Assembly: GCA_963681505.1 (NCBI GenBank)
Contig: OY811974.1
Span: forward strand, 1,323,128 to 1,387,127
Source of the DNA: Eunapius fragilis
Taxonomy: Eukaryota; Porifera; Demospongiae; Spongillida; Spongillidae
Length of the DNA stretch: 64,000 nucleotides
Direction: 5' to 3'
Part shown: one piece after another, positions 1-64,000 of the stretch
Layout: each line of letters starts with the position of its first letter
How positions within the stretch are numbered: the stretch's first letter is position 1
Translations under genes and position numbers: made by a program
Notes under the pieces: model-generated
What the model was told of the DNA's origin: nothing
The model's database searches: none
Seen by the model: only the letters and a program-made list of their open reading frames with translations

Positions 1-738
1 ACTACCTGTACATTGAGGACAATGTTATGACAATCCTAGGGAAGCCTAACCTTAAATAGGAAAAATACGGCGACCCCACTAAAAATCATGGCAAATGTAG
101 TATACAAACAATTTCTTTTGGGAAAAATCTGGTGTGCTTGGTATTGAAGGACCCCATACATTTCTATGGGAAAATATACGGGAATATTCGCTGATTCGCA
201 AACCGCGAATTAATTAGCTTTTCCCTTTGACCGCTCATTTCTGGATATGTGTAGTGTAAACACTAGTGTAAACAGGTAAGGTTAATGCGGTTCGTTCAAA
301 GGAGTGATCAAACTTACAACAGGCTAGGACGCACAACTTCTATATATTTTTGCTTACTTCGTGAAAAATCACGGGCTAATTATTCGTCTCGCCGTTATTC
401 GTCTCGCTATTCATTTGCCAGATGAACAGTTGGTCTACCTTCTAGCTCGTCTTTATTTTACTGTTTTACCATGCAATATATAATCTATACCACCTGTTCT
501 AACATATGATTACTACACAACCTCTATAACATGCCCGCGCAATACAAATATATTATGTCAGGTAGTAACTATGTGTTCTCGGCCTGTAAGATGAGACTTG
601 AGAGTGAACCCACAATAGTGTTGCTTTTATTCTTTCTGCATGTGATGACATTATTACCTGTACAGGCATATAGGTTTTGTGGCAGGCATGGTCGCTAAGT
701 ACGCGTTGCTATGTACTTTTGTGTGGGAGGTGGTCGTT
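1..738. other. No gene recognised (left edge)
   Basis: AT-rich sequence without a reading frame, repeat or RNA gene that I can support. It leads into the promoter-like element at 739-838. Confidence 0.5.
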
Positions 739-838
739 CCTATTGGTTGCTTAGGTACGCGTACATACCTAGCAACCAATAGGCGCTAGGCCGAGTATAT
801 AAATGAGTTACGCGGACGTACGTACGTACGAACGTCGA
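739..838 (+). promoter_or_regulatory. Promoter-like CCAAT palindrome followed by a TATA box
   Basis: Positions 739-783 form a palindrome whose two halves each contain a CCAAT box (CCTATTGG and its mirror CCAATAGG) around a central TACGCGTA. A TATA box, TATATAAAT, follows at 796-804, and an ATG lies 34 bases further on at 838. The spacing is that of a core RNA polymerase II promoter. A purine-pyrimidine run of repeated CGTACGTA lies between TATA and ATG. That it drives transcription is inferred. Confidence 0.4.
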
Positions 839-969
839 TGTTGGAAATTATAGACCAGTTGCGGCGCGAACGTTTATCGTTGGGATGGCCTTATATGGCC
901 ATAATAACGACAAACGTGTTAGTTGTGGGCGTCAATTTCGGTGGCCATTTTGGTGGGCAAAATGTACAG
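838..969 (+). CDS. Possible 44-codon first exon downstream of the TATA box
   Basis: An ATG at 838 opens 44 codons ending at a consensus 5' splice site, CAG|GTGAGT, at 970 (phase 0). The peptide has a hydrophobic middle (TTNVLVVGVNFGG) and no family I recognise. A mirrored, diverged copy of the same exon-like sequence and donor lies in the opposite arm of the inverted repeat at about 1086-1245, lacking about 34 bases. No matching downstream exon was identified. It may equally be transposon-derived sequence. Confidence 0.2.
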
Positions 970-1245
970 GTGAGTATGGGCCAAAATGGAATGGTCACGA
1001 GTTGTGTACAATCGGCTGAACAAATCGGTTCGAAAAGAATTGTGACACTGAGGTAAACATTCAAATTTCTTACCGATAGCTAACTTTTTCGAACCGATTT
1101 GTTCAGCCGATTGTACACAACTCGTGACCATTCCATTTTGGCCCATACTCACCTGTACATTTTGCCCACCAAAATGGCCGCCGAAATTGACGCCCACGAC
1201 TAACACGTTCGACGATAAACGTTCGCGCCGCAACTGGTCTATAGT
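846..1245. repeat. Imperfect inverted repeat, arms about 190 and 160 bp
   Basis: The left arm (about 846-1037) reads GACCAGTTGCGGCGCGAACG; its reverse complement ends the right arm (about 1086-1245). The arms match along their length except for an internal segment present only on the left (about 880-915). The loop is about 48 bases. No clear target duplication was seen. Confidence 0.75.
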
Positions 1246-1270
1246 ATTAGAAGAGATATATATATACAAG

Positions 1271-1570
1271 ATATAAAAATTTAATTAAAATAAAAATTGG
1301 TGATGTAGGATTTGTAGACAGCAATTGAGTAAAAAGTAAGGAAACAAGGAATTACGGATATTAGGCATTCATTTAATTATAAATATTACATACCTACATT
1401 TAGCACAGAATTTCAAGGAGGTAGATTTGCTAAATAATGTAGATCTGTAATATTTATAATTAAATGAATGCCTAATATTCGTAAGTCCTTGTTTGAAATT
1501 CCTTACTTTTTACTCAATTGCTGTCTACAAATCCTACATCACCAATTTTATTTTAATTATTTTTTTATAT
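1271..1570. mobile_element. Foldback element (MITE-like), 300 bp
   Basis: The two ends are reverse complements over about 120 bp. ATATAAAAAT at 1271 pairs with the end at 1570, and AAATATTACA at 1381-1390 pairs with TGTAATATTT at 1446-1455. About 55 bases separate the arms. There is no coding capacity, so this is the structure of a non-autonomous foldback element. Confidence 0.75.
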
Positions 1571-2261
1571 CTGGTTTCACACATTTTTATGCATGAGAAT
1601 AAACGAAGGAGGAAGTTTATATACATATTGAGGCATGTATTGGGCAACCTTAGAATCATACTCTATCGTTGCACAAGAGACCGTTTGATCTAGCTCACAT
1701 GCATTGGGCCTTCATGCTATCCTTCTTACTCTCAGAATCGGCTTTGTAGTGCTTCCTGTCGCAAGTCTTCTTTTTTCATGCGCTTCTTGAAAACTGTCAC
1801 GCTCCTCAATATCTTGCGACTCGCCAACACAACAGTCATCATTTAACTTTGCGATCTTCTTAGAGCGATTCATTTCTCTTCGCGAGCGACGTGACGGCAT
1901 TTTGAAGAAAACAAACCAGACACAACGTCAAGCTTTTGGTACACCGTACAACCGTGACAAAAACTGTAATAGCGCAAATATAGAACGTGTTCAACCACAC
2001 GTTCCCGCCCACTTTAATGTCTTCCAAAGGCCGATAAAATCTGTTGTGGGCTATACTAACAAAACTAAGCTTGCTAGAGATTGAAATTTGTATTAAGCAT
2101 AACTCTCGTTACTAACATAATAAAACAAATCCAACTCGACAATAAGTTTCTAACTTGTTGGTTCTAGTGCTTCCGCATAGCGGCTAACATTATACTTCAA
2201 TCGTGACAAAGATGCAATGCAATAAACCTCTTATCCGAGCAAATGTTATATTATCAGATCC
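1571..2261. other. Mostly unexplained; one weak small ORF
   Basis: The only candidate coding stretch is 1712-1900 on the minus strand: 62 codons starting MPSRRSRREMNRSKKIAKL, basic at its start. No splice partner or family was recognised, so it is not called as a gene. Confidence 0.3.
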
Positions 2262-2347
2262 GGAAGAAGAAGACGAAGAAGAAGAAGAAGAAGAAGAAGA
2301 AGAAGAAGAAGAAGAAGAAGAAGAAGAAGAAGAAGAAGAAGAAGAAG

Positions 2348-2379
<32 letters not shown>

Positions 2380-2538
2380 GAAGAAGAAGAAGGAGAAGGA
2401 GGAGAAGCAGAAGAAGAAGAAGAAGAAGAAGAAGAAGAAGAAGAAGAAGAAGAAGAAGAAGAAGAAGAAGAAGAAGAAGAAGAAGAAGAAGAAGAAGAAG
2501 AATGAAGAAAGAAGAAAGAAGAAGAAGAAAGAAGAAGA
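2262..2538 (+). repeat. (GAA)n microsatellite, about 270 bp
   Basis: A nearly uninterrupted GAA/GAAG run. It gives a poly-glutamate reading frame that should not be read as a protein. Long homopurine tracts of this type can form triplex structures. Confidence 0.95.
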
Positions 2539-2915
2539 TGATAAAGAAGGAGAAACTTTTTTTCAGGTTCGAGTGTGGGAACGAGAGAGCGTTATCTCTG
2601 TTGTCTGAGCTTTCTAAGCGTCTGCAGTTTTATTACATTGTAGGTAATTGTTGGCTGTATCCAAATAGGCTCGCTAAAGTCCCACTGATTCTACGGTTTA
2701 ATTTTTAACCAGCGTAAAGCACTCAATAACAAGGGAAATGTAACAGTCCTATATTTATCACATTATATTGCATAGTTGTGTGCGACATATATGACTATTA
2801 CAATTTACCCTTCGTTCTTGTTCCTTCTTTTTACACTACTATATGCCACCAACTTTCTCATAGTACCATATATATGTATAAATACACTCAACACACACAC
2901 ATACTAAGAACATGA

Positions 2916-3106
2916 TCTAATGAGAAGGTTAGTGCATGGGATGTAGGAATTGAAGGCAAAAGTGGTATTAGGAGTGGAACAAGATTTTTGGGAAACAAAT
3001 AATTGTAACAGAACCAAAAAGAAGGTTTTGCCTTAATTTCCTTTCCAAAAATCCTTGTTCCGTTCTTTCTCTTCAATTCCTATATCCCACTAACTTTCTC
3101 ATTAGA
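2916..3106. mobile_element. TIR element with TCTAATGAGAAGG ends (copy 1)
   Basis: About 190 bp with inverted ends: TCTAATGAGAAGGTTAGTG on the left and CACTAACTTTCTCATTAGA on the right. There is no ORF. The same element sits at the same place in every copy of the EndoU module (8013-8212, 16176-16378, 29877-30067, 35936-36125), so it was there before the module was duplicated. Confidence 0.7.
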
Positions 3107-3366
3107 GAATTACTTGCAGCAACTAAGTCCCTTTGATCTCAATCTCAGGCCAGTGCTATGGTTATGTCATGTGTAACTCCTAAACTACACTTGCGGATGC
3201 ATGTAAACAATAGCTATAAATTATGATCAATCCGTCTGAGAACGAGACGACGTGCGCACAGTTCACCAGGCCAGTTCTTCCACTTCATGAAATCTACAGA
3301 AATTAGAATACACAGCATGCACGTGAAACAATCTAATTAGCAGCTATCGCTAGAAATGGATCGATA

Positions 3367-4061
3367 TCAGTTTTTTACTGCACATGTATTGTTAGCAGTG
3401 CACCTGTTACCAGATCTTTCAGATGGTCGCATTGGCCACGCTGTGCGTATATTCTTATCGTTTCGGTTGGTCACAAGCACAGTGACGTGATTGAGTATAA
3501 TTATTATTCTTAAAGACCTCAACACAATAACGGCTGTTGGCTTGTATTATATTTTTACATGCAGGAGTATTGTAGAGCTGTACAAGGTAGTTTACAGTGC
3601 CTTATATATTTCCAGCGAAGAAAAGTTGGTCCGTCACGCTTGGTGGGTTTACTTTATGTACGAATGCTGCTGGCTTGGCGTTTGCGTTCCACACGTAAGT
3701 ATCCACGTAGCAATGGAATCCTTCAAAACTGACACATCTGTTTCTCACCTCAACAACGTCTAATGGAGGAGCATTATTTGGAAGGCCGTGCACACCTTGA
3801 GCGACTCCCTTGACTATTTGTCCACAGAACAAATGAGTAAGAGCCACTTTGGGCTTTGTATTGCTCCATACTTCTGGCTGAACCGGGCTGTTTGTGTCGC
3901 ATTTAAATTTCTTCGGTGGCACATCTTGAATAGTCTGCACGCATGCGTAAAACGAAAACAGTCACGTTCTTAATTGAACCTTTAGCATATATATACTATC
4001 AGTATATTCTTACTGCGGGAGGAAGGCTTAGCAGCAGTGATAACAAAGCCAATGGTACCAT
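3367..4061 (-). pseudogene. EndoU-like secreted protein gene, broken copy
   Basis: The structure is the same as the intact copy at 7052-7741, mirrored in the palindrome. Exon 1 (4014-4061) encodes a short signal peptide starting MVPLALLSLLLSL and ends at GTAAGA. Exon 2 (3367-3934) starts after a CAG acceptor. A premature TAA follows FFAGNI about two thirds of the way into exon 2. Exon 2 is 568 nt rather than 564 nt, so the tail is also frameshifted. The proline of the FFPG motif is replaced by alanine. It is a pseudogene unless the stop is an assembly error. Confidence 0.7.
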
Positions 4062-4687
4062 CTTTCCTCAAAAATAGTCTGCTTTTCATACAAACATATA
4101 CCATGCACGCGTCGGACTCTGTTTTATATACCAGCCTATGAGTTCCGCCTATACTTTATAATTGCTTTTAGCTTATCGCACAGCGCATGCGCACACGTTG
4201 CTTTCTTCCTGCTCAATTTGGTTCGGTCACAGATACCAGATGAGGTCAATCAGACTCTTAGACTAGTTTAAAATGCCGTCCATACGTATAAGGATATCAT
4301 GACATCGATTCACGGCATCATGGGTTAACAAATGATCCAGGCAAACAACGTCGGTTCCAGCGCCATGTGTGGGGAAACAGCTGCTTCTAGGGTATTAAAC
4401 TTCGTCGTTATAAGAGCGGGGATAATCAGAAAAGGGGGATAACTGAATGAGTACTAGTACTGATGAATTGGTTGGTTAGTTTGTGATTCTGAAACTGACG
4501 CTGTACAATTAACATCGCTTTAAACCTCTTTTTAAAAAGGGAGATGCATGTACCTGTTTTTTATTATCGTCAAACAATAATTCTGATAGACACATACCAC
4601 ACCAATGCACTACTGTAATGGCCAATTACATGCTTCGGTGGTATGCATCCAGCTCTTATTTAAAAAACAGCATGCACAGCTGCTTGT

Positions 4688-4856
4688 GGGACTGAGACGT
4701 ACCATGCTTTGAACTCACCATTCATCTGATGAAATAGATGAAATAGTGCAATGGCATAGTTGTTATGACAGGCGTCGGAAAGGCACTTAAACCTGGGCTG
4801 AAGTATAAGTATGAATTCAGTCCATTGCAGTTCAGAGCATGGTACGTCTCAGTCCC
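4688..4856. mobile_element. 169 bp TIR element (copy A)
   Basis: GGGACTGAGACGTACCATGC at the left end is repeated inverted at the right end; the TIR is about 28 bp with one mismatch. There is no coding capacity. The mirror copy is at 6174-6342 in the other palindrome arm. Confidence 0.75.
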
Positions 4857-4900
4857 AATTAATGAAATTCATTAACAGCTTAGATCACCCACCTTGATTT

Positions 4901-4931
4901 CTGGGAGGGGGGGGGGGGGGGGGGGGGGGGG
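4901..4931 (+). repeat. Poly-G tract (about 30 bp)
   Basis: An almost uninterrupted G run. The equivalent place in the mirror arm (about 6118-6128) has only about 8-9 C residues, so the tract length is unstable between otherwise near-identical arms. Confidence 0.9.
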
Positions 4932-5407
4932 AGCGCCCCACCAGTTCCGATGCTAATGCAATCTTTTGTTATATATGCAGGCTGAATGCATGTGTACAAA
5001 TAAGTACAGCTATAGAATTATCTTCACAGATGGATGCTACTCATGTAAGTTCTAAGCATCTGGTGACAATTCCCTACAAAGAGTGAATGAGGAGCATTGC
5101 ATAGGAGTTTGTTATTAGGGGTAATGCCGTTCGTACTGGTCATTTGCACACACCCAGGGCCAACCTTTCACCCGGTTTACGAATCTGCGCTCAAATTGCA
5201 CTCGTTCCTCCCTCCCAACCGGCACTCTTCATTAAAAATAAACATAATGGGTGGGCGCCTTCGACACCATCTAAATCGCTTGCTTTGGTATAGGTTGTTT
5301 TTCAATCTAAGCACGTGACTTACGCATGACCCTAAAACAATATCTTGTCTTTGTCGCTTCGCACACACACGTTGCATTGAAAAACGACACATATATATAT
5401 ATATATG

Positions 5408-5606
5408 GGCATTCGAGTCAAGAAATGAGATACAAACCAGGTCCACGCAGCGACAACAAGCGCACGCACGCACTCACACAACACGCGCGCACATATGGAA
5501 CGCCGTTTGTTATGGAACGCCGTTTGTTTCATAATTATTGCTATTCCAGTTAACGTATGCAAATCAGAATATCTAATTTGCATATACGCACGAGGCCTCA
5601 CCGGTG
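5408..5606. other. Spacer (loop) of the 5.7 kb palindrome
   Basis: About 200 bp of single-copy sequence flanked on both sides by AT microsatellites. It contains a short direct repeat (TATGGAACGCCGTTTGTT, then the same again without the leading bases). No gene is visible. Confidence 0.7.
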
Positions 5607-6173
5607 ATATATATATATATATTATATATATATATATGTGTGTCGTTTTTCAATGCAATGTGTGTGTGCGAAGCGACAAAAACAAGATATTTTAAAACCT
5701 TAAAATTGTTTTAGGGGCATGCGTAAGTCACGTACTTGAATTGAAAAACAACCTACCAATTAAAGCAGGCGATTTAGATGGTGTCGAAGGCGCCCACCCA
5801 TTATGTTTATTTTTAATGAAGAGTGCCGGTTGGGAGGGAGGAACGGGTGCAATTTGAGCGCAGATTCGTAAACCGGGTGAAAGGTTGGCCCTGGGTGTGT
5901 GCGAATGACCAGTACGAACGGCATTACCCCTAATAACAAACCCCTATGCAATGCTCCTCATTCACTCTTTGTAGGGAATTGTCACCAGATGCTTAAGAAC
6001 TTACATAAGTAGCATCCATCTGTGAAGATAATTCTATAGCTGTACTTATTTGTACACATGCATTCAGCCTGCATATATAACAAAAGATTGCATTAGCATC
6101 GGAACTGGTGGGGCGCCCTCCCCCCCCAGAAATCAAGGTGGGTGATCTAAGCTGTTAATGAATTTCATTAATT

Positions 6174-6342
6174 GGGACTGAGACGTACCATGCTCTGAAC
6201 TGCAATGGACTGAATTCATACTTATACTTCAGCCCAGGTTTAAGTGCCTTTCCGACGCCTGTCATAACAACTATGCCATTGCACTATTTCATCTATTTCA
6301 TCAGATGAATGGTGAGTTCAAAGCATGGTACGTCTCAGTCCC
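6174..6342. mobile_element. 169 bp TIR element (copy B)
   Basis: Mirror copy of 4688-4856, with the same GGGACTGAGACG ends. Confidence 0.7.
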
Positions 6343-6719
6343 ACAAGCAGCTGTGCATGCTGTTTTTTAAATAAGAGCTGGATGCTTACCACCGAAGCAT
6401 GTAATTGGCCATTACAGTAGTGCATTGGTGTGGTATGTGTCTATCAGAATTATTGTTTGACGATAATAAAAAACAGGTACATGTATCTCCCTTTTTAAAT
6501 AGAGGTTGAAAGCGATGCTAATTGTACAGCGTCAGTTTCAGAATCACAAACTAACCAACCAATTCATCAGTACTAGTACTCATTCAGTTATCCCCCTTTT
6601 CTGATTATTCCCGCTCTTATAACGACGAAGTTTAGTACCCTAGAAGCAGGCTGTTTCCCCACACATTGCGCTGGAACCGACGTTGTTTGCCTGGATCATT
6701 TGTCAACCCATGATGCCAC

Positions 6720-6895
6720 GAATCGATGTCATGATATCCTTATACATATGGAGGCATTAAACTAGTCTAAGAGTCTGATTGACCTCATCTGTGAGTCTGT
6801 GATCGAACCAATGAATCGATGTCATGATATCCTTATACATATGGACGGTATTTTAAACTAGTAAAAGAGCCTGATTGACCTCATCTGTGAGTCTG
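6720..6895. repeat. Tandem duplication of about 98 bp
   Basis: Two consecutive copies begin GAATCGATGTCATGATATCC and end in CTGTGA(T/C)CGAACCAA. Only one copy exists in the opposite palindrome arm, so the duplication arose after the inversion. Confidence 0.8.
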
Positions 6896-7051
6896 TGACC
6901 GAACCAAGAAAGCAACGTGTGCGCATGCGCGGTGCGACAAGCTAAAAGCAATTATAAAGTATAGGCGGAATTCATAGGCTGGTATATAAAACAGAGTCCG
7001 ACGCGTGCATGGTATATATTTGTATGAAAAGCAGACTATTTTTGAAGAAAG

Positions 7052-7741
7052 ATGGTACCATTGGCTTTGTTATCACTGCTGCTAAGCCTTCCTCCCGCAG
7101 TAAGAATATACTGATAGTATATATATGCTAAAGGTTCATTTAAGAATGTGACTGTTTTCGTTTACGCATGCGTGCAGACTATTCAAGATGTGCCACCGAG
7201 CAAATTTAAATGCAGCACAAACAGCCCGGTTCAGCCAGAAATATGGAGCAATACAAATCCCAAAGTAGCTCTTACTCATATGTTCTGTGGACAGATAGTC
7301 AACGGAGTCGCTCAAGGTGTGCACGGCCTTCCAAATAATGCTCCTCCATTAGACGTTGTTGAGGTGAGAAACAGATGTGTCGGTTATGAAGGATTCCATT
7401 GCTACGTGGATACTTACGTGTGGAACGCAAACGCCAAGCCAGCAGCATTCGTACATAAAGTAAACCCACCAAACGTGAAGGACCAACTTTTCTTCCCTGG
7501 AAATATAGAAGGCACTGTAAACTACCTTGTACAGCTCTACAATACTCCTGCATGTAAAAATATAATACAAGCCAACAGCCGTTATTGTGTTGAGGTCTTT
7601 AGGAATAATATACTCAATCACGTCACTGTGCTTGTGACCAACCGAAACGATAAGAATATACGCACAGCGTGGCCGATACGACTATCTGAAAGATCTGGTA
7701 ACAGGTGCACTGCTAACAATACATGTGCAGTAAAAAACTGA
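7052..7741 (+). CDS. Secreted EndoU-like nuclease-fold protein, intact two-exon copy
   Basis: Exon 1 (7052-7099) encodes a 16-residue hydrophobic signal peptide (MVPLALLSLLLSLPPA) and ends at a GTAAGA donor. A 78 nt intron ends TGCGTGCAG. Exon 2 (7178-7741) continues in phase 0 for 187 codons to TGA, about 203 residues in all. The mature part has eight cysteines, as expected for an extracellular disulfide-bonded protein. Its pattern fits the bacterial-type EndoU ribonuclease fold: THMFCGQI, then GVHGLP (two spaced histidines), FFPGNIEGTV in the middle, and a closing strand pair ending RTAWPI. Family assignment is by pattern recall, not by a search. Compared with other copies, exon 1 lacks 36 bp between signal peptide and donor. 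Whether it cuts RNA is inferred. Confidence 0.6.
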
Positions 7742-8012
7742 TATCGATCCATTTCTAGCGATAGCTGCTAATTAGATTGTTTCACGTATGCATATGCATG
7801 CAGTGTATAATAATTTCTGTAGATTTCATGAAGTGGAAGAACTGGCCTGGTGAACTGTGCGCAAGTCATCTCGTTCTCAGACGGATTGATCATAATTTAT
7901 AGCTATTGTTTACATGCATCCGCAAGTGTAGTTTAGGAGTTACACATGACATCATAACCATAGCACTGGCCTGAGACTGAGATCAAAGGGACTTAATTGC
8001 TGCAAGTAATTC

Positions 8013-8212
8013 TCTAATGAGAAAGTTAGTGGGACATAGGAATTGAAGAGAAAGAACGGAACAAGGATTTTTGGAAAAGAAATTAAGGCAAAACCTTCTT
8101 TTTGGTTCTGTTACAATTATATGTGCAATTTGTTTCCCAAAAATCTTGTTCCGCTCCTAACACCACTTTTGTCCTCGATTCCTACATCCCATGCACTAAC
8201 CTTCTCATTAGA
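8013..8212. mobile_element. TIR element with TCTAATGAGAA ends (copy 2)
   Basis: Mirror of 2916-3106 in the right palindrome arm, with the same inverted ends and no ORF. Confidence 0.7.
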
Positions 8213-8436
8213 TCATGTTCTTAGTATGTGTGTGTGTTGAGTGATTTATACATATATATGGTACTATGAGAAAGTTGGTGGCATATAGTAGTGTAAAAAG
8301 AAGGAACAAGAACGAAGGGTAAATTGTAATAGTCATATATGTCGCACACAACTATGCAATATAATGTGATAACTATAGGACTGTTACATTTTCCCTTGTT
8401 ATTGAGTGCTTTACGCTGGTTAAAAAATTATAAAAA

Positions 8437-8490
8437 CCCTCCCTCCCTCCCTCCCTCCTTCCCTCCCTCCCTAGCTCCCTCTCTTTCTCA
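8437..8490 (-). repeat. (GGGA)n tract, short copy, minus strand
   Basis: A short CCCT run followed by CTCACCATCATCAT-like sequence and TACATTGC-like sequence on the minus strand. It belongs to the same repeat that is expanded at 17002-17647 and 40379-40521, where the G-rich tract is preceded by ACAAGTATGATGATGG. Confidence 0.7.
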
Positions 8491-8526
8491 CCATCACCAT
8501 ACTTGTAGTGCAATGTAACACTTTTT

Positions 8527-8986
8527 GTATGAATGCTGCTGGCTGGGCGTTTGCGTTCCACACGTACTTATCCTTCCAGCAATAGAATCCTTCAAAACCG
8601 ACACATTTGTTTTTCACCTCAACAACGCCCAATGGAGGAGCATTATTTGGAAGGCCGTGCACACCTCGAGCACACCTCGAGCGACTCCCTTGACTATTTG
8701 TCCACAGAACATATGAGTAAGAGCCACTTCGGGCTTTGTATTGCTCCATATTACTTCTGGCTGAACCGTGCTGTTTGTGTCGCATTTAAAGTTTCTCGGT
8801 GGCACATCTTGAATAGCCTGCACGCATGCAAAAAAGTCACAATCTTAAATGAACTTTCAACATGTATATATATATATATATATACTATCAGTATATTCTT
8901 ACTGCGGAAGGGTCTGGCCTGTTATACTTCTTTCCCTCGGTTAGATCAAGACTTAGCAGCAGTGATAACAAAGCCAATGGTACCAT
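8527..8986 (-). pseudogene. EndoU-like secreted protein gene, 3'-truncated copy
   Basis: Exon 1 (8903-8986) is the full 84 nt form: a signal peptide MVPLALLSLLLSL followed by DLTEGKKYNRPDPSA, then GTAAGA. Exon 2 covers only the first half of the domain and stops abruptly at about 8527, where the sequence switches to the GGGA-repeat element. An 11 bp duplication (CACACCTCGAG twice, about 8661-8682) and a 3 bp insertion near 8750 are also present. The lost part includes the FFPG and TAWP motifs. Confidence 0.65.
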
Positions 8987-9479
8987 CGTTCTTCAAGAAC
9001 AGTGTGCTTTTCATACACATATAGCAAGCACGCGTCGGACTCTGTTTTATACCAGCCTGTGAATTCTGTATTTACTTTATAATTGCTTTTAGCTTGTCGC
9101 GCCGCATTTCTTCCTGCTCGATTTGGTTCGGTCACAGACTCACAGATGAGGTCAAATCGGACTCTTAGATTAGTTTTAAATGGCGTCCACATGTATAAGG
9201 ATATCATCGATTCATGACATCGATTCATGGCATCATGGGTTGACAACTGATCCAGGCAAATAACATCGGTTCCAGCGCCATGTCAATTATAATGCAGCAC
9301 AATTAAAATTTCAGACAAGTAATAAAAACATTCTCTATACGAGAAGGTTGGTGGTATATAGGAATCAAAGGTGATGGTGCATGGTGTAAAAAGCAAGGGA
9401 ACAAGGCTTCTGATTGAAAAGGGAAAATGAAATAGTCCTATATTAGCAAGCACATTATATGACGACATGTTGCTAATAT
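8987..9479. other. Flank of truncated EndoU module
   Basis: Sequence shared with the 5' flanks of the other EndoU copies (for example GATCCAGGCAAATAACATCG, also near 31340 and 37371), then the start of the AC-rich repeat family (AAGTAATAAAAACATTCTC at about 9320). No gene is visible. Confidence 0.5.
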
Positions 9480-10248
9480 AGGTCTATTTCAATTTTCCTT
9501 TTGAACCAACACATACACACGTCTCATGTCCGGTCTATACACACTCTTTTCCCCTTGCTGTACACCCTGTAAATTGTTATGTTGTGTGCTACATGGATTC
9601 ACTCATAAGATTTGTCCATTTGAACTTTTTTTTCTATGTCTTTCGGTTACACTGGCCTACTATACAACCCTCTTTCCCAACTATTTATATTCAGACTGAT
9701 GTGTAACTGGATTGTGTGTTGTATACATAGTGGTATAAGAGCATGGGGGCAAATGCCCCAACACTTTTTTCAGAGGAAGGGCATCCCCCCCCCCCCCCCC
9801 CCCTCCCCCCATTGGTTGCATGTACTGGATTAATGTGATGTATGTACTGGACTATTTGTTCCTGTCTCACAGTACCTGCCACATCATGACGTACCATGCC
9901 TCATGTCCCATATTCCTTTACATACATCCATTTACACACTCACACACTCACACACACAACACTCACAACTATCCCATGCCAATCACTTTATACGCTGAAG
10001 CTCTGAGTGTGTACCATTGAGAGGTTTAAAAAGACTTAGGACTTACTATTTATTACCTTCCCTTGTTATATAAAATTCCCAGGGTCCTGATCTTTATCTT
10101 TTGGGATACAGCAGAAATAATATTCCTGCCGGGCTTATATACGAAAGTAGGTCTACTAAAGTCCCTCTTACAGAGTGGTGGATCTACAAGTAATATCACA
10201 AAAGATAAATAGCACAGATTCCTAGAAGGTGCCCATGTATATTGCTAT

Positions 10249-10309
<61 letters not shown>

Positions 10310-10724
10310 CACACACACACACACTCATACACACACAAACCAGTGCTACTTAGAATTAGTGGTTCTGGTGGGTATGACTGTCAGCTTGCTATGACCAGAT
10401 GCAAAGCCACCCATGGAAGTCACCCATGGAATGTTGATTTACATGAGATGGTGGCAAATAGATAGGCTAATGCCTTTGTGTTTAAGACTCTGCAATCAAT
10501 GAGACATATGGTCACATTCATACCTGATGATCAGAGCACTTGGTGTCATTTTTATGTATGTTTTTGGATCTGGGGCAGTGCCGCTTCCAAACACGTTACA
10601 GGTGACTTCCATAGGCTTTTGCGTTTGGTCATATGTGTAGCAAACTTGACAGCCATCCTCACCAGAATCACTAATCCAAAGTAGCATTGGAATTTCCGTG
10701 TGTGTTTGTGTGTGTGTGTTTTTT

Positions 10725-10823
<99 letters not shown>

Positions 10824-10920
10824 CATTGGAACCTTTCTTTCTTGGAGGATTTGCAATTTATTTTTGTGATGTGTTGACAAGCTACTTCTAGATCTGCTCA
10901 CCTAGAGATGGAAGCCTTGC
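9480..10920 (+). repeat. AC/GT-rich repeat module, copy 1
   Basis: Non-coding repeat unit, also found at 18440-20010 (+), 20020-21720 (+) and, inverted, at 26580-28190. Landmarks in order are CCTGTCTCACAGTACCTG, an (AC)n run at 10248-10323, GTGGTTCTGGTGGGTATGAC, a (GT)n run at 10735-10821 and CTTTCTTGGAGGAT. Reading frames in it are dipeptide repeats and shadows. Confidence 0.75.
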
Positions 10921-11459
10921 ATACAAGTAATAAAGACATTCTCTATGAGAAAGTTGATGGCATATAGGATTGGATGGCAAAAGGGAAGGAAACAAGGATC
11001 TACTATTAAGGGGTAATGTAATACGCACACAGTTGAACAATATAATGTCCTACAAATATGCTAAATATAGAACTATTCCCATTTTATTTCCTTTTTACAC
11101 CACTATTGCCTTTCAATCCTATATACCAACTTTCTCACAAAGAATGTTTTCTATTACTTGTTCCATCAGTTATTTTTTCGTCATGAGATAGAACATACCG
11201 GTAACTATATTTAATTTAGAGTATTTTGAAATAAGACCATTAGTGGTGTTACACAGTTTAGGAGGGTATACTGTGTGGAGGAGGGGGGGGTGTCTCCTGG
11301 ATGGAATGGTAAAAGGGGGGAAGGAGATCCCTACGTAGAAGTGTGACATCTATGGAAGAGGGGGTGCCTCGATGTGGAGGACAAAGGGCACCTGCTGTGA
11401 AGAGGGTGGGGAATCCCTACTGGTGGAGATGGAAGCCCTGATGTGGTGGAGCAAGAGCA

Positions 11460-13319
<1,860 letters not shown>

Positions 13320-14436
13320 TATATGTGTGCGTGTGTGTTGTGTAGCATTGGAACCTTTCTTTCTGGAGGATGTGCAATTTATTTTTGTGATGTGTTGACA
13401 AGCTACTTCTAGATATGCTCACCTAGAGATGGAAGCCTTGCATACAAGTAATAAAGACATTCTCTATGAGAAAGTTGCTGGCATATAGGAACGGATGGTA
13501 CGTACTACCAGCACCGATATGCATGCACAACATTATGAAGAAATCGTGTCCCTGTCGATGGGTGCCTGACCATTAATAGGCTCATAACCTATAACAGTTA
13601 GTCAGAGCTATGATTTATAGTGCACGGTGTATCAGCTAGGCTATGGGAGAGGCGTGGTCGAGTTAAAGAAACATGCAGACTGGTACACATGTAACCCTTC
13701 CTTATTGCTGGAATTTGCATTCTGCTGGCACATATTTTTTAACGCCCACCGTTTTTCATTTCATCTGCATGGCTGGCACACACACACACACACACACACC
13801 CATGAACCAACACATACACACATCTCATGTCACGCCTATATACACTTTTTCTACCATAAGACACTATTCTTTTCCCCTTGCCTGTAAATTGTTATGTTGT
13901 GTGCTACATAGATTCCCTCATATGCTTTGTCCATTTGAACTTTTTTTTTTCTATGTCTTTCGGTTATAGCGCTTTCACTGGCCTAATATACAACCTCTTT
14001 TTTTGTTATGTTTATATTCAGATTCATTCTCTTTATGTTTGGTCCTACATGTGCAAATATTCCATTACCTTCTATTTCTTTAGTGGTCATAATTGCATCA
14101 GCACAAAAATGGTAGTATGTCTTGTCAGACTCGTGCCCTCCACTGTATGCTCATATCCCATGGTCTTCTCTACATGGTCATGTCGAAAGGCTTCCATGTC
14201 ACTGATGTGGGTGTGTTTTTCACACATGTAACTGGACCGTGTGTCGCATGCATTGGACTGGTGGTAGGAAGCACGGGGGTCATGGGAGCAAATGCCACAA
14301 AACATTTGTCAGAGGCCCCTGTGAGGCTCCACTGTACATGTCCCATATACTATTCACTGTACTGAAATTCAGAGTGTGTTTCATTGGGAGGGTTTTATGG
14401 ACTCCTCTATTTCGTCTGATAGTGGTCATGAAAGAT

Positions 14437-14474
<38 letters not shown>

Positions 14475-14810
14475 CGGGCTCAAATCTCATGTCCCCGTGA
14501 ATGGTACTCTTTCTTATTGGCAGTGCTTACTAAGTTACATGATGGTGGTGCTCTTGTTTATACATGTGTACATACTAGTCCCGGAGCTTCATCTCTGTTG
14601 TGTAAGTAAATACCATGGGTAAATAGAAGCCATGTCAGTGAATGCTCTCTGTATAAACTCTACAGAGGCCCAGTCTTTCCAAATCTTTCAGATAGGCTAG
14701 CAATAATATTCACTGCCACTATATGCAAGGCTTCCATCTGTCTACAAGTAGCTTGCCTACATATAAATCCTCCAAGAAAGGTGCCAATGCTACAAGCACA
14801 CACACACACG

Positions 14811-14868
<58 letters not shown>

Positions 14869-14985
14869 GGTGGTCTTGACAAAACTTAGCAAGCTGTGTC
14901 CGGACCTCCACCAGTGGACACCTTGCTAGCTCCATCACATCTCCTTCATGTTGGGACACCCACACCACTACAAGGCCATCAATGG
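13320..14985. repeat. Right arm of the 3.5 kb palindrome
   Basis: Reverse complement of 11460-13150. It contains a roughly 37 bp poly-G tract (14437-14474) where the left arm has a shorter poly-C tract, and an (AC)n run at 14797-14865. The arm ends at ACAAGGCCATCAATGGATTC. Confidence 0.8.
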
Positions 14986-15110
14986 ATTCCCAGACCACTT
15001 CCAACTTCAACTCGGCCCCGATGCCAGCATGCCTACAGAATTGAACGAAGCCAAGGCATCTCGAAGCCTGTTACAGCAAGAGAACATATCACCATGACAG
15101 CATAGATAGT
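14986..15110. repeat. Fragment of the 34 kb/38 kb repeat block
   Basis: About 110 bp (ACCACTTCCAACTTCAACTC through AGAGAACATATCACCATGAC) that reappears inverted at about 34128-34262 and 38289-38402. It abuts the palindrome edge, so this is a recombination or insertion junction. Confidence 0.75.
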
Positions 15111-15150
15111 ATAATACATGGATTGGAAACGCTATACCTAAATACGTACG

Positions 15151-15204
15151 TGACGTCATTTCCCGCGTACAGTCGTTACTGACTTGAAATTCCCTTTGTC
15201 AGGT
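15151..15204 (+). promoter_or_regulatory. CRE plus E2F-like site and 5' splice donor
   Basis: A perfect CRE (TGACGTCA, 15151-15158) is immediately followed by an E2F-type site (TTTCCCGC, 15159-15166). About 35 bases further on is a consensus 5' splice donor, CAG|GTGAGT, at 15203. This looks like a promoter with a short non-coding first exon. No downstream exon can be followed because the assembly gap begins 500 bases later. Function is inferred. Confidence 0.3.
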
Positions 15205-15718
15205 GAGTTTTTTTTTCGTGTTTCCAAACTTATACTAATACTTCAGATAGCTTTTCTGGCACTACAAATGGAAGGTACGTGTGTTGTATTGTAGTTCTAG
15301 AGAAGGCCATAGTTGGGCCGAGTTTTGGTTGTGTACTTTTCCTCATTGAAGGTAACAACTGCTAAATTTTTTATGGTCTACTACTTGCTGCTGCACAAGA
15401 CGTATTGCCCTGTGTATTTTTAAGGCTTGAAAGCCTTCGCATACGAAGTTACATTCAAAAATAGGTGTTTTCAGTACTACAAGTGATCACTTTTTGTGGG
15501 ATTTTACTCACGAAACATTGGTACATGATGAACTAGAAGTTATTTTAAACTGATCTATAATCATTCTAGAATTGTTTAGTCAGTATTCCATCTATAAATT
15601 GTCATTTGTGTCGCAGCTTCTTCTACAGGGAGTTAATTGATTGTCGAACCGGCTCGTTCGTGGGCCCGAAGCCCATGAAGGTTTCTATTTCTTTAGTCAG
15701 CTTCACCCGCGGGGTGAC
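15205..15718. other. Unassigned sequence before the assembly gap
   Basis: No ORF of note. Near the gap are two short hairpin-capable stretches, GGGCCCGAAGCCC at about 15662 and TCACCCGCGGGGTGA at about 15703. Nothing further can be supported. Confidence 0.4.
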
Positions 15719-15918
15719 NNNNNNNNNNNNNNNNNNNNNNNNNNNNNNNNNNNNNNNNNNNNNNNNNNNNNNNNNNNNNNNNNNNNNNNNNNNNNNNNNN
15801 NNNNNNNNNNNNNNNNNNNNNNNNNNNNNNNNNNNNNNNNNNNNNNNNNNNNNNNNNNNNNNNNNNNNNNNNNNNNNNNNNNNNNNNNNNNNNNNNNNNN
15901 NNNNNNNNNNNNNNNNNN
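15719..15918. other. Assembly gap (200 N)
   Basis: Exactly 200 N, a placeholder size. The right flank (AATGATAAGGGAAAACGTAA) is identical to sequence at 17682, so the gap lies at the edge of a duplicated block. Confidence 1.
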
Positions 15919-16175
15919 AATGATAAGGGAAAACGTAACAGTCCTATATATTTATCACATTTTTAGGACATTATATTGCATAGTTGCGTGTGAAACTTGA
16001 TATTACATTTCCCCTTGTTATTAGACCCTTGGTTCTTTTCTTTTTATACCACTATTGTCTTCCAATCCTGTATGCCACCAACTTTCTCATAGTACCATAT
16101 ATATTATTATATATATATATACAATCAACATACACACATGTCATGTGTGTATATTACAATTAGAGCAGTACATAA

Positions 16176-16378
16176 TCTAATGAGAAGGTTAGTGGGGTGT
16201 AGGAATTGAAAACAAAAGTGGTGTTAGAACAAGATTTTTGGGGAAACTAATTCCTATAATTAGCACGTGTAATTGTAACAGAACCAAAAAAAAAGGTTTT
16301 TGCCTTAATTTCCCTTCCCAAAAACCGTGTTCCGTTCATTCTATTCAATTCCTATAACCCACTAACTTTCTCATTAGA
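16176..16378. mobile_element. TIR element with TCTAATGAGAAGG ends (copy 3)
   Basis: Same element as 2916-3106, with inverted TCTAATGAGAA ends and no ORF. Confidence 0.7.
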
Positions 16379-16651
16379 GAATTACTTGCAGCAACTAGTG
16401 CTGGTTATGATGTCACGTGTAACTCGTAAACTACACTTGCATCAAGCTGGATGCATGTAAACAATAGCTATAAATTATGATCTGTCCGTCTGAGAACAAG
16501 ACGACGTGCGCACAGTTCACCAGGCCAGTTCTTTCACTTTATGAAATCTACAGAAAATATTATACACTGCTTGCATGCATATACATACGTGAAACAATCT
16601 AATTAGCATCTATCGCTATTAAATGGATCGATATCAGTTTTTTCCAGTGTC

Positions 16652-16838
16652 TCATAAATACACTGCACATGTATTGTCTGCAGTGCACCTGTTACCAGGT
16701 CTTTCAGATGGTCGTATCGGCCACGCTGTGCGTATATTCTTATCGTTTCGGTTGGTCACAAGCATGCACAGTCACGTGATTGAGCGTTTTTTTCTTAAAG
16801 ACCTCAACACAATAACGGCTGTTAGCTTGTATTATATC
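16652..16838 (-). pseudogene. EndoU-like gene, 3' fragment only
   Basis: Only the last roughly 60 codons of exon 2 remain, read on the minus strand. The block is cut at about 16838. An insertion in the segment corresponding to HVTVLVTNRN shifts the frame, as in the copy at 30341-31066, so the two share a broken ancestor. Confidence 0.6.
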
Positions 16839-17001
16839 TGTGTAAAGAACACAGATGTTGTCTATCAGACAGCATGAAGGCCCGAGAACACCTTCGTTTG
16901 CATCGTAGCGTAACCTCATCACCAAACCTTAACCCCCCCCCCCCCCTCCCCCAGCTAGTCTTTAGCCAACCTTAGTTACATTGCTCTACAAGTATGATGA
17001 T

Positions 17002-17647
17002 GGGGAGGGAGGGAGGGAGGGAGGGAGGGAGGGAGGGAGGGAGGGAGGGAGGGAGGGAGGGAGGGAGGGAGGGAGGGAGGGAGGGAGGGAGGGAGGGAGG
17101 GAGGGAGGGAGGGAGGGAGGGAGGGAGGGAGGGAGGGAGGGAGGGAGGGAGGGAGGGAGGGAGGGAGGGAGGGAGGGAGGGAGGGAGGGAGGGAGGGAGG
17201 GAGGGAGGGAGGGAGGGAGGGAGGGAGGGAGGGAGGGAGGGAGGGAGGGAGGGAGGGAGGGAGGGAGGGAGGGAGGGAGGGAGGGAGGGAGGGAGGGAGG
17301 GAGGGAGGGAGGGAGGGAGGGAGGGAGGGAGGGAGGGAGGGAGGGAGGGAGGGAGGGAGGGAGGGAGGGAGGGAGGGAGGGAGGGAGGGAGGGAGGGAGG
17401 GAGGGAGGGAGGGAGGGAGGGAGGGAGGGAGGGAGGGAGGGAGGGAGGGAGGGAGGGAGGGAGGGAGGGAGGGAGGGAGGGAGGGAGGGAGGGAGGGAGG
17501 GAGGGAGGGAGGGAGGGAGGGAGGGAGGGAGGGAGGGAGGGAGGGAGGGAGGGAGGGAGGGAGGGAGGGAGGGAGGGAGGGAGGGAGGGAGGGAGGAGGG
17601 AGGGAGGGAGGGAGGGAGGGAGGGAGGGAGGGTGGGAGGGAGGAGGG
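17002..17647 (+). repeat. (GGGA)n satellite, about 640 bp
   Basis: Near-perfect GGGA tetranucleotide array, about 160 copies, with one GGA slip near 17595. The flanks (ACAAGTATGATGATGG on the left, ATAACCAGCGTAAAAGCACT on the right) are the same as in the short arrays at 8437-8490 (inverted) and, for the left flank, 40379. The ORFs in all frames (GREG, PPSL repeats) are artefacts. Confidence 0.98.
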
Positions 17648-17681
17648 TTTTTATAATTTGGTATAACCAGCGTAAAAGCAC

Positions 17682-17873
17682 TCAATGATAAGGGAAAACG
17701 TAACAGTCCTATATATTTATCACATTTTTAGGACATTATATTGCATAGTTGCGTGTGAAACTTGATATTACATTTCCCCTTGTTATTAGACCCTTGGTTC
17801 TTTTCTTTTTATACCACTATTGTCTTCCAATCCTGTATGCCACCAACTTTCTCATAGTACCATATATATATAT
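17682..17873. repeat. Left part of EndoU module block 1
   Basis: Identical to the start of block 0 (15919 onward). It breaks at the AT microsatellite where the 11.9 kb element is inserted and resumes at 29796. Confidence 0.85.
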
Positions 17874-19500
17874 GGGTCAGTTCACGCGAAAATTGCCTAT
17901 CGCGTATATATATATAAAGTTATAAAAATGATTCACTTTGAAATCGCTACATCTCTCGAACCGTCAATACTATTGACTTCCTATTTTCAAACCTTCATAC
18001 TACATCATTTCTCTCTGGTAAAATAAATTTGGGGCTCTTGCACTTGCTTCGTGCCAGTGTTGCAACGTCCGATACCCCTTGGGGTTCAAACCCGCCATAT
18101 CTTTCGGCAGGACATCTCAATTAACTTCAAATTCGGTTTATAGGGAGAGGGGTCCTGTACCTATCGATTTGTCCTGTTCGTTAATTTTTACTTTATCCGT
18201 TACGGAGATACAGCTGTGCAAAGTAATTGCACATTTCTCGTTCATTTCGCGCCATTAACCTACTCCAACCTGGTTCCCGCTACTCCGAGCACATGAATAT
18301 ACAATAACCTCCCGTGCCCATGCCACTACATGTACAACTGAAGTGCCACCGTTGTTCTTACAAACGTCAGTGGTTCTCTTCTATAACAAACAAGATTCGT
18401 TAAGCGATCAAAATGCGTGGGATTCAGCTACCATCACCATACAAAACACGGTACGTACTACCAGTACCGATACGCGCGCACAACAATATGTGTCCCTGTC
18501 GATTCGGTCATACTCCTTGGGTGTCACTCATTGCGTGGCCATTTATAGGCTCACAACCTATGATAGTACGTCAGAGCCATGAGGTAAAGTGCACTGTGTA
18601 TCAGCTAGGCTATGGGAGAGGCGTGGTCGAGTTAAAGACACATGCAGCGCAGCTATGCTGGAACATGTAACCCTTCCTTATTGTCGGGATTTGCGTTCTG
18701 CTGGCACATATGTTTTAAACGCCCACCGTTTTTCATTTCATCTGCATGGCTGGCACACACACACCCATGAATCAACACATACACACGTCTCACGTCACAC
18801 TTATACACACTCTTTCCACTACCAGTATTCTTTCCCCTTGCTGTACACCCTGTAAATAGTTATGTGCTACATGGATTCACACATAAGCTTTGTCTATTTG
18901 AACTTTTTTTTGGTTATGTACAGTGCTTTGACTGGCTTACTATACAACCCTCTTTCTCAATTATTTATATTCTGACTGATGTGTTTTTCACGTGTGTAAC
19001 TGGATTGTGTGTTTTATGCACAGTGGTATAGGAGCATGGGGGCAAAGGCCCCCCTCCCAACCCCTCCCCCCATTGGTTGTATGTACTGGATTAATGTGTT
19101 GTACGTACTGGACTATTTGTTCCTGTCTCACAGTACCTGTCACATCATGACGTACCATGCCTCATGTCCCATATTCCATTACATGCATCCATTTACACAC
19201 TCACACACTCATACAGACACAACACTCACAACTATCCCATGCCAATCACTATAAATGCTGAAGCTATGAGTGTGTACCATTGAGAGGTTTAAAAAGACTT
19301 AGGACTTACTATTTATTACCTTCCTTTGTTATCTAAAATTTCCAGGGCCCTGATCTTTATCTTTAGGGATAAAGCAGGAATAATATTCCTGCCAGGCTTA
19401 TGTACAAAAGTATGTTTACAGAGTGGTAGATGTACATGTAATATCACAATAGCACAGATTCCTAGAAGGGGCCCATGTATAATGCTATACATACACACGT

Positions 19501-19532
<32 letters not shown>

Positions 19533-19885
19533 ACAAACCAGTGCTACTTAGAAATAGTGGTTCTGGTGGGTATGACTGTCAGTTTGCTATGACCAGATGC
19601 AAAGCCACCCATGGAAGTCACCCATGGAATGTTGACTCTCATGTGATGGTGGCAAATAGATAGGCTAATGCCTTTGTGTTTAGGACTCTGCCATTAAGAG
19701 ACATATGTCACATACCCACCTGAGGATCAGAGCAGTTGGTGTCATTTTTTTTTGGATCTGGGGCAGTGCTGCTTCCAAACATGTTACAGACCTGTGAGTT
19801 CCATAGACTTTTGCATTTGATCATATGTGTAGCAAACTTGACAGTCATCCTCGCCAGAACCACTAATCCTAAGTAGCATTGGAAT

Positions 19886-19928
<43 letters not shown>

Positions 19929-20535
19929 TGTTTGAGTGTGTAGCATTGGAAATTGGAACCTTTCTTTCTTGGAGGATGTGCAATTTATTTTTGTAATGTG
20001 TTGACAAGGATTGTACAGTATGTACTACCAGTACCGATACGCGCTCACAACATCATGTAGAAATTGTCTCCCTGTCGATTCGGTCATACTCTTTGAGTGC
20101 CACTCATTGCGTGGCCATTTATAATCTCACAACCTATAACAGTACGTCAGAGCCATGATATATAGTGCATGGTGTATCAGCTAGGCTAAGGAGAGGCGTG
20201 GTCGAGTTAAAGACACATGCAGCGCAGCTAGACTGGAACACATGTAACCCTTCCTTATTGTCGGGATTTGCGTTCTGCTGGCACATATATTTTAAACGCC
20301 CACCGTTTTTCATTTCATCTGCATGGCTGGCACACACACACCCATGAACCAACACATACACATGTCTAACGTCACACTTATACACACTCTTTCCACTATT
20401 TGCTGTACACCCTGTAAATTGTTATGCGCTACATGGATTCACTTATAAGCTTGGTCTAGTTGAACTTTTTTTCTATGTCTTTCGGTTACAGTGCTTTCAC
20501 TGGCCTACTATACAACCCTCTTTCTCAACTATTTG
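17874..20535. repeat. Left inverted arm of the 11.9 kb element
   Basis: Reverse complement of 26045-29795 apart from the hAT insertion in the right arm. The first roughly 560 bp are unique to the element ends (GGGGTTCAAACCCGCCATAT at about 18080). From about 18440 it is the AC-rich repeat module. Similarity is very high to about 20010 and weaker to about 20535. Confidence 0.8.
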
Positions 20536-21126
20536 TATTCTGACTGATGTGTTTTTCACGTGTGTAACTGGATTGTGTGTTCTATACACAGTGATATAGG
20601 AGCATGGAGGCTATGGGGGCAAAGTCCCAACAATTTTTTCAGAGGAAGGCCCACCTCCCTACTCCTACCCCCATTGGTTGTATGTGCTGGATAAATGTGT
20701 TATGTACTGGACTATTTGTTCCTGTCTCACAGTACCTGCCACATCATGACGTACCATGCCTCATGTCCCATATTCCATTACATGCATCCATTTACACACT
20801 CACAAACTCATATATACACAACACTCACAACTACATGTATCCCATGCCAATCACTATATATGCTGAAGCTCGGAGTGTGTAGCATTGAGAGGTTTAAAAA
20901 GACTTAGGTCTTACTATTTATTACCATCCTTTGTTATACCAGGGCCCTTATCTTTGTCTTTTGGGATAAAGCAGGAATAATATTCCTGCCGCGGGCGTAT
21001 ATACAAAAGTAGGTCTACTACAGCCCCTATTACAGAGTGTTAGATCTACAAGTAATATCACAAAAGATAAATAGCACAGATTCCTAGAAGGGGCCCATGT
21101 ATAATGCTATACATACACACGCACAT

Positions 21127-21180
<54 letters not shown>

Positions 21181-21544
21181 TACACGTACACACACAAACC
21201 AGTGCTATTCAGAATTAGTGGTTCTGGTGGGTATGACTGTCAGTTTGCTATGACCAGATGCAAAGCCACCCATGGAAGTCACCCATGGAATGTTGATTTA
21301 CATGAGATTGTGGCAAATAGATAGGCTATGTTTAGGACTCTGCAATTAATGAGACATACTGTCACAAACCCACCTGAGGATCACAGCGCTTGGTGTCATA
21401 TTTTATGTCTGTTTTTGGATCTGGGGCAGTGCTGCTCCCAAAGATGTTACAGGTGACTTACATAGGCTTTTGCATTTGGTCGTATGTGTAGCAAACTTGA
21501 CAGCCATCCTCATCAGGACCACTAATCCTAAGGAGCATTGAAAT

Positions 21545-21598
<54 letters not shown>

Positions 21599-22313
21599 TT
21601 GTGTATGTGAGTGTATGTGTGTATGTCTACGTAGCATTGGAATCATTCTTTTGCAATTTATTTTTGTGATGTGTTGACAAGCTACTTGTAGATCTGCTCA
21701 CCTAGAGATGGAAGCCTTGCATACAAGTGACATTCTCTATGAGAAAATTGATGGCATATAGGATTGGAAGGCAAAAGGAAGAAAACAAGGGTCTACTAAG
21801 GGGAAATGTAATACGCACACAGTTGAACAACATAATGTCCTACAAATGTGCTAAATATAACATATTTCCTCTACTGCCTGTCAATCCTATATACCAACTT
21901 AATGTTTTTATTACTTGTTCCATCAGTTCTTTTTCTTCATGAGATAGAACATAACTATTTTGAAATAAGACCATTAGTGGTGTTACACTGTTTAGGAGGG
22001 GTATACTGTGTGGAGGAGGTGGGGGGGGGTGTCTCTTGGATGGAATGGTAAAAGGGGGAAGGAGATCCCTACGTAGAAGTGTGACATCTATGGAAGAGGG
22101 GGTGCCCTGATGTGGAGGAGCAAGGGGCACCTGCTGTGAAGTGGGTGGGGAATCCCATGTGAAGCAGGTGTCTATTGGTGGGGATGGAAGCACTGATGTG
22201 GTGGAGCAAGTAGCATGCATCCATTGGTGGCCTTGTACCAACATAAAGGGGCTACCATTGGTGGAGGTCCAAACGCAGCTTGCTAAGCGTTTTCAAAGCT
22301 ACCATTGTGTGTG

Positions 22314-22352
<39 letters not shown>

Positions 22353-22549
22353 TATAGCATTGGTACCTTTCTTAGAGGATTTATTTTTGTGCAAGCTACT
22401 TGTGGACAGATGGGAAGCCTTGCATAAGTGGCAGTGAATATTATTGCTTAGCCTATCTCGATTTGGAAAGACTGGGCCACTGTAGAGTTTATACAGAGAG
22501 CATTCACTGACATGGCTTCTATTTACCCATGGGTATGCCCACAGTACTG
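20020..22549 (+). repeat. AC/GT-rich repeat modules inside the element
   Basis: 20020-21720 is a second, tandem copy of the module at 18440-20010. 21720-22549 parallels 10924-11900 (GAGAAAATTGATGGCATATA, a (GT)n run at 22319-22350, CATTCACTGACATGGCTTCT). Sequence continuing this module resumes at 25509, on the far side of the N-RAG element. No genes. Confidence 0.7.
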
Positions 22550-22916
22550 AGTTCACGGGTGTTTCGGAGTGGACATTTACGGATATTTAGATGTCCAGTT
22601 GCCCATTTACGTAAAAATGATTTTGCTAGCTCATTAACGCACTAACATATTCAAGGCCGGTTTCTGCTACGACCCAGTATCACTACGCCTCTCCATTGAT
22701 AACTCCATGCATAGTAATAGTCTAAGCACAAACCCAAATCAACTGCTCACATGTTTATCGCATTTCAACATACGGCGCAACGTTTCTAGTAATCACGTGC
22801 TCCTTAATTCGTTACGAGTGCATCTTTTGTTGGACTATTTGTGAGGCTCTCGAACTTCCAGGTGAGTTGTGACGATAAAATACAGAATCTAGGGGCATTG
22901 TAAAACAATCCAAGCT

Positions 22917-24035
22917 GTGTCACGTCTCGAGACGCGACGTCTAAGGCATATAAAATCGCTGTTGAAATCTATGAATAATTATCAACATCTTGATTTTTAT
23001 AGATGCTTTGCGATTGAGTTCCATTGCAGTCTGCTTACAAAACATTGCAGGGTGTGCGGTGGGAGATTGGTGGTGGCAAATAAATCAAAAAGATTCCCAA
23101 TCTTACAAAAAAGAGCATTTGGTATTGATATGATCATTGATCATGTCACCTTCATTCTGCAAACCATGTATGGAGAGGGAGTTAAGAGGCAGAAAAAGCT
23201 CATACCATTCAGATGGTCATGCCCTACAAATGGAAAGTCCACATGTGTGAAGTGAGTGAAGAGCAAATTATAACTGAATTTAATTACATGATCACATTTA
23301 GGTTTGCCAGCATGTTGAGGTGCTTGTGAAAGGTGGCATGAAGAAAAAATGTGACAAAACATACAGCCAAACATCAAGTGAATCACTACAGTCATTAGTT
23401 GCACATACAGAAATTGCACCAACAATTTCAAATGACTATCTGAAGTGTCCACTCGGCCATTGTGCAGACCAGTAGAGCTGCCATGCCGAAGTCATGTCTG
23501 TGCAGGATGTATCATAACATGCCTGACATTGTCAGCAAAGAACACATGTCCCTGTTGTTATGACAACTCACCTTTAACTGCTTCCAGCATAAATGCAGCT
23601 CCTGACATGTTCCTGTCCCTCCTAAGTGATGTACTGCTTCTATGCGACTCCTGTAAAACAGATCAAACATTTCAGCAGGAGAGTACCTCTCACATGTTTG
23701 CAACACTTTATCTCCTCCATGTGAAATGGATACTGAGGTACAAGTCGGCATCTGTAATTCAAAGAATGCTGTCTGAAAGCCCAGAGCCAAATGTATTGCC
23801 GATTCCAACTAGAGTAAATCCAATTGATAAGTTTGAAGTCTTCAGGAACTGTCAGAACAAACCACAATTGAAGCACAGTAAGCAGTAAGTTGTAAACTAT
23901 TGAAAAGATCACCAAAGAAGGCCTTAAATTGCATGATGGTCCGTTTGTGAAAAGTCACTATGTAACACTTCAGAACATTGGGGTGGAGCCCCAGCAATAC
24001 TTTGGTTGCAACCCCATTCACAAGACTTGAAGGTC
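22917..24035 (+). pseudogene. N-RAG protein: RAG1 N-terminal-region-like, frameshifted
   Basis: Recognisable in order: CRVCGGRL (first zinc-binding pair) and AFGID near 23049-23130; a second Cys/His segment, VCQHVEVLVKGG, at about 23302; then a RING-like zinc finger with CPLGHCAD, PCRSHVCAGC and CPCCY (about 23446-23562); then a conserved SESPEP segment near 23780. This matches the order of the RAG1 zinc-binding and RING region and of the N-RAG proteins known from molluscs and cnidarians. No RAG1 catalytic core is seen. Damage: a one-base deletion at about 23470, between GCAD and PVELP, changes frame in the RING. There is an unclear join, intron or frameshift, at about 23252-23302 (GTGAGT to TTTAG). 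Further shifts lie near 23700, and stops occur after 23888. It lies alone inside the 22554-25504 element. Confidence 0.65.
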
Positions 24036-24076
24036 AGACAATTGTACTGAAAAGATACTTTATTAAGATCAAACTA

Positions 24077-24336
24077 CAGTGTACTATTTCCTTGATTACA
24101 AGTTGTGCTTTCTATTCAGGACACAACTGTACCTGCATTTAAAAATTTACCGGTACTTTAAATTGCTACAGTTGTGTAGTAGTGTTTGCGCACCTTTCGC
24201 TCTACTCGTGCTCCGATTGGCTCTTGACTCGGGTCTGTTCATCCAACTGTACCAAGTCAAAATAGCAGTTAAAATTTTTAATGCGGGTACAATCGTGTAG
24301 CCACAGCTTGTAATCAAGGAAATACGGTAATGGTTA
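24077..24336. mobile_element. Small TIR element nested in the N-RAG element
   Basis: Inverted ends: ATTTCCTTGATTACAAG near 24087 and CTTGTAATCAAGGAAAT near 24308, about 240-260 bp apart. No convincing ORF. Its presence shows the host element was already dead, or tolerated further insertion. Confidence 0.6.
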
Positions 24337-24721
24337 TCATTATATAGCTACTAACCTGAAAGTCTTGTGGTTGTCTATAAAAAATGTGGCCCAGCCAAAT
24401 CCTGTTCTCCTCATGGTTGCAGACAAATCTGAAGGGACATTTGCTACACTTGGAGCATGCCACTCCATCTATGACCAATGTTTTGTAACAGATGGGAAAT
24501 GTTGAGAGTTAGGTAATAGCAACATGACGTCACAGTGGATGAGTATTATTTTTCACATGAAGCTATAGTTCCCTTTATGAACCAATTTCCCCAATGAACC
24601 AAAATGCACCTATTAGAGGAGCACACAGTTGAGTGGGTGAGAGGATACAACTTTTTGGATTTGGCGTGCTGGGTGAGCAAGGTGCTGAATTGATTCACCC
24701 ATCGTTTCAATGCACTTTGTG

Positions 24722-24775
<54 letters not shown>

Positions 24776-25496
24776 TACACGCAGTATTCACCTTTCAGAC
24801 ATAATAGCATTAAATAGGTTGCCATGAGACCAGGATGAGACAAAATATACTTAGCAATTCAAATCTAGCCTATGAACACCCTTACATGCAGTTCAATCAG
24901 AAACAAAGAAAAGAGGCTACGGTGCATCGTTAAAGATCACTTCATAAGTATTGCTCCTGACTTAATCCATGCTCAGCCACCCACAAAGACAGCAAAACGT
25001 ACGCCAAAACACACTGCTGCTTCATAGTAGTGGATTTATATTCACGTACACAAAACACAACACGCGCGTTCCCTATTCCACCTGACGATGTTTGCACGTT
25101 ACTTTTGAAGCATAAAAGTCGCGTCTCAGAAAAAGAGTAACATAAAACGAAAGCTCTATCTATGTACAATACCTTTGTAAAAGTCGTTTCTCAACTGGAA
25201 GTTCGCACGTCCCGGACTAACTAGTTTTGAAAATCTACCTCCGCGTAAGTAGGCCGCTTTTGAACGACACTTCTCCAGACCGATACCATCTTTGATGCCC
25301 AAACATACTTCATTCAGTAGAGCACAGGTTCAACTTCAACAATACTTCGTCTAGAGGGTCATCACGTGTTCTATTCAGTAACTGTACAACGAATTCCAAC
25401 GGGTACAAGTCATTACAACCGTTGCTAGGTGAGGTAATTGCCATTTCAAAATTTTGGGGCGTAGGACTTTTTGTCCATCAATTCAATGGATCGTAA
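24337..25496. other. Right third of the N-RAG element, no gene assigned
   Basis: Contains an (AC)n run (24725-24770) and short open stretches on both strands that I could not assign. The minus strand around 24360-24510 has a Cys-rich open stretch that may be further decayed element coding sequence. Confidence 0.35.
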
Positions 25497-25508
25497 CACC
25501 CGTGAGTT

Positions 25509-25569
25509 GGTATTTTACTTACATGAAGCTTCAGGACTAGTATATATACAAGAGCACCTTGATGGTGAG

Positions 25570-25603
<34 letters not shown>

Positions 25604-26560
25604 CTCATCATTCCAACTCTTTCATAACCATTATCAGCTGAAATAGAGGAGTCTTTAACACCCTCCCAATTTGAGTACAGTGAATGGTATATGGGACATG
25701 TATAGTGCATGGAGCCTCACTGGGGCCTCTGACAAATGTATTGTGACGTTTGTCCCCACGACCTCCGTGCTCCTACCCCACTGACACCAGCCCAATCCAT
25801 GCAACACACAGTCCAGTTGCATGTGTGAAATACATCCACATCAGTGACATGGGGTCCTTTGGACAGACCATGTAGAGGAGGCCATGGGATATGAGCATAC
25901 AGTGGAGGGCATGAGTCTGACAAGACATACTACCATTTTGTGCTGATACAATTATGACCACTAAAGAATCGAAGGTAATGTTACTTGCACATGTAGGACC
26001 AAACATAAAGAGAATGAATCTGAATATAAACATAACAAAAATAGTTGAGAAAGAGATAGGCCAGTGAAAGCACTGTAACTGAAAGATATAGAAAAAAAAG
26101 TTCAAATCGACAAAGCATATGAGTGAATCTATGTAGCACACAACATAACAATTTACAGGGTTTACAGCAAGGGGAAAAGAGTAGTGTCTTATGGTGGAAA
26201 GAGTGTGAATAGTCATGACATGAGACGTGTGTATGTTCATGGGTGTGGTTCATGGGTGTGTGTGCCAGCTGTGCAGATGAAATGAAAATGGTGGGTGTTA
26301 TATGTGCCAGCAGAACGCATATCCCAATAATAAGGAAGGGTTACATGTGTTCCAGCCCGCATGTGTCTTTAACTCGACCACGCCTCTCCCATAGCCAAGC
26401 TGATACACCGTGCACTAGATATCATGGCTCTGACGTATTGTTATAGGTTGTGAACCTATAAATGGCCACGCAATGAGTGCCACCCAAAGAGTATGACCAA
26501 ATCAACAGGGACACAATTTCTACATGATGTTATGCACGCGTATCGGTACTGGTAGTACGT
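25509..26560. repeat. AC/GT-rich repeat module, continued
   Basis: Parallels 11930-13000 in the same order (GAAGCTTCAGGACTAGTAT, a poly-C tract at about 25569-25600, TCATTCCAACTCTTTCAT). It is the right half of the repeat interrupted by the N-RAG element. From about 26045 it also pairs with the left arm of the 11.9 kb element. No gene. Confidence 0.7.
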
Positions 26561-27070
26561 ACCATACAATCCTTGTCAACATATTACAAAAATAAATTGC
26601 ACATCCTCCAAGAAAGAAAGGTTCCAATGCTACACACACACAACCACTCACATCACACACAAAACACACACACACATACACACACACATACACACACGTA
26701 CACTGAAATTCCAATGCTACTAACAAGAAGAATTAGTGGTTCAGGTGAGGATGACTGTCAAGTTTGTTGCTACACATATGACCAAATGCAAAAGCCTATG
26801 GAACTCACAGGTCTGTAACATGTTTGGAAGCAGCACTGCCCCAGATCCAAAAAAAAATGACACCAACTACTCTGATCCTCAGGTGGGTATGTGACCATAT
26901 GTTTCTTAATGGCAGAGTCCTAAACACAAAGGCATTAGCCTATCTATTTGCCACCATCACATGAGAGTCAACATTCCATGGGTGACTTCCATGGGTGGCT
27001 TTGCATCTGGTCATAGCAAACTGACAGTCATACCCACCAGAACCACTATTTCTAAGTAGCACTGGTTTGT

Positions 27071-27107
<37 letters not shown>

Positions 27108-28239
27108 TGTGTATGTATAGCATTATACATGGGCCCCTTCTAGGAATCTGTGCTATTGTGATATTACATGTACATCTACCACTCTGTAAACATACTTTTG
27201 TACATAAGCCTGGCAGGAATATTATTCCTGCTTTATCCCTAAAGATAAAGATCAGGGCCCTGGAAATTTTAGATAACAAAGGAAGGTAATAAATAGTAAG
27301 TCCTAAGTCTTTTTAAACCTCTCAATGGTACACACTCATAGCTTCAGCATTTATAGTGATTGGCATGGGATAGTTGTGAGTGTTGTGTCTGTATGAGTGT
27401 GTGAGTGTGTAAATGGATGCATGTAATGGAATATGGGACATGAGGCATGGTACGTCATGATGTGACAGGTACTGTGAGACAGGAACAAATAGTCCAGTAC
27501 GTACAACACATTAATCCAGTACATACAACCAATGGGGGGAGGGGTTGGGAGGGGGGCCTTTGCCCCCATGCTCCTATACCACTGTGCATAAAACACACAA
27601 TCCAGTTACACACGTGAAAAACACATCAGTCAGAATATAAATAATTGAGAAAGAGGGTTGTATAGTAAGCCAGTCAAAGCACTGTACATAACCAAAAAAA
27701 AGTTCAAATAGACAAAGCTTATGTGTGAATCCATGTAGCACATAACTATTTACAGGGTGTACAGCAAGGGGAAAGAATACTGGTAGTGGAAAGAGTGTGT
27801 ATAAGTGTGACGTGAGACGTGTGTATGTGTTGATTCATGGGTGTGTGTGTGCCAGCCATGCAGATGAAATGAAAAACGGTGGGCGTTTAAAACATATGTG
27901 CCAGCAGAACGCAAATCCCGACAATAAGGAAGGGTTACATGTTCCAGCATAGCTGCGCTGCATGTGTCTTTAACTCGACCACGCCTCTCCCATAGCCTAG
28001 CTGATACACAGTGCACTTTACCTCATGGCTCTGACGTACTATCATAGGTTGTGAGCCTATAAATGGCCACGCAATGAGTGACACCCAAGGAGTATGACCG
28101 AATCGACAGGGACACATATTGTTGTGCGCGCGTATCGGTACTGGTAGTACGTACCGTGTTTTGTATGGTGATGGTAGCTGAATCCCACGCATTTTGATCG
28201 CTTAACGAATCTTGTTTGTTATAGAAGAGAACCACTGAC

Positions 28240-29307
28240 CAGAGGCGTAGGAACGTATTTAAAAGTGGGGGGGCTGAAGTGAACTGGATAAAGTGGGCGT
28301 GGTCATTTATGTGCCATGACGTAATATTACGTAATGGCCCGCGAGACAGACAAACCGTGTATAGTCGCATGGCCGTAGACAACTCAAGGTTTGGGGGGGG
28401 GGGGGGGGGGCTATAAAAACTGGGGGTGCGTGCAGTAGGGGGCGTGCCCCCTCCTGCCCCCAGATAGGGGGTTTGGGGGAGCGCTGTTAGTATAAGCTTC
28501 CCCAATGGGGTCTGGGACGAATCCCCAGCCGCTTTAACCTTTTCCTTATTTGTTGTTAACATTAAATGCAGAAATTGACCCGGCTCTATCCGGTATAGCA
28601 ACGAATGCTATTGCTATATATTTTAGTTAGTTGCAACGTATGCTATTGCTATATATTTTAGTTAGTTGACCTTTTCAAAAATCACTTGCCGCCGCGAAGA
28701 TTGTTTGATCAGCTTTGTCTTTTCTTCGATAGTGTCTAATGTATCACGAAGGATTACATTTGCCTTTACTGCGTCTTGAACAGCTAAGTTCAGAGCATGG
28801 CCATAGCAATGGGTATACAAAGCTCTATGCTCTTTTTGAAGTATAGTAGTTGATACACCTGTTTTACAGCCTGTCATTGAACTAGCCCACTGTCCACGAC
28901 AATTCTTAAGTGAAAGGGATAACCTCAGCAAAATGTCTTCTATTGTTCGGATGATGCTTTCTGCAGAGATAGAGTCCATGCTGTGGACTATACTCTACTC
29001 ACGATCGACCGCTATCAATGATTACAGCTGCAAGTAGTTAATTCTAATTATATGAGATACGGTTAACATTTTAATATTTTCTCTATAGGAAAATTTTGGA
29101 GGGTTCAAGCCCCCCCAAGGCCTTGATATTATTATTACGTGCCCGTTACTATCTTTCGCTTTGTCACCATGAAGAACGTGTCACATGTACATATACCGCA
29201 ATAATTAATTATTCATACTCAATAATAAAAGTGGGGGGGCTTAGCCCCCACACATTTAAAAGTGGGGGGGCTATAGTCCCCTCAGCCACCCCCTTCCTAC
29301 GCCTATG
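28240..29307 (-). mobile_element. hAT-type transposon remnant, 1.07 kb
   Basis: The ends are CAGAGGCGTAGGAA at 28240 and TTCCTACGCCTATG ending at 29307, an imperfect TIR of the hAT kind. The 5 bp CTGAC lies on both sides (28235-28239 and 29308-29312). The mirror arm at about 18370 reads the same site once (GTCAG on the + strand), proving insertion. The interior holds a transposase fragment on the minus strand, a poly-G tract (28394-28410) and a roughly 33 bp direct repeat at about 28605-28670 (TGCTATTGCTATATATTTTA twice). It is internally deleted. Confidence 0.8.
28662..28979 (-). pseudogene. hAT transposase fragment (ZMYM1-like / DUF4371 type)
   Basis: 105 codons, beginning MDSISAESIIRTIEDIL. 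It contains the family's hallmark segment around YTHCYGHALNLAVQDAVKAN, preceded by CRGQWASSMTGCKTGV where active members have a Gly-Ala-Ser-Asn-Met-type motif containing catalytic Asp. This copy appears to have lost the region around that Asp (expected after CRGQ). The C-terminal catalytic part and the N-terminal zinc finger are missing. Non-functional. Confidence 0.7.
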
Positions 29308-29876
29308 CTGACGTTTGTAAGAACAACGGTGGCACTTCAGTTGTACATGTAGTGGCATGGGCACGGGAGGTTATTGTATATTCATGTGCTCGGAGTAGCG
29401 GGAACCAGGTTGGAGTAGGTTAATGGCGCGAAATGAACGAGAAATGTGCAATTACTTTGCACAGCTGTATCTCCGTAACGGATAAAGTAAAAATTAACGA
29501 ACAGGACAAATCGATAGGTACAGGACCCCTCTCCCTATAAACCGAATTTGAAGTTAATTGAGATGTCCTGCCGAAAGATATGGCGGGTTTGAACCCCAAG
29601 GGGTATCGGACGTTGCAACACTGGCACGAAGCAAATGCAAGAGCCCAAAATTTATTTTACCAAAGAGAAATGATGTAGTATGAAGGTTTGAAAATAGGAA
29701 GTCAATAGTATTGACGGTTCGAGAGATGTAGCGATATCAAAGTGAATCATTTTTATAACTTTATATATATATACGCGATAGGCGTGAACTGTCCCATATA
29801 TATATATATATACAATCAACATACACACATGTCATGTGTGTATATTACAATTAGAGCAGTACATAATCTAATGAGA

Positions 29877-30067
29877 AGGTTAGTGGGGTGTAGGAATTGA
29901 AAACAAAAGTGGTGTTAGAACAAGATTTTTGGGAAACTAATTCCTATAATTAGCACGTGTAATTGTAACAGAACCAAAAAAAAGGTTTTTGCCTTAATTT
30001 CCCTTCCCAAAAACCGTGTTCCGTTCATTCTATTCAATTCCTATAACCCACTAACTTTCTCATTAGA
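29877..30067. mobile_element. TIR element with TCTAATGAGAAGG ends (copy 4)
   Basis: Same element as 2916-3106. Confidence 0.7.
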
Positions 30068-30340
30068 GAATTACTTGCAGCAACTAGTGCTGGTTATGAT
30101 GTCACGTGTAACTCGTAAACTACACTTGCATCAAGCTGGATGCATGTAAACAATAGCTATAAATTATGATCTGTCCGTCTGAGAACAAGACGACGTGCGC
30201 ACAGTTCACCAGGCCAGTTCTTTCACTTTATGAAATCTACAGAAATTATTATACACTGCTTGCATGCATATACATACGTGAAACAATCTAATTAGCATCT
30301 ATCGCTATTAAATGGATCGATATCAGTTTTTTCCAGTGTC

Positions 30341-31066
30341 TCATAAATACACTGCACATGTATTGTCTGCAGTGCACCTGTTACCAGGTCTTTCAGATGG
30401 TCGTATCGGCCACGCTGTGCGTATATTCTTATCGTTTCGGTTGGTCACAAGCATGCACAGTCACGTGATTGAGCGTTTTTTTCTTAAAGACCTCAACACA
30501 ATAACGGCTGTTAGCTTGTATTATATTTGTACATGCAGGAGTATTGTAGAGCAGCTGTAGAAGGTAGTTTACAGTGCCTTCTATATTTCCAGGGAAGAAA
30601 AGTTGGTCCTTCACGCTTGGTGGGTTTACTTTATGTACGAATGCTGCTGGCTTGGCGTTTGCGTTTCACACGTACGTATCCTTCCAGCAATAGAATCCTT
30701 CAAAACCGACACATTTGTTTTTCACCTCAACAACGCCTAATGGAGGAGCATTATTTGGAAGGCCGTGCACACCACGGGCGGCTCCGTTGACTATTTGTCC
30801 ACAGAACATATGAGTAAGAGCCACTTTGGGCTTTGTATTGCTCCATACTTCTGGCTGAACCGGGCTGTTTGTGTCGCATTTAAATTTACTCGGTGGCACA
30901 TCTTGAATAGCCTACATGCACGCATGCATAAACGAAAACAGTCACAACCTTCAACATATATATATTGTCAGTATATTCTTACTGCGGAAGGGTCTGGCCT
31001 GTTATACTTCTTTCCCTCGGTTAGATCAAGGCTTAGCAGCAGTGATAACAAAGCCATTGCTACCAT
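30341..31066 (-). pseudogene. EndoU-like secreted protein gene, broken copy
   Basis: Exon 1 (30983-31066, 84 nt) is intact: signal peptide MVAMALLSLLLSL, then the conserved DLTEGKKYNRPDPSA and GTAAGA. The acceptor has drifted to TAG, and exon 2 starts at 30911. Exon 2 has a TGG-to-TGA nonsense change in TYVW (about 30665) and an insertion of about 4 bases in the HVTV segment (about 30450) that shifts the frame. The two histidine motifs and FFPG remain readable. Confidence 0.7.
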
Positions 31067-31578
31067 CTTTCTTCAAGAATAGCTGCTTTTCACACACATA
31101 TAGCATGCACGCGTCGGACTCTGTTTTATACCAGCCTATGAATTCTTTATTTACTTTATAATTGCTTTTAGTTTGTCGCACCGCGCGTGCGCACACGTTT
31201 CAGCATTTCTTCCTGCATGCTCGATTTGGTTCGCTCACAGACTCACAGATGAGGTCAAATCGGACTCTTAGACTAATTTAAAATGGCGTCCACATGTCTA
31301 AGGATATCATGGCATCGATGCATGACATCATGGGGTGACAACTGATCCAGGCAAATAACATTGGTTCCAGCGCCATGCCAATTATATAATTTAATGCAGC
31401 ATAATTAGATTGCTACGGTTGTACGGTTTTAACAAGACCACTTTTTCCTCGCGTATTTCTGCCCCTGACACATACATATATATAATTTCATCATCGTACC
31501 ATAAAGATCTGGATCCACACATGCATGGCCGTTCTATATCGTTAAAAGTACCAGCACAAGCATCAGCTATAGTGTATA

Positions 31579-33437
31579 GACCCTATGCACACGCATAAAT
31601 TAATAAATTAGGGCGTGGCGGTCATGTGACATGCGTAATGTAATGCGACGAGGAATACGATGTTTACAAGCAGCTAGACACGGCGGGAAAGCAGCGCTGC
31701 ACTAAGAAGCTTGACCTGTTGAGTTTGTCGAGCGATCCACATCATTCTCCGATTGATCCACGATCCAGAAACGTGTCTAGCAGTGGATTTTGTTGTAGGG
31801 CTAGGCCTACAGATGCATTTTTTTCATTCCTTCTCCAAGTCCTTGCAAAAAAGAGGAGTTGAAACCCTATAGAAGTACCGAGGCTCGGGCGTACGTAAGT
31901 GACATAAGACTGCTACAAATCAACAGCGAAACATGCCTATCTTGATCTTGCAAAGCCAGCCTAATGGTGCCGTATTAGCTATACTGTTAGGCCTAGCAGC
32001 ATTGCCTTCAATGTAGTGTCTCTCAGGTTAAAAACACGATCAGAAAAGGAGGTGCAAACATTTTACCTATTCCAAAAAGGAACAGAAATCATAGGGATGG
32101 TAAAAAAGTAGCAACACAAATACATCCCCAGCAGAGGTGGAACATGTAACTGAAGTGTGATGCTATTGCAATATGCCTGCTGGCAAAGGTATGATTGGCT
32201 GCAATAATCCTAGCTGTCCAATTGAGTGATTCCATATGGCATGCATGTTTAAATACTGAAACTATCAGTTCCAATTAATTTACAGGACAATAATATTGTC
32301 CAGACTGTGAACTGCAACTTAAATTAAAAGACTTGAGTATGTATGCACATTAATTTTAACTGAATGGTACAACTGATTCAAACATGCATCCTTCAGAATT
32401 GTATATAGGATACAAATCACATGTTAATTCAACATGAAATCTTGCATATGATATTTCCCTTGATCAATGAATCGAACCCACTGATGCATGCCTTCTGAAT
32501 TTTTTTTACCTTTTGTATAGAAGGATGAGCAACAACTTGAGCACAATAAAGACCCACTTGTCTTCCACTGATCAGCTACTGAATATATGATGTCACCTCA
32601 CCAGAAAGCAGATTTTCTAAAATGCCACATTGCTCTGTACTAACTGACTCTTCCAATATTGGAAAGGAAAGAGAAAGTATCCTCAGGGAAGATTGCAATA
32701 TTAAGCACTCTAATGGTATTGTAGTTATTGTGGGTCTCCCTATAAACATCTCTGTGCAGTCAAGTACATAAATGCATCTACATACAACATTTTTAATGTT
32801 AGTGGCATACTCTTCTTCCCTTTACTAGCTAGGCCAGTGAATAAGAGGGCTCAGCCACTGAGCCATAATGAGGATCCATTTGTTAACTGAAGGGCATGAA
32901 ATAGTTGACCGAGACAATCGATGGAATTATAAATAGAATAACTCTGCAACAGAACATGATCCAAAAGTGCTGTAAGATGATGCGCACTTTAGAACCATCC
33001 TGGAATGATATTCTACTCTTCTTTGTGAATACATCTTTGAATACAAGTGACAAAAGGGAGCACAGTTTGCCCTATTCCATCCACACAAAAATTGAATTAT
33101 ACCCGTTAGTTTAGTACAGGTAAGGTTAAACTTTTTTTTTGGCGCACTCTACGCATGGTAAATAAGCACGCTATTCTAAAACCTATATTCTTAATCGCTT
33201 CTACCCACCACCAGAGGGAAAACAAGGTGTTACAGTGCGTACGGCGGCGATCAAAACACAAGAGCGACACGTTGCACAGAGAGCTCACATAATTCTTCGT
33301 TTTTGAAGGTTTTAAGCATTTTATGATGATTTCCAACCAAACAGTACTCTCCTTTACCTCGTAAAACTGTCAGCCTTAAAGAAGTCACAAGCTAATCACG
33401 TGATGATAATTATTCATTTATGCGTGTGCATAAGGTC
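31579..33437. mobile_element. 1.86 kb element with GACCYTATGCACACGCATAAAT ends
   Basis: The left end (31579) and the inverse of the right end (33437) agree for about 20 bp, with core TATGCACACGCATAAAT. TATA lies on both sides. The paralogous block at about 37582 shows the site without the element (GTGTATAGTAACCTTG), so it inserted after block duplication. No transposase is recognised. About 200 bp near 31645-31850 is open on the plus strand (EEYDVYKQLDTAGKQR...) and ends near a GTAAGT donor, possibly a relic exon; 32905-33114 is another weak ORF. Confidence 0.7.
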
Positions 33438-33611
33438 TATAGTAGTAACCTTGTCCCCCTGGACAATGAAGCCTAGCAGATTTCATCGATCCCCCTAGGT
33501 CGTATACCATGCATTTATATTGATAGGACACTATCAATAAATCATTGGTGGGAATCAAGCGGGGAAATGTGCATGTACATTGCCGGTCTCTTTTTTAACT
33601 ATACTTCATTT

Positions 33612-33634
33612 TCGCGTGAACTGGTCCCATGTAT
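33612..33634. repeat. Solo terminal sequence of the 11.9 kb element family
   Basis: TTTTCGCGTGAACTGGTCCC is the inverse of the GGGACAGTTCACGCG terminus with one extra G. A better copy, preceded by CGATACGGTA, is at 37744-37779. Because both paralogous blocks carry it, it predates their duplication. Confidence 0.55.
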
Positions 33635-34127
33635 ATTGTATATCACTGCATAAAAATTTGGACCATTAATCAATATGATGCATGCGATGTGTTAGTAAAT
33701 ATGGTATACGTGACATGAACACACTAGTAAATATAAAGCTTTCATTTACTATAACGCGGAAATGTCACATACAATATTTGCATACATATTTGCACCGCAT
33801 TTGACTAATAGTAAGTGTAGATACAAATCATTATGCAGTGCATGTTAGTATACTGAACTTGCAGGTGTGTCCAATTACTGCTTATACGCATTGGGCACAC
33901 CTCTAGACCTAAAAGTCTCCAGCGACAGAGCTGCGAACCGGTACCAGAAGAAGCTTTTCCAACGAGATTGAAAATAGAGAGTTCTATGCCCTTTTATGAT
34001 CCTCTTCACTGCCAAATAGAGCCTAGTTAGTATCTGACTCATCCCCCTCGTGCCTCTTTGTGGTTCTCGGTTATGCCTTCTCCGGGTCTCAAGCTACATC
34101 TACATCTCCAACAATAAAACGTTGGCC

Positions 34128-34262
34128 CTGTCATGGTGATGTGTTCTCTTGCCGTAACAGGCTTCGAGATGCCTTGGCTTTGTTCAGGCTTCGAGATGCC
34201 TTGGCTTTGTTCAATTCTGTAGGCATGCTGGCATCGGGGCATAGTTGAAGTTGGAAGTGGTT
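34128..34262. repeat. Segment shared with 14986-15110 and 38289-38402
   Basis: GTGATGTGTTCTCTTGCCGT to AGTTGAAGTTGGAAGTGG. In this copy a roughly 30 bp piece (CAGGCTTCGAGATGCCTTGG) is tandemly duplicated. Confidence 0.7.
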
Positions 34263-35130
34263 TGGGACATGACACACATAGTGCACACAGCCAGGCCAGC
34301 TGATGTATTGGGTTGTGAGAAAACCTGCACTGAGCTTTCGACCTAACTATGACATCACTATTTACTCCATTCACTACAAGTGAAGCATGTGGAACATGTG
34401 ATCCAACGGCTCATTCATATTATGTAATGGATGCACAAATCATCCACAGTACCACTAACACCTTTTTACTTTGGTTTAATAATTTCATATTGTAACACTG
34501 GATGCTGGTCACACTTCACCTTGAGAGTCTCATTCCTTATAAGGTTACAAATTTCATTTTATGCACACAAAAAATGGAACAAATATATGATGTTCCCTGG
34601 CCTGTGGTGCTTAGGGAAATAAAGCTATTGAAGCCTTCTCTCAGCTTGCATCTCGGCTTACTGCCCTCACGTGCATGCCCAAGTCAGCTCTGCTCACTGC
34701 ACAGTGGTTTGAAATCATAGGTGACCGGGACATTTTGAATTCTTGCAAACAAATATCCAATTTGTTTGCATCCTTGCTTGTAATAAGGTGGTGTTAAGTA
34801 AATGATCATGACAATATTAATTGTGGTTAAATAAGTAAAATTTAATATAATCAAGTTTAACTATCTAACTGTAATGAACTGAAAAGTTTAATTAAACATT
34901 TCAATAACAATAACCATAATGGAGCAATTAATTTTAATAATCAGTACGGAGTAATTATGGTAAATCAACCCAATTAAATCAATGTATGCAAACATAATAT
35001 AATTGCTTACAAAGGTACCTAAGTGATTCCTTCAGCCCATTATACTCCCCGAGTACTAACATGCACAACGAAAGACAAACTGCGCACACACGATGCGCTC
35101 TCGTTTCTAACAAAGACATGCATCATAACA

Positions 35131-35163
<33 letters not shown>

Positions 35164-35165
35164 AG

Positions 35166-35302
35166 CGTCGAATCATTTAGAAATCATTTAGAAATCGTTG
35201 CGCGATTGAACAGAGAATCACACAAAAACCAAAGCGCATGATTTTGTGTATGATCTGTTCAAACACACAAAGATTTCTAAATGATTTCTAAATGATTCGA
35301 CG
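35166..35302. mobile_element. Foldback element with CGTCGAATCATTTAG ends (copy 1)
   Basis: About 137 bp with roughly 31 bp inverted ends, CGTCGAATCATTTAGAAATC and inverse. It is flanked on the left by a 31 bp poly-G tract (35132-35162) and on the right by TTTTTTCCCC, which suggests that the true ends are ACAC-GGGG and CCCC-TGTGT and that the G tract grew inside one terminus. The second copy is at 39020-39161. Confidence 0.65.
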
Positions 35303-35935
35303 ATTTTTTCCCCTGTGTAAAGAACACAGATGTTGTCTATCAGACAGCATGAAGGCCCGAGAACACCCTCGAGCCCGTTTGCATCGTAGCGTAATGGCTG
35401 TCGTGCATTATTAATAGATTGTTCGACATTACCTCATCACCAAACCTTGACGCGGCTAAAAGCGGTTAACTGTAACGTGATGGCAACAGATGGGCAAAGT
35501 AACGTTTAAATACATTGAATTTCCCAGCATGCCCTCGCCTTGCCTCGCCGTGAGAAGTTAGGCGGCACAGTTCAATTTTTCGAGTATTTTTTTCTGTTTT
35601 CAGAATAGAAAATTGTCCATGCATGAACTGAATACGTTAACTATGATAAAAGCAGTATAACTTCAGTACAGAAGAAAATAGGCTTTCCAAGTACACATTA
35701 AATATTACAAAACGGTCTGTTATGAAAAATGAAATGTATGTAGAAGTGTCGAATTTTAGTTTACATTTCCCCTTGTTATTAGACCCTCGGTTCTTTTCTT
35801 TTTATACCACTATTGTCTTCCAATCCTATATGCCACCAACTTTCTCATAGTACCATATATATATATACACTCAACACACACACACACATACACACATGTC
35901 ATGTGTGTATATAATACAATTAGAGCAATACATAA

Positions 35936-36125
35936 TCTAATGGGAAGGTTAGTGGAGTGTAGGAATTGAAAACAAAAGTGGTGTTAGAACAAGATTTTTC
36001 AAATTCCTATAATTAGCACGTGTACATATAATTGTAACAGAACCAAAAAACGGTTTTTGCCTTCATTTCCTTTCCCAAAAACCTTGTTTCGTTCATTCCT
36101 ATAACCCACTAACTTTCTCATTAGA
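35936..36125. mobile_element. TIR element with TCTAATG ends (copy 5)
   Basis: Same element as 2916-3106, with a shorter interior. Confidence 0.65.
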
Positions 36126-36361
36126 GAATTACTTGCAGTCAGACTGATGTCATGTGTAACTCGTAAACTACACTTGCATCAAGTTGGATGCATGTAAACA
36201 ATAGCTATAAATTATGATCTATCCGTCTGAGAACGAGACGACGTGCGCACAGTTCACCAGGCACTTTATGAAATCTACAGAAATTATAATACACTGCTGC
36301 ATGCATATACGTACGTGAAACGATCTAATTAGCAGCTATCGCTATAAATGGATCGAGTGTC

Positions 36362-37087
36362 TCACAAATACACTGCACATGTATTGTCTGCAGTGCACCT
36401 GTTACCAGATCTTTCAGATGGTCGTATCGGCCACGCTGTGCGTATATTCTTATCGTTTCGGTTGGTCACAAGCACAGTAACGTGATTGAGCTTTTTCTTC
36501 TTAAAGACCTCAACACAATAACGGCTGTTAGCTTGTATTATAGTTGTACATGCAGGAGTATTGTAGAGCTGTAGAAGGTAGTTTACAGTGCCTTCTATAT
36601 TTCCAGGGAAGAAAAGTTGGTCCGTCACGCTTGGTGGGTTTACTTTATGTACGAATGCTGCTGGCTGGGCGTTTGCGTTCCACACGTACGTATCGTTCCA
36701 GCAGTAGAATCCTTCAAAACCGACACATTTGTTTTTCACCTCAACAACGTCTAATGGAGGAGCATTATTTGGAAGGCCGTGCACACCTTGAGCGACTCCG
36801 TTGACTATTTGTCCACAGAACATATGAGTAAGAGCCACTTTGGGCTTTGTATTGCTCCATACTTCTGGCTGAACCGGGCTGTTTGTGTCGCATTTAAATT
36901 TGCTCGGTGGCACATCTTGAATAGCCTGCACGCATGCATAAACGAAAACAGTCACAATCTTAAATAAAACTTCAACATATATATACTATCAGTATATTCT
37001 TACTGTGGAAGGGTCCGGCCTGTTATACTTCTTTCCCTCGGTTAGATCAAGGCTTAGCAGCAGTGATAACAAAGCCAATGGTATCAT
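36362..37087 (-). CDS. Secreted EndoU-like nuclease-fold protein, intact two-exon copy
   Basis: Exon 1 (37004-37087) encodes 28 residues: a signal peptide, MIPLALLSLLLSL, then DLTEGKKYNRPDPST, ending at GTAAGA. A 78 nt intron ends GCGTGCAG. Exon 2 (36362-36925) runs in phase 0 for 187 codons to TGA, giving 215 residues. Motifs in order: FKCDTNSPVQPEVW, ALTHMFCGQI, GVHGLPNN, KNKCVGFEGFYCW, DQLFFPGNIEGTV, SRYCVEVF, HVTVLVTNRNDKN, TAWPI and RCTADNTC. The two histidines, FFP and terminal T-x-W/F-P pattern are those of bacterial-type EndoU domains. Eight cysteines and the signal peptide indicate secretion. This is the best-preserved copy and the only one with both the full exon 1 and an open exon 2. 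A secreted digestive or defence RNase is a reasonable guess only. Confidence 0.65.
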
Positions 37088-37440
37088 CTTTCTTCAAGAA
37101 CGGTCAACTTTTCATACACATATAGCATGCACGCGTCGGACTCTGTTTTATATACCTGCATGTGAATTCTGTATTTACATTGCTTGTCGCACCGCGCGTG
37201 CGCACACGTTTCCGCATTTCTTCCTGCTCGATTTGGTTCGGTCACAGACTCACAGATGAGGTCAAATCGGACTCTTAGGCTCAATAGTTTAAAATGGCGT
37301 CCCGGCACATGCATAAGTATATCATGACATCGATCCATGACATCGATTCATGGCATCATGGTTGACAACTGATCCAGGCAAATAACATCGGTTCCAGCGC
37401 CATGTCAATTATAATGCAGCACAATTAAAATTTCAGATTG

Positions 37441-39620
37441 CTATGGTTGCACGGTTTTAACAAGACCACTTTTCCCTCGCGTATTTCTGCCCCTTGACAC
37501 ATACATATATAATTTCATCATCGTACCATAACGATCTGGTTCCATACATGCATGGCAATTCTGTATCAGCACAAGCATCAGCTGTAGTGTATAGTAACCT
37601 TGTCCCCCTGGACAATGACCCCTAGCAGATTTCATCCCCCTACATGTAGGTCGTGCCATGATATGACACTATCTATAAATCATTGGTGGGAATCAAGCGG
37701 GAAAATGTGCAAGTACTTTGTCTCATTTATAACTTTTTATTTATATAGCGATACGGTATTTTCGCGTGAACTGTCCCATGTATATTATATATAACTGCAT
37801 AAAAATTTGGATTATTAATCAATATGATGCGATGTGTTAGTAAATATGTTATATGTGACATCAAAACAATAGTAAATATAAAGGATTCATTTACTATATC
37901 GCGGAAATGTTATATATATATACATACAATATTTGCATACATATCTGCACCGCATTTGATTAATAGTAAGTGTAAAACAAATCATTATGCAGTACATGCT
38001 ATACTGAACTTGGTGTGTCCAATTACTGCTTACGCATTGGGCACACCTCTAGACTTGAAAGTCTCAAGCGGCAGAGCTGCGAACCGGTACCATGCATGCA
38101 GAAGGAGCTTTTCCAACGAGATTGAAAATAGAGAGTTCTATGCCCTTTTTTGATCCTCTTCACTGCCAAATAGAGCCTAGTTAGTATCTGTCTCATCCCC
38201 TCTCGTGCCTCTTTGTGGTTCACGATTATGCCTTCTCCGGGTCTCAACCTACATCTCGATACACATTTCCAACAATAAAACGTTGGCCCTGTCATGGTGA
38301 TGTGTTCTCTTGCCGTAACAGGCTTCGAGATGCCTTGGCTTCGTTCAATTCTGTAAGCATGCTGGCATCGGAGCCGAGTTGAAGTTGGAAGTGGTCTGGG
38401 ACATGACACATAGTGCACACAGCCAGCTGATGTAGGTTACACAAAAAAATACAAATTATGTGCTCCCCTGACCTATGGTGCTTGGGGAAATGAAGCAATT
38501 GAAGTCTTCTCTCAGCTGGCATCTCGGCTTGCTACCTTCACGTGCAGGCCAAGTCAGCTCTGCTCACCTCACAGTGGTTTAAAATCATAGGTGACCGGGA
38601 CATTTTGAATTCTTGCAAACGTAATATCCAATTTGTTTGTATCCTTGCTTGTAATAAGGTGGTGTTAAGTAAATGACAATATTAATTGTGGTTAAATAAG
38701 TAAAATCAAATTAAAATATCAAGTTTAACTATCTATCTAACTGTAATGAACTGAAACGTTTTATTTTAATAACAATACATGTACAACCATAATGATAGCA
38801 TTTAATTTTAATAATCAGTACGGAATAATTACTTAAAATCAACCCAATTAAATCAATGTAATGCGAACATAATGTAATTGCTTACAAAGGTACCTAAGTG
38901 ATTCCTTCAGCCCTTTATTGCACAACGAAAGACAAAACTGCGCACACACGATGCGCTCTCGTTTCTAACAAAGACATGCATCATAACACAGGGGGGGGGG
39001 GGGGGGGGGGGGGGGGAAGCGTCGAATCATTTAGAAATCATTTTGAAATCATTTAGAAATCGTTGCGCCATTGAACAGAGAATCACCATAAAGCGCATGA
39101 TTTTGTGTATGATCTGTTCAATCACACAAAGATTTCTAAATGATTTCTAAATGATTCGACGCTTTTTTCCCCTGTGTAAAGAACACAGATGTTGTCTATC
39201 AGATAGCATGAAGGCCCGAGAACACCCTCGTTTGCATTGCAGCGTAATGGCTGTCATGCATTATTAATAGATTGTTCGACAGTACCTCATCACCAAACCT
39301 TGACGCAGCTAAAAGCGGTTAACTGTAACGTGATGGCAACAGATGGGCAAAGCAACGTTTAAATACATTGAATTTCCCAGTATGCTCTCGCCTTGTCTCG
39401 CCGTGAGAAGTTAGGCGGCACAGTTCACGAGTATTTTTTTCTGCTTTCAGAATAGAAAATTGCCCACACATGTACTGAATACGTTAACTATGATAAAGCA
39501 GTATACTTCAGTATAGAAGAAAATAGGCTTCCCAAGTACACATTAAATATTACAAAACGGTCTGTTATGAAAAATGAAATGTATATAGAAGTGTCAAATT
39601 TTAGTTTACTGACAAAATTT
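37441..39620. repeat. Non-coding partner segment of block 2
   Basis: Paralogous to 31411-35760 without the 1.86 kb insertion. It carries a solo end of the 11.9 kb element family (about 37744-37779, CGATACGGTATTTTCGCGTG), the 34 kb/38 kb shared segment (38289-38402), a poly-G tract (38992-39016) and the second CGTCGAATC foldback element. No gene. Confidence 0.8.
39020..39161. mobile_element. Foldback element with CGTCGAATCATTTAG ends (copy 2)
   Basis: As 35166-35302, with one extra internal repeat of ATCATTTAGAAATC-type sequence on the left end. Confidence 0.65.
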
Positions 39621-39779
39621 CATCGTAAATGTATCTTTGTTGTCTTTTAAAAATAAAATACAATTTAAATATTCAGATATAGTATTAGTATGCCAGGGTA
39701 ATTTGAACTTTTGTGAATGTATTTATGTCAAGAACCTTTGAAGTGATCAATGTCCTTGTCCTAGACCACTGCGCACCGT

Positions 39780-40062
39780 CTGTGCAGCTTGGAGGCAGGA
39801 AGCAACCTCACCTTTGACCATAGCCACTCCCACCCAGCAGACATTCTGGTACCAAACTGGTCTGTGGGGGTAGGCCAGCAGCCTTTGACCCATCTGTGAC
39901 CAATTTAAACATTTTGTTGGAAGCAGGACTCACAGCTGGTGCAGCTGGCCAAGCTAAGCATGAGGCAAATGATGGGAAGTGCATGGAGCTTGGGTGGGTC
40001 TGTGTACCCATGGTTGTTGAAGCTTATGGTGCTTGGGGTGCTGAAGCCATGGAGTCTTTGTC
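39780..40062 (+). pseudogene. C-terminal remnant of a non-LTR retrotransposon reverse transcriptase ORF
   Basis: In one frame, SLEAGSNLTFDHSHSHPADI then LVPNWSVG (39786-39880) matches the region just after the RT domain in many invertebrate LINE ORFs, which typically reads RPADILVPNW. After a frame change, the stretch from 39908 gives LLEAGLTAGAAGQAKHEAND, then CMELGWVCVPMVVEAYGAWG, the usual C-terminal end. At least one frameshift and the loss of the rest of the ORF show it is dead. Confidence 0.7.
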
Positions 40063-40089
40063 GCATGGGGGTATAAAGGGAAGGAGCAA

Positions 40090-40220
40090 ATTAAAGGGGG
40101 TGAGGAGTTACATACAGGGCAAGGGATTTACGTATAGGGGCCAAGGGATTATGTACAGGGGACAAGGGATTGCATACAGGGGGCGAGGAGTTATGTACAG
40201 GGGACAAGTGGGTTACGAAA
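40090..40220 (+). repeat. Minisatellite, about 24 bp unit, 5-6 copies
   Basis: Degenerate repeats of the type GGGACAAGGGATTATGTACA. Because the unit is a multiple of three, the frame from the LINE fragment continues as a YRGQGIM-like repeat, which is incidental. Confidence 0.8.
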
Positions 40221-40378
40221 ATAGGGCAAAAAGCATTTATTCTCAAGGATAAATTAGAAGTCAGTGTTGACAAAAAACAGTTTTTGGTGTTTGCCAGTTA
40301 CCACAGAACATATTGTGTCTTCTACAGCAAGTCATTAGCCAACATTAGTTACATTGCTGAACAAGTATGATGATGGTG

Positions 40379-40521
40379 AGAAAGGGAGGTAGGGAGGATG
40401 GAAGGAGGGAGGGAGGGAGGGAGGTAGGGAGGGAGGGAGGGAGGGAGGGAGGGAGGGAGGGAGGGAGGGAGGGAGGGAGGGAGGGAGGGAGGGAGGGAGG
40501 GAGGGAGGGAGGGAGGGAGGG
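40379..40521 (+). repeat. (GGGA)n tract, about 140 bp
   Basis: Preceded by ACAAGTATGATGATGG as at 16990, so it is the same repeat element as the 640 bp array but shorter. Confidence 0.95.
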
Positions 40522-41265
40522 ATCAATGTGGTACACAATAGCATTCAATTAGTTTTGGCAAAGGCTCAATGCAAAGACAAATACATTTCTACTGACATTA
40601 TAGAATGTTCTTGAGGAAAGCCCTGTAGACCCCCCCCCCCCCCCACACACACACACACAAGGTGATCATGCATGCAACCCATCGATTCTTATTGGTGGAG
40701 GAGGTGGAGTAGTTAGGTGGGGTGTTCAATCACCCAACTACATAGGTCAGATGGGGCGTGAAGATTTCATGTACACATCCCCATTCCACTGGCATACCTT
40801 ACAAAAAACTACTGACTCTGTATAGCACTCTTAAGGTGTGCAGTTAGTAAATCACACACCATGTTGCTATCGGCTTCTAGAAGGAAGGATGCGGTGTTGG
40901 GTTCAATAAAGACCACATTCATGTGAAGATGAATATACAGACCTTTAAAATCAAATACTAGAGAGAAACCAGTTTGGGCGAAAAATGTCAGAAGTGTAAT
41001 GACCCCTCTAGCAAGCATGACCTCTGTATCTATCAGCGGGCTTTGAAGGAAAGCAGACACATGTGAAGAATGGCCAGGGCCGGGGTGTGCACAGAAGGAT
41101 TGGTTCTGTACTGGCTAAGACTTACATATGTATGTTTCAGTTTCTCTGAGGGATATTCACTACAGACTGCATGGGTATTTGACATAATGCATGTTGCAGA
41201 CAGAGCAACTCTATTTGTTTTGTACTGTCTTTGTATGTCTGTGTTTGAAGTACCGTGACTATCCA
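40522..41265. other. No gene recognised
   Basis: Contains a poly-C/(AC)n tract (40630-40660). Small ORFs on both strands around 40809-41266 have no recognisable family. Confidence 0.4.
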
Positions 41266-41351
41266 TTAGGCCTCATGCAGCCATAAAACCTCTCTCCTGG
41301 TTGCAAGTTTAAGCATTTCGAAATCAAATCAAATCAAATCAAATCAAATCA
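41266..41351 (+). mobile_element. Possible 3' end of a LINE or SINE with (AAATC)n tail
   Basis: CTCTCTCCTGGTTGCAAGTT followed by TTCGAAATCAAATCAAATC repeats, about six AAATC units. Pentanucleotide tails of this kind end several non-LTR elements of marine invertebrates. The body is too short to classify. Confidence 0.4.
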
Positions 41352-41681
41352 GGGTAAAGCTGATAGGTTATTTAAATTAGGTACATGGTCAGAGCCATCC
41401 TGGCCAGAGATCTCTCCTGGTGGTTGCAGGGCTAAGGCCATTGATGCTGATTTTCAGTTTGATGCACTGATTGTATATGTATATGCTTTAGTTGTACATG
41501 CCTGAAATAACATGTATTGTTAGGTGTATCAGGTGTGCACAATGCACATTGTGTCTCTGCCCTTTTGTGGTGGTGAGAAGTGGGAACACTGCACACATGC
41601 ACTGTCTGAGTTCAAAAGAGCTGAGTACTGTTCCTTTGTGGGTGATGACTAACCAGTGGTGGATTTGGGGGTTGCAAACCC

Positions 41682-41705
41682 ACCCCCCCCCCCCCCCCCC
41701 CCCCC
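41682..41705 (-). repeat. Poly-C tract (24 bp)
   Basis: Uninterrupted C run. A 30 bp poly-G tract follows at 41971-41999, 270 bases on. Confidence 0.9.
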
Positions 41706-41744
41706 TTCTGTATGTGCCCCTGCTAACTTAGTTATAATGGGATT

Positions 41745-41885
41745 ACCATACTGTTCACTTGTTTTAGTGATCATGTGAGATTGGGGGAGTGGTTTAGTGA
41801 TCACATGAGATTGAGGGATTGATTTAGTGATCACGTGAGATTGGGTGGATTGATTTAGTGATCACGTGAGATTGGGGGAGATTGA
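41745..41885 (+). repeat. Tandem repeat, about 32 bp unit, 4 copies
   Basis: Repeats of TTTAGTGATCACGTGAGATT with variable G-rich joints. Each unit contains a perfect palindrome, TGATCACGTGA or the variant TGATCACATGA, including an E-box (CACGTG) in two of them. Confidence 0.85.
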
Positions 41886-41972
41886 TTTTAATTTTGTCAG
41901 TAATTTTATTGGGGATTGGGGATTCTCTTGAATGACAGCAGTAAAACAAGGCCATAGATAAGGGGGAGCTTG

Positions 41973-41999
<27 letters not shown>

Positions 42000-42003
<4 letters not shown>

Positions 42004-42903
42004 AAAATTTCTGTATCTGACATGTAATGGCATAATTATTAAGTGTATTAGTGACACAATGCCCCAAACCTATAATAGTTATGTACAGCCATGTAAACAT
42101 CTAGTTCTAACAACCCTGTGCGCGTTAACCAAAGGCAACTGTGCATGTATATAAATTTGAACGCTGCCTTGCGTGTCAATACGGCCGGTAGCACAATTAC
42201 GAACGCGGAAAGACGTACGTACAGCAATATGAAACATCCAAATTTTATTCACCTAGATCTATGTTCAAAATGTAGGGGCGGGGGTGGGATGCGGCAGAAT
42301 TATGGCAATGAATTTTGGCATGAACAAAACTGGTTCTTTTATCCATGATTAATTACGATATACAGAAAAACTTGGCATGGATATATTACTTGTATAGTAG
42401 GAAACATAAACATAAACAACAAAACAAACAGAACAAAAGAATGAAATAAAAGTTTACGATATTGATAATAACAGCCGCATCCACTACTCCTGTGACCTGA
42501 AACTTTTTTTTTTTTACATAACCCTTTATCATGTTTGGGGTCAATTTTCAATTTTAATTTCCATGCTGATACACTCGGGATGTTGCCACCAAAATGTCCG
42601 CCATGTACTATGTGGGGCAAAAATACTAAGGTTGATCGGACAGATCAGACGGTACACAACGAAGCCCTACGACATCAACAGGTGGCTTTGTAAAACGCAC
42701 GTGGTGTACAGTACATGAACTCTGGAAATGCGGAGGTACATTTTATGAAAAAAAAAAGGTCTAGACTGGTTACATCACCGCTGCACCGAACACTATCTAC
42801 CATAATCGACGATTGGTACTGCGAGCGGGCTGTATGCAAAATACCTACTAGTGTGGGTCATCACATCACAAGTACGGGTCATGACATCTGATATTATGAT
42901 CAG
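42000..42903. other. Upstream region of the STELLO-like gene
   Basis: No other gene supported. CCACCAAAATGTCCGCCATG near 42588 contains a YY1-like GCCAT core. There is no clear TATA box before 42900. Confidence 0.35.
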
Positions 42904-42966
42904 GTGTTTTTAAATTTTAATTCGGTATTTCTTATTAAAGCCCCTCAGGTACAAATCTATGTGAAC

Positions 42967-45639
42967 ATGCAGATGACCGTAAGACGGAAGGCGACCTTGT
43001 TGCTTGCTGCAGCACTTTCCGTTATATTTCTATTGTATCTCATACGCTCTGGCTCCTTCCAAGCTGCATCTTCGTCCACCTTGCCCTCCCGTGCGGAGGA
43101 GATTTCAAAGAGTGCAGCGAGCGGGAAAACCTTCGCGAATAAAGTCGTGCGACAGTTTCCCGCCGCCCAATTGCGCTTCAAGAACTTCGCGTTTCCGGCC
43201 TCGAGGAACGAAAAGCCGAAGCAGCGTGCTTGCGAGCGGTGGGCGGTGGTGACCACCATCTTCGACCCCTCCGAGGCCATAGACCGGCAGTCCAAGCTGG
43301 TCGGGTGGTGCATGGTGATCGTTGGCGACAAGAAGAGTCCGGGAGACTACGACACCGGGTGGACCCGCGGCGAGGGCAACGCGGAGGTGGTGTACTTGAA
43401 CCCGCAGGCACAAGACGCCCTGAGGCTGCCCTTCGTCGACGCCCTGCCGTGGAACCATTTCAGTCGTAAGAACGTGGGTTACCTCTACGCCGTAACTCAC
43501 GGCGCCAAGGTCATATGGGACTTTGACGACGACAACCTGTTCAAGTTCTGGGTTCCGGGAGCAGCGCCGCCCAACTCCCCCTCCATCGACTCCATCTTGT
43601 CGGCGATGGGCGAGACCTCGGTCGCCACCCTCCACCCGGACGGCCACGCCTTCCCCACGTACAACCCTTACCCCGCGCTCGGCGCCCCGAGCGCGCCCTC
43701 CTGGCCGCGGGGGCTGCCCCTGAACCACGTGAAGAGTCCGGAGAGCTACAATGCCACCCTCGTTTCCAGGACAACGGACTCCCGGGCAATAGCCGTGCTC
43801 CAGTCCCTGGCAGACGTCCAGCCGGACGTGGACGCCATCTACCGCCTCATCATGCCCATCCCTTTCAACTTCAAGAGGTCCGTCGAGACCAAGCCTCTGA
43901 TCGTCCCTACCGGTGTGCTCACTCCTTACAATGCCCAGGCCACCTTGCACTTTGAACCCGGGTTCTGGGCCCTCCTCCTCCCCATCACCGTCCACGGCCG
44001 CGTCTCCGACATATGGCGCAGCTACTTTGCGCAGCGGCTGTTCTGGGACGTGGGGCTCCACCTGGGGTTCGCCTCCCGCCCCCTCGTGGTCCAAGACCGG
44101 AACAGCCACAACATCCTCGGGGACCTGAACGCCGAGGAAGACCTGTACCAGAAGAGCGAGTTCCTCGTGAGGTTCCTGGGCTCCTGGAAGAGCAGTGCCC
44201 AGACCCTGGTGGAGCGCGTCGAGCAGCTGTGGGTGGCCCTGTACGAGCACCAGTACATAGAGCTCAGGGACGTGGAGATGGTGCAGCTGTGGCTTCAGAG
44301 CCTCGTCCAGGCGGGTTACCCCTTCCCGCCGCTCCTGCCGAACCAGTTCAACCCGACCAAGCCTCAGGAGGAAGGCGGGAAGGCGGGCAAGAAGAGTCCT
44401 TGCGCGGTGTCAAAGTCGCTCACCTTCTGGACGTCGGACTTACATGACGGCAGTCGGATGGATCTAGCTGCCACTTTGTCCGGCGCTGGTCAGAAGTTGG
44501 TACTTGCGAGCGTCAAGGGTGGCAGCGCCCCTTACCAGAGCGCGTTGGAGCTCCCGGGTGTCGGGTTTACCACGCAGCTCTCTGATGTCGTCCTCCACCC
44601 GCAGGCGCACCCTTACGCCAAGCTGACAGAGACCATGGTAGAAGACAACTTCAGGTTCTACCAGAGCAACCCAGCCGTCGCGTCTGCAGACGCCTTCGTG
44701 TGCGGCTTTCCCGCAGGCGCGTGCGAGATGTGGATGCCCTTCAACAAGTCCGTCATCTTTGTCCCCGCTCACCGCTACAACGTCGGCCGCTGCACAAAGG
44801 CCGAGTGGGAGCGTCTGAACGAGCACATTGGTCTCCTGGCAGCTGCTGCCGGTAGCCACCAGCAACAACCCAAGCACACCATCGCCGCCATGAACAAGTA
44901 CGACCTGGAGTACCTGAGGCACTACACGGGGCTCTCCCCCGTCCCTCTGTTTGGACATGGCCTGTACATGCGCACGGCCGGTTATACCTACTCTGCGAGC
45001 GGAAGGGAGGTCTTGGTGTTCAACTTTTGGCAGAACTCGCTCGCAGAGGCGACGAAGAAGTTTGTTCTCAAGGCTGCCGCCAAGACGGACTCGCACCTGG
45101 TGTTGGACAACTCCGCCAACCACCCTGCCGTCGTCTACTTCCCCAACGCCGTGACCTCGTTCCTGTTTGTGGAGCTCTACTCCTTGGCGGTACCCCTCTT
45201 TGTGCCGAGCATGAAGCTGTTGCGTGCCCGGCAGCATCAGGTCGCCGACAGGACGCTTGCGGGCAGCTCTTACTGCAAGAACGCCGACCTGGACAAGTTG
45301 GTCGGGGCACACCCGGAGTCCAATCACCCGTACAGCCCCAACGTGGAGGGGAACGCAGACCCTGAAGCCGAGGCTTACTGGCTGCAGTTCTCGGACTTCT
45401 TTCAGCTCCCACACGTCGTGTACTTTGACGACTTTGCCGATCTAGGGAGGACGCTGGAGCAGACGGACTTGAGGAAGGTGCATGACCTGATGGTCAAGGA
45501 GAACGAGAAGAAGAGGGCCGAACTGCTACAGAGCTGGTGCAGGGTGGTTGAGGGTGTGGATAAGGGACGCAAGGTTCCCAAGGACTACCCAGCCGCACTG
45601 AAGGCCTTATATGGAGTGGCCCAGCTACAAGTTGATTAA
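42967..45639 (+). CDS. STELLO/DUF288-family glycosyltransferase, type II membrane protein
   Basis: An open frame runs from 42904. I prefer the ATG at 42967 (MQMTVRRK...), which places two arginines just before a single hydrophobic helix (ATLLLAAALSVIFLLYLI), a classic Golgi type II anchor; the 21 residues upstream look like untranslated sequence. Length is 890 residues from this start. The N-terminal half is the DUF288 domain: WAVVTTIFDPSEAI, LVGWCMVIVGDKK, LPWNHFSRKNVGYLYAVTHG, then VIWDFDDDN (acidic metal-binding-type motif), and later VVQDRNSHNILGDL with ELRDVEMVQLWL. The C-terminal half (FWTSDLHDGSRMDLAATLSG to LPHVVYFDD) resembles the second domain seen in algal and invertebrate members. 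Plant STELLOs act in the Golgi on cellulose synthase assembly; the animal substrate is unknown. There are no introns and the GC content is much higher than in the flanks. Confidence 0.85.
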   Translation: MQMTVRRKATLLLAAALSVIFLLYLIRSGSFQAASSSTLPSRAEEISKSAASGKTFANKVVRQFPAAQLRFKNFAFPASRNEKPKQRACERWAVVTTIFDPSEAIDRQSKLVGWCMVIVGDKKSPGDYDTGWTRGEGNAEVVYLNPQAQDALRLPFVDALPWNHFSRKNVGYLYAVTHGAKVIWDFDDDNLFKFWVPGAAPPNSPSIDSILSAMGETSVATLHPDGHAFPTYNPYPALGAPSAPSWPRGLPLNHVKSPESYNATLVSRTTDSRAIAVLQSLADVQPDVDAIYRLIMPIPFNFKRSVETKPLIVPTGVLTPYNAQATLHFEPGFWALLLPITVHGRVSDIWRSYFAQRLFWDVGLHLGFASRPLVVQDRNSHNILGDLNAEEDLYQKSEFLVRFLGSWKSSAQTLVERVEQLWVALYEHQYIELRDVEMVQLWLQSLVQAGYPFPPLLPNQFNPTKPQEEGGKAGKKSPCAVSKSLTFWTSDLHDGSRMDLAATLSGAGQKLVLASVKGGSAPYQSALELPGVGFTTQLSDVVLHPQAHPYAKLTETMVEDNFRFYQSNPAVASADAFVCGFPAGACEMWMPFNKSVIFVPAHRYNVGRCTKAEWERLNEHIGLLAAAAGSHQQQPKHTIAAMNKYDLEYLRHYTGLSPVPLFGHGLYMRTAGYTYSASGREVLVFNFWQNSLAEATKKFVLKAAAKTDSHLVLDNSANHPAVVYFPNAVTSFLFVELYSLAVPLFVPSMKLLRARQHQVADRTLAGSSYCKNADLDKLVGAHPESNHPYSPNVEGNADPEAEAYWLQFSDFFQLPHVVYFDDFADLGRTLEQTDLRKVHDLMVKENEKKRAELLQSWCRVVEGVDKGRKVPKDYPAALKALYGVAQLQVD

Positions 45640-46433
45640 TTAGCTAGAACGGGTTTATTTTTTTTGTAAACCTGTTCATTGCTGCATGAGTGTCGTTCAC
45701 TATTTTAATTTTTTTTTTTTAACAAAACTGCACCAGCAGCAGTGTGTTGATTATTCCTTAACATACACACACCACAAAAACGTTAGAATACAACGTCAAT
45801 ATTTGTGTTATCCAACGTGGTATCCACGTGCGGATAACTGAAGAATGCACCGGTGTATACTGGTGAGGATTGAACCAATATCACCGGCGGATATTTTCGT
45901 CCAATATCCACCTTGTGGATACTTGTTAATTTCTGCATATTCATATATTCGTAATCCTGCCTGCATTCATTAATAATTATTTTTAATTAAAAGCTCAAAA
46001 TAACAAAACATAACTAATAATTAATTATAATTATAATTAGATACATGTACAATACTAAATACAGACACATTATTGCTATACTATTTATATTAAAATGAAT
46101 CTACAGTTCTACTTACAAACACAACTACCGTTCCACTAACCTACCCTTGGATAGCTTCCCTTCCCATGATGGCCCTTGCCACAGACCTCACCAGGGACAT
46201 ATTGAGGCGGCTATAGGTTTTATAGATTATAATAAAATTAATTACTTGCAAGGCAACATAAATAGCACAAGCAAAGTATCTACCATTCCGCCAGGAGCAC
46301 CAGCATGAACAAACATGTCGCAAAATATATATGCCGAGAAAAACATTATTGGAGAGCTAGAGTGGTCGGGATGGCATTGGTTCTTTTCTAGGACATCTCC
46401 CCCTCCCCCCAATCAACAAATCAATTAATCATG
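45640..46433. other. 3' flank of STELLO-like gene and intergenic
   Basis: AT-rich, with T-runs directly after the stop. No gene. A local imperfect repeat of GTGGATA(C/T) and CCACGTGCGGATA lies near 45820-45925. Confidence 0.4.
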
Positions 46434-46480
46434 TGTATAAAAGGTGAGTTAAAAGAATAAGCTGCATTTCAGCATGAGAG
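46434..46480 (+). promoter_or_regulatory. TATA-box promoter of the Merlin-type transposase relic
   Basis: GTGTATAAAAGG at about 46433-46444 is a strong TATA box about 37 bases before the ATG at 46481. The position fits a transposon's own promoter. Confidence 0.45.
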
Positions 46481-47331
46481 ATGGCTCAAGCTCAGTTGCC
46501 ACTGCACTGTGACCAGTGGTTGGCCACATCACATATAGAGATCTCTGCACAGCATTGTCAGTCAGACGTTGATTCAACGGTGCATTGGTGCCAGCGATAC
46601 AAACTGCTTGCAGAGAGGAAAAGCTGCCTGAAATGGGGACGGGAAATGCACCTCGATAAGAGGAAAGCAGAAAATAAAGAGCAAGTGGGATGGAGATGCC
46701 CAAGAAAAGGTTGTAGGCATTATACATCCGTTTGCGTATGTGTCTGCTTTGAACAGGTTGCTGCCCAAATGGCCGTGGACTGGTACAATTTTATTCGTGA
46801 CATCTGTGCTCAGTATATTTTATTGATCACCCAACCATCATTGGAGTGGAAGTAGAAATTGATGAGAGCAAGTTTGGGAAGAGAAAATACAACCGAGGCA
46901 GGCAGGCAGGTGAAAGGTCACCGGGTGTTTGGAGGAACTGAGAGGATAACTGGAGAGTCAAGGTCGAGCACAGAGATGCTGCCACACTCCTTCCTCTCAT
47001 CCAGCACCACATTCATCCTGACAGTACCATCTACAGCGATGAATGGAAGGCATACAGTAGAATTACTGCCACTGCCGGGATGTCACATGAGACCGTGAAC
47101 CATTCACTCCACTTTGTGGACCCAGCTACAGGTGCACACACACAGGGTGTGGAAGCGATGTGGAGCTCCTGTAAGCGTCTAATGAGAGAAGAGAGGACTA
47201 TGCATTCCAATCTATTTGACACCTACCTCCCTGAATTCATGTGGAGACGTCGATTTAATGGACCCGAAACTTTCTCTAATATTGTAAGGCACATAGAAGA
47301 ACAATACCAGGTGTTTAGGTTGTGTACATAA
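46481..47331 (+). pseudogene. Merlin-type (IS1595/ISXO2-like DDE) transposase, frameshifted
   Basis: The N-terminal zinc-ribbon region is readable (KSCLKWGREMHLDKRK then WRCPRKGCRHYTSV), with one expected Cys replaced by Trp. About 30 residues of the following helix-turn-helix region are missing before VDWYNFIRDICAQY. The DDE core follows in shifting frames: IDESKFGKRKYNRGR (first Asp), TIYSDEWKAYSRI (second Asp), NHSLHFVDPATGAHTQGVEA (Glu in GVEAMW), and a tail ending WRRRFNGPETFSNIV. Frameshifts lie at about 46815 (T-run), about 46905 (GGCAGGCAGG slippage) and about 46957. All three acidic catalytic residues survive. The terminal inverted repeats were not located. Confidence 0.8.
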
Positions 47332-47447
47332 GTTGTGTACCCTATTTAGGCTGTGTACATAAGGTTTGAAAATGTTTTAAACTGTGAAATGTACATAGTG
47401 AGCTAGGTATGTATGTACACACAAACTATGTGCATTTGTGTGTGTTA

Positions 47448-47494
<47 letters not shown>

Positions 47495-48917
47495 TATCTC
47501 CTCTACATGTCCCTTGACTTCCTATACAAATAGAAGCGACTGTTCTTGAGAGAATATATTTCTTGTCGTTTGAAGGTACTGAATTAGACAGGAAATAAGC
47601 TCCCGCCGGAATGTCGTTATGACACGGTGATTGTTTGAATTTGAGTGCCACGTGGTGGCATGTATAAAGGTGTGAAGTGACGTTGCAAAGTCAAGTCTAT
47701 GCATCTGACACGTGCACGCTTTGACATATCTATTGTTGTATACTTATTTTTCTCATGAGATCATGCAGGATCAATCCTTAACTGGTGATCAGCTGATGAA
47801 CTGGTGGTGTAACCGTGCCATTGAGAACACTATTGATCATGCTTGTGCGTGTTTACCTAAATTGGATCAGGATAGTTAGCGGTTTTTGGCCCCAGAAAAA
47901 AGTGGATTTTTTCCCTTAGAGGGTTTTTTTCCCACGGGTTTTTTCCGTAAGAGAGTGCGGGCTCACTCTCTTTAAATGTAGCCTAGCTAGAGAATGCCCC
48001 CTGCTCAAGCCTGCGTATGCTGTGATATAGTGTCTGTTCGGTGTGCATGTCAATGTATGAGGTCTATGTTGCTGTGTTGTAGTCATGGCGTGCATCCAGT
48101 GATGCTGGCACCAATGTTGGTCATTGGGAGTGGGTGGGTAACAATAACCACGGAGGACATGCGGCGGGAGCAGTTACGGGACAATGTAGATTAGCTGTTG
48201 ATTGGTTAATAATTGGGGGGGGGGGGGGAGGAGGGTGGCGTCCTAGAAGAGAACCGGAAACAGTCATCTACACCAAAGTATCTATTATACTATTTGATGT
48301 GCATCCATGTGCTTACGGCAGTGGCCTGGGTTGTGAAATGTAGTTCTCTTCGAGAGGCAACTGGTGATGTCGGTTTTGATATAATACAAAGTTACAGCTG
48401 TGGGCAGCTTCATTTGTACGTTGGAATTATCTGCATGGCTCTGATAATAACTTGTAACCTGGAAGCTGGTAGTCAGTGATTTGAGAGCATCGGAGAGATC
48501 CAAACAATGGGAACCTTCATTTACACACTTCGGTATGCATGTCAATTTTTTTTTATTTTGCTATGAACCATAATGCAACACATAATAAGGAAATATACAC
48601 AATACAAAAAACTAAATACTGAGCTACACTAAACGAATATCTACTTCACTTGTACCTCTTCTTCCAAGCAAAGCCCTAGTATTTTTTTTATTGTGCGGTA
48701 CCATGGTTACAATACTGGTACAAGCTTTTATCAATAGACATGTGACAAGATAACAAGCTAGATACTGATTGAGCAAGGCAGATACATTATGAAACAGCTC
48801 CATCAAAACTGAATTTTTTTTACTAAAATGTAAAATTTTTGGCTGTGTACACATGCTCATTATTCCTGGTAATGTTCCAATTATACGAATTTGGATATTA
48901 TGCTCGAAATAGCATAA
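47332..48917. other. Intergenic, simple repeats
   Basis: Contains GTGTACATAAG repeats (47320-47370), an (AC)n run (47451-47492) and a 12 bp poly-G tract (about 48217). No gene is supported. Sequence near 47925-47965 (GAGAGTGCGGGCTCACTCTC) forms a small perfect-looking hairpin. Confidence 0.4.
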
Positions 48918-50333
48918 ATGTATCATCGTTTCAGGAATGCACTTACAACTTATCCGCTTGAGGCCAAAGTTTTCTCTCGCAAAGAACTAAAGAAATGGGA
49001 GCATGATAACGGAAAGCGGGACGCATTTGTCCACCGCAGAGGAGATGAGAGTCCGATATTGTGCACTTTGAAAGGAGTCATCAACCCGGCAGACGATGAT
49101 CACCGTGGTATTTCACTGTTCAGAGCACTCTCTGATGATGACAAAGGATTTATTTATGCCCATGATCGCTTGTCTGAACGCAGCAATTCCAGTAAGTGCT
49201 ATGTATCAGCTGCGCCTGCAGAGAACGGTTACTCACAATTGTTCGAGGATCGAATAATAACGTATAAACGTAAGCCTGAAGATGTCAATAAACCAGAACA
49301 GTTTCAAGCCCATCACGCCTTTCTGTTTCCGACACGAGATGACATCACTGTTACTGATTTTAATGAGCGTGCCGAATGTAGGAAACCGGAAGGTGCTTGG
49401 ACTCCGTGTGAGATCGCTGCAAATGCAGAAACCGTTGACTTGCCAAACACCCCAGATGGTGATGTCGATGCTGCGTGCCTACTCCTAGAAGCTTTGATTT
49501 CTTCTGAGTCTACTTTAGTAGCTCAAAGATTCCTAGCTGCATGGTGCCAGTATTATATTGCCTCAAGTTTCAAAGATTTACAAGGTCACCCTGATCAAAT
49601 AGCCTCATTTGGCAATGGATTGGTTGCCGACCTGTTTATCGAGGCTGCTGAATTGAGGAAGGAACTCGGATCACCACAATATCCTACTCCTGAGATGGAT
49701 AACTTGATCACATGCGCTATTACTACCAAACGAGACCATCTCTTCATTGCCCTTTTTGATGTGGCTAGTCATGATCAAATTGCTGCCAAGCTAAAAGAAA
49801 AAGCTGCACACTCATCAGATGTGGACTTGGATGCTCCTGAGGACTCATCAAGTGGGGATTTGGATGCAGTTGTGGCGCTGAGGAGCTGCTCACAACAGTT
49901 TCTTGTTGCTCGTGGTTACAGCGTGCCAGAGATAATGGTATGCTCTGCTCACTCCCTGATACTTGAGTGTTTTTGTTTTCCCCAAGTGAAAGATGAAGAT
50001 ATCTTGGAGCTTATATCTAATCCATTACATAACGAACACTACACGTTTACTCTGGATGGCACTAACAGGCATGCTGAGAAAGCAATTGATATTCTTGAGC
50101 CCAATAATGATGATGAGGAAGACCCAGTTGAAGATGTTTGTCTGCATCTTGAGTTTCTCAATCTCAGAAAATCATCTCCTATGAAATGCAGAGAAAAGAG
50201 TATTCCAGATTCCATTTTCATGGCTTCTATTCAGTGTAAGGGAACAACGAAGAAAAATATTCAGTGCAAGAACAAGACACTGAATGCCAATGGGTTTTGC
50301 CATCTTCACCAGAAACAGATAGAACATGCATAG
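48918..50333 (+). CDS. Uncharacterised 471-residue protein with C-terminal Cys/His motif
   Basis: A continuous reading frame from ATG 48918 to TAG. I do not recognise the main body. It is hydrophilic, lacks a signal peptide or membrane segment, and has an acidic stretch (SSDVDLDAPEDSSSGDLD, and PNNDDEEDPVEDV later). The last 35 residues, CKGTTKKNIQCKNKTL and GFCHLHQKQ, form a C-x9-C-x9-C-x2-H pattern of a small zinc-knuckle-like motif that is common as a tail in phage, giant-virus and bacterial proteins and rarer in animals. A possible 3' splice site (TTTCAG) at 48929-48934 lies inside the first codons, so there may be an upstream exon and the true start may differ. No introns are needed otherwise. 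Confidence 0.65.
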   Translation: MYHRFRNALTTYPLEAKVFSRKELKKWEHDNGKRDAFVHRRGDESPILCTLKGVINPADDDHRGISLFRALSDDDKGFIYAHDRLSERSNSSKCYVSAAPAENGYSQLFEDRIITYKRKPEDVNKPEQFQAHHAFLFPTRDDITVTDFNERAECRKPEGAWTPCEIAANAETVDLPNTPDGDVDAACLLLEALISSESTLVAQRFLAAWCQYYIASSFKDLQGHPDQIASFGNGLVADLFIEAAELRKELGSPQYPTPEMDNLITCAITTKRDHLFIALFDVASHDQIAAKLKEKAAHSSDVDLDAPEDSSSGDLDAVVALRSCSQQFLVARGYSVPEIMVCSAHSLILECFCFPQVKDEDILELISNPLHNEHYTFTLDGTNRHAEKAIDILEPNNDDEEDPVEDVCLHLEFLNLRKSSPMKCREKSIPDSIFMASIQCKGTTKKNIQCKNKTLNANGFCHLHQKQIEHA

Positions 50334-50806
50334 CCATAGCTGCATAGTCCTTATCACACACTAAAATAGCTTGCTACTTGGACACAAACCGCTACCAATT
50401 TCACAATCATGTATACATTTACACACACCTAATAATTATATGGGGGGATCTGGATCGTTACAACACCCTGGAACAATGGAATAATACAAACTGAGATAGC
50501 TCATACAAATAGGATTGTTGAGGTCAACATTGGTCAATTACGTATTTTTAGGCATTAAGACAACAGTAGTAAAAGTGGGTCAATTACGGACTCGTGTTTT
50601 ACAGGAATTGTACTTTGAATTCATTAGCCTGGCAGGTAATTGCCCGGGTAGATTTGTTTTCTCTAGTAAGATAATTAAGACAAGCAAGTAGTTACAGTGG
50701 CAATCAAAGTGCACGTGAGAGCCAGGAGAATCCGCGGACTTACGTCATACTTGGAGAAACCGAGCAAGTATACGAAGGTTGGCGGATAAGGTGCACTCCG
50801 ATTGGA
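50334..50806. promoter_or_regulatory. Intergenic and likely SMU1 promoter
   Basis: Between the 471-residue gene and the SMU1 start. A CRE-like TTACGTCAT at 50740-50748 lies 60 bases before the SMU1 ATG, and a CACGTG E-box is at about 50712. No TATA box, as expected of a housekeeping promoter. Assignment is by position. Confidence 0.35.
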
Positions 50807-53800
50807 ATGGCACTCGAGATTGAATCTACCGAGTAAGTTGTAATATGTGTAACTAGGTGCCCTACATAAGACTATTGTCTGTCCTTAGTGTTGTGCGATT
50901 AATCGAGCAGTACCTGAAAGAAAATAATCTCTACAGGACCTTGGCAACACTCCAGGTAAAGTGTTTGGAAATGTTTTGAACAGCTGCGTCACACTGTTAT
51001 AAATTGCGAAATTGAGCGGCGTGAGAATTTGGATATAATAATTCTACAAACGCGCTCCTTTTAAAAAATGTATCACTTTTATATATTGCCCACTCCCCAG
51101 GAAGAAACGTCAGTCACTTTGAATACTGTGGACAGCATTGAGAGCTTCGTTTCTGATATTAATCATGGCCACTGGGACACAGTCCTGCAGGCCATCCAGT
51201 CACTTAAGCTCCCCGACAAGACCTTGATTGACCTCTACGAACAGGTGTGTACAAACATAGTGGACTCCCTGGTTTTTTTTTTTTTAAAGTTTGCTTCTTT
51301 TTAATTAACCCTTTAATCCAAGTGCTTGTAAAGCAATGATTAAGCATGAAAGCCTGCCTATTGACATTGGTACTGTAATATCTTGATTTTTTTGGGGCTT
51401 GAATTTGGGGATCAAAGTTAGTTTGTGTTGTTTATGTGTACATGTTGATGGTACAAGTGTATGCTCGTACGTACTTATGTTTACATGTTGATGGTACAAG
51501 TGTATGCTCGTACGTACTTATGTGTACGTGTTGATGGTACAAGTGTATGCTCGTACGTACTTATGTTTACATGTTGATGGTACAAGTGTATGCTCGTATG
51601 TACTTATGTGTACATGTTGATGGTACAAGTGTATGCTCGTACGTACGTTGCCACACGTTTAAATACCTCTCACCTATTTTCCTTGCTCTATTCCTCCCTC
51701 ACACATCCCCCCCCCTGTCCTTACCCCTCTCTCACCCATCCTTCCCTCTCTAGGTTGTTCTGGAGCTGATTGAGCTCAGGGAGTTAGGGGCTGCCCGTTC
51801 TCTTCTCAGGCAGACCGACCCCATGCTTGTACTGAAGCAGCAGCAGCCCGAGCGATATGTTCAGTTGGAAAACCTCTTGGCAAAGTCCTACTTTGATCCT
51901 CGAGAGGTATGGTAGTCGTACTTTGGTCCCCGGGGAGGTATGATAGTCCTCCCCTTTATTTATTTATTTTTGTCGAATCAAGCGACGCAGAGCTTAATCT
52001 TTTTAACCCTCCTACCCAGGCCTACTCTGAGGGAAGCAGTAAAGAGAAGCGAAGAGCCCACATTGCTCATGGTAGGTTTGGTGGGAGGTGTGGTGGAGGT
52101 GGGAGGTGTGGTGGGAGGTGGAGGTGGAGGTGGGAGGTGTGGAGGTGGGAGGTGGGAGGTGTGTGGGGAGTGGTAAGTGTGTGGATGTGGGTACTCATGT
52201 GGCTTTTTGCCACAAGGCGCAATGCATTGCTATTGGGTACGTGAGATGTGGGCTATCAGTTCACACATGTACACACACACACACATACATGTACACACAC
52301 ACACACATACATGTACACACACACACACATACATGTACACACACACACATACTTACGTACATCATTTTCTCCCTCCTTCCCCTCCCCTCCCCTCCCCTCC
52401 TCCCGGTCCCCTCCTCCCTCAGCCCTTGCTGGTGAGGTATCTGTGGTCCCTCCCTCACGTCTGATGGCTCTCCTGGGCCAGTCCCTCAAGTGGCAGCAAC
52501 ACCAGGGGCTCCTTCCCCCTGGTAGCACCATAGACCTCTTCAGGGGTAGGGCTGCCGTCAGGGACATAGAGGAAGAGAAGTACCCGACCATGCTGAACAA
52601 GACCATCAAGTTTGGCACCAAGTCTTACCCCGAGTGCGCCCTGTTCTCTCCCGACGGACAGTACCTTGTGACGGGCAGTGCTGATGGCTTCATTGAGGTG
52701 TGGAACTTCACCACTGGGAAGATCAGGAAGGACCTCAAGTACCAGGCGCAGGTGGAGTAGACTGGGGACGGGGTGGGACGGTCGGGGCTATCCAAATAAC
52801 TTTAATAACTTCCTTCCCCATTCCCTATGGGTAATCTTTGCAAATGTGGGTTACCTGGGGCCCACCCCTCGCCGCTTTGTAGTGTTGATATTCAAGTCTG
52901 GGGACCAGGGGTGGCTGCTGGGTCACATCGTGGGGGTGTGGCCAGACGCGTGTGCCAGTGACATGACGCGGTCAAGTGGGTAATGATGGCGGCTGGTCGG
53001 GGTAAGAAGCCCAAAGGGTGGTGCTGCCTGCCATTGATGAAGACTGGAGAACTCACTGGTGTACTACACTTGATGCACAGGAGGGGGAGGGATGGGAGGG
53101 GGTGGGATGTCAATCAGCTGGCTATGAGGTTGCCTTCCCAAGAACACCTTTGATGTAGATAGTATTACAATAACCTGGTAACCAAACAGAGGGACAATCT
53201 AGTTTGGGGGGGGGGGGGGGGGTAGGGTTGTTTGGAGGAGGCAGGCTTGACCTACTAACCAAAGCCAAAGCCTCCTTTCACCACCATATGCTTTCCCATG
53301 CCCCATTTAAGCAAAGGTATACCCTGTATGTGATCCCCTTGTTATTCAACCATCCCTACATAGTGCTGTGTGCCCTTGTTATTCAACCATCCCTACATAG
53401 TGTTGTGTGCCTTTGTTATTCAACCATCCCTACATAGTGCTGTGTGCCCTTGTTATTCAACCATCTCTACATAGTGCTGTGATCCCCTTGTTATTCAACC
53501 ATCTCTACATAGTGTTGTGTGCCCTTGTTATTCAACCATCCTTACATAGTGTTGTGTGCCTTTGTTATTCAACCATCCTTACATAGTGTTGTGTGCCCTT
53601 GTTATTCAACCATCCCTACATAGTGATGTGTGCCCTTGTTATTCAACCATCCCTACATAGTGTTGTGTGCCCTTGTTATTCAGCCATCCCTACATAGTGT
53701 TGTGTGCCCTTGTTATTCAACCATCCCTACATAGTGTTGTGTGCCCTTGTTATTCAACCATCCTTACATAGTGTTGTGTGCCCTTGTTATTCAACCATCC

Positions 53801-56800
53801 CTACATAGTGTTGTGTGCCCTTGTTATTCAACCATCCCTACATAGTGTTGTGTGCCCTTGTTATTCAACCATCCCTACATAGTGCTGTGTGCCCTTGTTA
53901 TTCAACCATCCCTACATAGTGATGTGATCCCCTTGTTATTCAACCATCCCTACATAGTCTTGTGTGCCCTTGTTATTCAACCATCCCTACATAGTGTTTG
54001 TGTGCCCTTGTTATCCAACCATCTCTACATAGTGCTGTGTGCCCTTGTTATTCAACCATCTCTACATAGTGCTGTGTGCCCTTGTTATTCAACCATCCCT
54101 ACATAGTGTTGTGTGCCCTTGTTATTCAACCATCCCTACATAGTGTTGTGTGCCCTTGTTATTCAACCATCTCTACATAGTGCTGTGTGCCCTTGTTATT
54201 CAACCATCTCTACATAGTGCTGTGTGCCCTTGTTATTCAACCATCCCTACATAGTGTTGTGTGCCCTTGTCATTCAACCATCCCTACATAGTGTTGTGTG
54301 CCCTTGTTATTCAACCATCCCTACATAGTGTTGTGTGCCCTTGTTATTCAACCATCCTTACATAGTGTTGTGTGCCCTTGCCATTCAACCATCCCTACAT
54401 AGTGTTGTGTGCCCTTGTTATTCAACCATCCCTACATAGTGTTGTGTGCCCTTGTTATTCAACCATCCCTACATAGTGTTGTGTGCCCTTGTTATTCAAC
54501 CATCCCTACATAGTGATGTGATCCCCTTGTTATTCAACCATCCCTACATAGTCTTGTGTGCCCTTGTTATTCAACCATCCCTACATAGTGTTTGTGTGCC
54601 CTTGTTATCCAACCATCTCTACATAGTGCTGTGTGCCCTTGTTATTCAACCATCTCTACATAGTGCTGTGTGCCCTTGTTATTCAACCATCCCTACATAG
54701 TGTTGTGTGCCCTTGTTATTCAACCATCCCTACATAGTGTTGTGTGCCCTTGTTATTCAACCATCTCTACATAGTGCTGTGTGCCCTTGTTATTCAACCA
54801 TCTCTACATAGTGCTGTGTGCCCTTGTTATTCAACCATCTCTACATAGTGCTGTGTGCCCTTGTTATTCAACCATCCCTACATAGTGTTGTCTGCCCTTG
54901 TTATTCAACCATCCCTACATAGTGTTGTGTGCCCTTGTTATTCAACCATCTCTACATAGTGCTGTGTGCCCTTGTTATTCAACCATCTCTACATAGTGCT
55001 GTGTGCCCTTGTTATTCAACCATCCCTACATAGTGTTGTGTGCCCTTGTCATTCAACCATCCCTACATAGTGTTGTGTGCCCTTGTTATTCAACCATCCC
55101 TACGTAGTGATGTGTGCCCTTGTTATTCAACCATCTCTACATAGTGCTGTGATCCCCTTGTTATTCAACCATCTCTACATAGTCTTGTGTGCCCTTGTCA
55201 TTCAACCATCCCTACATAGTGTTGTGTGCCCTTGTCATTCAACCATCCCTACATAGTGATGTGTGCCCTTGTTATTCAACCATCCCTACATAGTGTTGTG
55301 TGCCCTTGTTATTCAACCATCCCTACATAGTGTTGTGTGACCTTGTTATTCAGCCATCCCTACGTAGTGTTGTGTGCCCTTGTTATTCAACCATCCCTAC
55401 ATAGTGTTGTGTGCCCTTGTCATTCAACCATCCCTACATAGTGTTGTGTGACCTTGTTATTCAGCCATCCCTACGTAGTGTTGTGTGCCCTTGTTATTCA
55501 ACCATCCCTACATAGTGTTGTGTGCCCTTGTTATTCAACCATCCCTACATCGTGTTGTGTGCCCTTGTCATTCAACCATCCCTACATAGTGTTGTGTGCC
55601 CTTGTTATTCAACCATCCCTACATAGTGTTGTGTGACCTTGTTATTCAGCCATCCCTACGTAGTGTTGTGTGCCCTTGTTATTCAGCCATCTCTACATAG
55701 TGCTGTGTGCCCTTGTTATTCAACCATCCCTACATAGTGTTGTGTGCCCTTGTTATTCAACCATCCCTACATAGTGTTGTGTGCCCTTGTTATTCAACCA
55801 TCCCTACATAGTGTTGTGTGCCCTTGTTATTCAACCATCCCTACATAGTGTTGTGTGCCCTTGTTATTCAACCATCCCTACATAGTGTTGTGTGCCCTTG
55901 TTATTCAACCATCCCTACATAGTGTTGTGTGCCCTTGTCATTCAACCATCCCTACATAGTGTTGTGTGCCCTTGTTATTCAACCATCCCTACATAGTGTT
56001 GTGTGCCCTTGTCATTCAACCATCCCTACATAGTGTTGTGTGCCCTTGTTATTCAACCATCCCTACATAGTGTTGTGTGCCCTTGTTATTCAACCATCCC
56101 TACATAGTGTTGTGTGCCCTTGTTATTCAACCATCCCTACATAGTGTTGTGTGCCCTTGTCATTCAACCATCCCTACATAGTGTTGTGTGCCCTTGTTAT
56201 TCAACCATCCCTACATAGTGTTGTGTGCCCTTGTTATTCAACCATCCCTACATAGTGTTGTGTGCCCTTGTTATTCAACCATCCCTACATAGTGTTGTGT
56301 GCCCTTGTTATTCAACCATCCCTACATAGTGTTGTGTGCCCTTGTTATTCAACCATCCCTACATAGTGTTGTGTGCCCTTGTTATTCAACCATCCCTACA
56401 TAGTGTTGTGTGCCCTTGTTATTCAACCATCCCTACATAGTGTTGTGTGCCCTTGTTATTCAACCATCCCTACATAGTGTTGTGTGCCCTTGTTATTCAA
56501 CCATCCCTACATAGTGTTGTGTGCCCTTGTTATTCAACCATCCCTACATAGTGTTGTGTGCCCTTGTTATTCAACCATCCCTACATAGTGTTGTGTGCCC
56601 TTGTTATTCAACCATCCCTACATAGTGTTGTGTGCCCTTGTTATTCAACCATCCCTACATAGTGTTGTGTGCCCTTGTTATTCAACCATCCCTACATAGT
56701 GTTGTGTGCCCTTGTTATTCAACCATCCCTACATAGTGTTGTGTGCCCTTGTTATTCAACCATCCCTACATAGTGTTGTGTGCCCTTGTTATTCAACCAT

Positions 56801-59800
56801 CCCTACATAGTGTTGTGTGCTCTTGTTATTCAACCATCCCTACATAGTGTTGTGTGCCCTTGTTATTCAACCATCCCTACATAGTGTTGTGTGCCCTTGT
56901 TATTCAACCATCTCTACATAGTGTTGTGTGCCCTTGTCATTCAACCATCCCTACATAGTGTTGTGTGCCCTTGTTATTCAACCATCCCTACATAGTGTTG
57001 TGTGCCCTTGTTATTCAACCATCCTTACATAGTGTTGTGTGCCCTTGCCATTCAACCATCCCTACATAGTGTTGTGTGCCCTTGTTATTCAACCATCCCT
57101 ACATAGTGTTGTGTGCCCTTGTTATTCAACCATCCCTACATAGTGTTGTGTGCCCTTGTTATTCAACCATCCCTACATAGTGATGTGATCCCCTTGTTAT
57201 TCAACCATCCCTACATAGTCTTGTGTGCCCTTGTTATTCAACCATCCCTACATAGTGTTTGTGTGCCCTTGTTATCCAACCATCTCTACATAGTGCTGTG
57301 TGCCCTTGTTATTCAACCATCTCTACATAGTGCTGTGTGCCCTTGTTATTCAACCATCCCTACATAGTGTTGTGTGCCCTTGTTATTCAACCATCCCTAC
57401 ATAGTGTTGTGTGCCCTTGTTATTCAACCATCTCTACATAGTGCTGTGTGCCCTTGTTATTCAACCATCTCTACATAGTGCTGTGTGCCCTTGTTATTCA
57501 ACCATCTCTACATAGTGCTGTGTGCCCTTGTTATTCAACCATCCCTACATAGTGTTGTCTGCCCTTGTTATTCAACCATCCCTACATAGTGTTGTGTGCC
57601 CTTGTTATTCAACCATCTCTACATAGTGCTGTGTGCCCTTGTTATTCAACCATCTCTACATAGTGCTGTGTGCCCTTGTTATTCAACCATCCCTACATAG
57701 TGTTGTGTGCCCTTGTCATTCAACCATCCCTACATAGTGTTGTGTGCCCTTGTTATTCAACCATCCCTACGTAGTGATGTGTGCCCTTGTTATTCAACCA
57801 TCTCTACATAGTGCTGTGATCCCCTTGTTATTCAACCATCTCTACATAGTCTTGTGTGCCCTTGTCATTCAACCATCCCTACATAGTGTTGTGTGCCCTT
57901 GTCATTCAACCATCCCTACATAGTGATGTGTGCCCTTGTTATTCAACCATCCCTACATAGTGTTGTGTGCCCTTGTTATTCAACCATCCCTACATAGTGC
58001 TGTGTGCCCTTGTTATTCAACCATCCCTACATAGTGTTGTGTGACCTTGTTATTCAGCCATCCCTACGTAGTGTTGTGTGCCCTTGTTATTCAACCATCC
58101 CTACATAGTGTTGTGTGCCCTTGTTATTCAACCATCCCTACATCGTGTTGTGTGCCCTTGTCATTCAACCATCCCTACATAGTGTTGTGTGCCCTTGTTA
58201 TTCAACCATCCCTACATAGTGTTGTGTGACCTTGTTATTCAGCCATCCCTACGTAGTGTTGTGTGCCCTTGTTATTCAGCCATCTCTACATAGTGCTGTG
58301 TGCCCTTGTTATTCAACCATCCCTACATAGTGTTGTGTGCCCTTGTTATTCAACCATCCCTACATAGTGTTGTGTGCCCTTGTTATTCAACCATCCCTAC
58401 ATAGTGTTGTGTGCCCTTGTTATTCAACCATCCCTACATAGTGTTGTGTGCCCTTGTTATTCAACCATCCCTACATAGTGTTGTGTGCCCTTGTTATTCA
58501 ACCATCCCTACATAGTGTTGTGTGCCCTTGTCATTCAACCATCCCTACATAGTGTTGTGTGCCCTTGTTATTCAACCATCCCTACATAGTGTTGTGTGCC
58601 CTTGTCATTCAACCATCCCTACATAGTGTTGTGTGCCCTTGTTATTCAACCATCCCTACATAGTGTTGTGTGCCCTTGTTATTCAACCATCCCTACATAG
58701 TGTTGTGTGCCCTTGTTATTCAACCATCCCTACATAGTGTTGTGTGCCCTTGTCATTCAACCATCCCTACATAGTGTTGTGTGCCCTTGTTATTCAACCA
58801 TCCCTACATAGTGTTGTGTGCCCTTGTTATTCAACCATCCCTACATAGTGTTGTGTGCCCTTGTTATTCAACCATCCCTACATAGTGTTGTGTGCCCTTG
58901 TTATTCAACCATCCCTACATAGTGTTGTGTGCCCTTGTTATTCAACCATCCCTACATAGTGTTGTGTGCCCTTGTTATTCAACCATCCCTACATAGTGTT
59001 GTGTGCCCTTGTTATTCAACCATCCCTACATAGTGTTGTGTGCCCTTGTTATTCAACCATCCCTACATAGTGTTGTGTGCCCTTGTTATTCAACCATCCC
59101 TACATAGTGTTGTGTGCCCTTGTTATTCAACCATCCCTACATAGTGTTGTGTGCCCTTGTTATTCAACCATCCCTACATAGTGTTGTGTGCCCTTGTTAT
59201 TCAACCATCCCTACATAGTGTTGTGTGCCCTTGTTATTCAACCATCCCTACATAGTGTTGTGTGCCCTTGTTATTCAACCATCCCTACATAGTGTTGTGT
59301 GCCCTTGTTATTCAACCATCCCTACATAGTGTTGTGTGCCCTTGTTATTCAACCATCCCTACATAGTGTTGTGTGCCCTTGTTATTCAACCATCCCTACA
59401 TAGTGTTGTGTGCTCTTGTTATTCAACCATCCCTACATAGTGTTGTGTGCCCTTGTTATTCAACCATCCCTACATAGTGTTGTGTGCCCTTGTTATTCAA
59501 CCATCCCTACATAGTGTTGTGTGCCCTTGTTATTCAACCATCCTTACATAGTGCTGTGTGCCCTTGTTATTCAACCATCCCTACATAGTGTTGTGTGCCC
59601 TTGTTATTCAACCATCCCTACATAATGCTGTGTGCCCTTGTTATTCAACCATCCCTACATAGTGTTGTGTGCCCTTGTTATTCAACCATCCCTACATAGT
59701 GTTGTGTGCCCTTGTTATTCAACCATCCCTACATAGTGCTGTGTGCCCTTGTTATTCAACCATCCCTACATAGTGTTGTGTGCCCTTGTTATTCAACCAT

Positions 59801-62800
59801 CCCTACATAGTGCTGTGTGCCCTTGTCATTCAACCATCCTTACATAGTGTTGTGTGCCCTTGTTATCCAACCATCCCTACATAGTGTTGTGTGCCCTTGT
59901 TATTCAACCATCCCTACATAGTGCTGTGTGCCCTTGTCATTCAACCATCCTTACATAGTGTTGTGTGCCCTTGTCATTCAACCATCCTTACATAGTGTTG
60001 TGTGCCCTTGTTATTCAACCATCCCTACATAGTGCTGTGTGCCCTTGTCATTCAACCATCCTTACATAGTGTTGTGTGCCCTTGTCATTCAACCATCCCT
60101 ACATAGTGTTGTGTGCCCTTGTCATTCAACCATCCTTACATAGTGCTGTGTGCTCTTGTTATTCAACCATCCCTACATAGTGCTGTGTGCCCTTGTCATT
60201 CAACCATCCCTACATAGTGTTGTGTGCCCTTGTCATTCAACCATCCTTACATAGTGCTGTGTGCTCTTGTTATTCAACCATCCCTACATAGTGTTGTGTG
60301 CCCTTGTCATTCAACCATCCCTACATAGTGTTGTGTGCTCTTGTTATTCAACCATCCCTACATAGTGCTGTGTGCCCTTGTCATTCAACCATCCTTACAT
60401 AGTGTTGTGTGCCCTTGTTATTCAACCATCCTACATAGTGCTGTGTGCCCTTGTCATTCAACCATCCTTACATAGTGTTGTGTGCCCTTGTCATTCAACC
60501 ATCCTTACATAGTGTTGTGTGCCCTTGTTATTCAACCATCCCTACATAGTGTTGTGTGCCCTTGTTATTCAACCATCCCTACATAGTGTTGTGTGCCCTT
60601 GTTATTCAACCATCCCTACATAGTGTTGTGTGCCCTTGTTATTCAACCATCCCTACATAGTGTTGTGTGCCCTTGTTATTCAACCATCCCTACATAGTGT
60701 TGTGTGCCCTTGTTATTCAACCATCCCTACATAGTGTTGTGTGCCCTTGTTATTCAACCATCCCTACATAGTGTTGTGTGCCCTTGTTATTCAACCATCC
60801 TTACATAGTGCTGTGTGCCCTTGTTATTCAACCATCCCTACATAGTGTTGTGTGCCCTTGTTATTCAACCATCCTTACATAGTGTTGTGTGCCCTTGTTA
60901 TTCAACCATCCCTACATAGTGCTGTGTGCCCTTGTCATTCAACCATCCTTACATAGTGTTGTGTGCCCTTGTCATTCAACCATCCTTACATAGTGTTGTG
61001 TGCCCTTGTCATTCAACCATCCTTACATAGTGTTGTGTGCTCTTGTTATTCAACCATCCCTACATAGTGTTGTGTGCTCTTGTTATTCAACCATCCCTAC
61101 ATAGTGTTGTGTACCCTTGTTATTCAACCATCTCTACATAGTGCTGTGTGCCCTTGTCATTCAACCATCCTTACATAGTGTTGTGTGCCCTTGTCATTCA
61201 ACCATCCCTACATAGTGCTGTGTGCCCTTGTCATTCAACCATCCTTACATAGTGTTGTGTGCCCTTGTCATTCAACCATCCTTACATAGTGTTGTGTGCC
61301 CTTGTCATTCAACCATCCTTACATAGTGCTGTGTGCCCTTGTTATTCAACCATCCCTACATAGTGCTGTGTGCCCTTGTTATTCAACCATCCCTACATAG
61401 TGTTGTCTGCCCTTGTTATTCAACCATCCCTACATAGTGTTTGTGTGCCCTTGTTATTCAACCATCCCTACATAGTGTTGTGTGCCCTTGTTATTCAACC
61501 ATCCCTACATAGTGTTGTGTGCCCTTGTTATCCAACCATCCCTACATAGTGTTGTGTGCCCTTGTTATTCAACCATCCCTACATAGTGCTGTGTGCCCTT
61601 GTTATTCAGCCATCCCTACATAGTGTTGTGTGCCCTTGTTATTCAACCATCTCTACATAGTGTTGTGTGCCCTTGTTATTCAACCATCCTTACATAGTGC
61701 TGTGTGCCCTTGTTATTCAGCCATCCCTACATAGTGCTGTGTGCCCTTGTTATCCAACCATCCCTACATAGTGTTGTGTGCCCTTGTTATTCAACCATCC
61801 CTACATAATATTGTGTGCCCTTGTTATTCAACCATCTCTACATAGTGCTGTGTGCCCTTGTTATTCAACCATCCCTACATAGTGCTGTGTGCCCTTGTTA
61901 TTCAACCATCCCTACATAGTGTTGTGTGCCCTTGTTATTCAACCATAAGAGTACATAACACTGTAGCATAAATACATTCCTACACTCAGCAATGTAATGT
62001 TTGCGTACATAGCCAGTAGTCAGGTTCAGTTTGTATTATTCTGTGTGTGTTGTGCATACCCAACCCATTGGTTTGGCGTAGGAATGTGTTGGTCTGACGG
62101 CATAAATTAATTATCTTATCATATTTAGGACAATTTCATGATGATGGAAGAGTCAGTTTTGTGTCTGGCTTTCAATGGAGACAGTGAGATGTTGGCTTCA
62201 GGAGGACATGATGGGAAAATAAAGGTATCATGGTGTAACGGGTGGTGGGGAGGTGATGGGACCACAGCAGTGGTGAAGGGTGGGCAAATGTTTGTGGGGG
62301 GTTGCAGTGGTTAGGTGGACGGGTGCACATTCAAACTGATTTGTTCAGGGGAAGGTGTGTAGATAGAGACAGAGGGAAGCCTTCCCCACACCTACGCACA
62401 CACACACTTACACATGACTCACATGGCTGACCACACTGCCTGTCTCCTCCATTAGGTGTGGAAGCTGCAGACTGGACAGTGTCTTCGTCGCTTTGAGAGG
62501 GCGCATTCAAAGGGAGTCACCTCAGTGCAGTTCTCTAAGGACAGCAGTCAGCTGCTGAGCTCTTCGTATGACTTGATGATCAGGTTTGTGGGTGGGGTGT
62601 TGTGGGCGTCGTGGTGATGGTATGGTGTAAGCGTTGGTGGGAGGGGAAAGAAGGTGGAAGTGCTGGTGGGAGTGGAGAGGAAGGTGGAAGTACTGGTGGG
62701 GGTGGAGAGGAGGTGGAAGTACTGGTGGGGTTGGAGAGGAAAGTGGAAGTGCTGGTGGGGGTGGAGAGGAGGTGGAAGTACTGGTGGGAGTGGAGAGGAA

Positions 62801-63789
62801 GTGGAAGTGCTGGTGGGGGTGGAGAGGAAGGTATAAGGAGATCATTACAGAAACTTCATTTGAAATGAAATGAGAAGTTGTTAGATGCAGAAGTGAAACT
62901 CTTAGAATTGAGGGGTGTGTTGGATGACACTTGGGTGTGATGTGTGTGGGATTTTTGTGAATGTGTTTTTGATGATGTCTTGCAACCTTAGAATTCATGG
63001 CCTCAAATCAGGCAAAACTCTGAAGGAGTTCAGAGGTCATGGCAGCTTTGTCAACCAGGCAGCCTTTATACCTGACTCACACTTTGTCATCTCTGCCAGC
63101 AGTGATGGAACGGTCAAGGTGTGTGTTGGCTGATGGGGGGGGCTGTTTGATGACTGTAGAGAGCATTTCCGCTAAGGTTTTAGTGGTGAACCAAGGACAT
63201 TGCGTGTATTTTGGTCATTTTTTGCACTGGTAAGATGACATTTTGGCAAGCATATGCACATATCGCGTAGCAATCTTAATAATACACACATATAAATGGC
63301 CATCGTTCACACTTTATGTTCATTATGTTGTAGTCACGGTGATGCATCCACCTTCATCCATGCTTAGGATAATCCACTGAGTCACTTTGTAAACTTAACA
63401 CCATTTTGGCTCCATTCCTATCTTCCCTCCATCCTTCCTTCCTCCTGCTCCATTCTTCCCTCTCCCTCCTCACTCTTCCCCATCTCTCCTCACTCCATTC
63501 TTCCCTCCTCCCCACTCCATTCTTTCCTCTCCATTCTTTCCTCTCCCTTCTCCCCACCCCATTCTTTCCTCCTCCCCACTCCATTCTTTCCTCTCCCTCC
63601 TCCCCTCTCCATCCTCTTCAGCTCTGGAATCTGAAAACCACCGAGTGTGCAAACACCTTTAAACCAAACCTTGCAAGCACAGAGAGTGATGTCACTGTGA
63701 ACTCTGTGCACATGATGCCCAAAGTGAATGATCAGTTTGTGGTGTGCAACAGAAGCAACAGTGTCACCCTCATGAACACCCAGGGACAG
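50807..63789 (+). CDS. SMU1: SMU1, WD40 spliceosome factor (10 exons, 3' end beyond window)
   Basis: Exons that join in frame at GT-AG sites: 50807-50832, 50889-50955, 51101-51244, 51754-51906, 52020-52071, 52423-52751, 62129-62224, 62456-62583, 62992-63118, 63622-63789. These give 430 residues of an expected roughly 510. The N-terminus ([21 protein letters not shown]) is the LisH segment. Exons 3-4 hold the CTLH region ([40 protein letters not shown]). From exon 6 come the WD40 blades ([52 protein letters not shown]). Similarity to human SMU1 is very high throughout. The protein acts in the nucleus with RED/IK in spliceosome activation. Intron 6 is 9.4 kb because of a minisatellite; other introns are 56-510 bp. 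The last one to two exons, about 80 residues, are off the right edge. Confidence 0.95.
51430..51645 (+). repeat. 43 bp tandem repeat in SMU1 intron 3, five copies
   Basis: Unit containing TGTTGATGGTACAAGTGTAT and CTCGTACGTACTTATG, repeating every 43 bases from about 51440. Confidence 0.9.
52262..52345 (+). repeat. (AC)n / TACATGTAC compound repeat in intron 5
   Basis: About three repeats of TACATGTACACACACACACA. A GGAGGT-rich tract (52075-52165) precedes it in the same intron. Confidence 0.9.
53198..53222 (+). repeat. Poly-G tract in intron 6
   Basis: About 20 G residues, just upstream of the minisatellite array. Confidence 0.9.
53329..61946 (+). repeat. 37 bp minisatellite, about 233 copies, in SMU1 intron 6
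   Basis: 8.6 kb array of a 37 bp unit that includes CCCTTGTTATTCAACCATCC and ends CTACATAG. Variants include GTGATCCCC for GTGTGCCC, TCATTC for TTATTC, TCTCTAC or CCTTAC for CCCTAC, and 38 bp units with GTTTGTG. Variant patterns recur: 53852 onward repeats at 54446 (594 bp away) and at 57113 (2667 bp from 54446), and 55448 onward repeats at 58041. There are therefore higher-order duplications of about 16 and about 72 units. The array ends at CAACCAT, 182 bp before exon 7. Short ORFs in it are meaningless. Confidence 0.98.
62651..62829 (+). repeat. 30 bp tandem repeat in SMU1 intron 8, six copies
   Basis: Unit of the type GGTGGAAGTACTGGTGGGGG followed by TGGAGAGGA. The unit length is a multiple of three, so open frames run through it by chance. 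Confidence 0.9.
63400..63615 (-). repeat. Pyrimidine-rich repeats before exon 10
   Basis: Degenerate CTCCATTCTTTCCTC repeats making up a roughly 200 bp polypyrimidine stretch directly before the exon 10 acceptor (TTCAG|CTCTGG). It may strengthen 3' splice site recognition. Confidence 0.85.
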
Positions 63790-63936
63790 GTGAGGGGTGT
63801 GGTGTGGTGTAGAAGGTTGTACAGAAGTGAGGAGGGGAGGATTAGGTGGTGTCCATGAACACCCAGGGACAGGTGAGGGGTGTGGTGTGATGTAGAAGGT
63901 TGTACAGAAGTGAGGAGGGGAGGATTAGGTGGTGTC
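63771..63936 (+). repeat. 83 bp tandem duplication covering the exon 10 donor
   Basis: 63771-63853 is repeated at 63854-63936 with one or two changes. Each copy contains the last 19 bases of exon 10 (CATGAACACCCAGGGACAG) and its GTGAGG donor, giving two competing 5' splice sites 83 bp apart. Use of the second would shift the frame. Confidence 0.9.
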
Positions 63937-64000
63937 CATGTTTGCCCATGTAGTATAAACGTTTCCAGGGTAGCATGTGATGGATTTACTGTGCCACTTA

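Follow-up and report, generated by a model that had tools for sequence, protein, structure and literature searches.

A probable non-autonomous Chapaev-type transposon carrying a decayed RAG1-like N-terminal gene in the sponge Eunapius fragilis

Within a 64,000-nucleotide stretch of the Eunapius fragilis genome (contig OY811974.1, positions 1,323,128 to 1,387,127; hereafter the window, whose own numbering is used below), an element at 22554-25504 on the forward strand begins with CAC and encloses a decayed gene resembling the N-terminal region of RAG1. A sequence-only reading of this locus took it for an N-RAG transposon, in which a RAG1 N-terminal module is mobilised by a Transib/RAG-like mechanism with the catalytic protein supplied elsewhere. 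The question raised by the locus is whether such a module travels here in its own right or belongs to a larger transposase. From its genomic copies and a full-length relative with matching ends, we conclude that the element very probably belongs to a Chapaev-type family of DNA transposons, as a non-autonomous form with an internal deletion, an assignment that rests on the ends, the duplication length and the core motifs.

The element has 10-bp inverted ends that can be read directly in the sequence and that recur at the ends of its copies. The left terminal inverted repeat, CACGGGTGTT, occupies 22554-22563 on the forward strand, and its reverse complement occupies 25495-25504; a T/A mismatch comes next and CG after it, just as had been noted earlier. 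AGTT target-site duplications lie at 22550-22553 and 25505-25508, supported by the sequence, the flanks of copies and an empty-site alignment. The AGTT repeat of the earlier reading therefore stands, but its alternative, GAGTT, is not found on both flanks, the left reading CTGAGTT and the right AGTTGG. The paralogous empty site proposed near 11905 was recovered as well: the flanks with a single AGTT align to a stretch at about 11664-12200 with an ungapped junction (CTGAGTTGGTATTT versus CTGAGCTGGTATTT) and with gaps 10 bases before the junction and 8 bases after it. The repeat hosting the element has three or more occurrences within the window (11371-12370, 14090-14917 and 22104-25954).

A search of the genome (219 Mb, 24 contigs) with the whole element yielded at least 40 long copies, the window's among them, that are 90-98% identical (best 40 of 171 candidates); this copy number is a lower bound because 40 of the 171 first-look candidates were scored. 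Ends were analysed in 39 copies, including the window's and leaving out fragment L047, and were counted as recognisable when 20 or more of the outermost 24 bases were present. Both ends passed this threshold in 35 of 39 copies, and the four with one unrecognisable end (L029, L035, L043 and L046) were omitted from the duplication count. The left end CACGGGTGTTTCGG was present in 34 of these 35 copies and the expected right end in 33, with the last bases altered in L013 and L038. Exact 4-bp target duplications flank 26 of the 35, and 5-bp duplications flank four (L015, L016, L039 and L044), which represent three independent loci, L015 and L016 having common flanks. Five copies (L013, L024, L026, L032 and L038) have neither, and here L026 and L032 share flanks. 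As a control for chance, mismatched flank pairs agreed in 10 of 1190 cases, so the 4-5 bp duplications anticipated at other copies are indeed there. The element boundaries and transposition are well supported by these matching duplications across copies together with the empty site. Pairwise divergence among 38 copies has a median of 3.3% and ranges from 0.03 to 8.2%.

The 5' part of the gene inside the window copy follows the order Chapa then RING and is interrupted by frame changes and an apparent 50-bp intron. The decayed coding part for Chapa, the RAG1 N-terminal zinc domain, lies at 22941-23323 (+) and contains frame changes; it was located by tblastn with an exon of L065, one of two full-length-type relatives described below (52% and 75% identity, E 4e-38). 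The decayed part for the RING finger and the zinc finger that follows it lies at 23302-23834 (+), located by tblastn with an exon of the other relative, L064 (56% and 64% identity, E 8e-50). Sequence and splice product point to a probable GT-AG intron at 23252-23301 (+) between the two exons; its removal yields ...CEVCQHVEV, and gene model P0010 of Ephydatia muelleri reads ...CEVCQHFEV. The window's own frames matched no RAG1 family in Pfam at E up to 10, and a read-through of the gene pieces had RAG1 as its best PDB match, weakly (E 0.015); the RAG1 assignment therefore rests on less decayed relatives. Predicted structures were too poor to use, mean pLDDT being 35.7 for the RING exon and 46.6 for the Chapa exon.

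These relatives match RAG1 by profile and so uphold the earlier description of a decayed gene with the zinc-binding and RING order of the RAG1 N-terminal region. For the Chapa exon of L065, the Pfam match is RAG1_imp_bd (PF12560), with 31.4 bits against a cut-off of 23.3 (E 1.9e-7), and the best PDB match is a RAG1 N-terminal entry (E 0.0011). On its own, the L064 RING exon drew no Pfam match at an E-value limit of 1. When the RING-zinc finger exon was combined with six relatives as a profile, RAG1 was the best match (E 4e-5, with the next molecule at 0.008), and by best-match rank in profile comparisons the RING and zinc finger are nearer to RAG1 than to other RING proteins. With a profile built from 15 related transposases, residues 106-377 of RAG1 fall into a single alignment (E 3.3e-15). 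The profile check against RAG1 proposed with the sequence-only reading thus succeeds for the L065 exon and the 15-relative profile but not for the window's own frames. Like the N-terminal region of vertebrate RAG1, the sponge block has a Chapa-like zinc domain, a RING and a zinc finger in the same order, colinear with residues 106-377; unlike it, the sponge block precedes a Chapaev-type core and not a RAG1/Transib core.

The RAG1-like part is not the sole content of the window copy. On the same strand as the N-terminal gene, KMHLLEEHTVEWVRGYNF and GFGVLGEQGAELIHPSF at 24547-24707 match the C-terminal exon of a DDE-type transposase; this remnant, which the L064 exon hits by tblastn at E 5e-14, holds both the H(4)H motif (KMHLLEEHTVEW) and a GEQGAELIH segment. 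Further forward-strand remnants are a segment that follows the LH motif, at 23813-23926 (tblastn, 59% identity, E 1e-6), a segment with EGLKLHDGPFVKSHYVTLQNIGVEPQQYFG at 23899-24076 (blastn, 81% identity to L064 3576-3761) and the last transposase coding part at 24872-25024 (tblastn, 83% identity, E 3e-22). The last exon alone had no meaningful solved relative in a PDB comparison. Of the Chapaev transposase motifs, the window copy retains only H(4)H, together with the region where the last E presumably lay. The idea that a RAG1 N-terminal module defines the element was thus not sustained, the RAG1-like part being the N-terminus of the very transposase whose C-terminus remains inside.

Alignment with L064 by blastn places the junction of an internal deletion of about 1.65 kb at 23812-23817 (+), at which both candidate catalytic Asp residues and the C(2)C and LH motifs are gone. 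All 40 short copies examined share it, having 10 or 20 bases where L064 has 1666 and L065 has 1656. They likewise all carry an insertion of about 250 bp with inverted repeats, at 24077-24326 in the window, that is absent from L064 and L065. The window element therefore corresponds to L064 with about 1.65 kb removed and a 250-bp insert added, and the presence of both changes in 40 of 40 short copies fits a single founder copy, with the qualification that the short copies were found by their likeness to the window copy and that their common deletion is partly the result of this selection. The insertion, with TATTTCCTTGATTACAAG near one end, resembles a small non-autonomous transposon that had landed inside the founder copy.

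L064 itself is a full-length element of 4,407 bp (419-4825) flanked by a 4-bp duplication, GTGG. Its outer 40 bases are identical to those of the window copy at each end, and 94 and 98 of the outer 100 bases match. It encodes an N-terminal gene of the window type, followed by segments with GGDKGGGSF, HGDYEYL, PCMYC, LH and HLLEEH, in which the Chapaev motifs C(2)C (PCMYC), LH (GLHITQ) and H(4)H (HLLEEH) can be located; the candidate catalytic Asp residues D1 (GGDKGGGSF) and D2 (HGDYEYL) were assigned by inspection. L065, the second full-length-type copy, is 96% identical to L064 over 3999 aligned bases, has lost its 3' end and differs by one base at its left end. The three motifs are present in both and, by simple patterns, in many of 39 relatives. 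A search for intact copies with a DDE core thus found the core, in full-length L064, but not the intactness: both L064 and L065 carry frame changes, and no intact helper of the element's lineage was present among the copies examined. Rough dN/dS values for the Chapa, RING and last exons, comparing L064 and L065 with each other and with the window copy, are 0.14-0.40 on 5 to 39 changes each, and another segment gave 0.81.

The L064 exon with the candidate first catalytic Asp (L064:2431-2730) matches Pfam PF06918 (DUF1280) above the cut-off. This family of unknown function seems to belong to the transposase core. The genome holds at least 150 matches to DUF1280 at E up to 1 (best 150 of 168 candidates), the 17 weakest of them under the cut-off. 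A search with the C-terminal transposase piece gave at least 150 matches (best 150 of 426 candidates), many of them stop-free and L064 among them. With a core segment that is absent from the window copy, L064 and L065 matched at 98-100% and the others at 65-89% over no more than about 600 bases (best 40 of 93 candidates).

Relatives from other genomes indicate that the RAG1-like part forms the first quarter to third, counted from the N-terminus, of a Chapaev-type transposase, as judged from sequence, because gene models and aligned relatives join block and core in one protein. The nearest named transposase relatives are from the freshwater sponge E. muelleri, the best being 88% identical over 42% of the query. 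RAG1_imp_bd and DUF1280 occur together in the Ephydatia-type gene models P0018, P0019, P0021 and P0024, whose 'Em' names we read as E. muelleri, and among the 15 aligned relatives RAG1_imp_bd is found in nine and DUF1280 in all 15 at E up to 0.01. By simple patterns, the HP..C..C of Chapa is present in 12 of the 39 relatives and RING in 17 of 39, many of these relatives being partial gene models. In a 975-aa relative from the crinoid Antedon mediterranea, both the RING and the core patterns are present; of Chapa it shows the first cysteines but not the HP..C..C pattern. Two related cores, P0046 and P0048, have another N-terminus. A copy of another Chapaev family, L066, has a D1 exon whose protein sequence is 71% identical to that of L064; neither Chapa nor RING was found upstream in L066, which may be 5'-truncated, even with the N-terminal part of the E. 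muelleri-type P0014 as the query.

Elsewhere in the genome, end searches gave at least 12 further places with one or both ends, L064 among them (best 40 of 93 and best 40 of 95 candidates), and all 12 lie near a match to the N- or C-terminal gene, which argues that the ends go with the element's gene or with deleted forms of it. Among the matches listed, the N-terminal gene is near nine of them and the C-terminal gene only near three (G000:C1:8487825-8488668, C10:8116911-8118413 and C18:1217949-1219024), which are perhaps further deletion forms without the RAG1-like part. The possibility raised earlier, that the ends might recur without the gene and with a different transposase, finds no place lacking both gene matches, but three lacking the N-terminal one among the matches listed; L064 alone was read in sequence.

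How, then, do competing accounts of the element fare? Chapaev elements, as characterised in passages of PMC4079192, have CAC...GTG ends, 3-4 bp duplications and C(2)C, LH and H(4)H motifs. The sponge element has CAC...GTG termini within its inverted repeats, and the duplications of 26 of 35 copies fall in that range, with the 5-bp duplications at three independent loci outside it. Were a RAG1 N-terminal module alone moved by a Transib/RAG-like enzyme with 5-bp duplications, the CAC ends, the RAG1 homology and those same three loci would be accounted for, but the predominance of 4-bp duplications, as in Chapaev, speaks against the Transib/RAG mechanism that had been suggested, and the remnants of the transposase core set the element apart from an N-RAG-TP-type sequence without such a core. 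The full-length copies largely refute this account, as the full-length form with like ends carries a Chapaev-type core, and matches of the family profile to RAG1 chains at E up to 10 involve positions 6-244 only, with no second stretch among the best 60 of 119 hits; a weak match to Transib might lie further down the ranking, and the cores may be homologous beyond what sequence comparison can show. We regard the account as very improbable. Spread of the copies by segmental duplication of one insertion, in place of transposition, appears more improbable still: it would suit the two pairs with common flanks (L015/L016 and L026/L032), but the remaining copies are on many contigs and have differing flanks with matching duplications.

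Deleted P elements make a truncated product that regulates transposition, and by analogy the sponge deletion derivative might have been kept for a truncated RING-containing product. An open RING frame of about 140-197 aa does persist in several copies, but the frames vary from copy to copy, and the longest forward open frame from stop to stop across 38 copies, at 197 aa, does not include Chapa. Nor are changes among the 38 copies more frequent at third codon positions where the sequence once coded (RING 77/46/67, Chapa 57/90/65), as read beside a non-coding control that is itself uneven (38/113/73). Such a regulatory role seems improbable, if slightly less so than the two accounts above.

For the deleted Chapaev-type family, we propose that the full-length form would encode one transposase in several exons, comprising a Chapa domain, a RING finger, a zinc finger, a linker and a DDE core. 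A founder copy would have lost about 1.65 kb with both candidate catalytic Asp residues, carried the 250-bp insert and kept its ends, and would then have been amplified by a transposase acting in trans on the CAC-starting ends. Because the segment with both candidate residues is absent, the deleted copies must presumably be moved in trans, so the earlier suggestion that the catalytic protein is supplied elsewhere remains a supported one. By their ends, L064-type elements would be the obvious helpers; as L064 and L065 are both damaged, the actual helper may have died out, be missing from the assembly or be a different Chapaev. Going by the Chapaev hallmarks, a full-length transposase would cut the element out at its CAC ends and insert it with a stagger, leaving the 4-bp and sometimes 5-bp duplications.

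Chapaev transposases with Chapa and RING domains are known already: in passages of PMC4411706, Kapitonov and Koonin (2015) describe two Chapaev subgroups with a Chapa domain and then a RING finger and discuss them as ancestral to the RAG1 architecture. The sponge family resembles those elements in its CAC...GTG ends, mostly 4-bp duplications, C(2)C/LH/H(4)H core and Chapa then RING in one protein, and differs in being a deletion derivative and in its 5-bp duplications at three independent loci. Titles and abstract openings mention no sponge Chapaev with RAG1 domains, and nothing closer than PMC4411706 appeared in the open-access literature at this level. Our analysis adds the sponge genome, the recent deletion-derivative family, the block aligned through the zinc finger after RING and the 5-bp exceptions. 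With Transib/RAG transposons the sponge element has in common CAC ends and the C(2)C and H(3-4)H motifs, which passages of PMC12730594 describe as common across the clade including Transib/RAG; unlike them, it makes mainly 4-bp and not 5-bp duplications. N-RAG-TP of Aplysia, described in part of PMC8355894 as entirely RAG1 N-terminal-like sequence and cited there to Panchin and Moroz 2008, is likewise a transposable element with RAG1 N-terminal-like sequence; in a comparison by description only, the sponge element differs in retaining transposase remnants.

An apparent "N-RAG only" transposon can thus arise by internal deletion of a Chapaev already carrying a RAG1-like N-terminus, which weakens one line of argument that the N-terminal half of RAG1 was donated by a free-standing N-RAG transposon. 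One possible but rather doubtful reading is that the Chapa-RING-zinc finger block is a module exchanged between CMC/Transib-type cores, so that RAG1 would have its N-terminal half from a Chapaev transposase and not by shared descent of the whole protein. The block's match to RAG1 (E 3e-15) without a core match among the best 60 of 119 hits points this way, as do related cores with another N-terminus (P0046, P0048) or with no detectable block (L066). The view of Kapitonov and Koonin, as far as set out in those passages, would instead have the block ancestral and lost elsewhere, and is compatible with our results. With the Chapa-RING-zinc finger order now placed in a sponge genome, a recently amplified family and Ephydatia gene models, the sponge block can help to test when a catalytic core acquired the N-terminal half of RAG1.

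The window holds several other features. Two very similar 207-aa frames lie in opposite orientation at 7118-7741 (+) and 36362-36985 (-), the first matching no Pfam family. An intron-free open frame of 889 aa at 42970-45636 (+) has best relatives that are 71-73% identical and contain PF03385. Remains of an IS1595/Merlin-type transposase occupy 46942-47328 (+; PF12762, E 2.7e-15), whereas no Pfam family was matched by the frame immediately before it (46478-46852). A 37-bp tandem array of about 215 copies with 96% matches extends over 54000-61946, where 54000 is the start of the scan, and this stretch has a strong composition skew.
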